A stretch of DNA of 64,000 nt from Dacryopinax spathularia (Eukaryota; Basidiomycota; Dacrymycetes; Dacrymycetales; Dacrymycetaceae): the NCBI GenBank assembly GCA_037974965.1, contig JBBPFI010000003.1:1488001-1552000 (forward strand), in the 5' to 3' direction. The position numbers and the translations under genes were made by a program. The notes beneath the pieces were generated by a model. The model saw nothing but the letters and a program-made list of their open reading frames with translations, searched no databases and was not told where the DNA came from. This document shows positions 1-64,000 of the stretch, piece after piece. The stretch's first letter is position 1. Each line of letters opens with the position of its first letter.

Positions 1-1940
1 ATTCCGATCCTTCTTGCCTCCTTTGTTGCCTCCTTCCGAAACGCTCGCCAGCTCCTGGATGGCTCCTCGTCGAAGACAAGTTTCGTACTCATGGGGGCTT
101 GATCATAGAACTTCACCTGGTCATACCACGTCGAGCGAGGGACAGCGTACTTGACCACGCGCAATATAGCTGGATCAACGTCGACCCGCTCGACCTTGTT
201 CAAGTGGTGGACCTTCCGAATCGCTAGCAGCAGCACTTCTGAGTACGATCGCTCGCCTGGCCACGCGCATTCAGTGTTCTCTGGCTTTGGCGGAGTGAAC
301 GAGATGATGGAGCCAGATGACGAACGAGAACGGGCCGACTTGGGTATTTCCGCGAAGATCTCCTCAATCGATGGGAGGCTGGAATCCGAGCCGCTCGAGG
401 GCACTCTCTTCCTCTTCTGCTTCTCGTCCTGCCGATCTTGCATTGGCACACGCTGATCAGTCATGACCCTCCTCTCATCCTGGCCCGCTCCCTTTAACAT
501 CCCACTCCCCTTCGACATGCCTTTATCCTTCGACAACCCACTCCCCTTCCGCATACCGATGTTCTCCTCAAGTGCATCAAGTCGAGTTAATGAAGTTGTG
601 TTGACCTTCAACACTGGGTTGCGATTTGGCGTTTTCTTCGGCGAGAGATGTTGACTCGCTGCACGGCGGGGTGCATCACGGTAGAAAGGAGGATGCACCA
701 CCTCCGCCACTTCATGTAGTACGTGGGGGGCATCTGAACTGACACCTGGTAGACGGCAAAGGAGCCGCTCGTTCCTTTCGATACTCCGCAGGACGTCCCA
801 TCCGTAGTATTCCCACTGACCGGTCGCTGCATTGAATAGTTCCAATGCGGTGTAGTCTTCCTGGAGAGACGATCTGAGCAATCTCAGGACGTGACCTGGC
901 CATTCATTTATGCGCGTCAACAACCCATCGGTGCTCTTCTTGGCTTTGAGCCCAGGGAAGGGGAACGACCCATCCTAAAAGTTCAAGTCAAGCTATGTGA
1001 TATAGGCGAGGACCAAATCCCCTTACGATTGTAAGCACCACCAGCGTAAAGTGGAGAGCTACTTCTTCCTCGAGTTGCCGTGCTTCCTGCGCCTGCTTCT
1101 CCATAAGATGTCTTTCTTTGCGGGCCTCATCCCGCAGCGCCGAATAATCTTCATCAACAACGCGACCCAGCGGTCGTGGAAGTCGAGGAGTAGACGGACC
1201 AAAGAAGGCCCGAGCAGGCTGAGAGGCCGGCGTTCGATCACCAGCCTCTTTCTGAGTACTCCCGTTCCGCAGAGGTAAGTCGGGGATTGCATCCACATCG
1301 ATAATCTCTTGGGGATGGGTGCTTTCAGCTTTGAAGTACGGTGCTTTCTCGGGCGCCCACAAAGGGTGGGCGCTACACTCGTATGGTTGGCGAGCTTGGC
1401 GAATCTGGCAACAGGTCCGACATAACTGGTGTCGGCACTGCATGTTCCTATGCTTTGGACAGCCAGCGCATGGCACCTTCACCTTGCGAGGAAGCAGGGA
1501 AGGTCTCGGAGGAGACGCGTCCAGCTTCCACTCAACGTCAGGTGGATCGACCGGCGGGCTCGATCGGTCGGAAGGCTTGAAAGTAGGCGGCCACCTGTTA
1601 AGCTCATGCTCCACAATGTCGATAGCCGGCTTCTTCAGCTTGTTTGTGACGAAGTGGAATGAGGCGTTGAAGTGCTGGACCTCCTCGCACTGAAAGCCTT
1701 GTCAGTTCAGTAATGGGCTGAGCAGACCCCACGCACCCTCGTGAACACCCTGTATAGATTTTCAGGATGTTCCCCCCTGCGATCGTATGATACACGGGGG
1801 ATACCGGGCAACGAACACTTCCCACATCTCAACGCCGGCAGCGTGTCCAACTTCCACCACTCCATCACTATGCGTACATCTTCAGGCCATTCCTTGTCCG
1901 GTATCGCAGCGAATTCTTGACGACGACGTTGCTGAGACAT
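1..1940 (-). CDS. Cys-rich hypothetical protein, 3' part beyond window edge
   Basis: Three exons, complement(<1..974, 1027..1689, 1737..1940), with introns of 52 and 47 nt. The start ATG is at 1940 (MSQQRRRQEF). The frame stays open from the last acceptor to base 1, so the C-terminus lies outside the window. A CxxC pair (RCGKC) is near residue 50. Around residues 130-170 is a Cys/His cluster (CAGC, QCRH, CRTCC, ECSAH) that looks zinc-binding. A charged, probably helical stretch follows, then a Trp-containing segment (GQWEYYGWD) after the second intron. Farther on, a six-residue GMSKGS-like repeat is the coding form of repeat C. The layout recalls Cys-rich hypothetical proteins that are numerous in mushrooms; that is inference. 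It shares the Cys-cluster theme with the 9.1-12.0 kb gene. Function unknown. Confidence 0.7.
497..560 (-). repeat. Repeat C, coding copies (degenerate 18-bp units)
   Basis: About three degenerate copies of an 18-bp word related to GGGATGTAGAAGGGGAAT, read in frame by the Cys-rich gene as KGSGMSKGS-like units. The same word forms an array at 4.5-4.7 kb and lies in an intron at 11.3 kb. Confidence 0.7.
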
Positions 1941-2212
1941 TGAGCAGCGGCGTTGAGTGATTGCAAGATAAATCAAGGTATAGAAGACGACGAGTATTGC
2001 CAAATAGAGTGAGTGTAGAGGCAGAAGAAACGCGAGCCGTCGAACCATTTTTGTCCTTCATCAATTTACAGGGTCCTTGTTTTTTTCGCTGTGCGTGCAC
2101 GGGCCTCTTCATCATTTGGGAGACTTCCACAATGGCAAGATTCATTGTGCAATCAATCTGCGGTGGTGGGAGCGCAGCTAAATTCGGTCTTATATTCGAT
2201 ACCGGAAACAGG

Positions 2213-2460
2213 AGCCACTGGATACGAGAGCCGCCGGATATGAGGGCCACCAGCTTCGAGAGCCACCAGTTTCGAGCGCCACCGGATTCGAGAGCCACCG
2301 GATATGGAGACCGTGCGGTTGGCGAGCCACGAGAGAGCAGAGCCCAGTGAACGATCCGCCAACAGGTTAGGGCGCCGACAGATTTGAGCGCCGGCATATT
2401 AAGCGCCCATACGAAATGGGCGACTATCGGGCTGCGACCCGAAAGCACGAGGTACCATGA
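2213..2460 (+). repeat. Repeat D array (about 15-16 bp units)
   Basis: Degenerate tandem units related to GAGAGCCACCGGATTC, clearest at 2213-2330, then looser GAGCGCC-type units to about 2460. A minus-strand frame (1882-2820) is open across it, but its composition is that of a repeat translation and it overlaps the Cys-rich gene's exon 1, so I do not call it a gene. From 1941 to 2212 I see only possible promoter sequence of that gene. Confidence 0.6.
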
Positions 2461-2862
2461 CCCTAATGCAGGGTACAACCGTCTACCTCCCAACGCCCTT
2501 TCCGTTTGGATGTGATATACTGAATGACAGGCATCGGCGGACTCGCAGATCGTTGATATCATATAATTGTCCGCCAAAACGATTCTTCTACTTTCTGAGG
2601 GTGCCGCCGAGCAACAGAGGATACAGCAGCAATCCACTGGCACCCAACCCCGAGATGAAGGTTTGCTGATGAATGAGACCGGCGACTTAGTGGACATGGC
2701 GAGTATTTGTAGGCTGTGGTGCAGCAAATATCCAGAGAATAATAGATATTTCGACGAGTGACAGATAATGGACGAAGTCGGAGTTGTATGCGCAGGCCGA
2801 AACGCACGGAACGATTCCAACCATCAGGTCGTGCCTGGCTAACTCGATCCAGGGCGATCCAT

Positions 2863-3830
2863 GTTGATACTGTATGTGCAGGCTGAGTCGCACAGTGAGG
2901 GTCGAACGAGTGCGTGTTGCCTTGCTACTCAAGAACCAGGCGTAACCCGGAGCCGTACGTGCGATTCGAGATGCGGCTTCTACCTCTTGCGCACTTGTAT
3001 TGTCTTGTAAGACCAAGAGAGGCGATATTTGGGGCTGCGAGTGGAAAAGGAGACCGATTAGCGGACGTGGCTAACCCCGCTGTCAGAAGACAGGTTGCCT
3101 CTGTATGTGCAGGCTGAGTTGCAGGGTACACCTTCGCGCAATCATCTCCGTTGGCTGGTCCAGTTGTATCGCCGGCCGAAGGACAAGTGGTATGGTCTGT
3201 ATGTGCAGGCTGAGTTGCGGGGTACGCGTATCGCGCACCTATCTTCATTGGTTGGTCAAGATCTGCGTTCTCCTCGTCGATCGGGGACGTATTCTGCTCG
3301 ACGTCGATATCCACCGAGTAGGGTATGAACTGAAGTTCATGCGGTATGGTCTGGATGTGCAGGCTGAGATGTATGCGTAGGCTGAGATGTATGTGTAGGC
3401 TGAGATGTATGTGCAGGCTGAGTCGCAGGGTACGCGTATCGCGCACTTATCTTCATTGGTAGGTCAAGATCGCAGACCGAAGTTCAAGCGGTATGGTCTG
3501 TATGTGCAGGCTGAGTCGCGGGTACGCGTTCCGCGCACTCGTCTTCATTGGTTGGTCCGGATTGCAGGCCGAGGTTGGCGCGGGATGTGCAGGTCGACAC
3601 GCCCCTCTGTGATCAGGTTGCACATAGTCTTGTCTAGCGAGTGGGAGATTGAGGGCGAGACTTGGTACAGCAGGTGCAGAATCAGACTGAAGTGTCGTCC
3701 TGGCTAACTCCGCTCTCGGCAAGCGAGTTTCCGCTGGATGTGCAGGCTGCGGATTGGGGGGATTCGTCTACCCTTCTTGTCTTGAATGTGAGATAGCAGC
3801 AGAGCTGTATGTGCAGGCTGAGAGGCAAGT
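2863..3830 (+). repeat. Repeat A cluster with 150-bp tandem units
   Basis: About nine copies of CTGTATGTGCAGGCTGAG or close variants. Between about 3190 and 3640 they sit in a larger tandem unit: GGTATGGTCTG recurs at about 3190, 3341 and 3490, a spacing of 150 bp, each followed by the core and then a GGTACGCG-type tail. The minus strand reads QPAHT or LSLHIQ motifs. Minus-strand ORFs are open here but share little apart from the repeat, so a relic of the 7.4-8.7 kb gene type is as likely as a functional gene. Confidence 0.7.
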
Positions 3831-4144
3831 TCGTTCACTCTCTGACGCCTGAGCCGATGCATGAGGTTTGTGCCGATCCGGCCGGTAAGGGTATGGCCTG
3901 CATAGCGTGCTGACGCCGAGGAAGAGAAAGCAAAGGGCTGGAGCGGAATGCGCATGCTGCGCCTCTAGAGGAGGCGTTCGTATCAACCCACTTCTATGGC
4001 GAGAGCAGGCGTAGACGAATGGAGCGGGTGGACCGATTCAAGGCTAGACTGAAGCAGAGCGAGGCAGAGCGAAAGCGGAATTGGTTCTCGAATTGAAGTG
4101 GCGAAAGGGCTGAGCCAGCATTGCTGAGTGGCGGTCCTGGGCTG

Positions 4145-4169
4145 AACGCTGCCTGTGAATCCGCCACAG
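4145..4169 (+). repeat. Repeat B copy
   Basis: A 25-bp element containing GCCTGTGAATCCGCCACAG. It is one of six copies in the window, at about 4145, 5436, 8162, 8399, 13983 and 14840. The surrounding 3.8-4.5 kb holds no gene I can support. Confidence 0.7.
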
Positions 4170-4530
4170 AGACCCGTTCAACGTGAACTACACACCTTCG
4201 ATTCATCTACAGCCACGAGCACACCGCGCTCGCTCATGTCGTCTCCATGCTCCTCCATACTTGCCAGAGGAGTTCAGACACTCCTGGATGCAAGAGCGAT
4301 TGAAGGCAAGGAGGCATTAAGGGCGTGTCGAATACTTGAATATATGCAAATAGGCGGCTTGCAGTGGGCGAAGTAGAGCGATCGATTGCAAGAGACACAG
4401 TTGTAAGAGGAGTCAAGGATGTAAGTCGAGATTGCCGCGGGTCAGTGAGGTATAGAGGGCGGCCGAGGTGACGCGGATGCCAGGTTGTAGAATAGAGTGG
4501 TCTATAGAAAGGATGGGGATGTCGCAGCGA

Positions 4531-4735
4531 GGTGAATGTAGAAGGGGACAGCACGTAGAAAGGAATAGGTTGCGGAAGGGAATAGGTTGTAGGAGGGGAA
4601 CGGGATGTAGAAGGGAAGCGAGATGCAGAAGGGGAAAGGGATTTAGAAGGGGAATGGGATGTAGAAGGGGAGTGGGATGTCGAAGGGGAATGGGATGTAG
4701 AAGGGGAATGGGATGTAGAAGGGGAATGGGATCAG
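4531..4735 (+). repeat. Repeat C array (18-bp minisatellite)
   Basis: About ten tandem copies of GGGATGTAGAAGGGGAAT and variants, degenerate at the left and nearly perfect at the right. An ORF at 4468-4956 reads through as CRRGMG units and ends in a stretch like part of the 9.1-12.0 kb gene (QEGRR). The reading may be passive. Confidence 0.8.
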
Positions 4736-4739
4736 GGAC

Positions 4740-4960
4740 GAGAGTGGAATGTACTACGAAGTGGAAGCGGCCAAGTACAGCGCGCGCGCAAGAGCGGCAT
4801 ATACAAGAAGGGCGTCGCATAGCATGCCCTGAATACGACAAGGCGGCAAACAATACTTACAAGTCCCTCGGTGAGCCGGACGAAGCAGAACCTAGCGGTG
4901 CTAGATGGAAGCCAGACGTGAAAGCGAAAGAGGTAAGTCAAAGGAGAGCAGGATGAAACG
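4740..4960. pseudogene. Chimeric relic related to the 9.1-12.0 kb gene
   Basis: At about 4795-4830 the plus strand resembles 9480-9512, sharing CAAGAAGGGCGTCGCA and its flanks (exon 1 of the large Cys-rich gene). At about 4930-4950 the opposite strand matches CTCTCCTTTGACTTACCTC in that gene's second intron (about 10303-10321). Two modules of one gene thus lie close together here in opposite orientations, which suggests shuffled debris. Confidence 0.5.
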
Positions 4961-5117
4961 ATAAACAGTCTCATCGAATGATGGGGCAGGCGACCTCCTT
5001 TGTGGAGCATGAGCTTCATAGATTGCCGTCTCCTGATCCCTCCACAAGCCAAACGACCCTCTGGCCCCTAGCCTGAGGACGATCGCCCTCTGTGGCACTC
5101 AGTTGGAGGAGGCCACG

Positions 5118-5400
5118 ATCCCGCGTCTCAGCCTGCACATACAGCATACAGCTACCATGAGCCTGAATGTTGAACCTGATTGCGCCGGAGGCCTGATCGA
5201 TATCCTTGGGGAAGTCAGGAACCACGATCCTGCATCTCGGCCTGCACATACAGCTCCCATGAGTCTGCATGTCGAGCCTGATTGAGAGACCACGATCAGG
5301 CATCTCAGCCTGCACATACAGCTCCCATGAGCCTGCATGTCGTCTGATTGAGAGACCACGATCAGGCGTCTCAGCCTGCACATACAGCTCCAGCGAGTAC
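5118..5400 (-). repeat. Repeat A cluster, inverted orientation
   Basis: Four copies of the reverse complement of repeat A (CTCAGCCTGCACATACAG) separated by 50-90 bp. Between them the plus strand can read SLNVEPDCAG and LIDILGEV, matching SLHVEPDCAG and LIDIFGEV in the 7.4-8.7 kb gene. This block is therefore a degenerate, inverted paralogue of part of that gene. Confidence 0.65.
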
Positions 5401-5435
5401 CTGCGAGATCTGTCAGACATGATGTGCTGAGAAGG

Positions 5436-5460
5436 ACAGCCGCCTGGAAATCCGCCACAG
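5436..5460 (+). repeat. Repeat B copy (diverged)
   Basis: Contains CCGCCTGGAAATCCGCCACAG. It lies just downstream (on the minus strand) of the relic of the membrane-protein gene, matching the intron position of repeat B in the 13.4-15.0 kb gene. Confidence 0.6.
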
Positions 5461-5594
5461 AGGACTTCAACACCTGGTAAAGGACGCACATCTGTTTCCC
5501 GGCTTGCTCAACGCGTGGACCCTTCGACTCAACGCAATCCCCACCCTTCGTCCATCCATCATCCTTCGCCAACCAAGCTTCCACAAATGCTGGT

Positions 5595-5850
5595 ATTCGT
5601 CCGACAAGCTGGGGATTGCGTATTCGGCCATATGAAGCTGTTGCTGGATCTTCAGCCCATCAGGGAGGAGAGTCGTGCTGGGTATAAGGTAGGCTGCGCA
5701 GGATTCAGGAGATCCTCCATTAACTGCTTCGCGCGTCGACGGTACGGCCGAACCAGCATACGAGGTAGCGGCTCAAGGACTCGGGGGAAGCGACGGACTG
5801 GCTGGAGGCTACCAGGGGGTCAGAATCGACGAGCGGGCCTGCTGATGGGA
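5595..5850 (-). pseudogene. Relic of the 13.4-15.0 kb membrane-protein gene
   Basis: The minus strand reads RMLVRPYRRRAKQLMEDLL, matching RMLVRPYRLRARKLMEDLL of the intact gene. Nucleotide similarity continues on both sides (GAGGAGATCCTCCATTAAC-type sequence and CGACGGACTGGCTGG). The frame is then lost, with a stop shortly downstream, and I find no counterpart of the C-terminal membrane segment below 5.4 kb. A partial gene copy no longer coding the full protein. Confidence 0.6.
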
Positions 5851-5916
5851 GCTGGACAGCGCTTTATTGTCGCAACTGAGAGAGGGTCTTGAGATCAGGT
5901 ATGAGCTATAACGCGA

Positions 5917-5968
5917 GTGGTGCTTACCTGCGCAAGGGAATTCGGTCCTCGCCTATATCATACAGCAG
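5917..5968 (+). pseudogene. Exon-intron fragment copied from the left-edge Cys-rich gene
   Basis: About 49 bp resemble the exon 2 end plus second intron of the gene at 1-1940, read on the other strand: both contain GGTCCTCGCCTATATCA preceded by GTGGTGCTTAC. The match crosses an exon-intron boundary, so the copy was made from genomic DNA rather than spliced RNA. Confidence 0.55.
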
Positions 5969-6072
5969 ACAAGGCTCACACTCATCAAGCTGAAATCCTC
6001 GCCCAAGTGCAATGCTGTGTATTGAGTACGTTGGTATCGCTTGAAAATTCGCTGCAAGTCCGAAGCACTCAC

Positions 6073-6477
6073 AGGCATGGTAGAGACGGCAGTCCTGCGT
6101 CTCAGCCTATACGTCCAGCACATAGGCAACGCTCTTGCGTCCGCGCGATTTTCGAGCTTGGTGGGTTCGAATCTTTCCTTCGTCTTCGCCAATGTTTCTA
6201 TTGCTGAAGACCGGAATTCGAAAGGAGTCGCTGGTGAAATAAAGCGTTGTCAGTTCCAGGGGAGTTCATCTGACCATGATTCACCCATACCTGGGCCAGC
6301 CTCCCTCCTGTCACGGGTGGACGAATGTACCGGTCGTCTAGACTCTCTCCCGGCGTCCGTGATCTGACAAATTGGTACGTGAGAGCAGGGATTGCGTAGC
6401 AGCAGAAGGCAGATGCTGATAACAAGACCACGTTGACCGTGCTGATTCCCAACAATAGGGTCTGCTGACCACGCCAC
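6073..6477 (-). CDS. Possible small two-exon gene, incomplete model
   Basis: A weak model: exon 6291..6477 starting MAWSADPIVG with a hydrophobic stretch (LVISICLLLL), a convincing 60-nt intron 6231..6290 (GTATGG donor, CTGAC branch, CACCAG acceptor), and exon 6073..6230 that includes a diverged repeat A copy read as RLRRRT. A GTGAGT donor follows but no clear next exon is seen. It lies just upstream of the membrane-gene relic on the same strand and may be a decayed paralogue of it. No recognised domain. Confidence 0.3.
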
Positions 6478-6699
6478 TATGCAGTGAGAACTTCCACTGT
6501 ATTCTTATTACCGCTTGGCAACTCAAATGTGTATATCAAAACGTACTCACCTCTCGCTTACCTTTCGGTCGTTGTTCTACTCGTAACACACGTGTTTTGA
6601 ACAGCAGTTGCCCGTTTAGACGCTAATCCACCTTAGGGGCGAGATCGGGGCCCAGATAGGATGGCAAACAAAACCAGCGGCCCTCGTCCCGACGAGTGC

Positions 6700-6893
6700 T
6701 CGGATCGAATGGCGCCCTAATCTGGTGGCGAACCAATCTCGTGGTGCTGCGGCACGCTGGTCCTCGTGTTCGGTGGTTCCCAAATCTAACCGCTCTCGAA
6801 TAGGGTGGCGCTCAAATCCAACGGCTCTCAAATCCAATGGCTCTCATTTCCAACGGCTCCCGCTTCCAACGGCTCCCAAATATCGTGGCGCCA
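6700..6893 (-). repeat. Repeat D array, inverted relative to 2.2 kb
   Basis: Tandem degenerate units such as GGCTCTCAAATCCAAC, the reverse complement of the word at 2213-2330. Nothing gene-like is seen from 6478 to 7385, apart from a degenerate tandem duplication of about 60 bp (7057-7118 and 7133-7193, both with CGCTGATA). Confidence 0.55.
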
Positions 6894-7385
6894 CGTTTCC
6901 GTTTGCCAGGAGACATGCCTTGAGGTCAACAAGGCGCCCGCAAAGGGCTGAGAGAGATCATGCTGATCGGACGAACGCTTCTCAGCCAGACAACTGCACA
7001 GAGCATAGGGCAAGCGCTGTACACATGTCAACGTCACATATCGAACTAGTTGCGGTGTACGCTGATAGACATTGTTGTTTGGGTGACGGCGTTGTACGGT
7101 GCCGTCAAAAGTGCACATCTCGCACTATTGGGCGTCCGCTGATAAACATGGCTGTGTCAGTGACGACGTTTACTGTGTCATCGCAAGCGCACTCGATGGA
7201 GCATGGAAAACCAGGACAACGTTGTTAATCACCGTGTTTAGGAACAGGATCATAGGCCCTACAGGCCAAGCGGACACAGGGAAAGGAGGTCATGAAACTT
7301 CGACTATCAGAACATACACTCGAGATACAGAAGGCATCGCAGGAAGAGAGAGAACAAGAAGAGACTAGCGCAGTCAACACCTGAT

Positions 7386-8678
7386 TCACACACTCACTCG
7401 CACGGTCTGGTAACCACCAGACACGCTGGTCCACCAGGAGCAGACGCGAGCGAGCGCGGAACCCAACCCATTCTGCTCGCGCCATTCGCGTTCACGCCTG
7501 CGATCTTCGTCGCGCCTCGCTCTGTACGCACGCGCAGCCGCAACGTTCGTGTAAACGTCAGGTCCATACCCCAATCCCTCGCTTTCATTAGCTTCCACCT
7601 CACCAGGGCCTTTAGCTTCGACCAGTTGAGTAACCGGTGGAAGGCCATGGCCTTCCGCCAACAGGCCGTCCAAGGCGCTCGTAGCCGCTGCTCCCGGTTC
7701 GAGAATGAACTTCGTGTACCAGGAGGGGTTGTAGGCCGGAGGGGTAGGGTTGCCAAATATATCCACCAAATCGATGGCTTCATCGGCTATGACAGCCCGG
7801 CGCCACGCTGCGAGGACTCGCAGTCGCTCTTCAATGATAGCAGCTTCGACGGGTGAGCGAGGCTGAACGCTGCGCAGGTACGCTGCGTAGGCGTCCGCTC
7901 GCTCTAGGGTGGTAGCGAGAGCAGGATCGACGGCATACATGTCATCGACGGTGCGGATGGACGCAGGGCTCGACCGTCCTCCGAGCATCGCGGACGCTGT
8001 ATGTGCAGGCTGAGACGCAGGATCGTGGTCCCTGACCTCCCCAAAAATATCGATCAGGTCTCCGGCGCAATCAGGTTCAACATGCAGGCTCATGGTAGCT
8101 GTATGTGCAGGCTGAGACGCAGGATCGCGGTATCCATCGACCCCGGAGAGATCGATAAAGGCTGTGGCGGATTTACAGGCGGCGTTGTGACCACTTGGAG
8201 CTGTATGTGCAGGCTGAGACGCAGGATCGTTGCGACCACTTGGAGCTGTATGTGCAGGCTGAGACGCAGGATCGTTGCAACCACTTGGAGCTGTATGTGC
8301 AGGCTGAGACGCAGGATCGTTGCGACCACTTGGAGCTGTATGTGCAGGCTGAGACGCAGGATCGTCGCGACCATCGACCCCGGAGAGGTCGATAAAGGCT
8401 GTGGCGGATTTACAGGCGGCGTTGCGACCACTTGGAGCTGTATGTGCAGGCTGAGACGCAGGATCGTGCCCCCCTCCAACCGAGAAGAGATCGATTAAGG
8501 GCGCGGCCGTATCAGCGTTCGTTGACATGCCAGGTGAGGGCATGCTACTGATAGAGTCTAAAGTACACGTTAGCAACCCTAACCTAGGATGAAAGCAGGA
8601 TGCCCTACGGCCTGGGGTCATGTTGAAAAGCGGCGCTTCCGGAGCGTTCAGTTTATTGCGTCCCTTCTTCGTAGACAT
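7386..8678 (-). CDS. Hypothetical protein with tandem 15-residue repeats
   Basis: One continuous 430-residue frame from ATG 8678. The N-terminal ~70 residues are unremarkable. Residues ~70-220 carry repeats of the form DPASQPAHTAPSGRN, five nearly exact, interrupted twice by AACKSATAFIDLSGVDG (repeat B in coding form) and once by SLHVEPDCAGDLIDIFGEV. The LIDLF/FIDLSG/LIDIFG/LVDIFG pattern suggests a deeper repeat with an acidic-hydrophobic motif. The C-terminal ~200 residues are non-repetitive, with an Arg-rich charged segment (RARRDEDRRREREWREQ). No signal peptide or membrane segment is evident. A GTGAGT near the stop could be a donor, so the last residues are uncertain. It is divergent from the 9.1 kb gene, sharing about 410 bp of promoter. 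Family not recognised. Confidence 0.6.
   Translation of the reverse strand: MSTKKGRNKLNAPEAPLFNMTPGRRASCFHPRLGLLTCTLDSISSMPSPGMSTNADTAAPLIDLFSVGGGHDPASQPAHTAPSGRNAACKSATAFIDLSGVDGRDDPASQPAHTAPSGRNDPASQPAHTAPSGCNDPASQPAHTAPSGRNDPASQPAHTAPSGHNAACKSATAFIDLSGVDGYRDPASQPAHTATMSLHVEPDCAGDLIDIFGEVRDHDPASQPAHTASAMLGGRSSPASIRTVDDMYAVDPALATTLERADAYAAYLRSVQPRSPVEAAIIEERLRVLAAWRRAVIADEAIDLVDIFGNPTPPAYNPSWYTKFILEPGAAATSALDGLLAEGHGLPPVTQLVEAKGPGEVEANESEGLGYGPDVYTNVAAARAYRARRDEDRRREREWREQNGLGSALARVCSWWTSVSGGYQTVRVSV
7995..8465 (+). repeat. Repeat A, coding copies, with two repeat B copies
   Basis: Seven repeat A cores. Those from about 8200 to 8360 form nearly exact 45-bp tandem units, each a 15-residue unit of the minus-strand gene. 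Repeat B lies at 8162-8186 and 8399-8423. The high identity of the 45-bp units points to recent expansion or slippage. Confidence 0.85.
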
Positions 8679-9087
8679 TCGATCAGTCTGGATAGGTCTG
8701 GGAGGTAAAATAATGAGCTGCGTCTCGAAGAAGTCGTGTTGCGGCTTACTGTCTGGTGGATGTTAAGAAAATGTTTACACTGACGTGGTAGTGATGATGG
8801 TGGTGGTTCTAGTGAGAATAGATAGGGGGGCTGAGTGGGGATGACAGGTGGCACTTTTGTATCCGCCCAAGCTGTGCTGCACAGAGTTCGTCAGAAGTTT
8901 TATCTCGTCCACGTGATCAATATAAGGCGCGTCCCTAGCTGACGTGTTCGCTCGTCCTCCTTACTTACAAGCTTACCACCTTCAAGAACATTGAAGCTGC
9001 CTAGCTAGCCGTAGTCAACTCATTATCGTTTCAGTATTCTTCTCGCTGGCCCCCCTTTACCCCGGCTCCGCTCAATCCGAAGCTCCA
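8679..9087. promoter_or_regulatory. Shared promoter region of two divergent accessory genes
   Basis: A 409-bp gap between the minus-strand repeat gene and the plus-strand Cys-rich gene. TATAAGG at 8921-8927 lies 161 bp before the plus-strand ATG and may be its TATA element. No other site is recognised. Confidence 0.4.
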
Positions 9088-11983
9088 ATGGCACCCTGGG
9101 ATTCAAAACTATATCCACCGAACTGCTTGCGGACGCCCGAGCTTTCTGAAGACGAGGCGATGCCCGCGCTAATTGCCCTTCGCCAAATCCTAAGCCACTC
9201 AAACCCAACTGAGCCTGAATCAGGAGATTGGGTTTCTGAAAGCGAGTTACCCGATTCGAACCTTCCTGACGCACATGATCGACTATATGCGCGTCCATCC
9301 CGCACACCTCCGCCAACTGAAACAACGCCCGACCATAAGAGACGGCGACTGGATCGCACTGAGCAAGCAAGATCTGAGCTAATCCAAGCTGAAGAGACCA
9401 GGTGCATCCTAGAGCATGGTAGGAAGGAAGAAGAGAGACGCAGAAACGAAGCAGCGGCCGAAGCTGAGGCCGAGCGCACGCGGCATGAACAAGAAGGGCG
9501 TCGCAAAGCATACTTCGGCTTCGCGAAAGCCTGCTCGGGATCTCGAACCCCAACCCCTCCCTCTACTCAGTCTACTCCCAATCACATACGCTGGCAACGT
9601 GAAACCGAAGAGCCGAGTAAGGTGTGGAGTGAGGACATGATAGCCATGCCTAGGGACATTCCGTGGCAGGCCTGGGCCTCGGGGGAAGATCGCCCCTTTC
9701 TGCCCAACACTGATGCAGAGCGCCAGGAGGAACTGATAGTCTACCGACATATTGAGGTTGTACATTATCTCCTGGCGAACGCCCTTGAAGCTACCGGTGA
9801 GCTCTCTGAAGAGGAAACCAACAAGCTGGCGGCCTGGTGGGAGATGGCTGCAGACTGGGTGGTAAGGATCTTGATCACTGGGATCGTTATCGCCCTGATA
9901 TTCCCGTAGGAATCAAGTGATGACTGGGACCGAGGGAGCTCACGTATGCCGAATCGTTATCTCGCTCATCTCGAAGAAGCCTTGTACGAGCTCGCCGAGT
10001 CATACGATCTACCAAGGGACGAATGGCCTCCTCTTCGCCCCAATAATCGTCGCCTGAGACGTATTGACACGCCTAGGGAGAACTTTCTTAGGAAAGAAAT
10101 AGCATTGATACGCTCAGTTTGCGAGCGAAACTTTCCTGGTGTGCTGGAGAGATGCACGAGCCCGCAAGACTACATCGATGCGATTGCAAGTCTTCGTGTT
10201 TTCGTACTGCCATGGTATGGGGATTACTCCCAGATATCTCGAGAACGAGTCGAAGAGCTCTTCCTATATCGCGCTAGCTGTGTAGTATGCAAGGCGACTC
10301 TCCTACTCTCCTTTGACTTACCTCCTTCGCACAGGGGCTTGTTCTAGCTGCCCGCTCCCCTGGCGTGCTCCGCGAGCACGGTGGCAAGCACCCGCTAACC
10401 GAATCAGCCGGTATTCTTACTGATGAAGTCCTTTACCTTGCTTCATGGCATATTCATTTGGGGTTTCCTGACCCCTTCCCGGAGAAACAGACCTTCGGTC
10501 CTGATATTAACTGGGAAGACATGTACGAGCGAGCTCGACAGTGCCTACCGCTCGCTGCTTTCAATCACGACTATTACTCGTCCCTCTTCATTGAAGGAAT
10601 GTTAAGTGCTATCAACCAAAATAAGCCGCGCCCTCCGCTAAAAAAGAACGAAGAAAGGGTGACAGAATGGTTCGCAAACGTCTCGTTGGCTCTGGTAGGT
10701 CCTTTCAATCAAAATGGCCGCAACAACCGATGACCGGAGACTGCAGCTTACTCTGGAGTATCATCATGAGAATAACTGCCCTTTCACCGTGGAACAAGCG
10801 ACCAAAATTGTAGAAATCCTGAACGTCGTGCTGGAATGGCTGTTTCGCTACGACAAGTGGCAGTACCCCTTTACTCCGAGCAAACTTCCAAGAGCAATCG
10901 CCAAGCGCCTTAATGTCAAACTGCCCAACGGCCGAGCACTGCAAAGACCGGCTCCTCTTCTCACCCGTGCCCATCTCCTAAGCTCCGCTAGTCGTCCTAT
11001 GCAAGAGGCAGAGTGGGATTATCGGATCGGTCAGCACACTGTGTATCGCCGCCGCCAACTAGACAAGACCGTTCTCATAGAAGACCACGCAGTCTTGGTA
11101 CCCGATGCGATCGATGGAGGTCAAGGCAACGAACCCAAGCGCTTAAGACCTTCGAAAGCTCAGAAATTATCCCCTTTCCCCAAGGCCCTATTACGACAGC
11201 CAGAGTACTGGGCGATCGCGACATACACACGAGACCAGTGGCCGAGCCCAGAGGATATCAAGGAGAACGGTACTGTTAAGATCACTGGGTATCCGGCCGG
11301 CAACATCTTCGTAAGTATTCCGTTCCCCTTCTACAACCCGTTCCCCTTCTACAACCCATTCCCCTACTACGCACAATCCCCTTCTACATCCCATTCCCCT
11401 GCTACGCACAACCCCCTTCTACAGCCATCTGCCCTTCAATATCAGTTCCACTTCTCTCCGAGCGACAGACGCGTACCTCGAACTTGTTCTCGCTCCGCAT
11501 TCTAACCAAAGACAGATTCACGACGAAAGAGAAGCATGCCACGGCTGTCGTATATGGAAAGGCAGTCGAGTTGGACCGAATCGCTGGTGTCGCAGATGGG
11601 AGAGGCAGTGTTGCGTGAGATGCCGCCGACATAAAGGCATCTGTACCTGGTGCAATGGTGTGTACGGCAATAGTAAGAACTTACCTTGTTGCTAGCATAT
11701 TGAGTGCTGACTGACCGACCCAGTTTCGATCAAATACTTCGACGAAGAAGGACCGCTGTGCCGTGGGGACATTGATGACTTGGACCAGCTCATCCGTGAG
11801 CATTTCTTTGAAGGAGGGGACGATTTCCCGGATGGTCGGAATCCAGAGGTGTGGAGCAATCCGAACTACGAGGGCTTGATCAACGCATTGGGCAACAAGC
11901 AGCTTACGAAGAGCACATACTTCAAGAATAACGTCGCGCTTGTCCCTCTTACTGACGCTTTCTTGAATGTGAAGGCCGAGTAG
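9088..11983 (+). CDS. Large Cys-rich hypothetical protein, six exons
   Basis: Model join(9088..9861, 9910..10284, 10335..10694, 10747..11310, 11516..11672, 11724..11983), 829 residues, frame-consistent at every junction. Introns are 48, 50, 52, 205 and 51 nt. Residues ~90-150 are strongly charged and probably coiled (EEERRRNEAAAEAEAERTR). The middle ~500 residues are helical-looking without a recognised domain. Exon 5 carries a compact cysteine cluster (ACHGC, WCRRW, QCCVRCRRH, ICTWC) that is probably zinc-binding, followed by ISIKYFDEEGPLC. The 205-nt intron is four times longer than the others and holds a repeat C array, ending in CTAAC and AAAGACAG. The Cys cluster followed by a short acidic-aromatic segment resembles the gene at 1-1940, so the two may be distant paralogues. 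Function unknown; possibly DNA-binding. Confidence 0.7.
11318..11427 (-). repeat. Repeat C inside an intron
   Basis: About six degenerate copies of the repeat C word (reverse complement, CCCCTTCTACAACCCATT-like) within intron 11311-11515. The copies add multiples of 18 nt, so an unspliced message would stay open to a stop at 11503. Confidence 0.75.
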
Positions 11984-12114
11984 ACAGGAAGAGAGAGGCA
12001 ACGACTAGTGGAGTTAGCATGATTGACACCGTAATTGAGGTTTTGGAACCACCTACGCCCGAGCTAGCGCCATTGTGCTGCTATGGAAGGATTGACAGAC
12101 AACCGCAGGACTGA

Positions 12115-13200
12115 TTGAAGCTGTGGAGCTGTATGTGCAGGCTGAGACGCAGCCTGCACTTCGAAGACGACTTGGCGGGGGAGGACAGCGACCGGCAGCG
12201 CAGATGGAGCTGTATGTGCAAGCTGAGATGCAGCCTGCATGGGGGGAGACGAGCCAGGAAGTGAGTGGGGGAAGGGGCCAGGTCATAAGCCAGACCAGCT
12301 GCGGAAGGAGCTGTATATGCAGGCTGAGATGCAGCCTGTACTGAGTAGACGACTTGACGGGGGAGGACAGCGTCCGGCAGCGCAGATGGAGCTGCATGTG
12401 CAGGCTGAAACGCAGCCTGTACGGGGGAGACGATTTGACGGGGAGAACAACTGCCGGCAGTCCAGATGGAGTTGTATGTGCAGGCCGAGACGCAGCCTAT
12501 ATGGGAGACGAGCCGGGGAGTGAGAGGGGGCAAGGGGGGAGGAGATAAGCCAGACCGGCAGCGCAGATGGAGTGGTTTGTGCAGGCAGAGACGCAGCCTG
12601 TACGGGGGGGGACGAGCCGGGTGTGAGAGGGGAGAGGGGGGAAAGGTAAGAGAGCGACCAGACCAGCGGCGAGACAGGAGTTATATGTGCAGGCTAAGGC
12701 GCGGGATAGTTCCTGCCTCAGCCAGCAGCAGACTAGGAGCTGTATGTGCAGGCTGAGGTGCAGGATCGTTGCCTGCTTCAGCCTGTACAGGGGAGACAGG
12801 CCGGGTGTGAGGGGGGGAAGGGGGAGTAGTAGGAGCTGTATGTACAGGCTGAGGCGCAGCGTCGTTGGCCGCTTCTGCCTGTCCGTAGAGGACCTTGGGG
12901 GCGACCATTGGGGTGAGAGGGGACTCGACCAGACCACGGGCAGGTCAGAGCTGGTTGTACAGGCTGAGACGCAGGATCATGTCTACCCCAGCCTGTACAG
13001 GGTGAACGAGCGGGGTTGGAGAATCTGAGCCAGCGACTAGGTTGGTCCTGTATGTGCAGGCCGAGACGCAGGAACGTACTCCCTGCATCTGCGAGTATCG
13101 GTAGACGGTAAGGCTGGAGCCAAGGGGAGGGGAATCGAAGAGACGATAGGACGAATAGGGCGTGTATGTGCAAGCTGAGACGCAGGATTGTCGTGTCCAG
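12115..13200 (+). repeat. Large degenerate repeat A array
   Basis: About twelve copies of the repeat A core spaced 60-110 bp apart, with GC-rich spacers (GGGGGAGGACAGC, GAGACGAGCCGGG) that also recur. Several frames on both strands stay open through it because the core has no stop in five of six frames. I see no splice-consistent gene; 11984-12114 and 13201-13416 show no gene either. Confidence 0.75.
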
Positions 13201-13416
13201 CAACCCTGTGAATGAGATGGATGATATCGTAGGTAGAATAGTAATCTCGTTTTCACTTTGGACTAGTCATAGCATTGAATTGATGTTAATACCGATGACA
13301 GGAACGCAAACGTACGAGGCTACGGTATAGCGGTGTGAGGGCGGTATAGGTATCTGTGCGTTGGGGGAGGGGCATTCGAGAGAAATACACTAAGAATGAA
13401 ATCGTATCTACCCATT

Positions 13417-14971
13417 CTACAACTCGTCCTTCTCCTTGAGGAAACCGGGAAGAGCTTTCAGCGCACCGATGACGAGCTTGATGGTATCAAAGTGAAAGGC
13501 GTAGTTTAGTACCGCCCATGTAGCTGCGAGTAATCAGTATGAGGAGGCGAGGTGTGACGAAAGTAGACTTACTAGCCATGATCACGATGATATGATAGTT
13601 CTTGATGAGTTTGCCGAGCGCCCAGAAGATAGCCCAGAAAAGCGCGATGAACGGGAATAAGAGGACTCCCAGAAGGTTTTCACCGAAGAGCCGTAATTCG
13701 TAGTGATGCCGGAACGGTTCGAGGACCATTTGTACCAAGAACGGCGCAATTCTTGCAGTCCACAGACGAAGGTCGCCGATGTCGTCCCAGCTAGCCTTCG
13801 CGAGAGCGCCCCACAGTGCCCCAATGGATTGTACGACCCATATTCCGGCGTCCCCTCCGATAGCCCGTTGTTCGACAATGGCTGCCAGGCGTTCGGGTGC
13901 CGTCAAAGCAAAGAAAGGGCGACGGGCGGCATGTCGAATGGGTACCTGCAAAGGAGTTAGCCAGGAATATACAATCGGGACGAACGCCGCCTGTGAATCC
14001 GCCACAGACAGCGCGCCCAACTGATAGGCGTACCTGGACTCCTTCCCTATCCTTAGGCAAGGTACCACTACCACCTTCCTCCTGCTCGCCGGCGAGCACA
14101 CCCCTTTCGCGAACGCCCTGCGACTCTGACCCACGCCGACCCCTCTCAACCCTCTCATCCGCCCCATCCGGCTGTTCAGCCTTGATCGTTGGTCCTCCAG
14201 CTTGCGCATTCAGCCCGTTGGCGAGGAGAGTCGTGGTGGGAATAAGGTAGGTGGCCCAGGACTCGAGGAGATCCTCCATTAACTTCCTCGCACGCAGACG
14301 GTACGGGCGAACGAGCATACGAGGAGGCGGCCGTGGCTCGCGGGCGGCAGCGACTGGCTGGGTGGACGCTCCAAGCGGGCCGAGTTCGATGGGTGGACCA
14401 GCGAAGTGCTGATCATTGTGCCTCAGCGGCCACCATCCACGTCCGGGCGTGGGGTGAACCGTTGAGTCATTGCCGCTCGAAGCCAGGGCCGGTGCAGAGG
14501 GAGGCGAAGTCGTTGTTGAGGTCGTTGTAGGATGTGTATGTGCAGGCGGACGCGGCGGGTTATCTTCACGTTGACATCTATAGAGAGGGAGGAGATGAGC
14601 GAAGCGATCCATGTCGTAAGGTGGTGGACGTAGAAGGCAAGGCGTGCTGCAAAGGACAAGGGAAATGAAGGCGTCGGTACACTTCGGATTTCCTGTGCAC
14701 ACCCCTATCCCTATTCGCGCGGATGCCTCGGGGGTCCTCTATATAAATAATTAGTCAATCTCATTGTCAGTTGTGGCGAAGTATAGTACTCACCTGTAGT
14801 CGTTGATAGTCTAGGTGGTATTGGAAGTCGAACGGGCCTCTGTGGTGGATTCACAGGCGGCGTTCGATGCTGGGTTGGTTCGCCTATCGTCGCAGGCGTC
14901 ATTTCGAGCGAGAAAAAGCATGGCCATAGAAACAATAGACGGCGAAAGGTATTGTAGAACGCGAGATTCAT
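13417..14971 (-). CDS. Hypothetical membrane protein, four exons
   Basis: Model complement(13417..13523, 13573..13945, 14034..14710, 14794..14971), 444 residues, all junctions frame-consistent. The start (MNLAFYNTFRRLLFLW) gives a hydrophobic N-terminus that may be a signal anchor. The middle is Pro/Thr-rich with RMLVRPYRLRARKLMEDLL and an acidic low-complexity part. Exon 3 holds a well-behaved region (LTAPERLAAIVEQRAIGG) and a strong membrane segment (LLGVLLFPFIALFWAIFWAL). The last exon ends FLKEKDEL. Repeat B is translated in exon 1 as TPPVNPPQ and also lies within the 88-nt intron 13946-14033. A repeat A copy lies in exon 2 (RPPAHTHP). The exon 1-2 acceptor is the least certain: an alternative AG 28 nt earlier shifts the frame. 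Partial relic copy at 5.6-5.85 kb. Family not recognised. Confidence 0.6.
13983..14007 (+). repeat. Repeat B copy in an intron
   Basis: GCCTGTGAATCCGCCACAG word inside intron 13946-14033 of the membrane-protein gene, opposite to the coding copy in exon 1 relative to transcription. Confidence 0.8.
14840..14864 (-). repeat. Repeat B copy in coding exon
   Basis: On the minus strand it reads in frame as TPPVNPPQ in exon 1 of the membrane-protein gene. Confidence 0.75.
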
Positions 14972-15026
14972 TGTCAACGAGTTGAGGGCTACTGCCCCTC
15001 GAGCAACAGAGCATCGTCCCCTTATC

Positions 15027-15034
15027 ATATATAC
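15027..15034 (-). promoter_or_regulatory. Probable TATA element of the membrane-protein gene
   Basis: GTATATATGATA on the minus strand, about 55 bp upstream of the ATG at 14971. Confidence 0.4.
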
Positions 15035-15130
15035 CCTTAAGCCCTAACTACCCTATTAGCTAACGTCTCGGATATATCCGGCTACTCGGTATATGTCCGA
15101 GCCTCGGACATGTCCAGACCCTTGGACAAA

Positions 15131-15700
15131 GAAGTTTTTAGTCGGATGCCATCGACAAGACGCGTTTATTCACCGGATGCCATCGACTTCGCATATTTAG
15201 TCAGATGCCATCCGGCTATGGGCGTCTTAGGGAACTAAGTCAAATAAGGCATGGATATGATCAATTTGATCATATTGCAACATGTAACGCGCCCTCCATC
15301 CCCTGTGATACAATATAAAAGTCCGAAGTTCTCCTCCATACTGTGGACTTACCGTAAACATAAAGTGTGTCTCCCAGATTTTCAAAGCACCATAAAATAG
15401 AAGTAAGTCATTAATATTGCAAGAATAGTAGCGTTTTTTCGGCAAGTAAAAAATTAGTTTATGTTGACTTGCTTGGCTTGCAGTTACAACTTAACAAACC
15501 AGGAAGGAGCAGATAGCAAGAATTATCTAGATATATTGTCCGGAATCCGTTGATTACCTGTTGCAATGGATCATATTCATGCCTTATTTAACTTAGTACC
15601 CTGAGACGCCCATAGCCGGATGGCATCTGACTAAATATGCGAAGTTGATGGCATCCGGTGAATAAACGCGTCTTGTCGATGGCATCCGACTAAAAACTTC
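15131..15700. mobile_element. Non-autonomous MULE-type miniature transposon
   Basis: A 570-bp element with inverted termini of about 130 bp (15131-15262 and 15569-15700). The ends begin GAAGTTTTTAGTCGGATGCC and differ at about seven positions. CTTGGACAAA is repeated exactly on both sides (15121-15130 and 15701-15710). Each terminus holds three copies of a GGATGCCATC-like word. The AT-rich core has no credible ORF. Long termini with a 9-11 bp duplication are typical of Mutator-like elements; the family assignment is inference. It sits 240 bp upstream of the coronin ATG. Confidence 0.85.
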
Positions 15701-15940
15701 CTTGGACAAATCTTCACGATCCCTGGAAGCCCTCCTGCACAAGGGTTCGCAGCACCGCGCGGAAAGTCCGGGCTGTGCGGCCCAATCCCGGCGTCGTCTC
15801 CGCTCCTCGTCTCGTCTCCATTCCGCTCGTCTCGCACAACCCACCCAACAACCACCAACCATCTTGCTTCTCTCTTTCTTCCCTTCCTCTTTCTCTGTCC
15901 CCTCTGCGAGCGCGAAATTGTAAAAGGCAAAAAGTGAACC

Positions 15941-17965
15941 ATGTCCCGGTTTGTGAGGCCGTCCAAGTATCGGTACGTCTTGCTTGTGAGTAGGTTGGGC
16001 ACGTGGAGCTGACTATATGCACCTGTTGTTGCGTGGGATGACAGGCACGTCTTTGGCCAGCCGGGGAAAAAGGAGTACGGGCTCGAGAATGTCAAAGTGT
16101 CCAACTCGGCCTGGGACACCAATATGATCGATGCCTCTGCCGTATGTTCCTCCTCGCCTCTCTGTCTGGTGATGTTGTGGACTGAACATGTGGTGTGGGG
16201 CTGTAGAAATACCTCTCGCTGAACTGGAACGCTTCTGGCGGAGGAGCATTCGCGATCCTTCCCCTTCCCTCGCCCTTCTCTCCACTTCCGTTCGGACTGC
16301 ACACCAAGCTGCCGGACATCATCCCCCTTGCGCGGGGGCACAGCGCCCCCGTGCTCGATACAGCCTGGTCGCCACACGACGACAGCGTCGTAGCCTCTGC
16401 GGGCGAAGACGGTCGGATCCTTATCTGGAAAGTCGACTCGGGGGCGTTCGAAGGCTGGGGAGCGGAGAAATGGGAGCCTGTGGATTTCAGCCCTGTTGCG
16501 AGGATCCAGGGCTCGGGCAGGAAAGTGGGGCAGGTGCTGTTTCACCCGACGGCGCAGCATGTCCTTGCTGCTGCGACGGGGGACCATGTTGTCCGCCTGT
16601 ATGATTTGGGGTCGGCGGACGAGCCGAAGATCACGTTGCAGGGGCATAGCGATACGATCCAGAGCCTTGCGTTCAACGGCGTCGGCAGCTTGCTGGTCAC
16701 CACCTGCCGAGACAGGAAGATCAGGCTGTTTGACCCGCGCGCAGGGGGGGAAGCGGTGCGCAGTGCCGATGGGCATCCGGGGATCAAGGGCGCGAGGGTG
16801 ACGTGGATGGGAGATCTGGACAGGTTTGCCACGACCGGGTTTAGCAGGATGAGCGATCGTCAGGTGGGCGTGTGGGACGCGGGGAGCATGAAGAATGACA
16901 AGATGGTCAATGTGGACCAGAGCAGCGGGGTGTTGATGCCTTTCTGGAGCGATAACAATATTCTTTTCCTTGGTACGCTATCCTCCTTTGCCCTCAAGTC
17001 ACCGTCTCAGTGCTGACCTGTTTGCGTTCAGCTGGGAAGGGCGACGGCAACGTCAGGTACTACGAATACGAGAGCGGCAACCTGCACGCGCTCTCGGAGT
17101 ACAAGTCCTCCGAGCCGCAGAGGGGGATGTGTTTCCTCCCCCGGCGGGCGCTCAACGTGCACGAGAACGAGATCGCCCGTGCCTACAAGGTCGTCGCGAA
17201 CGGCGTCGAACCTATCGCGTTCATCTGTCCACGCAAGGTGCGCACACCGCCTCCCTACACCGGGAGCTATTACTGATTCCTTTCGGCGGGATGCAGGCCG
17301 ACGCGTTCCAAGCGGACATCTTCCCCCCCGCTCCGTCCGCCGAGCCATCCCTCACAGCCGCCGAGTTCTTCACGTCCTCCAAACCCCTCGTGCGCAAAGT
17401 CGTCGACCTCCAATCCGGGTCCGTAAGCGTAAGCGTCTCCAACACGCCCGTCAAGTCCTCTTCCCTGCCCCCTCCTTCCTCTACCACATCAGCGCCAGCG
17501 CCCCAGCCAGCGAAGAGCAAGACTACCGACCCCGCCCCCGCCCCGGCGCCGGCGGTCAGCGTAGCCCCAGCTGAGAAACCAGCGAACAAGATGGAGACCC
17601 CCGCCTCATCCGGCCCACTCCGCTCGCCCGTCTCACCCTCCCCAACGCGGATCGAAGTCTCCCGCTCAGACTCCTTCCGCATCCTCACCCCCAAGCCCGA
17701 ACCCGAATCCGACTCCCCCAGCGCAGCGCGCGCCGACTCGCCCGATATCGACGAACCCGAGCCCGCCACCCGGATCGGCGCGGCCGAAGCGAAGGCTACG
17801 CTCTCGGGCGGTGGGTCTGCGCCGGCTGACGGAGCCTTGAGGCAGGAAAATGAGAGACTGAAGAAGGACCTGGCGGAGGCGCAGGCTCAGGTGAGGGAAC
17901 TCCAGATCCAGCTGGATAGTATGAAGGAGGCGCAGAGGGCTGCTAAGGCTTTGCTTATGGGTTGA
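15941..17965 (+). CDS. CRN1: Coronin
   Basis: Model join(15941..15972, 16045..16141, 16207..16972, 17032..17237, 17297..17965), 589 residues. It starts MSRFVRPSKYRHVFG, the conserved coronin N-terminus. WD40 repeats fill residues ~40-300 (LDTAWSPHDD, VGQVLFHPTA, IQSLAFNGVG, VGVWDAG), followed by the coronin-specific extension (GNVRYYEYE, FLPRRALNVHENEIARAYKV). Residues ~400-540 are a Pro/Ser/Ala-rich linker. The C-terminus (LRQENERLKKDLAEAQAQV) is the short coiled coil used for oligomerisation. Family role: binding F-actin and acting with Arp2/3 and cofilin at cortical actin patches. The MULE element lies just upstream and may lie in or close to its promoter. Confidence 0.95.
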
Positions 17966-18454
17966 GCGGGCTTTGACGCTTTGACCGCTGTGCTCGCGGT
18001 GGACGGTATGTTGTGGAGCGTAGAGCTGGTGTTGGTGTTGTTGTTGGTGCTGGTGTTGTGCGGGCCGCTGGAGAGCGGTGGTATGTCTTTTCTAAGCCTT
18101 TTGGGCTAAAATGAACATTTCGCTTGTGATGATCTTCCAAGTGCCTGTGACCCAACAGCTGTGAGGCTGCACCGATGACCTTTCATGAATAAGTGAGACA
18201 CAGTTCATTGTAACAAGAAAGGAAACAGGGAAGACAAGGCCAAATCGAGCTGCGATCCACGCTCCAGAGAGAATAGCCGGCATTATGCGCGTCAGCTCCG
18301 GCATCGTTATGTCCGAGATGACGACGCCACCCGAAAGAAGCCGACCCGCGTTTTATTTTCCACCAAACAGCGACCCAAAGAGTTGGGCCCCTACTTACCC
18401 ATCCCTCGCCATCCTCCCCCTTCTCTCCTTCTCTTCTGCTTACTTTCTACAAAA
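17966..18454. other. Intergenic, coronin to TIM44
   Basis: A GT-rich stretch (18010-18060, GTTGGTGTTG words) follows the coronin stop. The 18340-18454 part is pyrimidine-rich leader before TIM44. No gene seen. Confidence 0.5.
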
Positions 18455-20154
18455 ATGCTGCGGTCAATAGCTTCGTCTTCAACCGCGCCGGTGTACAGAG
18501 TAGCAGCTCAGCGGCCAACAGCGCGAGCAGCAGCTCTTGCTCGTTCACGCCGGCAGCGACTACAACAGTCCGCACCGTCCGCTGCAAGCAGCTTCCATAC
18601 TTCTTCTGCACGGCGAGAGGAGTTGCCCAAATCTCCGTTCCAGACCTTCGTCGATACCCTTCGGGAAGAGATCAGGAAGAACAGGGAGCTGCAGGAGAAT
18701 GTTAAGCAGCTGCAGGGTGATATTGGCAAGGTGCAGGATTCGGAGGCTATGAAGCGGGCGAAGGAGATGTATGAGCGGGCAAGGGTGCGCATATATGTCT
18801 TGTCTTTGATACCTGTAGGAGATGCTGATGCGCGAGGGGGTAGCTCACTTCGTCCATTAAGGAGAATCCGAGATTGAGGGCGGCGGCGGAGGAGATGAAG
18901 AAGGCCGGGATTAAGGTCGGGGACGCTGTGTCCGAAGCCATGAAGGGCCTGGAGGAGAGCGAGTTCATGAAAGGGGTAAGTTGCCGATATATGCTCTCCT
19001 ATCAATCTCTAAGGCATCCTACAGATCGCGAAAGCCAGCGCCGCCGTTTCGTCCGCTGTATCCACCACTACCGAGCCGATACGCAACACCGCGGCTTACA
19101 AGGCCATGGCCGACGCTGTGATCGAGGCGCTTGACGATAGCGGGAGCACGCGGCATGCCGGGTACGAGGATAAGGAGGCAAGACGATTGAGGAGGCAGAA
19201 ACGGTTAGCTAAGGCTGGGAAGGAGGGCGGTTTGGCAGCTCGGACGAGCAGGACGACCGAGAACCCAGAGTGCGTCTATCTTGGTTACTACCAACGAGAT
19301 GTTCGTGAGCTGACAGGGGAAACAGGGCGGGATCAGCTGTGGTCTTGCATAAAGACGCCGGCAAGCACGAAGCCTGGGAGAGGCTAAAGGAGACCAACCC
19401 CGTCCTCCGCACCTTCGCCCAGCTCAGACAAAAATACGAAGAATCCGAGAATCCTGTCGTCGCCACCCTGCGTGGGATAACCGGTGCAATCGGCTCCTTC
19501 TTCGACGAGACGGAGATGGCCAAGGTTACCCGCTTGCTCCGACAGATGGACCCGACCTTCTCGGTCGAGGCGTTCACGAGGGAGCTGAGGGAGTATATTA
19601 TCCCTGAGGTTGTGGATGCGTATTTGAGCGCGGATAGAGAGGCGCTGCAGATGTGGTGTGGGGAGGCGGTGAGTGCCCTCTGGTTTGGCGCGGCGAAATG
19701 AGGCTAATATTTGAGAAGACGTACAACGTCCTGTGGGCAACCATGGAGCAGTACCTCCGTCAAGGCCTGATCAGCGATAGCAAAGTGCTGGATATCCGAC
19801 AAGTCGACGTGCGTCCCTGGCCTTTCCTCCAACCTTTAAGTGTGCTGACCTTCGAATAGCTAACAACAGGCAAAATTCTGGAAAACGACGTCCCAGTATT
19901 CGTCGTAACCTTCTCAACACAGGAGATCCTTCTTTTCAGGAACGCCAAGACCGGAGAAATCGTCGTAGGCGCTGAAGACCGGGTCGAGCAATGCACGTAC
20001 GCGGCAGTACTGACGAGAGTGGAGAGCGAGCTGGATAACGAGATTACTGGAGGGTGGAAGGTTGTCGAGGTATGTGTTGCACAACTTGAGATGATCTAGC
20101 GGTTGCTGACAAGGGTGGTAGATGGCGAGACGCTCTGCCAGGGGCTTCCTATGA
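18455..20154 (+). CDS. TIM44: Mitochondrial import inner membrane translocase subunit Tim44
   Basis: Model join(18455..18784, 18862..18975, 19025..19269, 19326..19668, 19719..19808, 19860..20069, 20122..20154), 454 residues. It opens with an Arg/Ser-rich presequence (MLRSIASSSTAPVYRVAAQR) for matrix targeting. A predicted coiled coil follows (LREEIRKNRELQENVKQLQ). The C-terminal ~220 residues are the Tim44 domain: NPVVATLRGITGAIGSFFDE, VDAYLSADREALQMWCGE and DVPVFVVTFSTQEILLFRN. Family role: membrane-associated anchor that tethers mtHsp70 to the TIM23 channel. The seventh exon is only 33 nt, so the exact C-terminus rests on that short exon. Confidence 0.93.
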
Positions 20155-21438
20155 TCTTGACCGAGACCGAGATATTGCATATGTTGAGCGTGGAGCCGAC
20201 GCACGGCCAGATACAGATAATGACGCTAATCATCACCTCTCCCACTTGTCTTCTCCACGATGGACGGTCCCCAGTATCGGCTATTGGAAAACCGCAATAC
20301 GATCTCGATCATGAATCTGGGTATACCGAATTCTTTACTTTGCGAAGCGTATCAGGCAAATTTCTCACGAGGGACACCGGCGGCCCAACCGGTTTACGTG
20401 CCCGGAATGGATGTAACATCTCTGCTATCATTAAGGTCCAGCGTATCGGGCAAGCAGCCCGATATGAGTGTATCTGTTAATCCTCACGCGCGGATTCGTC
20501 ATCTACCGCCGAATTGAGAAGAATAATGTCACAGAGCACAGGGATTGCGCAGCCCGGCTGGTGCTGCCTTATATAGGCTGAGATACGACAGCCAAAAAGT
20601 CAAACACTGGAGAGGCAACGAATAAGGAGGGGAAAGCTTGGACCAGGGTTTTCCTATTTCAATGCGACTCTATTTGAGACAATGACACCGGTCCTTCCGA
20701 CAGCCCGCTGACAACCCTGTCCATTCCAATAATACCAACGGCCCGCTCCGGCCAGTCATCGTCCCTACACGTCCATCGCGACTTCTATCCCCGTCGTTCC
20801 CGTGATATGCTTTGCCAGGCTCAACGTCGGCCACACTTCAAAGCCATCAATTCTTCCAAGGAGATAAGAGGTCACGGGGCTCAGAAGCACACGCGCCTCG
20901 GCCGCGGATGGAATCGTCCATGACTCCTCTCCCGCTGCTGAGACGGCACAAGCTGGCTAGGCCGGGCGCCAGCTGACCATCCTCACTGGCAGTTTGCAAT
21001 CCGTGGACCGCTCAGGCCGCTGCCTTATCGTTTCCCTGTGAACGCCAATGTATCGCCCATGAGCGGCTGAGCGTGACCTGCACACCGGTAGCTCTGCCGG
21101 TGCAGTGTCTGGCCCATCCCTGCCCGCGGGATACATACAAGAAAGACGTCTTCTCGCGCGTTGATGGCTGATGATGCCAATCGCACCTGCGATGATGCTG
21201 TCCGCCCGCCATTCCCGCTAATCCGCCCGGCCCCGGGCCCGGCCCCGCATCTGCTTCTCCTTCTTCCTTTCCACCTCGAGCCTTCCATCACGGCATGACT
21301 GGATGACCTGAGAATCTTGCCCTTCTTCGGCGTGGTGCTTTCCTTTGCCTGGTTATATCTGGACCTCGCGCGTCCACGCGGTCATCCCCGTCTGTAAAGT
21401 ATATAGTCATCCCACTCGCGCTGGTCTCTTTCTGTGCG
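20155..21438. other. Intergenic, no gene supported
   Basis: 1.3 kb with only short open frames and no splice-consistent pair. The last ~130 bp are probably promoter and leader of the next gene. Confidence 0.4.
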
Positions 21439-22111
21439 ATGACGACCAGCGCCGCTCCTCCGCGCCAGCCGTGGCCTCAGTCTAAACCCAAAATCGCGCC
21501 CAACGCATCATATGCCGCCAAGCCCGGGATGGCCGCCGGCAATGCACAGACACAGAGTCATAGCATCGTACGTTTCATTTTATACCATGCCGTCGCAATT
21601 ACGGCACTCGAGAACCTTATCGCTGATATCGGCTTTCTGTCCCTGCAGTTCACCCCGGAGTTCATGTCCACTTTCCAGGCTGGCTACACCCAATGGCAAC
21701 AACGCAACCTGGAGGCGGCCTTCCACGCACTCGAAACGGAGTACTGTCCCAAAAGCCGTGAGCGCCTCCCTTTTGCCCGTTTGCGTCAACCGCGCTGATG
21801 TATGCGCGCGCCCGCGCAAGCAGAATCTGAAATGGCATCAGCCTGGCGCAAGCTGGACGACCACGCCCGCAGCCAGCTGTACAACAACGCGATCAAGACG
21901 TTCATGCGGGAGGCGTATGCGAGCGTCAGGCTCCTGAGCGTGCCGAGCGTGTATGCGGAGCTGGTTAGGGTGTTCGATCATGCTGTATGGGTGAGTACAT
22001 GCGCTCATCAATTGTTCGCCCACATGAGGCGATCGTCACGTGTCTCGGCGGGAATGGCGTGCGCTGACAGGCTTTCTGCAGGAAGCAACAGCGAAGGAAG
22101 ATTGGCTCTGA
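21439..22111 (+). CDS. Small hypothetical protein, four exons
   Basis: Model join(21439..21567, 21649..21757, 21824..21990, 22082..22111), 144 residues, all junctions in frame. Residues 1-43 are Pro/Ala-rich and probably disordered. The rest is helical-looking: FTPEFMSTFQAGYTQWQQRN and SAWRKLDDHARSQLYNNAI, ending EATAKEDWL. No signal peptide or membrane segment. The third exon has tandem acceptors AAG and CAG three bases apart (21820 and 21823), so two isoforms differing by one residue are possible. Family not recognised. Confidence 0.6.
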
Positions 22112-23610
22112 ACACCTTTTCCCCCGATATTTCGATCGGTCTCTGCTGCCCGCCGCTGGAAGGCCCCATCGCCGCTAGTGTCGAATGTCGATCAAAACGG
22201 ACTGTCTCACTACCTCGCAAGATCACCATATTCTTCCATTCCCCGCAACATCCTTACCCCGCGCGATGAAGCGCACACCTGTACACCTAGATGCCTCACG
22301 ATAACGTCAACGCCCATGTTTACCTCTCTTCTTCCTCGGACTGTAACAAGATAGGAACCATCGCCCTGTCATGCGGGCAAGGGGGAGCATGCACATGTAG
22401 ATAAAAAGTATGAACGACAAGGCACGAAAAAATCAATGATAACGCCGCGCGTGTGGGAGAACACGGGTATCTTCCCGCTGGACGCGTGACCAGGCAGCGG
22501 GAGATTGATGGCGGTAACGTGGCATACAGTTTGGAGCGAAGAGATCGGGCAAGCCTAAACTGGCAAGATCTGAGCGGGGTTTGGTAGAGAGCTGCCCCGG
22601 GCAGGCCGAGGGTATCCATAGGACTGGCAAGCTGACGCGGCAGAATTGGCGTGCGGATCTAGAGATGTGGAACGGCGGCTACGATGCCGGATAGGGCGTG
22701 TTCTCTGAGTTATGATCGGTGGTGCATGACATGACGTAGCAAGTCGCCCGGAGGGATAGTGTTGAACAAGACCGAATCGGCGGGGTGTTTCGCTTCTGCG
22801 CCGAGATGTAGACGGGACTTCCAGTCTTCGGACCTCTTGATGCACGTGACTCTTGGAATTGTCGGTTGGCTCTTCTCACACAGACGCCCGAGGCTCAAGA
22901 GCATATAAGTGAAGCGAGCGGTGTGAGTTCATGGTAGTAAGTATGAGGAGTCCATAAGCAAATCGGACGTCGGCTCCGGGTGCTACTTCGCCAACGGTCC
23001 ATATAGCATCTGGCTAGGAACAGAAGACGCTTGGCAATGTCGGAGTTCGAGCGGAGCCCCGCATCAACCCCGGTTTTCATCAAGAGAAAGTGTCTTCGGC
23101 AATGTGCGAGGCGGTCGCTCCTCCATCCAGGGCGGGCAAGACAGCTTCGCAGGTTGAGCCCGTGCCACGGGCGTCCCTTACATATCGAGCAGGGCCTCCG
23201 GCCGGAGTATCATCGCAGCAACACCCTTCAGCCGACTAGAGCAACAGATCGACTTGCTGACCGGGCATGCAAGCCGGAGCATCTCGTCCACGCATGCGCC
23301 AAGTGGCCGTCCGAGAAGTTGGAGAGTGCCCAAACGCGTATTCGGAGAGTGGACCCCATTTGGAAGTTTGAGCCGCGACGCGGAGGTGTGTGGCCCTTCA
23401 TTCCATACCCTATGCATGAACGGGTCATGCGCTTTGCTGGTGGGGTTACATCCTGAATACGGACGGCTGAGGGCTCGGAGTTCTTGCCAGGTGGAATGGA
23501 GTCCGAGGGTATATAGCCTGTCCGACACCGGGTGGGACTGGTCCGCCCCTTCCCCCCCTCCTACACTTCCACCAGATCGACAGCGAGGAGCCTCCAACTG
23601 ACCCGGGACA
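22112..23610. promoter_or_regulatory. Long intergenic region with GH43 promoter
   Basis: 1.5 kb without a supported gene. A minus-strand frame at 23178-23654 is open for 158 codons but overlaps the GH43 start and has no recognisable content. TATATAG at 23510-23516, about 95 bp before the GH43 ATG, is a likely TATA element. Confidence 0.45.
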
Positions 23611-25365
<1,755 letters not shown>

Positions 25366-25646
25366 GCCGTTTTTGAGGTCTGCGTCGGTGGAAGGGGATG
25401 TGGAGCTCTCCAAGATAAAAACGTAAAACTTGTGCTACAGTGTTACAGAGTATCAGGTGTACTAGTTAGTGAAGGACGAATCGGAAGCCATTGATCTATC
25501 TCAGCGCGTGCTGCCCGATATCTTTGCAATCTCAGACAAACCAGGGACTGAACAGAAATGAATGAATTACGACCTCGTCCGACGTTACCCTGCCATGCCA
25601 TAAATCCCGAGGGCATGGCCACCGGTACTCTCAACCAGAATCAGCC

Positions 25647-26772
25647 ATGTCGTCCTCTTCCTCCTCCCCGGCGAAGGGCGACCAGCAAATCCCGATCGTC
25701 GACCTCTCCCTCCCCACCGCGGAGATCCAAGCCCAGATCCTGACCGCCTGCCGGGATTGGGGTTTCTTCTACCTCACGAACCATGGTCTCCCCGCTGAAT
25801 CGATCGACAAGCTCTGGCACATAACCAAGACGTTCTTCTCCCTCCCCTTTTCCGAGAAGTCCGCCGCCGGGCCCTGGGACGGGAAAGAGAACGCGGGCTA
25901 CCGTCCCTTACTCCCTAAAGTTCCCAAGGAGCAGTTCGACACTCGCAAATGGCTCGCCCTCCCCGGGGCGTATCAGCAGCCCTTGCCGCCTTACTTGGAA
26001 GAGAATAGAGAGTGGCTGGACGGGTTTAAGCGGGAGTGTGCGGCGCTTGGGTGCAGGGTTCTGAGGTATTTGGCTGGGGCGTTGGGGCTTGAGGAAGGGT
26101 ATTTCGAGCTGCAGCATCGGTATGACGAGCCTAGCATGGACAATTTCGAGTTGATGCACTGTGCGCCTCTTTTCCACCCGTCCACATCGAATATGATAAT
26201 GCTGACTACGAGGTTTGATTTGGCGTGGGGTAGATATACCGTCCACACCGGAGTATAAGGAGAAAGACGTCTTCCGCCTCGGCGCACACACAGACTGGGG
26301 CAGCCTCACCCTCCTCTTCCAAGAGTCCCAGCCTGGGCTGCAGGTCCGTCCACCCACATACGACCACGCCGCCACGCCTTCCTCAGACGAGAAATGGATC
26401 GACGCCCCCGTGCTGCCGGGTGCGGTGCTCGTTAATGTGGGCGATCTGATGCATATCTGGACTGGGGGAGCTGTGAAGAGTACGTGGCATAGGGTTAGTA
26501 AGGGGGGCGAGGTGGATCGGTATTGTGCGGCTTATTTCTTGCATCCCAGCGAGCGGTCGGTGCGTCCACTTTCTTTGCATTTCGCGCTCATGTGCACTCG
26601 TGCTGACTAGGATTCTTCGATGGATGTGCAGGTCATTGATATCCTGCCGAGCGCGACGAGTCATTATGTGCAGGAGAAATACCCGGGCTTCCCGAAGACT
26701 GCTAAGCAGCATTTGCACGATCGGGTGAAACAGGCTGTTCAGCAACAGAATTCGGAGTTGTACATTGGTTAG
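25647..26772 (+). CDS. 2-oxoglutarate/Fe(II)-dependent dioxygenase
   Basis: Model join(25647..26160, 26234..26559, 26632..26772), 326 residues. The N-terminal DIOX_N part reads IPIVDLSLPTAEI and ACRDWGFFYLTNHG. The catalytic 2OG-Fe(II) domain has HTDWGSLTLLFQ (H-x-D iron ligands) and the distal His in KSTWHRV. The usual Arg-x-Ser 2OG anchor appears as RYC. I placed the first intron with a GTGCGC donor at 26161, which restores FELMHYIPSTPEYKEKDVFR, a normal join for this family; unspliced reading stops early. Fungal members act in ethylene-forming, isopenicillin-like or secondary-metabolite oxidations; the substrate here is unknown. No biosynthetic partner is next to it. Confidence 0.88.
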
Positions 26773-27579
26773 TTAGTCGAGACGGAGAATAAGTGACATG
26801 GGAGATTGGTGGACTAGTGCATTCGTATTATGAGCGTTTAGATCACATTGCCAGTCCATCCACCTCAGAACACGCTAGCGGTCCTGAGGGTATGATTCTC
26901 CATGCTGTTCGGTTCATACGTATTAGATGGGTCGCGAGAGGGGGCATACATTCCTGATGGACGCGTTAATGAAGCGTGTTATGTACGTCGCGCAATGACC
27001 GGAATCAGCGTGCTGCATACGTCGATCCTTCCTTCCCTCGTCTCATACCCCATCCTATCGCCCGCATAATGTGGCATTCCCCCCTTTTTCCTAATTGACT
27101 CCGGTCCTAATAAGCAAGAAGGGGGGGCTGTCGTTTACCTCTGTGGGGAGAGACATTTGCGGTGACACTTCACGCGCCATTGGCTTTTCGGACACTGCAG
27201 ACAATTCGCGACCCCTCAGACCCTTTGACTCCCCATCATTTCATCCCCTGCCATCGTGCATCAACTTCGGGTGGATCCATCCGTCGACCATATCGCACAG
27301 TGCACTGTTGTTGTCCTTCTTCTCTCTCTGCCTTTTCCCTCTCCAACCACCATCAGCTTAATATCCCCTTTTGCGCACCTCAAGTCCCTCGTTCCTCCTT
27401 CTAGCCACCTTTCGCAAAAGCCGACACTTTCGGGAACGTAGAGCCGCCCCGCCCCACCTTGACACGTTTATCGCATCGCATCGCGCATCAATCGCGTCAA
27501 GCTACACCTAAAAGCAAGCAACGCGCACTGCGTCCTTCTTCGACTGCATCTTAGACTCTAGACGATCGTAAAGAACAAC
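26773..27579. promoter_or_regulatory. Promoter and leader of the GDP-mannose transporter
   Basis: No gene seen. From 27290 to 27470 the plus strand is strongly pyrimidine-rich, as in leaders of highly expressed fungal genes. Confidence 0.4.
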
Positions 27580-29070
27580 ATGGCAGACCAGAAGTCACCT
27601 GCTGTGGACTATAAGCCCGTGCCGACGAGCGAGTCGGAGGGGAAGCGCGCGGTGGGCGCGCCGGAGCGACCGAATAACTCGCGTGAGTTGCATACTCTCC
27701 TTTACTCCTTGCTTGTACCTGTCAGCGACGGCGTTGCAAGCTGTTGGCGCGTTTTGCGTTCCTTCCTGCCTCTGCATGTTGTGTATGAGATGATGACTGA
27801 CGAGAACGACCAGTCTTTCCCATCCTGTCATACTGCGTTTCATCCATCCTCATGACGGTAGTCAACAAGGTGCGTCTACCCGATGCAACATAACCTGGAC
27901 GAGCCGCTGACTATCATCTCGCAGTTTGTCCTCTCCGGTCGACATTTCTCCATGAACTTCCTCCTCCTGACCATCCAATCCGTGGTCTGCGTCTCGCTCG
28001 TCACGATCCTCAAGCGTACGGGCGTGATCTCCTTCCGCGATTTTGACATGAAGGACGCGAAGAACTGGTTCCCGATTAGCTTTGCACTGGTTGTCGTTAT
28101 CTACACTGGTTCGAAGAGCTTGGTATGCCCCAACTTTGATGGCTAAGGGTAGCAACGGCTGACACGCGTGCAGCAATTCCTGAGCATTCCGGTATATACC
28201 ATCTTCAAGAACTTGACCATTATCCTCATCGTACGTGCGTTTACGTCCGCCAAGAGAGGTAATTGACGCATATATGCAGGCATATGGGGAAGTCCTCTGG
28301 TTCGGCGGTCACGTTACCGGGCTTACCCTAATCTCGTTCTTCCTCATGGTCCTGTCGTCCATCATCGCCGCCTGGTCCGACATCACCAACACGATCAACG
28401 CGCTCACCGGCGCCTGGTCCCCCGTCGACCAGACCGCAAACGTCCCTCTGCCAGATGCGATCACGACCGTCGGCAGCCTCCCGGTGAACATCGGCTACCT
28501 CTGGATGTTCCTCAACTGCCTCGCGAGCGCCGCCTACGTCCTGGCGATGCGCAAGCGCATCAAGGTGACCGGGTTCAAGGACTGGGACTCGATGTTCTAC
28601 AACAACCTGCTCTCCATCCCCGTCCTCGTGCTCTTCTCGCTTATCGTTGAGAGCTGGACCTCGGAGAACCTGAACTTGAACTTCCCACCAGAGACGCGCA
28701 ATTTCCTGTTGTTCGCGATTGTCGTCTCGGGCGGCGTGGCGGTGCTGATCTCGTACACGACCGCCTGGTGCGTGCGCGTCACGAGTAGCACAACTTACAG
28801 GTGCGCCCCCCTCCTTCCCATCCCTGTACTTTCCTCACAGTTCCAACTAACGCGTCTCATAGCATGGTCGGCGCCCTCAACAAACTGCCCGTAGCAGCAT
28901 CAGGCATGATCTTCTTCGGCGACCCCGTCACGCTCGGCTCGGTCTCAGCAGTCACAGTCGGTTTCCTAGCTGGGATCGTCTACGCAGTGGCGAAGCAGAA
29001 CCAGGCCAAGGTGGAGAAGGCGAAGCAGACGGGCGACGGGGGGATCCCGATGTATACGCGGAAGGCGTGA
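27580..29070 (+). CDS. VRG4: GDP-mannose transporter
   Basis: Model join(27580..27682, 27814..27869, 27925..28122, 28174..28230, 28280..28800, 28863..29070), 380 residues. A short hydrophilic N-tail precedes about ten hydrophobic segments of a nucleotide-sugar transporter. Both GDP-mannose recognition motifs known from Vrg4 are present: FYNN ([15 protein letters not shown]) and GALNK ([20 protein letters not shown]). The C-terminus is a short Lys-rich cytosolic tail. Family role: import of GDP-mannose into the Golgi for mannosylation of glycoproteins, and for capsule or wall mannans in yeasts that make them. The first intron (131 nt) is the longest. Confidence 0.94.
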
Positions 29071-29534
29071 GCCGCGCTTGTACTTCACGTATGCGCGTCT
29101 TTCGGCCCAATTGGTGCTGGCTCGGTCTCGTTGGTTGTTCGCCGCTGGTGATACAGCTGTCTTGCGGCTGATCGGGGTTGCGTAGCGCTAGTCTACTATC
29201 ATATGTCGTAAACTCTGTAGGAGCGTGAGACGTAATACTTATACCCAATTAGAGCAATTTGACCTCCCAAGGAGCCTGGGACGGAGCAGTGTGTGCATTG
29301 ATTTGGCATATATAGTGATACAGTATCAGGGCGAGAATCATATCGCCTGACCAAGACCCTTTTTGCAGAAGACTTCTTTACCATCAGCGATTGGGGCAGC
29401 AAGTATGCTAGATTGGTCTAGAGCAGCCACGTTCCAGCGTTGCATTCTCACAGTCCGCTCCCCCTAGCCTTCTCGGCTTGCGCTCAGACGCGACGTCCAG
29501 CAAGACGGAGACCCCCCCCTCCTTCCCCGCCCGA

Positions 29535-30418
29535 TCAAACCTTCCTCTCCTCGTCCACTTTCTCCTGCTCCTCCCGTTCTTTCTTCCCCAGCGCAGCCTT
29601 CGCCCGCCTCTCCAACCTTTCCTTCAGGTCTCCCGCCCCCAAAAGGTCCTGGATCCTCATCGGCTCCTGGGGGATTTCTTTGCTCTTCTTCTCCGGCGGG
29701 GTCTGGCGCGCGCGGGCGATAGCGGCGTTCACTTCTGCCGATGTCTTCCCTTCCTCTGTCCCAGGGGTAGAAGCCGTCGTGGTTGTAGGAGAAGCAGATG
29801 GCGGGGTGGGCAGAGCGAGCGGTACGGTCCCCGCCACCCCGAGCCGCTCATCCGCCTCCCTCTCCCTCTCCCAGAGCACCTCCGCCTCCCTCATCCGTCC
29901 CCTCAAGCCCTCATCAAACGCTCCCCCCGTCCGCATCCTCACCTCCCCTCTCGCGGCTGCTTCCCGCTGCTGCCTCATCCCTTCTAAGCGAGCTTCACGG
30001 CCGATCCACCATGCGCCGGCTACGCAGCCGAGGACTGTTATGCCTTGTGCGAGGACGCGGAACCGGAGGTAGCGGTTGAAGGATGTTTTGTCGCCTGTGC
30101 GGAGGGAGCGCGTCGCGCCCAGGAAGGCGATGCAGGTTAGGACGACGCCTGCGAGTACGTCAGCACGAGCACGAGGGTGTGAGCGAGTGCGTTAGCGCGA
30201 GCACGCAAACGAAGTGAGCGCGAGCCGTCCATATAGCGAGCAGCCGCGGAGGAGGAGGAGGAGGAGGAGGAGGAGGAGGAGGAGGAGGAGAAGGGAAGCA
30301 GTAGGACAGGGTACGCACCGATCGGCACAATAGGCTGCTCTTTACATTTCCTCCAACCCTTCTGGACGTACGTCTCTTTGACCTCGCCCTCTGGTGGGAG
30401 ACGTTGGGGGAATGACAT
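29535..30418 (-). CDS. RCF1: Respiratory supercomplex factor 1, HIG1-domain protein
   Basis: Model complement(29535..30148, 30319..30418), 237 residues, one 170-nt intron. The HIG1 domain spans residues ~1-105: WRKCKEQPIVPIG, a first membrane segment (VVLTCIAFLGATRSL), the LRFRVLAQ motif matching the R-x-R-x3-Q signature, and a second membrane segment (GITVLGCVAGAWW). The C-terminal half is charged and probably coiled (ERLERRAKAALGKKEREEQ). Family role: mitochondrial inner membrane, supporting III-IV supercomplex and cytochrome oxidase assembly. Upstream on the minus strand the frame stays open through a plausible intron (GTGAGT donor near 30642, AAAG acceptor) but no in-frame ATG is found, so I keep the ATG at 30418. 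Confidence 0.88.
30248..30290 (+). repeat. (GGA)n microsatellite in the RCF1 intron
   Basis: About 14 uninterrupted GGA units within intron 30149-30318, beside a GAGCG-rich stretch. Probably variable in length between strains. Confidence 0.85.
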
Positions 30419-31009
30419 CGCTAGACTGCTCGCTGGGGTTGATGTGCTGCTGTCGGATGTTGTTGCTGTGGGAGTGGTGGCGGCAGGAGCGGTGGGTTTG
30501 GGAGCGATGTCCCGTGAGAAATGGCAGGTTGTGTGGATCAGCTTGCCTAGCTCTTCTCCAGTGATGAGGCCTCCTTTATAGTTAGAGCAGCCAGAGGGGG
30601 AGAGAACAGAGAGAAGCAGATGACAGACTCCCTAACACTCACCGCTGTCGATCGCACGAGCCGATCCCCTCCTTCCGGATCGAGCCAAACCCAACTCAAT
30701 AACATTCCGCTCTCGGTTCCGGTGGGAGCGAGGAACGCCGAGTGGCAGTGCTGCTTCTCTCACCAAAATTTGGGTCCGAGAATGATGTCCGATTTTTCTG
30801 TGTGAGAAGTTAGGCGCTGAGAGGGGACTGCGTTTGGTTGGAGTGCATATACCTCTCTCTTCCTGCTTCTCCTCCTCCTTGCTTGTTTAGCTCGCACCTT
30901 TGCTTATAGAAGCATCCAAAAGCCTCACTAGCAGGCACCTGACCACTCCTACATCTCCTCAAACCTCACCTCATCGACCTCACCTTTGATCCTCGAACGT
31001 GAACGAACG
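30419..31009. promoter_or_regulatory. Divergent promoter region, RCF1 and SSZ1
   Basis: A 591-bp gap. On the RCF1 side there are two likely leader introns on the minus strand: GTGAGT to CTAACTATAAAG near 30560-30642, and GTATAT to CTAACTTCTCACACAG near 30810-30865. The SSZ1 side is a plain leader. Confidence 0.4.
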
Positions 31010-32974
31010 ATGTCCAACCCCATCTCACCACCGCCTGGGCTCGCGAACGGTAACGCGACCCCCTTCACCGCCGCATCGCTCGCAGCAGCCGCGAACGAGC
31101 AAGCGCACAGCGTAATCGGGATCAACTTCGGGAACACGTATGCGAGCATCGCAGTGATCAACAAGGTGCGTCCCTCCTCCCTCCCCGTATCCTGGGAGCA
31201 TTGAGGCTAATATGATGTATGCGTACAGGAAGGCCGCGCGGACACGATCGCGAACGAAGACGGCGAGCGCCAGATCGCATGCGCAATCTCCTTCCTCGGA
31301 TCCGAGACGTACATAGGGAACCAAGCCCTCCCTCAACTAGTCAAGAACTCGCAGAACACGATCCTGAACTTCCGTAACCAGCTCGGGAAAAGCTGGTCCG
31401 AGATCGGGCCCCAGTCTGGGCTAAGCGCGAAGCTGAACGATATTGAGGGTGTGCCTACCTATGTCGTCTCCGTCGCCTCGTCTGCGGAGGAGGGCGCGGA
31501 GCTGGTAGAGAACAGGCTGACTGTGAGGGAGGTCACGGCGCTGTTCTTGAAGTCGTTGCTTCAGTCAGCGCAGGATTTCTTGAGCCCTAGGGTGATAAGG
31601 GGCGCGGTGCTGTCCTGTCCGCTGGACTGGACGGACAAGCAGCGCGCGGCGTTGCTGGAGGCGGCGGAGGATGCGGGGATTAAGGTGATCAGCTTGATGG
31701 ACGAGGCGGCCGCTGCTGTGCTCGCTTACGCTCCTTCGTCTGCCTCTCCCGCTCTGCCCGCGGATGCGAAATCATCCACGGCGCCGAACGGCTCTGCTGC
31801 GCCTGAACCGCATCCCGTCCCTGCAGACAGGAGAACCTTAGTGCTGGATATCGGCGCATCCTCGACGACCGCAACCCTCCTCTCCGTCTCCCACCACTCC
31901 CTTCTGCACGTCCTGCACCGCTCGACCAACCCGGCCCTCGGAGGGCAGCAACTCGACGCCGTGCTCCTCGCCCATTTCGCAAAAGAGTTCTCCAAGAAAA
32001 CCGGTACGCCCCTCGACCCCGCCTCCACAGCGCCTCAAGACCTCCGCGCTCTCGCAAAACTGCGCGCTGCGTGCGAGCTGACAAAACGCTCGCTCTCTGC
32101 GACGACGGGGAGCGCAACGCTAGACGTAGAAAGTCTGAAAGACGGCCTAGACTACCACGGGAGCATAAACGCCCTCCGGTTCGACCTTCTCGCCCGTTCA
32201 GTCTACGCCAAAATCGTCGACCACGTCCGCCAGACCCTCGATGCCGCCCGGGTAGACCCAGTGCAGGTCGGAGAGGTGATCCTCGTTGGCGGCACGGCGA
32301 GCTTGCCCGGGGTGGCAGATGCAGTACAAGCGCTCCTCCCGGACCCGCCAACAGTACTGACCAACTCGATCGAGCCAAGTAACGTCGTCGCCGTCGGCCT
32401 GGCGCTCCAAGCCCGGCTGTCCGTCACTCACCCGCCGCCGGTCGTACCCGGTTCTGAAGAGGAGCAAGCGATCTTGAAGGCCAAAGCGCTTTCGCACCCT
32501 CTGGGCCTGGTGTTCCCGAGCCAGCAGGGGGAACAAGGGTTCTGGGAAGTGATCAAGGCTGGTACTCCCTTGCCTGCTCGGAGGAAAGTGAGGGTGCCGG
32601 TGCCTACGAGCGTCGAGAAACTAGGGTTTGAAGTCTGGGAGGGCAAGGAAGATGTGCGCGTCGAGACCGTTATCCCGCCCAAACCCGAGCCCTCTGGGGA
32701 AGAAGAAGAGGAAGAAGAGGAAGAAGAAGAAGAACCCGAGGAAGTGCGCACTCTCCACCTCGTGCCCAGTACGAAGCTTGCTAGCCTGCTGCTCCCCGTC
32801 TCGCATGCCGCTGCGCAGCAGGACGGCAAATCTAAGAAGCCGGGAGGGAAGAAAGGGACGGAAGTGGAGGTTGAGTGCGTTGTTGGGGTTGATGGGGCGG
32901 TGAGGGTGAGGGCGTGGGTCGTGGGGCTGCATAAGGCGGGTGAGGTGGTCGAGGCTGTCGTGCCTGGGTGGTAG
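31010..32974 (+). CDS. SSZ1: Ribosome-associated complex Hsp70-like protein Ssz1
   Basis: Model join(31010..31165, 31229..32974), 633 residues. The Hsp70 nucleotide-binding domain is present but of the divergent Ssz1 kind: VIGINFGNTYASIAVINK as phosphate-1 loop, GAVLSCPLDWTDKQRAALL, LMDEAAAAVLAYA, TLVLDIGASSTTATLLSV and EVILVGGTASLPGV. The C-terminal part is short and carries an acidic run of about 14 Glu near residue 550, so a full peptide-binding domain is lacking, as expected. Longer than yeast Ssz1 because of an Ala/Pro/Ser insert near residue 200 and the acidic run. Family role: partners zuotin in RAC to stimulate Ssb at the ribosomal tunnel exit. Divergent from RCF1, convergent with the next gene. 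Confidence 0.92.
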
Positions 32975-33137
32975 AACTCGCTCCTCCGGGGGAGGCGTAG
33001 TGCAATTTGGTTCAGCGAGCAATCTTACTTGTTTCTTTCGTGCAATCCATTAATTCGTGTGTTGTGCATTCCACCAGACCCGAGTTGCGTTACATCATGA
33101 TCCTTTTCAGGCCGGCAGTGCAGTGCAGTACAAGAGT

Positions 33138-34131
33138 TCATACGGTCAGACCCTCCAACAGGCGTCCCACTAAGATCTCCGGTTCCGGCGCCTCCTTCAC
33201 CATCTCATCTGTATCTGCGGGAAGATCCCTCCACCGCGAAAGGATCATAACCTCCCCATTCTCCTTCCTCATCGGGACCAGCATATATGCGCTCTCGACC
33301 ACCCTTGGTCACTGTCATCAATACCCATCATGATGGAGGATCGACAAAGACTCACGATTGCAGCTGCCTCAGCTCATCCTCGAACTCCCCCGGGTAGGGG
33401 ACTTGGTCGATATCGGAGATGTCTTCCCAGATATTGAGCACGATCCGTAAGCCGAGCTTATACCTCCCCAACTCGTTCTCCTCCTCCTCCGTCTTCTTCC
33501 CGTTCTTCTCCGCTGCGTGGCGCTTGGCTTCCCGTGCTTTCCTTGCAGTTTTGTTGGATTCCTGATCCTTCTCGGAGTATTCGACAAGGTCGCGGAACTG
33601 TCTGGGCGTCGCGATTCGGTAGAAGTCGTCCGCTGCATACAAGCGATCCACTTGAGCCATGATCTTGTGCGTCGTGTACACTAGACAGTCTTCCCAAGGC
33701 AACGGCGGGTCAACCGCAACTGCCTCCCGACCATTCTCTCCGCCTTTGAAGCCCTCCCCAAGCGCAACATAAGCCGCCTTATGCCACTCCACCTCATCTG
33801 ACGCCTCCGTTCGACTTAAACAGCTCGCAACCGCCAGCCGGGCCGCAACAGGAAAAAGCGAGATCATCTCCAGCTCATAGCCCGCCACGTTCTGGTGCAC
33901 CAGACCATGTACGACTCCCAAGTATTTCTTAGGTTTGAACTGGGCGATGGCTCCTCGGACGGAGGGGTGGTCGTATGTCTCCGCAATGGGTGCGAGGGAG
34001 AGGGAGAAAGCTATGATGGAGCCTTGGAGCGGGGCGGGGTCGGGCTCTGGGAGAGGGAGGGGCGATGTCTTGGGTGCGGTGGGAGGTCCATATTTGGCGA
34101 GGTCCGGTGTGTGGGATGCTACCGGAGACAT
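33138..34131 (-). CDS. Hypothetical protein, first of two tandem paralogues
   Basis: Model complement(33138..33303, 33356..34131), 313 residues, one 52-nt intron in the same place and phase as in the next gene. Conserved with the neighbour: IAFSLSLAPIAETYDHPSVR, KPKKYLGVV, LPWEDCLVYTTH, VLNIWEDISDIDQVPYPGEF. The last exon reads AYMLVPMRKENGEVMILSRW. A Lys/Glu-rich insert (RKAREAKRHAAEKNGKKTEE) is less conserved. No signal peptide or membrane segment, so probably cytosolic or nuclear. Family not recognised. Confidence 0.78.
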
Positions 34132-34767
34132 CTTTTGTTGACGAGGAGGGGTTGAGACTCTGGTCGAGAGATGCGCGGGGGCTCTTTATACTATCTCATA
34201 GGTAGCCAGGAACAACAGTAGGCTCGCGCCAGTAGGAACCCCGTCATCGCCAGTGACTTCGTCCTGTAGGATGCTTGACAGTTACTTTTGTTCCGGCTTG
34301 TGCGTGGGCATGCTTTGTCCCTGCCTTACTGACTCTGCATCCTGCCAGGCCGGTATAAGCATGCTCATAGACAAGGGCCAGGATATCAAAGATCGCCTCC
34401 AGACGGCCACTTTCGTAGGCGTAGCCATCACGCTCGCTTCATACTTTTAGTGATGAGCGACGACATCGAGACACAACAGGCCGTTGCACTGGCCATGGAA
34501 TGTGACCGTCCCGATGTGTATGACAACGAACGTCGTCTGGAATGCGTCCGGCTTCTTTATCCCCGCGTCGAGCATTCGACGGTTATTCCATACTCATAGC
34601 GACCTCAGCTTCACGAGGTCCCGTCTCCCAAGACGGAGCCACTACGCAAAGCTTGTTTGATGTTTCCATACACGGACAATACGATGACATCGTAGCTGGT
34701 ATTATCTACGGATTTGAGCGCAGACAGTGCCTAGCAATTAACGCGGAATTTGCTCTGAATATTCGCG
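34132..34767. other. Spacer between the tandem paralogues
   Basis: Promoter of the 33.1 kb gene and 3' region of the 34.8 kb gene. A 48-codon plus-strand ORF (34453-34599, MSDDIETQQAVALAMECDRP) has normal-looking composition but no clear splice partners, so it is noted and not called. Confidence 0.35.
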
Positions 34768-35947
34768 TCACCTCCAACACCATATGGTTCGGCGAACGAG
34801 CCTGAGTATGGTGCGAGCCAAAGTCTCGAACGGGAGAACGAGCGTGCAGAGGAATCGAAGGATTCCGCGACGTCCGGAAGGCGACACGGTGCCGTTGGGC
34901 TGGTCTGGCGGTCCGTCGACGGAGGCGTCGTGCGAGGTCTTCGAGGGAGCAGGAACATCAGCAGTTGGCTCTGGGCTCGACTCTTCCTCGACAGGAGCCG
35001 GCTGATCTTCAAAAGCCCGCCGATCCCGAGGTTCCATTAGCATAAGAATCTCGCCATCTTGATCCAGATATGGACGCCATACAAGGATCTTTCGTACGCA
35101 TCTGCGCAACATCAGCATCGCCGGGTAACGAGAACTCGACTGCTTACCTTTGTAATTCTTCGACTTCCGCCTCGAAGTCGCCAGGATAAGGGACGGCGGT
35201 AACATCAGAGACGTCCTCCCAAAGATCAAGGATGACCCGAAGCCGAACTTCCATTTCTTTCGGGAAGTTGCCGCCCGTAAGCTCTTCTTCGTATGCGGGC
35301 GTGTTGATGGTGATCTCGTCGTTTGACAAAGCGGATTCGTTTTTGTTTGCCTCGACAAACTTCGCCCGTCTCTTGGTGTCAGTAGCTTCACGATCTTCCT
35401 CAACGTATTCCTCTAGCCGTCTGAACTCTTCTTCGGTCGAAATTCGATGACGGGTTTCGGATTGATACAATCGACCTAGTTCTGTGCGAATCCCATGGGT
35501 GGTATAGACGATGCAATCGCTCCAGGGGAGAGTCGGTTCAATGTCCATTGGTTTACGCCCGTTGTCGGGAATTGCCTCGCTTTTTCCGAGCTTGACATAG
35601 CATGAACGATGCCAGTCGTGCTCCTCGCCACCACCGAGTCGCTCCATATAGTCCTTACCGCCGAGTCGTCTGGCGATGGGGAATAGATGAAGCCCATCGT
35701 TCTCCTGAACGGTGTCCCACGACCCTCCAACTATCGCGAGATACTTCTTCGGCTTCGCCGCCATTAAAGCGGCCTTGACGGTTGGATCGCCATATAGCGG
35801 GGCCATCTTGTCCAGCGCTAGGCTGAAGGCAACTAATATGCCTTCATCGGGGAAATAATCTTCTTCCTCACAAGAGACGATGCTCTCGTTATCCGAGGTG
35901 CAAAGCTCTTCTTCTCGACCGAATTCTTGCATGATGGAGATAGCCAA
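34768..35947 (-). CDS. Hypothetical protein, second of two tandem paralogues
   Basis: Model complement(34768..35101, 35148..35947), 377 residues, one 46-nt intron. It shares with its neighbour VAFSLALDKMAPLYGDPTV, KPKKYLAIVGG, LPWSDCIVYTTH and VILDLWEDVSDVTAVPYPGD. It differs by an acidic N-terminal extension (SCEEEDYFPDEG) and a C-terminal tail of ~75 residues ending in a hydrophobic, Arg-rich segment (LRFLCTLVLPFETLARTIL) that could be a membrane anchor. The tail is absent from the paralogue. Divergence is high enough for an old duplication. Confidence 0.75.
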
Positions 35948-36079
35948 AGGGGTGAAAGTTGATACAAGCTGATCGTGCCATCCTTGACCGATTATTGTAT
36001 ATGAGGGTGTCGAGTATGGAGTATGGCGTTGAGCAGGCCTTATGTTGATCTTAGCGGCTGTGCCCTAGCGACGATCCTG
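35948..36079. promoter_or_regulatory. Upstream region of the second paralogue
   Basis: 132 bp between the minus-strand ATG and the second MULE-type element. If its promoter extends beyond that, the element interrupts or supplies it. Confidence 0.3.
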
Positions 36080-36662
36080 GAGAAAATTGCTCTATTGACC
36101 CCTCTGCGGAGGCGTCATTGCTACAATGACCCCGGAGGCGAATTTTGCTCATCTAACCCCTAGGGTCCCGCACCTAAGTATGTTAATGTGTATTCCTCCG
36201 CTGTTATCAGCCAAAATAGTAGTATTTCTAGTCTAGAACTTCAAATAAGAGGCAAACAAAATAGAAAAAAAAATGGTTCTGATGGCTCTATGCGTCAAGC
36301 TTCCTAGAGATTATAGGACACATAAGGCTGTTAGAAGCCCGCAAGTAAGTAAGCTTGGTGTCAATAAAAAGTACCAATAAACCCCTTAATTACACCTAGT
36401 GTTGCCATTTTTTAAAGGTCACTCCCCTATCAAAGGTTACTCTACTCCCCTCTCTAGACTCATTGCTTTGATTTAAATGGTACTAATTTGATGAAAGTTG
36501 GGAAGAGAATATAACAATTTATTTTCTCCATGCTAATTGAGGTGGTGATTATGACTTAGCAGTGATTATGTCCGGACCCTAGGGGTCAGAAGAGCAAAAT
36601 CCGCCTCCGGGGTTATTGTAGCAATAACGCCTCCGTAGAGGGGTCAATAGAGCAATTTCCTC
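36080..36662. mobile_element. Second MULE-type miniature transposon
   Basis: A 583-bp element with termini of about 91 bp (36080-36170 and 36572-36662) that differ at about eight positions. Both contain AAATTGCTCTATTGACCCCT. GACGATCCTG flanks it exactly on both sides (36070-36079 and 36663-36672). The core is AT-rich with no ORF. Terminal sequence differs from the element at 15.1 kb, so it is a separate family, but size, structure and duplication length agree. Confidence 0.85.
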
Positions 36663-37059
36663 GACGATCCTGACGCAATGCTTCTCTGCCTCCGGCCATG
36701 TAGCGCCGCAAGACCAAGACACGATAACTACTCTTGAGTGTTTCCACCATCACTGGTCCTTTCAGGGATGTTATTGCTCTCGGCGCCCATGGCAATCCTT
36801 TGTTCTGGCTTCATATGCTCGTGGATTTTGTTTCTCGCCATTCAACTCAGGTGCAATTGCTGGCTGCTGCTGGCCTACCGCTCCTCCAGGTTCTTGGTGG
36901 GCCGGCCATATTGGCGTTGACAAGTTCTAGTGGTTCTGAGACGGTGGCTTACTGGCCTATAATTCGACCGAATAGATATAAGCCGCTGAGATGGAGAACT
37001 TTCTGTGGCCTCAACTATATCCCTTCTGACCGTTTCGACTACCCACATTCCTTCATCTC

Positions 37060-38031
37060 ATGACGCTCGTTATCGCGCCTTCCCATGTCATATCGCCATT
37101 TTCCTTGGAGAAGGACCCGTTCCCGACGCTGCAAGCAGCACAGCTATATCCTCATCAGAAGAAAGGCTCAAGATTGGCTAATGTTTCGCATTCGAGACAC
37201 GCGGAAACACCATCCCAGGAATTCCGCAGACATAACCCACTCTACAGAAGGGTGATCCCGCCATCTGACAAGAGAGAAATCGACGTGCCCGGCTTTGCTC
37301 ACTGGCCACCAAAGGGCCAATTGACACGCGAGCAGTTCATGGCATTGCCAATCGGTACCATCCTCTGGACACAGGTGAGCGTCCAGCAAGTAATCGGTGA
37401 TTTCGGCAAGAGTCTCTATGGTCCGGAGTACAGACCGATCGGGTATAAAGACAACTGGCCAAACGTCTCCTTCCTCCCGGGTGCTCATGGCCCTCCTGTC
37501 AACCACTGGCAGAGCCAGCGTGCGAGCAGCAGGGGGAAGAGGCGCGGTGCTAAACCGCATGAAATGGATTGCCATCGTCCGCAGCCCTCAGATGGTTCTG
37601 AACACCAGGGCAGACTGCGGCCAAGCATGGTCGTCGCGACGGGCGCGACCAACCAGTCTCATGTCACCGTGGCTCTCACTCGCTTTGACAGAAAGAGTGT
37701 ATATGCTCTGGACCGACTAAGCAAATCCGTGGCCTTCCCCATCCAAGGGTTTGGAGAAGCGCATGAATGGATCGACATCCAGAACGGTCGGCAAGTACGC
37801 ATGACCAATCATCCCGTAGCTATCCCACAGAAGCCGTACGAGAAATATGGCAAGGAGCCTAACCGATACATGCTTGCGCTTACTTCACAGGTGCAGCTGG
37901 AGATGGTCACGCGCGTGGCGGCAGACGTAGCGCCGCCTGACGTTGTCGCTGTCGTGATAGACTTGATCCTGCAGCGTATGCCGTCAGGACACCGCGACCG
38001 CCGCCCAGTGGTGAGCACTTGCTTTCAGTAA
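37060..38031 (+). CDS. Orphan hypothetical protein
   Basis: A 323-residue open frame from ATG 37060. Residues ~85-125 (WPPKGQLTREQFMALPIGTI) and ~190-270 (RPSMVVATGATNQSHVTVAL, AFPIQGFGEAHEWIDIQNG) look like ordinary globular sequence with beta-strands. The last ~50 residues include DVVAVVIDLILQRMP. A GTGAGC donor near 38010 with a CTAATGAACACAG acceptor near 38067 would replace the last residues by MKARTKLTTIVH and is equally plausible. An upstream frame (36734-37063) overlaps the ATG and may be an unrecognised 5' exon, so the start is uncertain. No family recognised. Confidence 0.55.
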   Translation: MTLVIAPSHVISPFSLEKDPFPTLQAAQLYPHQKKGSRLANVSHSRHAETPSQEFRRHNPLYRRVIPPSDKREIDVPGFAHWPPKGQLTREQFMALPIGTILWTQVSVQQVIGDFGKSLYGPEYRPIGYKDNWPNVSFLPGAHGPPVNHWQSQRASSRGKRRGAKPHEMDCHRPQPSDGSEHQGRLRPSMVVATGATNQSHVTVALTRFDRKSVYALDRLSKSVAFPIQGFGEAHEWIDIQNGRQVRMTNHPVAIPQKPYEKYGKEPNRYMLALTSQVQLEMVTRVAADVAPPDVVAVVIDLILQRMPSGHRDRRPVVSTCFQ

Positions 38032-39450
38032 GAGGACAAGCCTGTTCCATTGATCTAATGAACACAGATGAAAGCCAGGACTAAACTCACCACAATTGTA
38101 CACTGATGCCCAGCGCACGTCAGTAATCTTACCGATCGCAACGTTCAGTCATTCCTCTGAGAAACAAGCCAACAGGCAGCTCCACTCGTTTGTACAATTC
38201 CACTCTTTGTCCTACCGGATATCCATGTTGTGCCAGTAGTTCTACCAACAGTCAATCATTTGACTCGGAGTCAGCATAATGAGGCATGATGAGGATCGAA
38301 ACGACAAACAGCAGAAAGAGGTGTTGTGAACAAAAGACAACCCTTGCTGGTCGAAAGTAAACCCGAGGCGCCTTTCGCCGAGACTTGCTATCCAGCTGTT
38401 CAATCTATGTCCATGCTGCGGACTGATGCAGATTTTCGATGGGTTATGGGCGTCGCCGCACAGAGCGAGCGAGAGTTAAGCGCGCTGGCTGAACTTATGT
38501 ACCACGGATCCCGAACATCATTGATTGCGATTTACGGCCCCTGTTTCAATAGCGGACAATGCGGCGGTGAAGGTCTGTGCATACAGCTGTGATGTGGTGT
38601 CATTCTGCACGTTGGCAACTTTGGGAAGGGTGAGCGAGGATAAGAGAGCCGACGGTAGGCGCCCAAATCTAGCGCTGGATTGCCCTTCTTGGAAGTTCAG
38701 GGGCGGTCTTTGCTGGGGTAAGGGGGAGAACAAAAGGGAGAAGCGAGACGGAAGCAGATTGGAAGGTTCTTACCAATCAGTGGGATAGCAGCCGCACATG
38801 CCAGGCGTAATGGACGCGGGCGGTGGGCTGGGGAAAAGGGCTGGACGCGGGCGTGCAAATGCGTGCCGATTGTGCCAGCGACGGAAGGCCATCAGCGCCT
38901 TTGGTGGGTGAGATCAGCAGGGGTGGGCGATTGGGAGAGATCAACCACATCATCACACACACCTTTCGAATGCTGTACTGTGCTTACCCGCGACCTTCTG
39001 TCTCGTACCCATCGTTCTTGTGCCAGCGAGCGAATAGCGCAGACACACACACACCTTCTGGCCCCTCTTTCACTAGTGAACTCGCCTTCCCCCTTTCTGC
39101 CGCACGCCGAGTGGCCCTTCGATCCGCTTCCCCGGGGCCCAACCACGCGCGGGTGATAGTCGCACGAGGCCACCCCTCATCTCGCCCATAGCCTGCCAGC
39201 CCTATCACCTCCCCTTCCTCTCTCCGTGGTCCCTCTTCATCATCCATCTCTCCCTTCCCCCCTCTCCACCCGGACATCGCACATATCCCTCATTATCCCA
39301 TCTCCGCTTTACCCGCCCGCAACCCAATCCTCATCAACTATCGCCAGCGTAACCTCTTCCCGAAACCGCCAGCCTCTTACAACCTCGAAGGCCGCGCAGA
39401 TCTGCCGGGTACCTGCCTCAACCCGCCAAACCTATCAGTAACCGTCCAGG
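38032..39450. other. Intergenic, no gene supported
   Basis: 1.4 kb. An 88-codon plus-strand frame at 38326 is too short and has no splice context. The 39000-39450 part is pyrimidine-rich, probably the leader of the next gene. Confidence 0.4.
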
Positions 39451-41652
39451 ATGGTGACCAGCCATACCCCTCATTGGGCTCATATGCACCAACCCCACCT
39501 GGCTCATCCTCAGCCAACGCCAATCGGTCACTCCCCTCCCCAAGCCGACTCAGGCGCTCTTCCCCCATCGCATTCTCTCCCGCTCGCACCGCCGACGCCA
39601 GCACCGTCGCCACGTCCGACCAGCCCGGAGCCGTCCTCGCCCCTCTTAGGCGCGTCGGCCAACTACCTCAGCACATTCCCTCACCTCCCTGCACGGCAGC
39701 AGCGCGCCTTTCTCACCTCACTCATTCCCCTCCTCTCGTCGGATCACGTCCGGCACCTGAGCGCGCTCATCACGCCTCTCCTTCAGCGCGACTTCTTGCG
39801 CGATCTGCCGATCGAGGTTGCCCTCCACGTCCTGAGGTTTGTCGATGACCCCAGGACGCTCGCACGGGCTAGCCAAGTCTCTCGCACTTGGCGGGCGCTT
39901 CTCTTGGACGAGCAAGTCTGGCGCGAGATGTGCAAGAAGCATGGGTTCGATGCGCACTTATCGACGGCCGATGTGCTGAGGATACGCCAGCAGGAGTATT
40001 TACGCCAGCAGGCGGCTTATGGGTCGAGTGGGTCGTTTGGGAACCTTGGCGCCCAAGACTACATCCACTCTCCCAGGCCTATGCCAGCCCTCACCCCTCC
40101 GCTGCAACCTCAATCCCCGCCATTCTCGTATCGACGGCATTTCCTGCTGTCTTACTGGACCGATCTGAACTGGCGACGTGGCGGGCGCTTGCTTATCACC
40201 CATCCTCCATCACCCTCATCCCCTCCACCCGGTGCAGGTGCAGACCTTGCGCCCCTCGGAGCCGTTCCAGGTGTCCCACTCCTCCCACAACCGCATCTCT
40301 TCCATGGCCAGCCGCAACCTGGTCCCGCACACCACCATCCTCACGCTGCGCATGCGGCGCACCACGCACAACCAGCGCCTCAAACGACCGAGAACGTTGT
40401 TACCAGCTTGGCGATGGACGACGACTACATCGTCGTTGGCCTGGCTAACTGCCGCGTGCATGTGTACAACGCCCGCACTGGAGCCTTGTTCCGCACGCTG
40501 GTGGGACATGAGAGCGGGGTATGGTGTCTGGGACTGGCGAGCGCTACCCCGAAGGAGGGCTACCTCGGTGCTGGCTGGCGTGGATCAGCGATGGAGAGGG
40601 ACAGCCAAGAAGCGTGGAACGACGAGCAGAGGCGAAACATGGCTGATCCGTGCGGTGCCTCGCGTGGATGGGGCAACGCAGGCCCCGTGGTCGTTAGCGG
40701 AGGATGTGACCGTGATGTCCGCGTATGGGATGTCGAAACAGGGTACGTCGCTTCAATGTATGCGCATATATCGTACTAACTGGGTGATCAGGGAATGCAA
40801 GCATGTCATGCCTGGCCACTCGTCCACTATTCGGTGCCTGAAGCTCCTGCACGACCGCCCGATTGCGGTCACCGGCTCTCGGGACAACACGCTCCGTGTA
40901 TGGGATGTGGAGCGTGGCGAGAGCCTACATATTCTAGCAGGACACCAGCATTCCGTACGCTGCTTGGAGGTATGGGGCAACCTCGTCGTGAGCGGGAGCT
41001 ATGACTGCACGGCTCGGGTACGTCTTGCCTTACATATGCGACATGATTTGTTCTGATGCGAATGAAAAGCTGTGGAACATCGATACGGGTGAATGCCTCC
41101 AAGTATATAGGGGCCATTTCCACCAAATCTATGCGATCGCGTTTGATGGTCTCAGGGTTGTCACCGGCAGCCTGGACAGCACCGTGCGGGTTTGGCAGGC
41201 GAACAATCCGTAAGCTTCTTGTTCATCTTCCTAGAAACAAGTTAACAATTTCCGCATGCAGCGAGTCTTCCCAGATGCTCACCGGCCATACCTCCCTCGT
41301 TGGGCAACTGCAGGTCACCTCGACACATCTCGCAACCGGCGGCTCTGACGGGCGCGTGATGCTCTACTCCCTGCCCTCCCTCACGCCCCTGCACCGCCTG
41401 CTAGCGCACGACAATTCCGTCACCTGCCTGCAGATCGACCACCGGTTCCTCGTCTCTGGGGGGAACGACGGCCGTGTCAAGCTGTACGACCTGAAAACGG
41501 GTACATTGGTGCGCGAGCTGACAGAACCGTGCGAAGCGATCTGGCGCGTCTCGTTCGGCCGGGAACGGTGTGTCGTCCTGTGCAAGAGGGACAACCGGAC
41601 CGTTATGGAAGTGCTCAACTTCCGCCCTGAAGAGTCGGAGCTGAACTGGTAG
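39451..41652 (+). CDS. CDC4: F-box/WD40 protein, CDC4/Fbw7 type
   Basis: Model join(39451..40742, 40792..41017, 41070..41209, 41262..41652), 682 residues. A Pro/His-rich N-terminus is followed by the F-box at ~110-155 (LRDLPIEVALHVLRFVDDPR, LARASQVSRTWRALL). A low-complexity linker (~200-310) leads into a WD40 propeller of seven or eight blades (VVSGGCDRDVRVWDVETG, AVTGSRDNTLRVWDVERGE, VVSGSYDCTARLWNIDTGE, VVTGSLDSTVRVWQ). Arg residues on the blades (RVWDVE pattern) fit a phosphodegron-binding face. Family role: substrate receptor of the SCF ubiquitin ligase, acting on phosphorylated cell-cycle regulators. Orthology to CDC4 is likely from F-box plus propeller order; other F-box/WD40 receptors remain possible. 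Confidence 0.85.
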
Positions 41653-42551
41653 AGCACCACACGCCGCCATGTGCCTTCCGTTCGCCGGCCTGCGATTCCC
41701 TTCTTTGCTTTTCTCCACCTCACTTGCTTTTTTCTTGTGATTTTGTTTCTCAACTGTTTGTTTACCCATCACCGACTCGCGCTCATTTATCCCTATCCTG
41801 TCCTCAAACTCTGTTCTTCTATAACTCTCTCGCTCATGGTACTCTACCCTCCCGCACGTATATTCCGCTCCAAAGCACGCAATGTCTCCATAACCCTCTC
41901 TTCCTTTCCCTTCCTCCTCTCTGTGTTCTCTAGTCGTGTTTTTGAGTTTGGGCTTCCCCATGCCTGCCCATTTGGCGGGGCACCTCCATGTTTCCGCTCC
42001 TATCCTTTGCAGCACTTCGTTTTTCGTAGTGTCCATGTTTTCGCTTGGTGTGCAAGGGGCAAGAAGTAGGTATTTGGAGTGCTAAGCGGGAAAACAATAC
42101 AATGTTTCATTACATACGACAACGCGTTCGAATGCCTCGCTGGGCGATCATACCCCAAGCCTGCCTTGGCATCCTCTACGTTCAGGCCACCTCCCCAACA
42201 GCTTACTTGGAAGCCACCTGTTCATCCCTTTGTGAATGGCCAGCACCAAACGGGGAAGCGGACCGTCCATACATAATGCTCCCTCGTTGATAGGGTGACG
42301 CCTTTCGCGGGAAAATCACCGGATGACTCCAAGTTTGAGCGGAAGCAAAGTGCATCGAACGGCCAAAGGGAGAAGGCTTGGCGCGCGGGTTTGGCTCGTG
42401 ACTGCGCTAATTCCGGTTGCTCATATTGTTGGAACGTGCGCCGACTGCAAGCATCGCGTACGTCACCCGCCCTCCCTAGACTTTGGGCCTACGGTAGCCG
42501 TAGGCTTGCTATTGGACTGAGACGAGATCTAAGCAAGTACTAGTGATAACG
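41653..42551. other. Intergenic with pyrimidine-rich 3' region
   Basis: 41700-42000 is T/C-rich, probably the 3' UTR of the CDC4-like gene. Several short frames run through it and none is credible. Confidence 0.4.
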
Positions 42552-44189
42552 ATGACCCCACACCCGCACCCGCACCCGGCACTCGACATCCCCGACATCG
42601 TCTCGGAGATATTCGCCCATCTCGAGTCGGACCCGCCCGCGCTCGCGAGGCTCGCAAGGGTCTGCAGGGCCTGGTGGGAACCGGCCTGCGCTGTTCTCTG
42701 GCGCGAGATATACGGCGTTCAGCGGTTTTTGAGGCTTTTGCCGGATGTCTATCAGCAGGAACTGGAGCAGTGCTCTGGATGGGTAAGTTATACGCTTTTT
42801 CTTGCTGGCTGTTTTGTTGGCGGGGAAAGGCTGATAGGGATGGAGTAGACTTTCCGGACCCCGACTGAAGCTGATGGTGAGCGAGTCAAGCTGTACGCGT
42901 CGTTCGTCAAAGAGCTGGGGATCCACCCCGGCCGACCACCGTATGGACCTCCTAATGGTCCAAATCCCAGAAGAACGATGGAGCGCCGTGGACTGCCGAT
43001 GCTCATGCTCCTCCGGCCGTTCGGCGCACCCTTCCCAAATCTCACAAGACTGCACGCGATCGCGGAGACGGATGACTCGCTCTGCGGCCTTTCGCGTCTT
43101 CTTTCGCCGATGCTGCAGAGTCTGTACGTCCAGACGCTGCAGGGGGACAACTTTATGGTTGGCCATTTCTTGCGCGCGATACCCGTCAACGCGCCTTCGC
43201 TACAGACACTCGAAGTCGAAGCGTTAGGCGCGCTGTCGAAAGAATCGGAAAACTCCCTGCTGTCAGCAGCAAAACGTGTTTCCAAATTATCCCTCCAGGC
43301 CGTCTCGCCCAGCGAGTCATTCATAAGCCGCCTAGCAGAAGATAACCGGCTCAGAAGTCTTGTCATGGAGCTCACGCTCGCCCGAACCTACCCGATGGAA
43401 CGATGGACGGCAGGGACGTTCGACCTGTTGGAAGAATTTGAGGGGGAGGCACTAAGCGCCCCCAGGACTCTGCTCCTATTGGAGGCAATCGCGATGCCAA
43501 AACTTCGCCGGCTCAGACTTACAATCGGCACCGTACCCCTTGAGGAAGTCTATTCATGGAGTGCCCGCCAATGGTCCGACGAGCCAGTCTCGGTGCGGCG
43601 CCTATCGGAGAGGATCGCGACGTTCACCCAGCTCAAGGTCCTCCGCCTGGTCCTTCCAAGTCTGGACGACGCCCGATTAACACTATCATCGACCGTTTTC
43701 TTACCTCTGTCGGGGTGCTCCAACATCGAGTCTTTCGTCCTCGAGGACCGCTCAGACAGCGAAGGCTACGATTCCGTTTTTGTCGAATGGGACGACGAGC
43801 ACGTGATCGCCCTTGTCCAGAATTGGCCCAAACTGCATACTCTCCACCTGGAATGCACGAACAAAAGCGCACCTCACACGCAGATCACTCCCAGACTACT
43901 CCCCAGGCTTGCACGACTATGCCCAGATCTGCGATCACTGCGAATACCCCTCAACATGGCTACCGACGAGAAGTACGGGCCTTGGTCCTCCCTCCCCCCG
44001 CCGTCGAAGAGGATGGCTCGCCTCACTCTTGAAGCCAGCAGCCTCATTGTCAATGAGGAACCAATTGCAGATCTCATTAAGGCGCTGTGGCCAGAGGCGG
44101 TCGTCATGGCTTGGAAGGAACCGCAAGGCCTGGTAATGGACGAGATCACCACCTTTGCAAGTATGTATCGAGAACGCTATCCGGTGTAA
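42552..44189 (+). CDS. F-box protein with leucine-rich-like repeats
   Basis: Model join(42552..42782, 42849..44189), 523 residues. The N-terminal F-box reads LDIPDIVSEIFAHLESD, LARLARVCRAWWEPA and LWREIYG. The remainder shows irregular leucine-spaced repeats (LQSLYVQTLQGD, LQTLEVEALGAL, LRRLRLTIGTV, LHTLHLECTN, LRSLRIPLN) as in fungal F-box proteins with a degenerate LRR solenoid. Likely an SCF adaptor of unknown target. Such genes are numerous and fast-evolving in basidiomycetes. It lies tandem to another F-box gene but is unrelated beyond the F-box. Confidence 0.8.
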
Positions 44190-44445
44190 ACGATATCCCA
44201 AGACCTCTCCCCGACTTGTCAACCATCGGCAACGCAAGACCCAACTCAATAAATCTTTCAAACTCCCTGTACATCTGGCATGTATGATACCAAAACACCG
44301 ATCTCCACATCAGCTCTGAAGTCACGTGTACTTATTTCGTTATCTTGACATGTGTATTCCCGTAGTCCCCGTCCTATCTAGCAGACCCAGCTCAACCCAA
44401 TGAAAGATCCGCGCCTCATAATCATGAAGAGAGCATGCGAGAGCT

Positions 44446-45259
<814 letters not shown>

Positions 45260-47261
45260 ATGGCAAAGAAGAAGTCCTCGCAAAAGACGAAATCCTCAAA
45301 CGGAACGACCAGTCCACCCAAGGCTGGGTAAGTGAGCCGCTCCGATCACTGGATCACAGGTGCTGATGAGAAGCGTAGACCCAGCAAATTGCCTACCCCG
45401 CCTCGCTCCCCTGAACCTGCTCAAAAACGGCCCCGCCGTGAACATGCCGATAACTCAGATGACGAGTCTGAGGTTGAGCGTTTAACTGGGGGCCACAACT
45501 CTGCTGCGACTTCACCGGTCAACGGAAAGACGCCTAGTCCTTTCTCACCCAGCCTAGGCAAGGGATCTGCGTCCCCAGTGCCGGAGCCGGTTGCTGCCCC
45601 TAGTGCAGTGGAGCTGAAGGACAAGGGAAATGCCGAGTTCAAGAAAGGGAAGTTCGACGAGGCGATAGAGTGGTACAGCAAGGCTATAGGTGAGTTTCCT
45701 TCTTGACTGTGTGAAGCGCCGAGCTGATAGATCATTGCTACATAGCTGCCGACCCTACCGAGCCAACTTATCTCACGAACCGCGCTGCTGCGTATATCGC
45801 TCAGAAGCGCTTCGCACTGGCCCTTGCGGATTGTCAACGAGCCCACTCCCTCCAGTCTGCAGCCCCGTCACCGAAGACTCTCCTCCGCTTAGCCAAATGT
45901 CAGCTCGCGCTCGGAGATACTGCCGGTGCGATGTCGTCCGTACGGCAGGTCCTGACCTTGGCACCGGGCGAGAAGTCTGCGAAGGAGATGGAAGCACGCA
46001 TTGCCCGTGTTGAGCAACATCTCGAGCGGTACCGGCAAGCGAAGAGCAAGGGCGAGGGTCTTATGGCGCGCATATCATTACAGGAAGCTGAGAGGGAGTC
46101 CGAAGGGTTTGGGGAAGGAACGAGATGGCGTTGCTGGCGTGTCGAGGCCTTGATCAGCGCCGGGAAGCTGGACGATGCCTCCGCTGCGGTGATGGATGCT
46201 GCTCGTGTCGATCGGGAGTCGACCGAGGTGCTTTATCTACGTGGCCTGGTCTTCTTCCTTCAGAATCAGCTGCAAAAGGCGGTTCAGCACTGTGTCGAGG
46301 TCCTCCGGCTGGATCCGGACCATACCAGGGCAAGAACGCTGATGAGGCGGGCCAAAGCGGTCGAGGCGAAGAAGGAAGAAGGAAACGCGGCGTTCAAGAG
46401 TGGTAGGCTGCAAGACGCAGTCCAGCTTTATACCGAAGCGCTGGATCTAATCGGGGACAAGCAAGAGGAGGCCAAGGGAGGCGTAATTCGTGGGGTACTG
46501 CTCAGCAACCGAGCAACCGCATTGGTCAAGGTACACTTTGTTTCGCTCTGTGACGCGTTAATGGTTGTTAATGTCTATCGCAGCTGAACAAGCTTGATGA
46601 AGCTCTTGAAGATGTGACCCAGTCGATCGAGTTACAACCTGGCAATTACAAGACAATGCGCACAAAGGCCCGTATCCTGCTCCAGAAGGAGGAATACGAG
46701 GACGCCGTGCGGGAATTCGCGGCTGCCCTGGAGCAGGCCAAGCAGGACGGGGCATCAGATGTCCGTGCACTGGCTGAGGAGCATCGCAAAGCTGAGGTCG
46801 ACCTCAAACGGAGCAAGCAAAAGGATCATTATAAGACTCTGGGTATCAAGAAAGATGCGGATGATCGGGAGATCAAGATGGCATACAGGAAGCTCAGGTA
46901 AGCTGCGCATCGAATGCGTTTCGCCAAATATATGCTAACTTCCGTGCGCAGTTTGATCCACCATCCCGACAAAGGAGGCGATGAGGAGCAATTCAAGGCT
47001 ATCCAGGAAGCGCACTCTGTCCTGTCTGACCCAGAACGGCGTCGCCGCTATGACCTGGGAGAAGATGAAGACGGCGGCATGGGCGGTGGCGGGTTCGGCG
47101 GTGGGATGAACCAGATGGATCCGGAGGACATTGCCCATATCTTCCAGTTCATGGGCGGTGGGATGGGAGGTATGGGTGGCGGCATGGGTGGTGGAGGTAG
47201 AAGGCGAGCTGGGGGTAATCCCTTCGGGCCGCAGTTCAGCAGCCAAGGTTTCCCATTCTAG
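45260..47261 (+). CDS. TPR and J-domain co-chaperone (DNAJC7-like)
   Basis: Model join(45260..45327, 45379..45689, 45746..46530, 46584..46897, 46952..47261), 595 residues. A Lys-rich basic start (MAKKKSSQKTKSS) and acidic linker precede TPR repeats from ~residue 118 (LKDKGNAEFKKGKFDEAIEW, KKEEGNAAFKSGRLQDAVQL, LDEALEDVTQSIELQPGN). The J domain is C-terminal (~480-550): DHYKTLGIKKDADDREIKMA, then HHPDKGG with the HPD tripeptide, then DPERRRRYDLGEDED. It ends in a Gly/Met-rich tail (GGGMGGMGGGMGGG). This order matches DNAJC7/Tpr2, which passes clients between Hsp70 and Hsp90. Cytosolic or nuclear. Confidence 0.9.
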
Positions 47262-48280
47262 AGTCTATCACTCAGCAGCGTGTAGCTCCTGTGTCCGCGT
47301 TCTTCCTGGTACACGCGTTCATGCCTTGCCAGCAGCGCAAGTGGTCATACTGTATCTCAATGCATTCGATCGTGTCATTCTTTATGGCAGCATACTCCTG
47401 TTCAGCAGAAGCCGTCACTGTCTGTGAAAGCGCAAAGCTAACGGAATAGCCTGAAGTTTCCGGCAGAGCCAGTATTGGATAGGAGGAATGTGGCCCCTGA
47501 AGCACGTGATCAATAACGCATGTTCCCCTCAGTCGCGTCGCGATGGACGAAGCTGATATGCGCTTCTGACGCGTGAGACCTCCTTTGGAACCATATTTCT
47601 GCTTTTATCGTCCATGCGGCAATCTGTGCGGCCCTCTTTCGATTCATGCTCTACTTAATCGAGTCCAATCAGGAAGCCCGACGGCAAGCGCCTGAGCTAT
47701 TTCGGACTTCCACGTCGTGCTATGTACATCTGTCCTGTTTACGGGGAATGGTAAAGGCGCGCATGTATGCGCTGTCGCAGCCAGATATGCCGATCTACCC
47801 CTGTTCATTTCTGCCGTCGGAAATGAAGGTGGATGTCTTGCTTTGGTCTGGTTCTCTATCGGCCCACACGACCAAACATTACGGGCGCGTGCTGTTATTG
47901 TCCTGCCAACTGGTGGACCATGTCAGCAGGCCAATCTTGGCCATATGTATACCAGCACGGCTCAGCTACCGCAGCGACCATTGTTGGTCTCTGCTTCTTC
48001 TTTCGTCCGCATGGTATAGCTGGCGATAGTCGGTCGGCGTGCTCTGCTCTTCTCCTTGGAAGGCCTGTGGGGGCAAAGACCACTCCCATCGAACCACGCA
48101 GCAGAGTCGGTCGATCCACGTTCTCTATCATACCAGCTCGCGGTCCTGCCGCATTGTCGCTCGTTACCCGGATATACACTCTCCTTTTCCTCGCTGTCGA
48201 GGGGTTGTCGACGGTACTCATAAGGCCTGCTGGACACGCTCTTATCTCGGTGCCCCTCTTCGTGGTTGTACCAGACGGTC
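47262..48280. other. Intergenic, upstream of the chitinase
   Basis: 1.0 kb. Open frames at 47646-48342 in all three plus frames overlap without family content and are treated as chance. Likely chitinase promoter; no clear TATA element. Confidence 0.35.
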
Positions 48281-50265
48281 ATGGCTCCTCTGTCTACCGT
48301 TCTCGTCCTCGCTGGCCTGCTCTCAAGAGCAATCGCATTTGACGTTCGTACAAAGTCTATCGTTTACTGGAACAAGCGTTGATACATAGACAGCCCAACT
48401 GCAATGACAATCTGGCAGTTTGTACGTCTTTCACCCTTATGGTTGTTATCTCTTTGCTGAATCTTTGGTAGATTGGGGCCAGAACTCTTACGGAGCCGCC
48501 AACGCCGGTCAGACCGCAGGATACCAGCAGCCAATCAACTTCTATTGCCAAGACGACACCATCGATATCATTCCTGTGGCGTTCATCGACGTGTTCTTCG
48601 GAACAGGGTCTGTTCATTCATTAATCTCCGTAATGACGGATTTCTTATTCCCTTTATCCGGCTCCACAGTGGCCTGCCTGAGCTGAACCTAGCCAACACA
48701 TGTAGCTCGGTGACTCAACCTGTGTTCAACGGGACCGGCCTCGCCAATTGCCAGTTTCTGGCGTCTGATATCGAAGCTTGCCAAGCTGCGGGCAAGATCG
48801 TCACCATTTCCATCGGTGGTGCCGGTGGATCTGTTGGGTTCTCCGACGATGCGCAAGGGCAGCAGTTTGCGGATACTATCTGGAATGTAAGTCACGGTGC
48901 ACACAGCGCTGTTAGTGTTTAACGGTTGCAAAGCTGTTTTTGGGTGGCACGTCAGATACCCGACCCTTCGGCAATGCAGTGCTTGACGGGTACGTCCTAA
49001 ACTAGTTGGCGCCTACCGTTCGCTCATCACCTTCAGCGTTGATCTTGACATCGAGTCTGGCACCGGCACCGGCTATGCTGCGTTCGTGAATCAGCTCAGA
49101 ACGTACTTCTCCGGAGCGTCGAAGCAGTACTATGTCTCTGGAGCACCACAATGCCCATATCCCGATGCCTCGCTCGGCTCGGTCATCAATGCGGCTAACT
49201 TCGATATGATTTATGTCCAATTCTGTACGCCCATTCGCCTCTTCGGAATGCGGTATTGTTGCTGACCACGTGTGAAGACAATAATCCTTGCGGTCTGCAG
49301 AACTTCAACTCTGCATCACAATGGGATTACGGTATCTGGGACTACTGGGCACGCAATGTCTCCCCGAACCCGAACGTCAAGATCTACATTGGCGCTCCTG
49401 CATCAAGTACGGCTGCAGGAGGCGGCTACCAGCCAGCAGCAACATTTGGCAACATCTTGCAGACCGAACAAAGAAACTTCCCCAGCTTTGGTGGAGCAAT
49501 GTTGTGGGATGCCTCACAGGCGTATGGTAGGTTTCCCGAACCACGCGACCAGGAACTTCGGCTGAGCAGGTTGGATAGCTAATGGCAGATACGATCAAGC
49601 AAGCAAGGGATACATGACCAGTGCTGGCACATGTGACCAAGGCTTCACGTACCAGATGTGTAATGCACCTGCCTGGGTATCCGGTACGGGCTATTCTGGT
49701 GGCTCGACAGTCACCTACGATGGGTATGCCCTCTTCCTTGCTCGCACCAGCATGCCCTGAGAAATATCAGCTATGTCTGGCAAGCCAAATGGTATGCATC
49801 GTCCACGCCAGCCGCGAATCCGAACGGCGACTGGAGTGCCAGTACGTCTCTCATCTCACGCGCTTAACTGGATCTAACAGAAATGTCAGTCATGGCTTGC
49901 ACGGGGTCGGGCACTAGCACACCAACGGTGAGCCTTTGCCTACTGTCCGTCCCAGCCACCTAATTCCGCGTACCAGACATCTTCGGCCGCCTCTTCGCCT
50001 TCTTCGACAACCCCAGCCACCGGCTCCTGCGCTGGCATCTCGGCCTGGTCTAGCACAAGCGTCTATACCGACGGAGACCAAGTGACGTACAACGGCGACT
50101 TATGGACCGTAAGCCTCCCCTCTCATTTTTCTTAAATACTAAGAGATACTAACAAAACCACATCAGGCCAAATGGTGGACGGAAGGCGACACCCCTGGTG
50201 GTTCCGCAGGCGTATGGGCGGACGACGGCGCATGCTCGAGTATCGCAGGGAGGATGTTATTCTAG
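48281..50265 (+). CDS. Secreted GH18 chitinase with chitin-binding modules
   Basis: Twelve exons: 48281..48343, 48394..48421, 48472..48607, 48670..48886, 48934..48989, 49037..49224, 49278..49521, 49589..49723, 49771..49841, 49881..49927, 49977..50108, 50167..50265; 471 residues. A signal peptide ([20 protein letters not shown]) precedes a hevamine-like class III domain: [14 protein letters not shown], then [13 protein letters not shown] with the D-x-x-D-x-D-x-E catalytic motif, then [10 protein letters not shown]. After ~residue 310 come two CBM5/12-type modules ([20 protein letters not shown] and [20 protein letters not shown], each with a later AKWW or AKWY), joined by a Ser/Thr/Ala linker. 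Role: extracellular endochitinase, for wall remodelling or feeding on chitin. Several introns have weaker donors (GTTCGT, GTCTGT), but only this splicing restores the family sequence. Confidence 0.88.
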
Positions 50266-50675
50266 TGATATACCCACATTTCAAGGGAACACCCGAGCGA
50301 TATAGCTTGTTTCTTGGTATAACTAGGGGTATGGAAGGACTCTGAAAGAGTAGGGACGACACGTATCAGTAATCCAGCGAACCAAGCGTTTATCCGTCCA
50401 TTTTACGGTTGTAGCGCAACGGATTGTACGTATGCCGAGGGAGACAACAGGGTGTACCAATACTATTGGTATAAATGACAAGGGAGTGGTTGTGCGACAC
50501 AGAGACACGGTGAGGAAGTAAAGAGAGAACACAAGAAGAGACAAAGAAGCAGAAAGATGGATTAGTCCGTGACTTTTTGGGAGCAAGATCCGGTACCATG
50601 AATATGGAAACATACGGTTAGAAACATCCACAACAACTGGGCAGAAACACAAGACCAAGAGCAGCCGGCTACCGT

Positions 50676-52817
50676 CTAGGCGAGCATAGCCGCGAGAAGG
50701 CCAGAAAGTAGCAGACCCAGCACGCCCACAGCAGCCGCCTGGGGAACAGCAGCGCTCTTCGCGCCCGACCCCGCCTGCCCCGTCTGGCTCGGGAAACTCG
50801 CGCTTGCCGTCGTAGTCCCGTTACTCGGCGTCACCCCCTCATTCCAGAACTGCCTAATCATCTGCGCCGCCTGCTCCGCAAGTCCATAAGTCGGCACCAT
50901 CAAATGCGCCGAGAACTCTATCGCGAACACGCTCGCGTCTACCACACGCACGTTCGACGTGCCGTAGACCCGGAGTTGGGGGTCGACGACGCCGCCTTGG
51001 GAGAGGGGGAGCATGCTGCATGATGAGGCTGGGTGATACTCTGTCCCGACTACGCCGACGAGCCAGGCGTCCCATTGGTCGTCGGTGCTCACGGCTTGCG
51101 TGCCGGGGGAGAGCTCGCCCGTGATTACCGCGCTGAGGGGGTTGGTCTGCCCGAGCGTGCGGGCGAGCTTGAGCCCTTCGCGTAGCATGATTATGTCTGC
51201 TGGATGGGTCAGATAGCGCGGGTCGATGACGGGCTTGTCGAATGGGTTTGTCGAGTTGATGTAGAGCTGACCGCGCGAGAACGGGTGCTGGATCGCAGCT
51301 TGGATCGCGATCGTGTTCGTCCCGAAGGAGGTGCCGGTGAGGGAGAAGAGGAGCTCGACTTGCCCGACGCGGGAGGGCATGAGCGTGTTCACTAGGGCGT
51401 TGTAGGTCGCTTTGTACCCGGCTACGACGGTCGAGTCTGTCGAGGGGACGAGGGTGGACGATGCCCAGGTAAGGTTGGCGATGATGTCGCTTTGGAACGT
51501 GGGGGCGTAGTCGCCCAGCAGGTCCGTGATGTTCGGGTAAGCAATGGCCGAGTTGATGAATGAGAGGAAGGCGGACGAGCCCGTCTGCCCGGCGGTCTGC
51601 GCTTGCGTGGACTCGATGGAGGCGGCCGTTTCGGCAGAAGTGGAGAAGATGACTTCACCCGACAAATGGTCCTGGAGATGCTGGCCAACACCGGGCAGGT
51701 CGACGTATGTGCTTATCCCCAGAGGCTGGAGGACGCTCGAGGGCCCAATGCCGGAGTGCATCAGCACCGTCGGGCTGCCGATCGCGCCTCCAGAGAGGAT
51801 CGCTTCCTTGTTCACGCTCACTGTCTTCCGCGGTGCGCCGTCGTACGCCGCATACTCCACAGCGGTAGCCTTGACATTCGTCCCGTCCTGAGTCAGGATC
51901 AAGCGTGTCACGGTTGCATTGGGGAGGATGGCGAGGTTGGGTCTAGGCGGAAGAGGGTCGATATATGCGCTCCGGGAGTACGACCGGGTGTAGTTAGTCG
52001 GATTAATAGCGCTCGTAGCGATGAACGCGCCCCAGCCCTGCCCACCATCCGGGTCCGGGTTGGGAACAATCCCGATCCAGTCGAGCGTCTCCGTCCAGTT
52101 CCCCACGGCGGGTACGATGAACCCCGGGAAACTCGTATGCACGGGTCCGGAAGTGCCATGCGAAGCCTCGTTATACTGGATCCCGCCTAGTTCCTGGACT
52201 TCTGCGGTCGGGGCTGTAAAGTTCTCGCTCTTCTTCATCATGGGGAACAACCCGTTCCAGCCCCACGCGTTGGCGCCGGCAGCACCGCCCTGCAGCTCAG
52301 CCCATGTGTCGAACTCGAGCTGCGAAGGCCGGACCATATACATGCCATTGACGGCTGTTGATCCGCCCAGTACGCGTCCGCGAGGCCAAGCGACGGAATG
52401 GTTGTCCAGGACAGGCTGGGGGACAGTGTTGAATTGCCAGTCGTAGGACGTGCCGAGGAGGGAAGAGTAGTACGCGTTGCCGGGGATGTCGATTGATGAG
52501 CGGACGGCGTCGCCCGTGTCGCCGGCTTCGAGCACGAGGACGGTGGTGTTGGCGTCCTCGGATAGACGGGCGCCGAGGACGAGGCCGGCTAAGCCTCCAC
52601 CAACGATGACAAAGTCGTATGCGCCTAACACCCACAATCATCAGCATTGTCCTCTGCCGTGAGATAATGACGCGGACGCACTGGCGATATTGCCATCATA
52701 TATGATCCCCGAGCTGACCGCTCTCCTATCCCGAGCAGAGAGCGGTTGATGCCTTAGATCAGCAGCTGCGAGCCCGGAGAGGGCGAAGAGAGCCGCTACA
52801 GTGCATGTACGGCGCAT
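50676..52817 (-). CDS. GMC oxidoreductase with GPI-type tail, copy 1
   Basis: Model complement(50676..52624, 52682..52817), 694 residues. A signal peptide (MRRTCTVAALFALSGLAAAD) precedes the FAD-binding fold (FVIVGGGLAGLVLGARL). GMC signatures are GRVLGGSTAVNGMYMVR and GAIGSPTVLMHSGIGP. Both active-site His positions are present (TEYHPASSCSMLP and FSAHLMVPTYGLAEQAA). The C-terminus has a Ser/Thr-rich stretch followed by a hydrophobic end (AAVGVLGLLLSGLLAAMLA), typical of GPI anchoring. The enzyme would sit on the outer surface, oxidising an alcohol (aryl alcohol, glucose or similar) and giving hydrogen peroxide. The substrate class cannot be fixed from sequence. Same length and intron position as the next gene. 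Confidence 0.92.
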
Positions 52818-54271
52818 CGTTGTCGATTATGACGAAGGGGAAGGAGGGGGGAGAGGGGTATAGCGCTCTCTCGCTGCTCTTAGTGACGGTGACAAAGAGA
52901 GAGTAGGGCGGTGGAGGGGTAGACAACGAGTGACGAGAACAGGCGGCGAGGTGATGGCCACGAGCAGCAAGCACGAGAGGGGAAGGAGGATGAGGGGATG
53001 GAGGAGGGAGGATGTATGCGCTCAATGAAATGAGGCAAAAGAAGAAAGGTGCAAACAGCGCGCAACGACGGGAGAAAGGTCAGAAAGGGGGAAAGACGTG
53101 TGAGGGCCGCCTCCATCGGGCGTACCATCAAACCCACCGCATGCCGTTCGCTGGCATTCGATGGTCTTCGGCACAGCCAAAAGCGGGAGATGTGCCGTAT
53201 TTAGAAAGAAAGAAGCAAGATGGAACGTGGGAGAATCTGGATTCTTGGAAAACGCAGAGGGCTGTGCCTGCCCGATCAGCTACGGTGCAAGGGGGTGCGT
53301 CATTGTTACCCTCCTTCAGTCCCATCCCATCATCAGAGCAATCATCCCATCATCCCTGGAAGTCACTCTCAAAACCCGCTATCATCCCCTCCCTCCCCTC
53401 CCTCTCCGAACAATTGGCATTGGGAGGGCAACGTGTATGCCGAGGTTGCTGCGCGCGCACCCGGCCGCGGCATGAGGTACGAGGTACCGTACGAGAATAG
53501 AATCGGGAAGGGAAGAATGAAATGGAATGGAATTGTGAATCCGACCGTGGCCGAGGACGGAGGGATCGGTCACATTCCGATGACAGATGCCGCGAGTTTG
53601 CGTTTCGGCGCAGGAGGACGGTTGGTATGGGAGCTGATTGTGCGCCACATAACATTTGGTCAGTCTCAGTACTGCAGATGGCGGCAGAGCCGGGGTTGCG
53701 ACATTAATGATTGAGGGACGGCTCGTTCCTTGTTTTACGGCAAGCTCTCGTCAGAAGGTGCCTGCTTCTCACTTTGGATGAGCTATAATTGCTGCGATGG
53801 CCGGGGCTTCGTGCAGAGGTAAGGAGGTGCGTTTGACAAGTCCGTATTCCCACAAATGTATCATACCGACACCCACGACATATGTACTGTACCTATGTAC
53901 ATAGTGCACATTCTGTCCCAGAGCATTGTCCCAGATCGAACGTCCAGGCCGGCAGGTCAAGAATGAGGGAACAAGGCCAAGAAACTCAGTGATGCAAGAA
54001 AAAGAGAGATCGGAACGGAGAGAGAGAGAGAGATGCAGAACGTGGGCAAGTGAGTCCATTTTGTATAGTGAGCAGAGAGCACAGACAAGAAAAGAGCGAG
54101 GGGCGGTGTGCGCGACGAATTTCTACAGTGTCGTACCGTGCGTGTGGTAAGCAAGAAGGGGGATGCATGCCGAGCAACAAGAAAAAGAGTCCGTCGGCAC
54201 GGTCACAAAAATAGCACTAACACGATCGGGACAAACCAGCACAGGAACGAAAAGGAAGGCACGCCGGGCAT
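52818..54271. other. Spacer between the two GMC genes
   Basis: 1.45 kb holding the promoter of copy 1 and the 3' region of copy 2. Many short frames, none supported. A (GA)n stretch lies at about 54020-54034. Confidence 0.4.
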
Positions 54272-56411
54272 CTACAAAACCAGCAACCCCAGGACACAAG
54301 CACCCATGATCCCCAGCAACATCCCCCCCTGCGCACCAACACCCCTCGCAACAGCCCCGCTCTTAGCAGTGCTCCCCGTCTGGCTCGGGAAGCTCGCGCT
54401 CGCCGTGGTCGTCCCGTTCGCCGGCACGGCGCCCTCGTTCCAGTACTGTCTTATCATCTGGCTTGCCTGTTCCGCCAGGCCGTACGTAGGGGTCATGAGA
54501 TGCGCGGCGAACTCGAGCGGGAAGACGCTCGCGTCTACTACGCGGACGTTGGACGTGCCGTACACTCGGAGTTGGGGGTCGACGACGCCTCCGTCGGAGA
54601 GGGGGAGCATGCTGCATGAGCAGGAGGGGTGGTATTCTGTCCCGACGATGGAGGGCAGCCAGGCGTCCCACTGCGGGTCGGTGGAGACGGTCGCGTTGCC
54701 CGGCGAGAGCTCGCCGGTGATGATGGCGTTCAGCGGGTAGGTCTGGCCGAGCGTGCGGGCGAGCTTGAGCCCCTCGCGGAGGAGGATCACGTCCGCTGGA
54801 TGGCTGAGGTAGCCAGGGTCGATCACGGGCTTGTCGAACGGGTTGGTGCTGTTGATGTACAGCTGGCCACGGGAGTAGGGGTGCTGAAGCGCCGCTTGGA
54901 TAGAGATGGTGTTGTCGCCCAGGAAGGTACCGGTCAAACCGAAGAGGAGCTCGACTTGTCCGACTTGCGACGGGAGGATCGTGTTCGCCAGAGCCTGGTA
55001 GATCGCCTTGTACCCGCTAACGACGGTCGCATCGGTCGAAGGGACGAGATTGGACGATGCCCAGGAAAGGTTGGCAAGGATGTCGCTCTGGAAGGTCGGG
55101 GCGTAGTCGCCGAGCAGGTCGGTGATATTCGGGTACGCGATGGCGGAGTTGATAAACGACAGGAAAGAGGTCGAGCCGTTTGCGCCTGGAGCCTGGGAAC
55201 CATGGAGCGACGCAGCGGTTTCAGCAGTGGTGGAGAAGACGACTTGGCCGGACAAATGGTCCTGCAAGTTCTGGCCGACACCGGGCAGGTTCACGTAGGT
55301 GCTGATGCCGAGCGGGGTGAGGACGTTGGAGGGGCCGATACCGGAGTGCATCAGCACGTGCGGCGAGCCAATCGCACCACCGGACAAGATCGCTTCCTTG
55401 GTGACGTTGACGGTCTGGCGGGGCGCACCATCGTAAGCTGCGTACTCCACGGCGGTGGCCTTGACACTCTGACCGTCCTGGGCCAGGATCAGGCGAGTGA
55501 CCGTCGCATTCGGCAAAATCGCGAGATTTGCACGAGGAGGCAGTGGATCGATGTATGCGGAACGCGAGTATGAGCGGGTCAGATTGTCCGGGTTGATCGA
55601 GCTGGTCGCGATGAAGGCACCCCACCCCTGGCCACCATCCGGATCAGCAGAAGGCAGCACTCCAATCCAATCGAGCGTCTCGGTCCAGTTGCCCACAGCG
55701 GGGATGATGAACCCCGGATAGGAAGTATGGACGGGGCCGGAAGTGCCATGCGACTCGAGACTGTACTCGATCGCGCCTGCCTGCTGGACGGACGGGATAG
55801 GTGCGGTAAAGTTCTCGCTCTTCTTCATGCTGCTGAACATGCTGTCCCAGGCCCAGTCATCCGCCCCCTGCGCACCGCCCTGCAGCTGCGACCAGACGTC
55901 GAACTCGAGTGCGGAGGGTCGGACCATGTACAGGCCGTTGACTGCCGTCGATCCACCGAGGACACGACCGCGTGGCCACGAGAGCTCGCGGTTGTTCACG
56001 TTCTTTTGTGGGATGGTGGTGTACTGCCAGTCGTAGGACGTGCCGAGGAGGGAGGAGTAGTATGCGTTCCCTGGGATGTCGATGGATGACCGGACGAGAT
56101 CACCCGTGTCGCCTGCCTCGAGGACGAGGACGGTGGTGTTCGCATCCTCGGATAGGCGTGAAGCCAGGACTAGTCCGGCAAGACCGCCTCCGACGATGAC
56201 GAAGTCATACGAGCCTGCGTAAGCGCGTTAGCTCCAGCTGTTCTGGGTGTGAGGGGAATGAGGACGCACTTGCGATCTGCCCATTGTAGATGATACCTGA
56301 GCTGACTGCCCGCTTATCCCTCGCTGTGAGGTATTCAGGGCGGAGGTCGGCGGCGGCGAGTAAAGGGAGAGTAGCGAGCCCAACGAGGGCAGCGAGCCGT
56401 GTTGTGATCAT
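54272..56411 (-). CDS. GMC oxidoreductase with GPI-type tail, copy 2
   Basis: Model complement(54272..56214, 56270..56411), 694 residues. A signal peptide (MITTRLAALVGLATLPLLAA) is followed by the same domain order as copy 1: FVIVGGGLAGLVLASRL, GRVLGGSTAVNGLYMVR, GAIGSPHVLMHSGIGP, TEYHPSCSCSMLP, EFAAHLMTPTYGLAEQAS. The Ser/Thr-rich tail and hydrophobic end (GGMLLGIMGACVLGLLVL) again suggest a GPI anchor. The two proteins are very similar through the core and differ mainly in the signal, the loop after IPQ and the C-terminal tail. A tandem duplication kept under selection. A long plus-strand frame inside (54629-55573) is a shadow. Confidence 0.92.
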
Positions 56412-58467
56412 CGTCGTCGTTTTGGGGGGTGGATGGACTACGAGGAGGAGGAAGAGGAGGGAAGGGGCGTCTAACGCGACTGATGAAAAGGAAGCGCCGA
56501 TTGTGTGGGGCGCGAATAAAGTTGCAAAAGGGAAGCGATCAGCGGATGACGCTTTTCAGAAGAACGATGCGGTGCAGGAAGCCGCGGGAAGGTGTAGGAA
56601 GGACAGAAGAGGGTGCGGGTTGTGCGGTAAGAGGGGGTAAGAGGGAAGGTGATGAATAGGTAAATGAACGTGTCTATCACGCAGCAGCGCCTTGTGAACG
56701 GGGTTGTTTGGGGTGAAAAACAGCCGATGCCCTCTCTTCTCAAAGGACAACGACTGCGGCGATCTGACTGGGCAAACAAGGACGGGTTTGGCCGAGAAAT
56801 TTGCGTCCGGCCGCGACTCGGCAGGAATGCGAGAAGGGGGGGTAAATGAGGTGGGTTGCGGGAGACGCGACTTGGGTCAGTCGGTATAAGTACTTGGCTT
56901 GCAGCAAGGAGATTAAAGGTCAAAGTAAAGCGCCGGCTAGGTGTGCGAGGCAGCGTGGAGGGGAAGCAGGCAGAAAGTCAACACGTCCACTCCGCAGCGT
57001 CCGACAGCCTTTATACAACCTCTCCCCGCCAAGTGCACGAGGCTCATCCACCACCCAAGCCTCATCAGCCCAGCCCAGGCCCGCAAAAGCGCCGGGCTTG
57101 TGCTCGTCCACCACCAGCAATCCCTTTGGGCCGCCGCCCTGAGCGGACGCAAGCGGAGCGCCAAGCGGGATGCACGCTTGTGAAGCGGGGGGGACAGAAT
57201 AATGAACGGGGAAGGCGATGACCGTTGGGGTCGGCACGTGATTTGGCAGAGAGCGTAAAATGTATGTCTATGGTGCGAGGTCTCTAAACGCCACCACCCT
57301 GTCCAAATTTTTCGGAAAATAAAAATGAAAAAATGTATTTTCACTTCCTTCCGAGCATCCTTATGGACCCTATTAAGTCAGAAAATGAAAGAAACACATA
57401 GTATGTGACCTTTTCAGAGGGGCTGTCGAGAGTTTTAAGGTGTTCACCTGTGTTACGGAGGCAAAAAAGTATTTACTTCCCACCCAGCGTCCAAATATTT
57501 TTGGGTGCAAAATATAAGTCCCTGAAAAATGCATATTTTTGCAAAGTAATTTGACAGAAAGGAAGAGCTGGTCAAGATAAGCTGTTTTATCAAGAGATAT
57601 TGCGAGTAGCAAGAAAAATGAGAGAGCTTTAAGGTGTTCCAGTAGGGCTCCTGGGACTAGTGGTGACTAGGGGACGCGCACCATAGCTCTTGGCAAGTGA
57701 GGGTCACATTCCGGTGCCTGCGATGTGACAAGTTTCTACGTAAACATGGTCAAGAGGGGATATTACACAGTCGATTGCGGAATGTCAGCATGTCGGCCTA
57801 CGTAGGGGATTGCAGTTGGATCGAATGCTGGCTGGCATGCTGCAAAAATGGGCCAAGTGAACTATTCAGATCACCGCTATGCGCTGGATATGATACTGTA
57901 GCGTCTCTTTCTTCCGAACGTAATGTTTACCATTCATACGGCCACACAAGCCACAATGCTCGTGGTACCCCTCCCTCGCCTCCCCATCCTCCTCCGTCAA
58001 GAAAACGCCCTATAGCAACCCGCAAACCCTGAGAGAGACGCGTCAAACGCGCTCCTTCCGCACGCGCGCGTCGAGCTTCTCTGCGGAACGCGTCCTCCTC
58101 CTTGCGAGCCACCTCACTTAAAGGCCTTGAGGGTGGAAAGGGTCAGAGAGATGGTGGGTAGAGTTCCGGATTTGGGAAGTGGGCCGCTCATGCTGGCTTG
58201 CTGGAGGGATGAGGTTCAGATAACGCAGACGGTGGTCGGGCCTCAGGCTCTGGTGATGTGCTGTAGGGGTCGCGTTCCGGGTCCGTCCGGGACGGAGGTC
58301 TCCTTGAAGAGGCCAACTTCAACATGAATGACAGAGACGACTACAGTATGGCGCCTATCGTGCCCTGCAAGGGCCAGGAGGCAATCAACAAGTGAACACC
58401 AATGACTTAATACCAATCATTTGATCTTTCACTCTTACATCGCTGCTGTACATGCATGACTCTTGGC
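56412..58467. other. Intergenic with an AT-rich island
   Basis: 2.06 kb. About 57240-57660 is clearly AT-rich against the GC-rich surroundings, and GTTTTAAGGTGTTC and GCTTTAAGGTGTTC recur about 195 bp apart in direct orientation. It has no inverted termini that I can find and no ORF above 80 codons. Possibly a decayed repeat. The rest shows no gene. Confidence 0.45.
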
Positions 58468-59666
58468 CTACTTTGCCGCAACAGGATTCCAAGTCACAGC
58501 TCCCTTCTCCTTCCTATCCAGCGCATCCAACTTGCTCATCTCCTCCTCACTCAACTCAAACCCATACACGTCGGCATTCGATCTCACCCTAGCCGGATTC
58601 TCAGATTTCGGCAGGGGAGAATAGCCTTTTTGTAACGACCAGCGGATCAGGATCTGGGCTGGCTCCTTGTCGTGCTGTTTCCCTCATATCAGCCGGGCTG
58701 GAGGACTTAGGGAGAAGGGGGAAGGCGTACGGCAGAGGAGATAGACTGAAGTACTGGGTCGGACAGGAACTCTCCGCGCGAGAGAGGGCTGTACGCTTCG
58801 ACGACGATATTGTGCGCTTTGCAGTACTCTACAATCGGGCGTTGTTGACACCACGGGTGGAGCTGGTGCGGCCCGCCCGTGAACACATACAACTGAGCAT
58901 AGATGGGGGATGAGGCGACGCACCTCGATCTGGTTCACGCTCGGCGCCGGCAATCCAGCAGCCTGAATCTCCTCCAGATGATGCACCCCACTGGCCCAGC
59001 GTCTCAGACCCCATCCCTCCAACCAGAACCAGAACCAGATACGGGTGAAAGAGAAGAGCACGCACTAGTTCGAGACACCGACACTCCTGATCTTCCCCTC
59101 CGCTTGTTTCTCCAGTAAGGCGCGATACGTCTCGAGCCGTTTTTCCTTGCCGGAGAGGGGGTCGTGGATCAGGAACAGATCCACGTAGTCGAGCTGGAGG
59201 GTCTCGAGCGACTTGTCGATCGACGCTCGCGCTTTCTCGTATCCCTGGTTTCGGCCTGAGATCTTCGTCGCTTTCCCACAACCCGTCAGCTTGCCTGCCC
59301 ATACCATACTGTACAGAAGAGCGGGGACGTACTGATAAACACCTCCTCCCTCCCCAGCCCGCTCTTCCGGAATGCTTCCCCCACTTGGTCCTCATTCCGA
59401 TACACCTGGGCAGTATCGATATGCCTATACCCAGCCTCGAACGCAGCTGCGATAGGAGCGGCGCACTGACGCATTTGGTAGACGCCGAATCCGAGCTGGG
59501 GCATCGAGTGCCCTGTGGAGAGGGTGAGGGTGGTTTGGATGGAGAGGGTGGACATTCTGCTACTGCGGGGATGAGTAGGATGGGAGGACGGCTGGGGGGA
59601 CGCATACATTGAGGTTTTGGGCAGGGAGCTGAAGGTTCTGAGGCTCTGTTTGAGGATGATGCTCAT
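58468..59666 (-). CDS. Aldo-keto reductase
   Basis: Model complement(58468..58674, 58731..58862, 58924..58990, 59066..59294, 59333..59666), 322 residues. The catalytic tetrad can be placed: Asp in GYRHIDTAQ, Tyr in VYRNEDQVG, Lys in FISSKLTG and His in LFLIHDP. Later motifs are [22 protein letters not shown] and the NADPH-binding [17 protein letters not shown]. Residues 1-35 ([14 protein letters not shown]) look like a mitochondrial presequence; a second start at [10 protein letters not shown] would give a cytosolic form. A 45-nt GTATGC to CGCAG segment there could be an optional intron, as both readings stay in frame. Role: NADPH-dependent reduction of aldehydes or ketones; substrate unknown. 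Confidence 0.85.
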
Positions 59667-59932
59667 GGGACGAGCAAGAGTAGCGGCACGGCCGATGCAG
59701 ATGGGCCCATTATGACGAGGTGGAGATCGTCTGCGACGCTGGCATGATCGGCATGAGGAAGGCTTGGGCTGACATAAGCACTACTATCATTGTTCACTTT
59801 TCCGCAATGCGTTTTTGCTGATCAATGGATGAGCCCGAGAAGCGATCAAGTAGACACAGTATCCGGTCGAGAGTCATCATAACATTTTCGTCCGAAGTAC
59901 TACTATCCTACCGCCCCCAGCGCCTGCTCCGC

Positions 59933-61092
59933 TCACTGCGGCTTCTTGTACGGATGCACCTTCCTCCAATGCTGCGCAATCTCCTTCCTCGTCGCGATCC
60001 ACACATCGGGCTTATCCTTAATATACTTCATGAACTCCCTCAACCCCTTCGTCCTCCCCGCCCGGCCCGTGATCCGGCAGTGCAAGCCGATGCTCATCAT
60101 GACCGGCTTCCCGCGCTTGCCCTCTTCGTACATCAGGTCGAACGAGTCCCGGGCGTAGGTGAAGAAGTCGTCCGAGGTGACGAAGCCGGGCGTCATGTGG
60201 TACTTGGCGTCGTTCACGTCGATCGTGTAGGGCAGGATGAGCAGACCGTTGTCGGTTGCGGGCGATGGCGGGATGCCACACGCGACAGGATCGATATAGT
60301 ACGGCAGCTCGTCGTTGCTACGCCTCACCTCAGTTATCTGACCCAGAGGGAGAAGAGCGAGGAAAAACGCACTAGTCGTCCGAGTCGTAGAAATCTTTCA
60401 GCAGACCACGCTCCTCGTACACTTTCCAGCATATCCTCCGGGTGAACTCACTATGCCTTCCGGTATACCACCCCACAGGCGCAGAGTGGCTCGGCGAGTT
60501 CTTCTGGATCACGTCGATGAGCGCGTTGATTTGCTTCTCCTCGTCTTCCTCCGACATGCCATTATAGTCGATCCACCTAACCACCGAAACCCGAACAAGC
60601 ATCAGTACGCGTCCCTATTCTAGCTTGGAAGGGGGAGAACGCACCGATGGGAATGACTGGCCACCTCACACCCGATGCTCTCCATAGCTGCCACGACCTG
60701 CGGGTTCAGCTCCACCGCTCGGCCCACAGCCCAGGAAGTGAACCGCATGCCGAACTCCTCGAACGCCCTAAGCACGCGCCAGAACCCGACCCTCGAGCCA
60801 TACTCGAAGTTACTCTCCACTCCGCGGTTCCTCGCGGGCTTAGCGACCATCCGTGGATGTACGCCGGACTGTCATGTCCTGTTATCGGCACGGATGGGTC
60901 AGAAAGGGGAGGGACGGAGGGACGCACTTCGGTTAGGTAGGTCTCGCAGAACTCGTCCCCGTTCGTGAGCGAGTACTCGCCGCCCTCTTCGTAGTTGAGC
61001 ACGAAGGAAACGGCGATCTTGGCTCCGTTGGGCCATTGCGGGTCCGGTGGGTTAGGGCCATAGCCAACGAGGTCTCGGTCGGGGTAGGGCAT
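59933..61092 (-). CDS. PuuE-like polysaccharide deacetylase family protein (allantoinase type)
   Basis: Model complement(59933..60317, 60373..60576, 60645..60868, 60928..61092), 325 residues. It starts MPYPDRDLVGYGPNPPDPQW, then AVSFVLNYEEGGEYSL, FEYGSRVGFWRVLRAFEEFG, ASHSHRWIDYNGMSEEDEEK, GWYTGRHSEFTRRI and ELPYYIDP. The HSHRWIDY and GWYTGR segments are those of PuuE-type proteins, a NodB-fold branch that includes a metal-independent allantoinase in bacteria. No signal peptide, which speaks against a wall chitin deacetylase. Likely role in purine or ureide breakdown, or an uncharacterised amidohydrolase. It lies head-to-tail with the aldo-keto reductase, but no shared pathway is evident. Confidence 0.85.
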
Positions 61093-61952
61093 GCTTGTCG
61101 AGCAGTAGCGAAACTACAGTTGATGCTCGTGACGGGTGCTGAGCAGACAGGCGACAACAGCGACGAAGATATATGCGCAACGAGGAGGCTTTATACCCCT
61201 CACCCCCAGCGAAAGTATCAGGACCAGCTCATCTCCCGGTCCACCCCTCCAAGCCTCCAAAGCCTCCAGCCCTCATCCCGCTCCTCTCAAGTCGGACAGA
61301 CCAGCGGACGCGTAAGACGCCAGTGCTATCAGCCAAGACCAACCTCAGCCCGGGTTTGCTGAGGGATACCGTTACCATACAGGAGGCGTAAACTACTGTT
61401 ACATAGGGTCTCGCTGTCTTCTTTGGGTGCACCGCGGCGGGACGCGGCGGTCTTGTTCGGAATGTATGTATATCAGTCGTTCGGATTGCTACGTGTGTGG
61501 AGCTGGGTAGGTCGGGTAGGTCGATTCCGGATAGCGGGGGACAGTTCGGCGGCGGGTTGGTGGGGATGAGTTGCCGGAGGAGGCATTTCATTATCTTCCC
61601 CTGTCTTTCACAGAGCCTAAGAGGGATCGCGCTGGGGAAAGCCGGCTGATCGCCGTCGCTGCTAGATATGGAAATCCGGGGGGAAGAGAGATATGTGGAT
61701 CCAGTCTGGAACGTGCCCGCCTTGTTTATAATAAAGACCGAAGCTGCTGGCTGAGGTGATAGAAGGGAAAAGGGTCCTGATGATGATGTCTTGTCGGAGG
61801 TTGCAGAAATTATTCCTGTGTGCTAACGTTATGTTGAGTGGTATTATACAATGTGTTTGTAGTCCGTGCAGAAGTCCAAGAAAGAAAGGAAAGGAGTGGG
61901 CGAAGGAGAAATGTAAGGCAGTAGCAAGCAACTGCTCCCCCCAAACAGTCCG
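61093..61952. other. Intergenic, promoter of the PuuE-like gene
   Basis: 860 bp. A GGTATAAAG-like TATA element on the minus strand lies near 61190, about 100 bp upstream of the ATG at 61092. No gene seen. Confidence 0.4.
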
Positions 61953-63523
61953 TCACACCAGCCCGTCCAACATCGTGCCCATCAAACCGCCAACCACTAG
62001 CATCCCAAGCGCGATCTGCCACCCAACCCCTGGCGCAGCTCTACCAGATGGCAGAGCAGCAGACAGCTTCTCCGCCGGAGCCGTAACAGTTGCCTCCGGC
62101 ACACCTAGGCTCACGTTCGGCAGCGGTCCCGGCACGCTCAGCCCCCTCGCCCTCTGGCTCAAAGCCGCAAACCCCACGCTGGGCGGATCGTACCGGAAGA
62201 CACTGTACACATTCTTCAGGAACGTATCGCCCACCACCCACTGCGGGGCGTTTTCTCCGAGGTTTGCAGCGTACAGAGCGGCGATGCACGTGTCTGCCGT
62301 GTTGGGCAGCTTTAGGAGCTGGAAATCGGCTGCGCTGATCGTCCACCCTCTAGTACCGCCAGCGAAGGCGAGTGTGAGCGTAGTGTTGGATGAACAGGGG
62401 TAGGAATAGTAGCCCTCATAGTCGCCCGTCGCGGGCGCCGCACCGGGGATCAGAGCGAAGATCTCTTGCAGTGCTGTGGTAGGCGCGAGCAGGAGCGTGG
62501 TGCCAGTATCGATCACGGCTGCGTTCTGGCTGCTTGATGCGCTGAGAGGGATGTAGCTGGTCCCTACTGCCACACTGGCCAGCTCGAGCAGCCAGTAACC
62601 TGCCCGGCCCGGGGGAATGGGCGCATAGTCGATCGACCCTTCGTAGAGCGTGCTGTCGAGGTAACCCATCGTGAATGACCCGCCTGGCTGTTGACTTGAC
62701 AAGGTAGAGGAATTGAGGAACCGAGTGAGGAAGAATCCCATCTCAGGTGTGGACCACAGACCCTGCTGGACAAGGGTTTCCCACATCGGCGTTGCGCCCG
62801 ACGCTGAGAGCTGCTGGAACGCCAGCCCCATCAGGCCCGAGACGGGGTTGGTGAGCAGACCTTGGGAGACGTGGTCGCAGAGCGCTGTTTGGGTAGTGAG
62901 TATCCTTGTCCCGCTCACGATATGACGAGGAGCTAGAAAGACTCACCGACTGCCTGGTGCACCACTTCAAACCCGCCTAGTTGGACCGTATCCCACCCCA
63001 GCACCCCGCTCGCCCGCCCACTCCCGTACCCAACTCTGAATGGGACACTGGCATTCTCGAAGCTGTCGCTGTTCCGTGGATCCCAGAGCGGCAGGCCCCC
63101 GCAGCCTGAACTGGCGGTCGTACCGGACGTACAGCCGACACTGGCGACCCAGAAGTCTGCGCTGCCCGTGTCGAGCAACACGTTCAACGGAGTCGGAGGC
63201 GTTCCAAGGCCGAGAAGGGCGTAGTACGACCCATCGTGGTTCGAGTTTGTAAGCGAGAGGTTGGAGGAGAGTCGTTTGCTCAGTGCTGGCTCGGCTCCGG
63301 CTCCGGGTGTCGAGGGCCGATACTTGCTGACTAGGTTCAGACCCGCCGTGCGTGCCCACACGGCTTGTTCATCCGGGTCTTCGGAGTATCGAGGTGAGAC
63401 GACATGCGAGAGCTCGACGGTCGCTCCTTGCGCTTGGGCTTGACGGCGATCAGTGGACGAAGTGAGCGCAGAAGCAGCGGGGTGCAGTAGCCAGATGAGG
63501 ATGAGGAGACATCGGGGGAACAT
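61953..63523 (-). CDS. Secreted pepsin-like aspartic protease
   Basis: Model complement(61953..62884, 62947..63523), 502 residues, one 62-nt intron. A signal peptide (MFPRCLLILIWLLHPAASA) is followed by a propeptide of ~80 residues. The A1 peptidase domain has both catalytic Asp motifs, VLLDTGSADFWV and AVIDTGTTLLLAP, and the flap tyrosine region RVGYGSGRASG. Cys pairs sit near VGCTSGTTASSGCGG and in the C-lobe. A Pro/Val-rich linker and a hydrophobic end (GWQIALGMLVVGGLMGTML) suggest GPI or membrane anchoring at the cell surface, like fungal yapsins. Role: extracellular or wall protein processing. Confidence 0.92.
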
Positions 63524-64000
63524 AGGCTGCTGCTAGGGGGTCGAGGGCATGAAGGGATGTTGGTGGGTGCAGGCGGGTCTGGAATGAGGGGTGAGATGGT
63601 AGGTTGCCAGTGTTGGCCACTATGGGACGTGTGCTGTAAGGTGGGTCGATGTCCTGTGGTGATCGAGACGAGTCAAGCTGTCTCACCCCACTTCCAAAAG
63701 TGTTCAAGCGTCCAAAGCTGAGGTAATGTGTCGTCCAGCTGCCTGATGTGGTCGTGGTGGTCGTCAAGAAAGAAAGAAAAAGACCAAAAGGATGGCAAGA
63801 CGTAAGAAATGAATAATAAAGTAAAAAAAGCGGGCTTGTTCGTGGGCTGAACGGGGGGCGGAGATGGGGTGCCGTGCCGGGGTGTTACTGTAAGGGGCTG
63901 AAATGAATGAACATGCCAGCCATCATCCATGCCGCGTTGCTGCGGACCGTCCCTGAGTGCCAGTGACGGCATCGTTGATCGGGGAGGCGGTGTCAGCCAC
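63524..64000. promoter_or_regulatory. Upstream region of the aspartic protease
   Basis: 477 bp to the window edge. An A-rich run (63765-63835) lies in the presumed promoter. No further gene seen. Confidence 0.35.

Follow-up and report, generated by a model that had tools for sequence, protein, structure and literature searches.

The 18-bp word CTGTATGTGCAGGCTGAG, here called word A, is probably a core common to several minisatellite-like arrays within a single region that has been shuffled locally; template switching, duplication in tandem and exchange at the word would have spread it there. "Local" means within the window, i.e. the whole 64-kb stretch of DNA analyzed, which probably belongs to a fungal chromosome. 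Word A carries no clear sign of a function of its own.

At up to three mismatches, word A matches the window 33 times (17 of them exactly), against 0.02 matches expected from shuffles, which rejects a chance origin. All 33 matches fall within 2870-14551. With four mismatches allowed, there are 37 matches in 1-15 kb and none in the remaining 49 kb (15-64 kb), in line with the initial annotation, which had put more than 30 copies at 2.8-14.6 kb and none past 15 kb. Our working set comprises 36 copies, the four-mismatch match at 11963 (at the end of gene 2 and possibly due to chance) being left out of the tests. The copies form four arrays and several singles, with spacers particular to each array (Table 1).

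Table 1. Positions of the word-A blocks, single copies and predicted genes in the window.
Feature	Position	Strand	Description
Block B3	2784..3822	+	Word-A copies, outside predicted genes; some units 93-96 bp; 3355-3422 is a tandem run of 18-bp units
B3 copies	2784 (degenerate, 4 mismatches), 2870, 3101, 3197, 3351, 3369, 3387, 3405, 3498, 3734, 3805	+	
Block B5	5127..5387	-	Four copies: 5127, 5236, 5304, 5370
Relic of the membrane-protein gene	5439..5819	+	Decayed collinear copy of 13986-14379; poor alignment in its middle part
Lone word-A copy	6101..6118	-	Degenerate, 4 mismatches; then GACGCAGGA
Predicted gene bearing B8	7386..8678	-	413 aa; one 51-nt intron, 8558-8608, by eye
Block B8	7997..8455	+	Seven exact copies; spacing 45 or 102 bp, each divisible by 3; minus-strand translation DPASQPAHTA
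Block B12	12129..13179	+	Twelve copies, downstream of gene 2, outside predicted genes; spacing 59-115 bp
B12 copies	12129, 12210, 12311, 12392, 12472, 12573 (degenerate), 12681, 12740, 12836, 12951, 13048, 13162	+	
Predicted membrane-protein gene	13417..14612	-	352 aa; introns 13946-14033 and 13524-13572, by eye; C-terminal KDEL
Lone word-A copy	14534..14551	+	3 mismatches; in exon 1 of the membrane-protein gene; minus-strand reading RPPAHTHP

The stretch kept around the word exceeds 18 bp: in the blocks at 5, 8 and 12 kb it is typically GGAG-core-AYGCAG, to which the 8-kb block and part of the others add GATCG. Tandem arrays containing the word have TRF units of 18, 45, 68 and 80 bp, which are minisatellite sizes (roughly 10-100 bp), and copy spacing is irregular except in B8. 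Between B3, B5, B8 and B12, mean identity is 0.90-0.99 in the core and 0.55-0.63 in the flanks (26 of the 36 copies; flanks taken as the left 60 bp and as the right side beyond offset 30), the latter being about the level of random 60-bp pairs (0.56 ± 0.04). A core shared among unrelated spacers is the makeup of a minisatellite family, with B5 and B8 having some spacer in common. Within this one sequence, moreover, the 36 copies switch flank partners at word A: the left flank of copy 5127 is best matched by that of 8099 and its right flank by that of 8438; for copy 8201, the best matches are 8438 on the left and 8291 on the right.

The initial annotation had proposed selection or copying at the DNA level. 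The DNA level stood and, between the two processes, the evidence leans to copying, because the word is where flanks change partners, core and homologous flanks have diverged to about the same degree (except in B3) and the region holds other, unrelated short duplications. Over 40 flank comparisons with recognizable homology (33 of the 36 copies, without 3351, 3369 and 3387), mean divergence is 0.086 in the core and 0.124 in the flank, and hand sums for the 15 comparisons within B12 give 55/270 for core and 106/621 for flank, the requirement of flank homology pushing flank divergence downward. The same bias attends the picking of same-type units (four from B3, six from B12), among which the variable columns of one B12 set are 3/18 in the core versus 14/62 in the spacer (p = 0.75) and those of a second set 5/18 versus 30/80 (p = 0.59). 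B3 is the exception, its core being better kept than its right flank (1/18 versus 15/46 variable columns, p = 0.027; hand counts 3/126 versus 56/302), and its whole-block alignment gives 1.00 for the core versus a median of 0.79 for alignment windows. Aligned as a whole block of 12 units, B12 likewise has the core as its best-kept 18 columns (0.86 versus a median of 0.44), and units 12681-13162 retain it though their spacers hardly align.

Because the B12 core is the best-kept part of that alignment, DNA-level selection retains some probability, and the B12 and B3 cores, kept as expected under selection, count against the shuffling account, as does the fact that plain unequal exchange among unit variants also yields flank switching within a tandem array. 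Word A would then be a functional site, such as a host-protein binding site or a recombination or chromatin signal, under purifying selection in coding and non-coding DNA alike. Such a site would fit the 17 exact copies distributed over four arrays with largely unrelated spacers, and the seven B8 coding copies, all identical over 29 bp, third codon and synonymous positions included, while the spacers of 7997, 8099 and 8438 differ. We nevertheless consider it rather unlikely in view of the similar divergence of core and homologous flanks in B12, the dispersal of other words and gene pieces of the region, the irregular spacing outside B8 and the absence of copies (up to four mismatches) beyond the block within the window.

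Duplication in the region extends beyond word A. After masking of the word-A, purine-repeat and remaining known arrays (and, in the right-hand segments, also of one GMC gene copy, MITE-like repeats and microsatellites), 1-15 kb still contains 14 short duplications, versus 0, 1 and 0 in 15-30, 30-45 and 45-60 kb, and none in the overlapping segment 49-64 kb. The 14 comprise three unmasked B3 spacer pieces, one local tandem, one palindrome and nine dispersed duplications in either orientation, four of which belong to another repeated word, word D; resident sequence has thus been copied locally in short pieces, both directly and inverted, which is the pattern of template switching. The relic of the membrane-protein gene scores 88.5, against a maximum of 8.5 in 50 shuffles. 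Word D itself has six copies, three per orientation, with inverted ends CTGTG/CACAG and none in the other 49 kb.

Word D bears on the proposal that word A and its extension (~25-36 bp) make up a tiny mobile element, self-inserting and tolerated in exons. Rickettsia palindromic elements, which are tolerated in frame, offer one likeness for so small an element, and the GC clusters of yeast mitochondria another. The presence of word A at coding as well as non-coding sites, amid flanks that are largely unrelated, the single copies at 2870, 3734, 3805, 6101 and 14534, and the similar dispersal of word D with its inverted ends would all suit a mobile element. We judge it unlikely, since inspection by eye of the sequences flanking 33 copies revealed no terminal inverted repeat or target duplication, the majority of copies lie in tandem arrays, orientation is strongly biased with the minus block inversion-related to the coding array, and one word-D copy is merely part of the gene relic. 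A related and equally doubtful reading has a nuclear element of ~25-36 bp, self-spreading or actively maintained, being copied into exonic and intergenic DNA and serving as a preferred recombination junction that remodels genes by in-frame repeats, with word D and the purine repeat acting likewise; by analogy, such an element might be a nuclear eukaryotic counterpart of the Rickettsia palindromic elements. If word A did turn out to be a tiny mobile element, or a junction favored in recombination, the origin of in-frame protein repeats would become directly testable.

As to orientation, 29 of the 33 copies are plus and four are minus, with a fifth, degenerate minus copy at 6101. Both orientations are therefore present, as initially described, but the minus side is thin, since all four copies sit in the single block B5, which is related by inversion to the coding array. 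Segment 5113-5254, holding copies 5127 and 5236, reproduces 7996-8130 in inverted form (88% over 142 columns). Copies 5304 and 5370 belong to a tandem array of 68-bp units (5221-5391), and the spacer of this array likewise resembles the coding array when inverted (5286-5350 versus 8134-8068, 85%). A fragment of the B8-bearing gene is found inside B5 as well (ORF 5037-5282).

Eight copies lie in predicted genes, seven in the B8-bearing gene (whose main exon is without a Pfam match) and one in the membrane-protein gene, all sharing one strand and one frame (...PAHT...). With splice sites chosen by eye, the coding use claimed earlier is right in both cases: the 7.4-8.7 kb gene reads ASQPAHTAP there and the membrane-protein gene RPPAHTHP. 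Our frame listing agrees that the core is open in five of six frames, the sole stop being a TGA in one plus frame. The claim that the word changes frame and strand holds insofar as minus copies exist and is otherwise weaker than stated: because all eight genic copies share strand and frame, a change of frame between genes lacks support. Intronic use of word A was not borne out, as no copy lies in the five introns placed in those genes that were annotated. Two other repeated words are intronic instead: the 18-bp purine repeat, in the gene-2 intron 11311-11515, and word D, in the membrane-gene intron 13946-14033.

Outside both genes, the 28 copies read in the gene's frame show 4 synonymous and 34 non-synonymous core changes. 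Synonymous changes are thereby fewer than the 26% expected, and selection for the peptide is not supported in this frame. Because the non-genic copies show no peptide constraint, the analysis supports word A being kept as DNA and not for the gene's peptide, as the initial annotation had argued; the 29-bp identity of the seven genic copies agrees with this. In tests that covered six frames and copies that are not independent, synonymous core changes exceed expectation in the plus frame ELYVQAE (18/38, p = 0.002), where the excess vanishes with the extension (21/130) and reverses in B3 (5/66, p = 0.004), and in the minus frame TILRLSLHIQL (15/38, p = 0.017), where it weakens with the extension (47/130, p = 0.065).

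These counts weigh most directly on the view that word A is a peptide repeat, preserved as such, and that every block is a piece or relic of genes encoding HDPASQPAHTAP. The common frame of the copies in both genes, the B8 spacings (6/6 multiples of 3) and the gene fragment in B5 are in keeping with it. Apart from the shortage of synonymous changes, however, multiple-of-3 spacings number 6/10 in B3 (three from the 18-bp run), 1/3 in B5 and 5/11 in B12, and the flanks of B3 and B12 are on average no closer to those of B8 than random; we find this view very unlikely.

Two further readings concern the signals that the word might carry. Word A could be a hairpin arm in RNA or single-stranded DNA, given that it folds as one arm with a downstream inverted half-copy in 9 of 12 B12 units (by eye). 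Against mononucleotide shuffles, unit 12740 has z = -5.2 on the plus strand, where four others range from -2.0 to -2.8, and five units have z = -3.1 to -5.3 on the minus strand. Yet clear hairpins are confined to B12, mean z is -0.7 (plus) and -1.2 (minus) over the 29 folded copies, B8 has no such hairpin, and B3 copies 3351 and 3498 (z = -2.6 and -2.7) take other shapes. Among the pairs of six units with a short loop, 5 of 60 cells are broken, and in no pair do both sides carry a standard change; with neither compensatory changes nor an Rfam match at gathering score, a structured RNA is highly improbable. The word also contains splice-like signals (GTATGT, GCTGA, GCAG), with donor-, branch- and acceptor-like motifs in that order, by eye, in CTGTATGTGCAGGCTGAGACGCAG, and it could be a remnant of introner-like elements or a seed for them, other words from the region being intronic. 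The lack of copies in the five placed introns, a donor-to-acceptor distance of only ~22 nt, the absence of GT in 5 of 33 copies (3351, 3734, 12392, 12681 and 12951) and the antisense orientation of the exonic copies make this scarcely credible.

Returning to local shuffling, we envisage a region (~1-15 kb) in which short resident pieces, genic or non-genic, would have been copied to other sites nearby, directly or inverted; the likeliest route is template switching while breaks were repaired or DNA was replicated. Copies landing in tolerant sites may next have been amplified in tandem, presumably without selection on the word, and unequal exchange and slippage at the word would have joined different spacers to it; the flank switching itself is observed. 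The in-frame array of 45- and 102-bp units in the 7.4-8.7 kb gene may be tolerated or used as a peptide repeat, and the membrane-gene copy would be a further tolerated exonic copy. The word would be alike between blocks because it is both junction and recently copied piece, rather than through a demonstrated sequence-specific function. This one locus, with the same short DNA coding in genes and non-genic nearby, illustrates how local copying may seed new protein repeats, and a word open in five of six frames can mislead ORF finding.

Outside the window, the exact 24-bp form of the word has no match in the genome-contig collection searched. The exact 18-mer has two, both in viral contigs, which we take as chance, and the 9.6 and 11.9 kb examined of those contigs hold no second copy at up to three mismatches; a prokaryotic or viral source is accordingly rejected. 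Subterminal transposase sites can be repeated in KDZ/CACTA elements, a candidate likewise rejected, as the arrays are not terminal to any recognized element and Pfam found no transposase in 10 translations (eight from 0-15 kb, some partial). The open-access literature searched has no match to word-A sequence strings and, by title and opening of the abstract, describes no comparable case.

Among known systems, Jeffreys-type dispersed minisatellites share a core among arrays that are altered by unequal exchange. Word A resembles them in its short conserved core, several arrays, and varied flanks and unit lengths, and differs in that its arrays all sit within a single 12-kb part of the window and one of them is coding; the two cores are presumably unrelated. 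Candida glabrata megasatellite motifs are much longer and gene-bound, whereas word A is short and both genic and non-genic. The likeness is that of tandem repeats in a fungal genome (PMC4556013). Rickettsia palindromic elements, as introduced in PMC2229807, are also short repeats in intergenic and intragenic positions; word A, unlike them, is not palindromic, is mostly tandem, has a probable fungal host and shows no insertion signature noticed by eye. Fungal introner-like elements (PMC4457414) are comparable as short repeated sequences in fungal genes and in the order of splice-signal-like motifs, whereas word A is far too short, is in none of the five placed introns and is antisense in its exonic copies. 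Templated inverted duplications at yeast breaks are reported to be mostly ~5-34 bp (PMC11724301). Templated insertions and MMBIR template switching, as sketched there and in PMC8421209 and PMC7954356, likewise leave short local copies, direct or inverted; those are single repair events, unlike word A, whose copies are also tandem-amplified and for which we infer the mechanism.

Word A, an 18-bp core, is a real and strongly clustered repeat. A search of the window at up to three mismatches returned 33 matches, 17 of them exact, against 0.02 expected, and all fall within 2870-14551; allowing a fourth mismatch raises the count to 37 copies, every one of them in 1-15 kb; 15-64 kb, for which chance predicts 0.5 four-mismatch matches, has none. 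Five mismatches is the level of noise, with 6 matches on either side and 3.8 expected per 49 kb. These counts bear out the initial annotation, which had placed more than 30 copies between about 2.8 and 14.6 kb and none past 15 kb. Its claim of both orientations holds only in that minus copies exist: the split is 29 to 4, with two of the four in a stretch (5113-5254) that duplicates part of the coding array in inverted orientation (8130-7996, 88%) and the other two in an adjoining 68-bp tandem array.

Word-A arrays and other features of the window
Feature	Position	Strand	Remarks
B3, word-A array	2784-3822	+	units partly 93-96 bp, plus an 18-bp run
B5, word-A array	5127-5387	-	inverted; units partly 68 bp
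B8, word-A array	7997-8455	+	coding; 45 and 102 bp
B12, word-A array	12129-13179	+	copy spacing 59-115 bp
Single word-A copies, besides the four arrays	14534		this copy exonic, in the predicted membrane-protein gene
Predicted membrane-protein gene	13417-14612	-	352-aa product ending in KDEL
Membrane-gene relic	5439-5819
Word D, CTGTGGCGGATTCACAGGCGGC	4148, 5439, 13986	-
Word D, CTGTGGCGGATTCACAGGCGGC	8162, 8399, 14840	+
18-bp purine repeat, GGGAATGGGATGTAGAAG	490-557, 4537-4732, 11317-11455
16-bp tandem word, ACCGGATACGAGAGCC, and reverse complement	2201-2304, 6772-6881		arrays 4.5 kb apart
MITE-like element	15127-15704		140-bp terminal inverted repeats, 95% identical
Second inverted-repeat pair	36073-36669		96 bp, 90.6%
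Tandem related GMC oxidoreductase-type genes	50676-52637, 54272-56227	-	DNA 76% identical over 1971 columns

Compared between the four arrays, cores have a mean identity of 0.90-0.99 and flanks one of 0.55-0.63, close to the 0.56 of random sequence pairs; the exon copy at 14534 has a lower core identity (0.79-0.83). The kept stretch in B5, B8 and B12 is typically the core plus GGAG at left and AYGCAG at right. A GGCTAAC-containing piece (2835, found by eye, 3067 and 3700; left-flank scores 8-12) lies ~30 bp upstream of copies 2870, 3101 and 3734, and also at the end of the membrane-gene intron.

The copies of both predicted genes share one reading frame, PAHT. In this frame, core changes among the 28 copies outside both genes number 4 synonymous and 34 non-synonymous (26% synonymous expected), and the seven copies of the coding array, B8, are all identical over 29 bp; the similarity is therefore one of DNA rather than of peptide, as had been proposed. 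Two other frames give a nominal synonymous excess of core changes, and neither clearly persists once the flanking kept bases are added.

Three other ideas were considered. As a hairpin arm, the word would pair with a downstream inverted half-copy, as it does by eye in 9 of 12 B12 units, and folding z in B12 reaches -5.2 on the plus strand and -5.3 on the minus strand; however, the six short-loop B12 units have 5 broken pair cells out of 60, none of them compensated, B8 is without such hairpins, and an Rfam search gave no match at gathering score. A resemblance to splice signals is seen, but GT is absent from 5 of 33 copies, and the five introns placed (splice sites by eye) contain no copy; the reported intronic use is not borne out in these five. 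Were the word a tiny mobile element, an insertion signature might be visible, and by-eye inspection noticed none.

Its surroundings, from 1 to 15 kb, are scrambled. After masking of known arrays, 14 short duplications are left there, vs 0, 1 and 0 in 15-30, 30-45 and 45-60 kb, the lone one being a pair of adjacent ORFs, 33352-34185 and 35144-36064, that resemble related genes. Of the 14, nine are dispersed, among them pieces of gene 1 and gene 2, word D (four of the nine) and the membrane-gene relic. Word D, at up to five mismatches, has 6 copies, 3 per orientation, and none in the remaining 49 kb of the window; its ends are inverted (CTGTG/CACAG), predicted coding sequence contains two of the copies and a predicted intron one, and that at 5439 is part of the relic. 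One inverted purine-repeat array lies within the predicted 205-nt intron of gene 2 (11311-11515). The MITE-like element, with an apparent Mutator-like 10-bp target duplication, CTTGGACAAA (by eye), sits at the right edge of the region; the second inverted-repeat pair is possibly another MITE.

Eight translations from 0-15 kb, some partial, gave no Pfam match above cut-off and one sub-threshold DUF702. Elsewhere, an Ssz1-type Hsp70 best matches solved structure 7x3k (SSZ1), the next four being labelled putative heat shock protein, and the 54272-56227 product, searched in Pfam and PDB, gave GMC, glucose-oxidase-like and aryl-alcohol oxidase structure matches. Introns are short, with CTAAC-type branch sites (by eye). 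The Hsp70, the GMC gene pair and these introns suggest a fungus, probably a basidiomycete.

Three results favour copying: the scrambled region, the switching of flank partners and the similar divergence of core and flank. Best left and right partners differ for 5127 (8099; 8438), 8099 (5127; 8336), 8201 (8438; 8291) and 12210 (12392; 12573). Where flank homology is recognisable (40 comparisons), divergence averages 0.086 in the core and 0.124 in the flank, and same-type B12 units show no excess core conservation (p = 0.75 and 0.59), in tests whose pairs and unit types were picked by flank similarity, which lowers flank divergence. Two results favour selection on the core: it is conserved more than any other window when the whole of B12 is aligned (0.86 vs a median of 0.44), and in B3 it varies at 1 of 18 columns vs 15 of 46 in the right flank (p = 0.027). 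Because results stand on both sides and the flank tests are biased by that choice, we hold copying with exchange to be a somewhat probable account of word A, and selection an unlikely one.

Copying with exchange would run as follows. Template switching at breaks or forks can duplicate short stretches of adjacent DNA, direct or inverted; repeated switching, with the copies then duplicated in tandem and exchanged unequally at the common word, would yield the observed pattern. Exchange at word A is supported by the flank switching within this sequence; template switching is what we infer for the copying step. Templated inverted duplications of this kind are reported to be mostly about 5-34 bp in yeast (PMC11724301). 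The unusual side of word A is that coding and non-genic copies stand side by side; in kind it is ordinary, a core like that of a minisatellite within DNA that has been shuffled locally.
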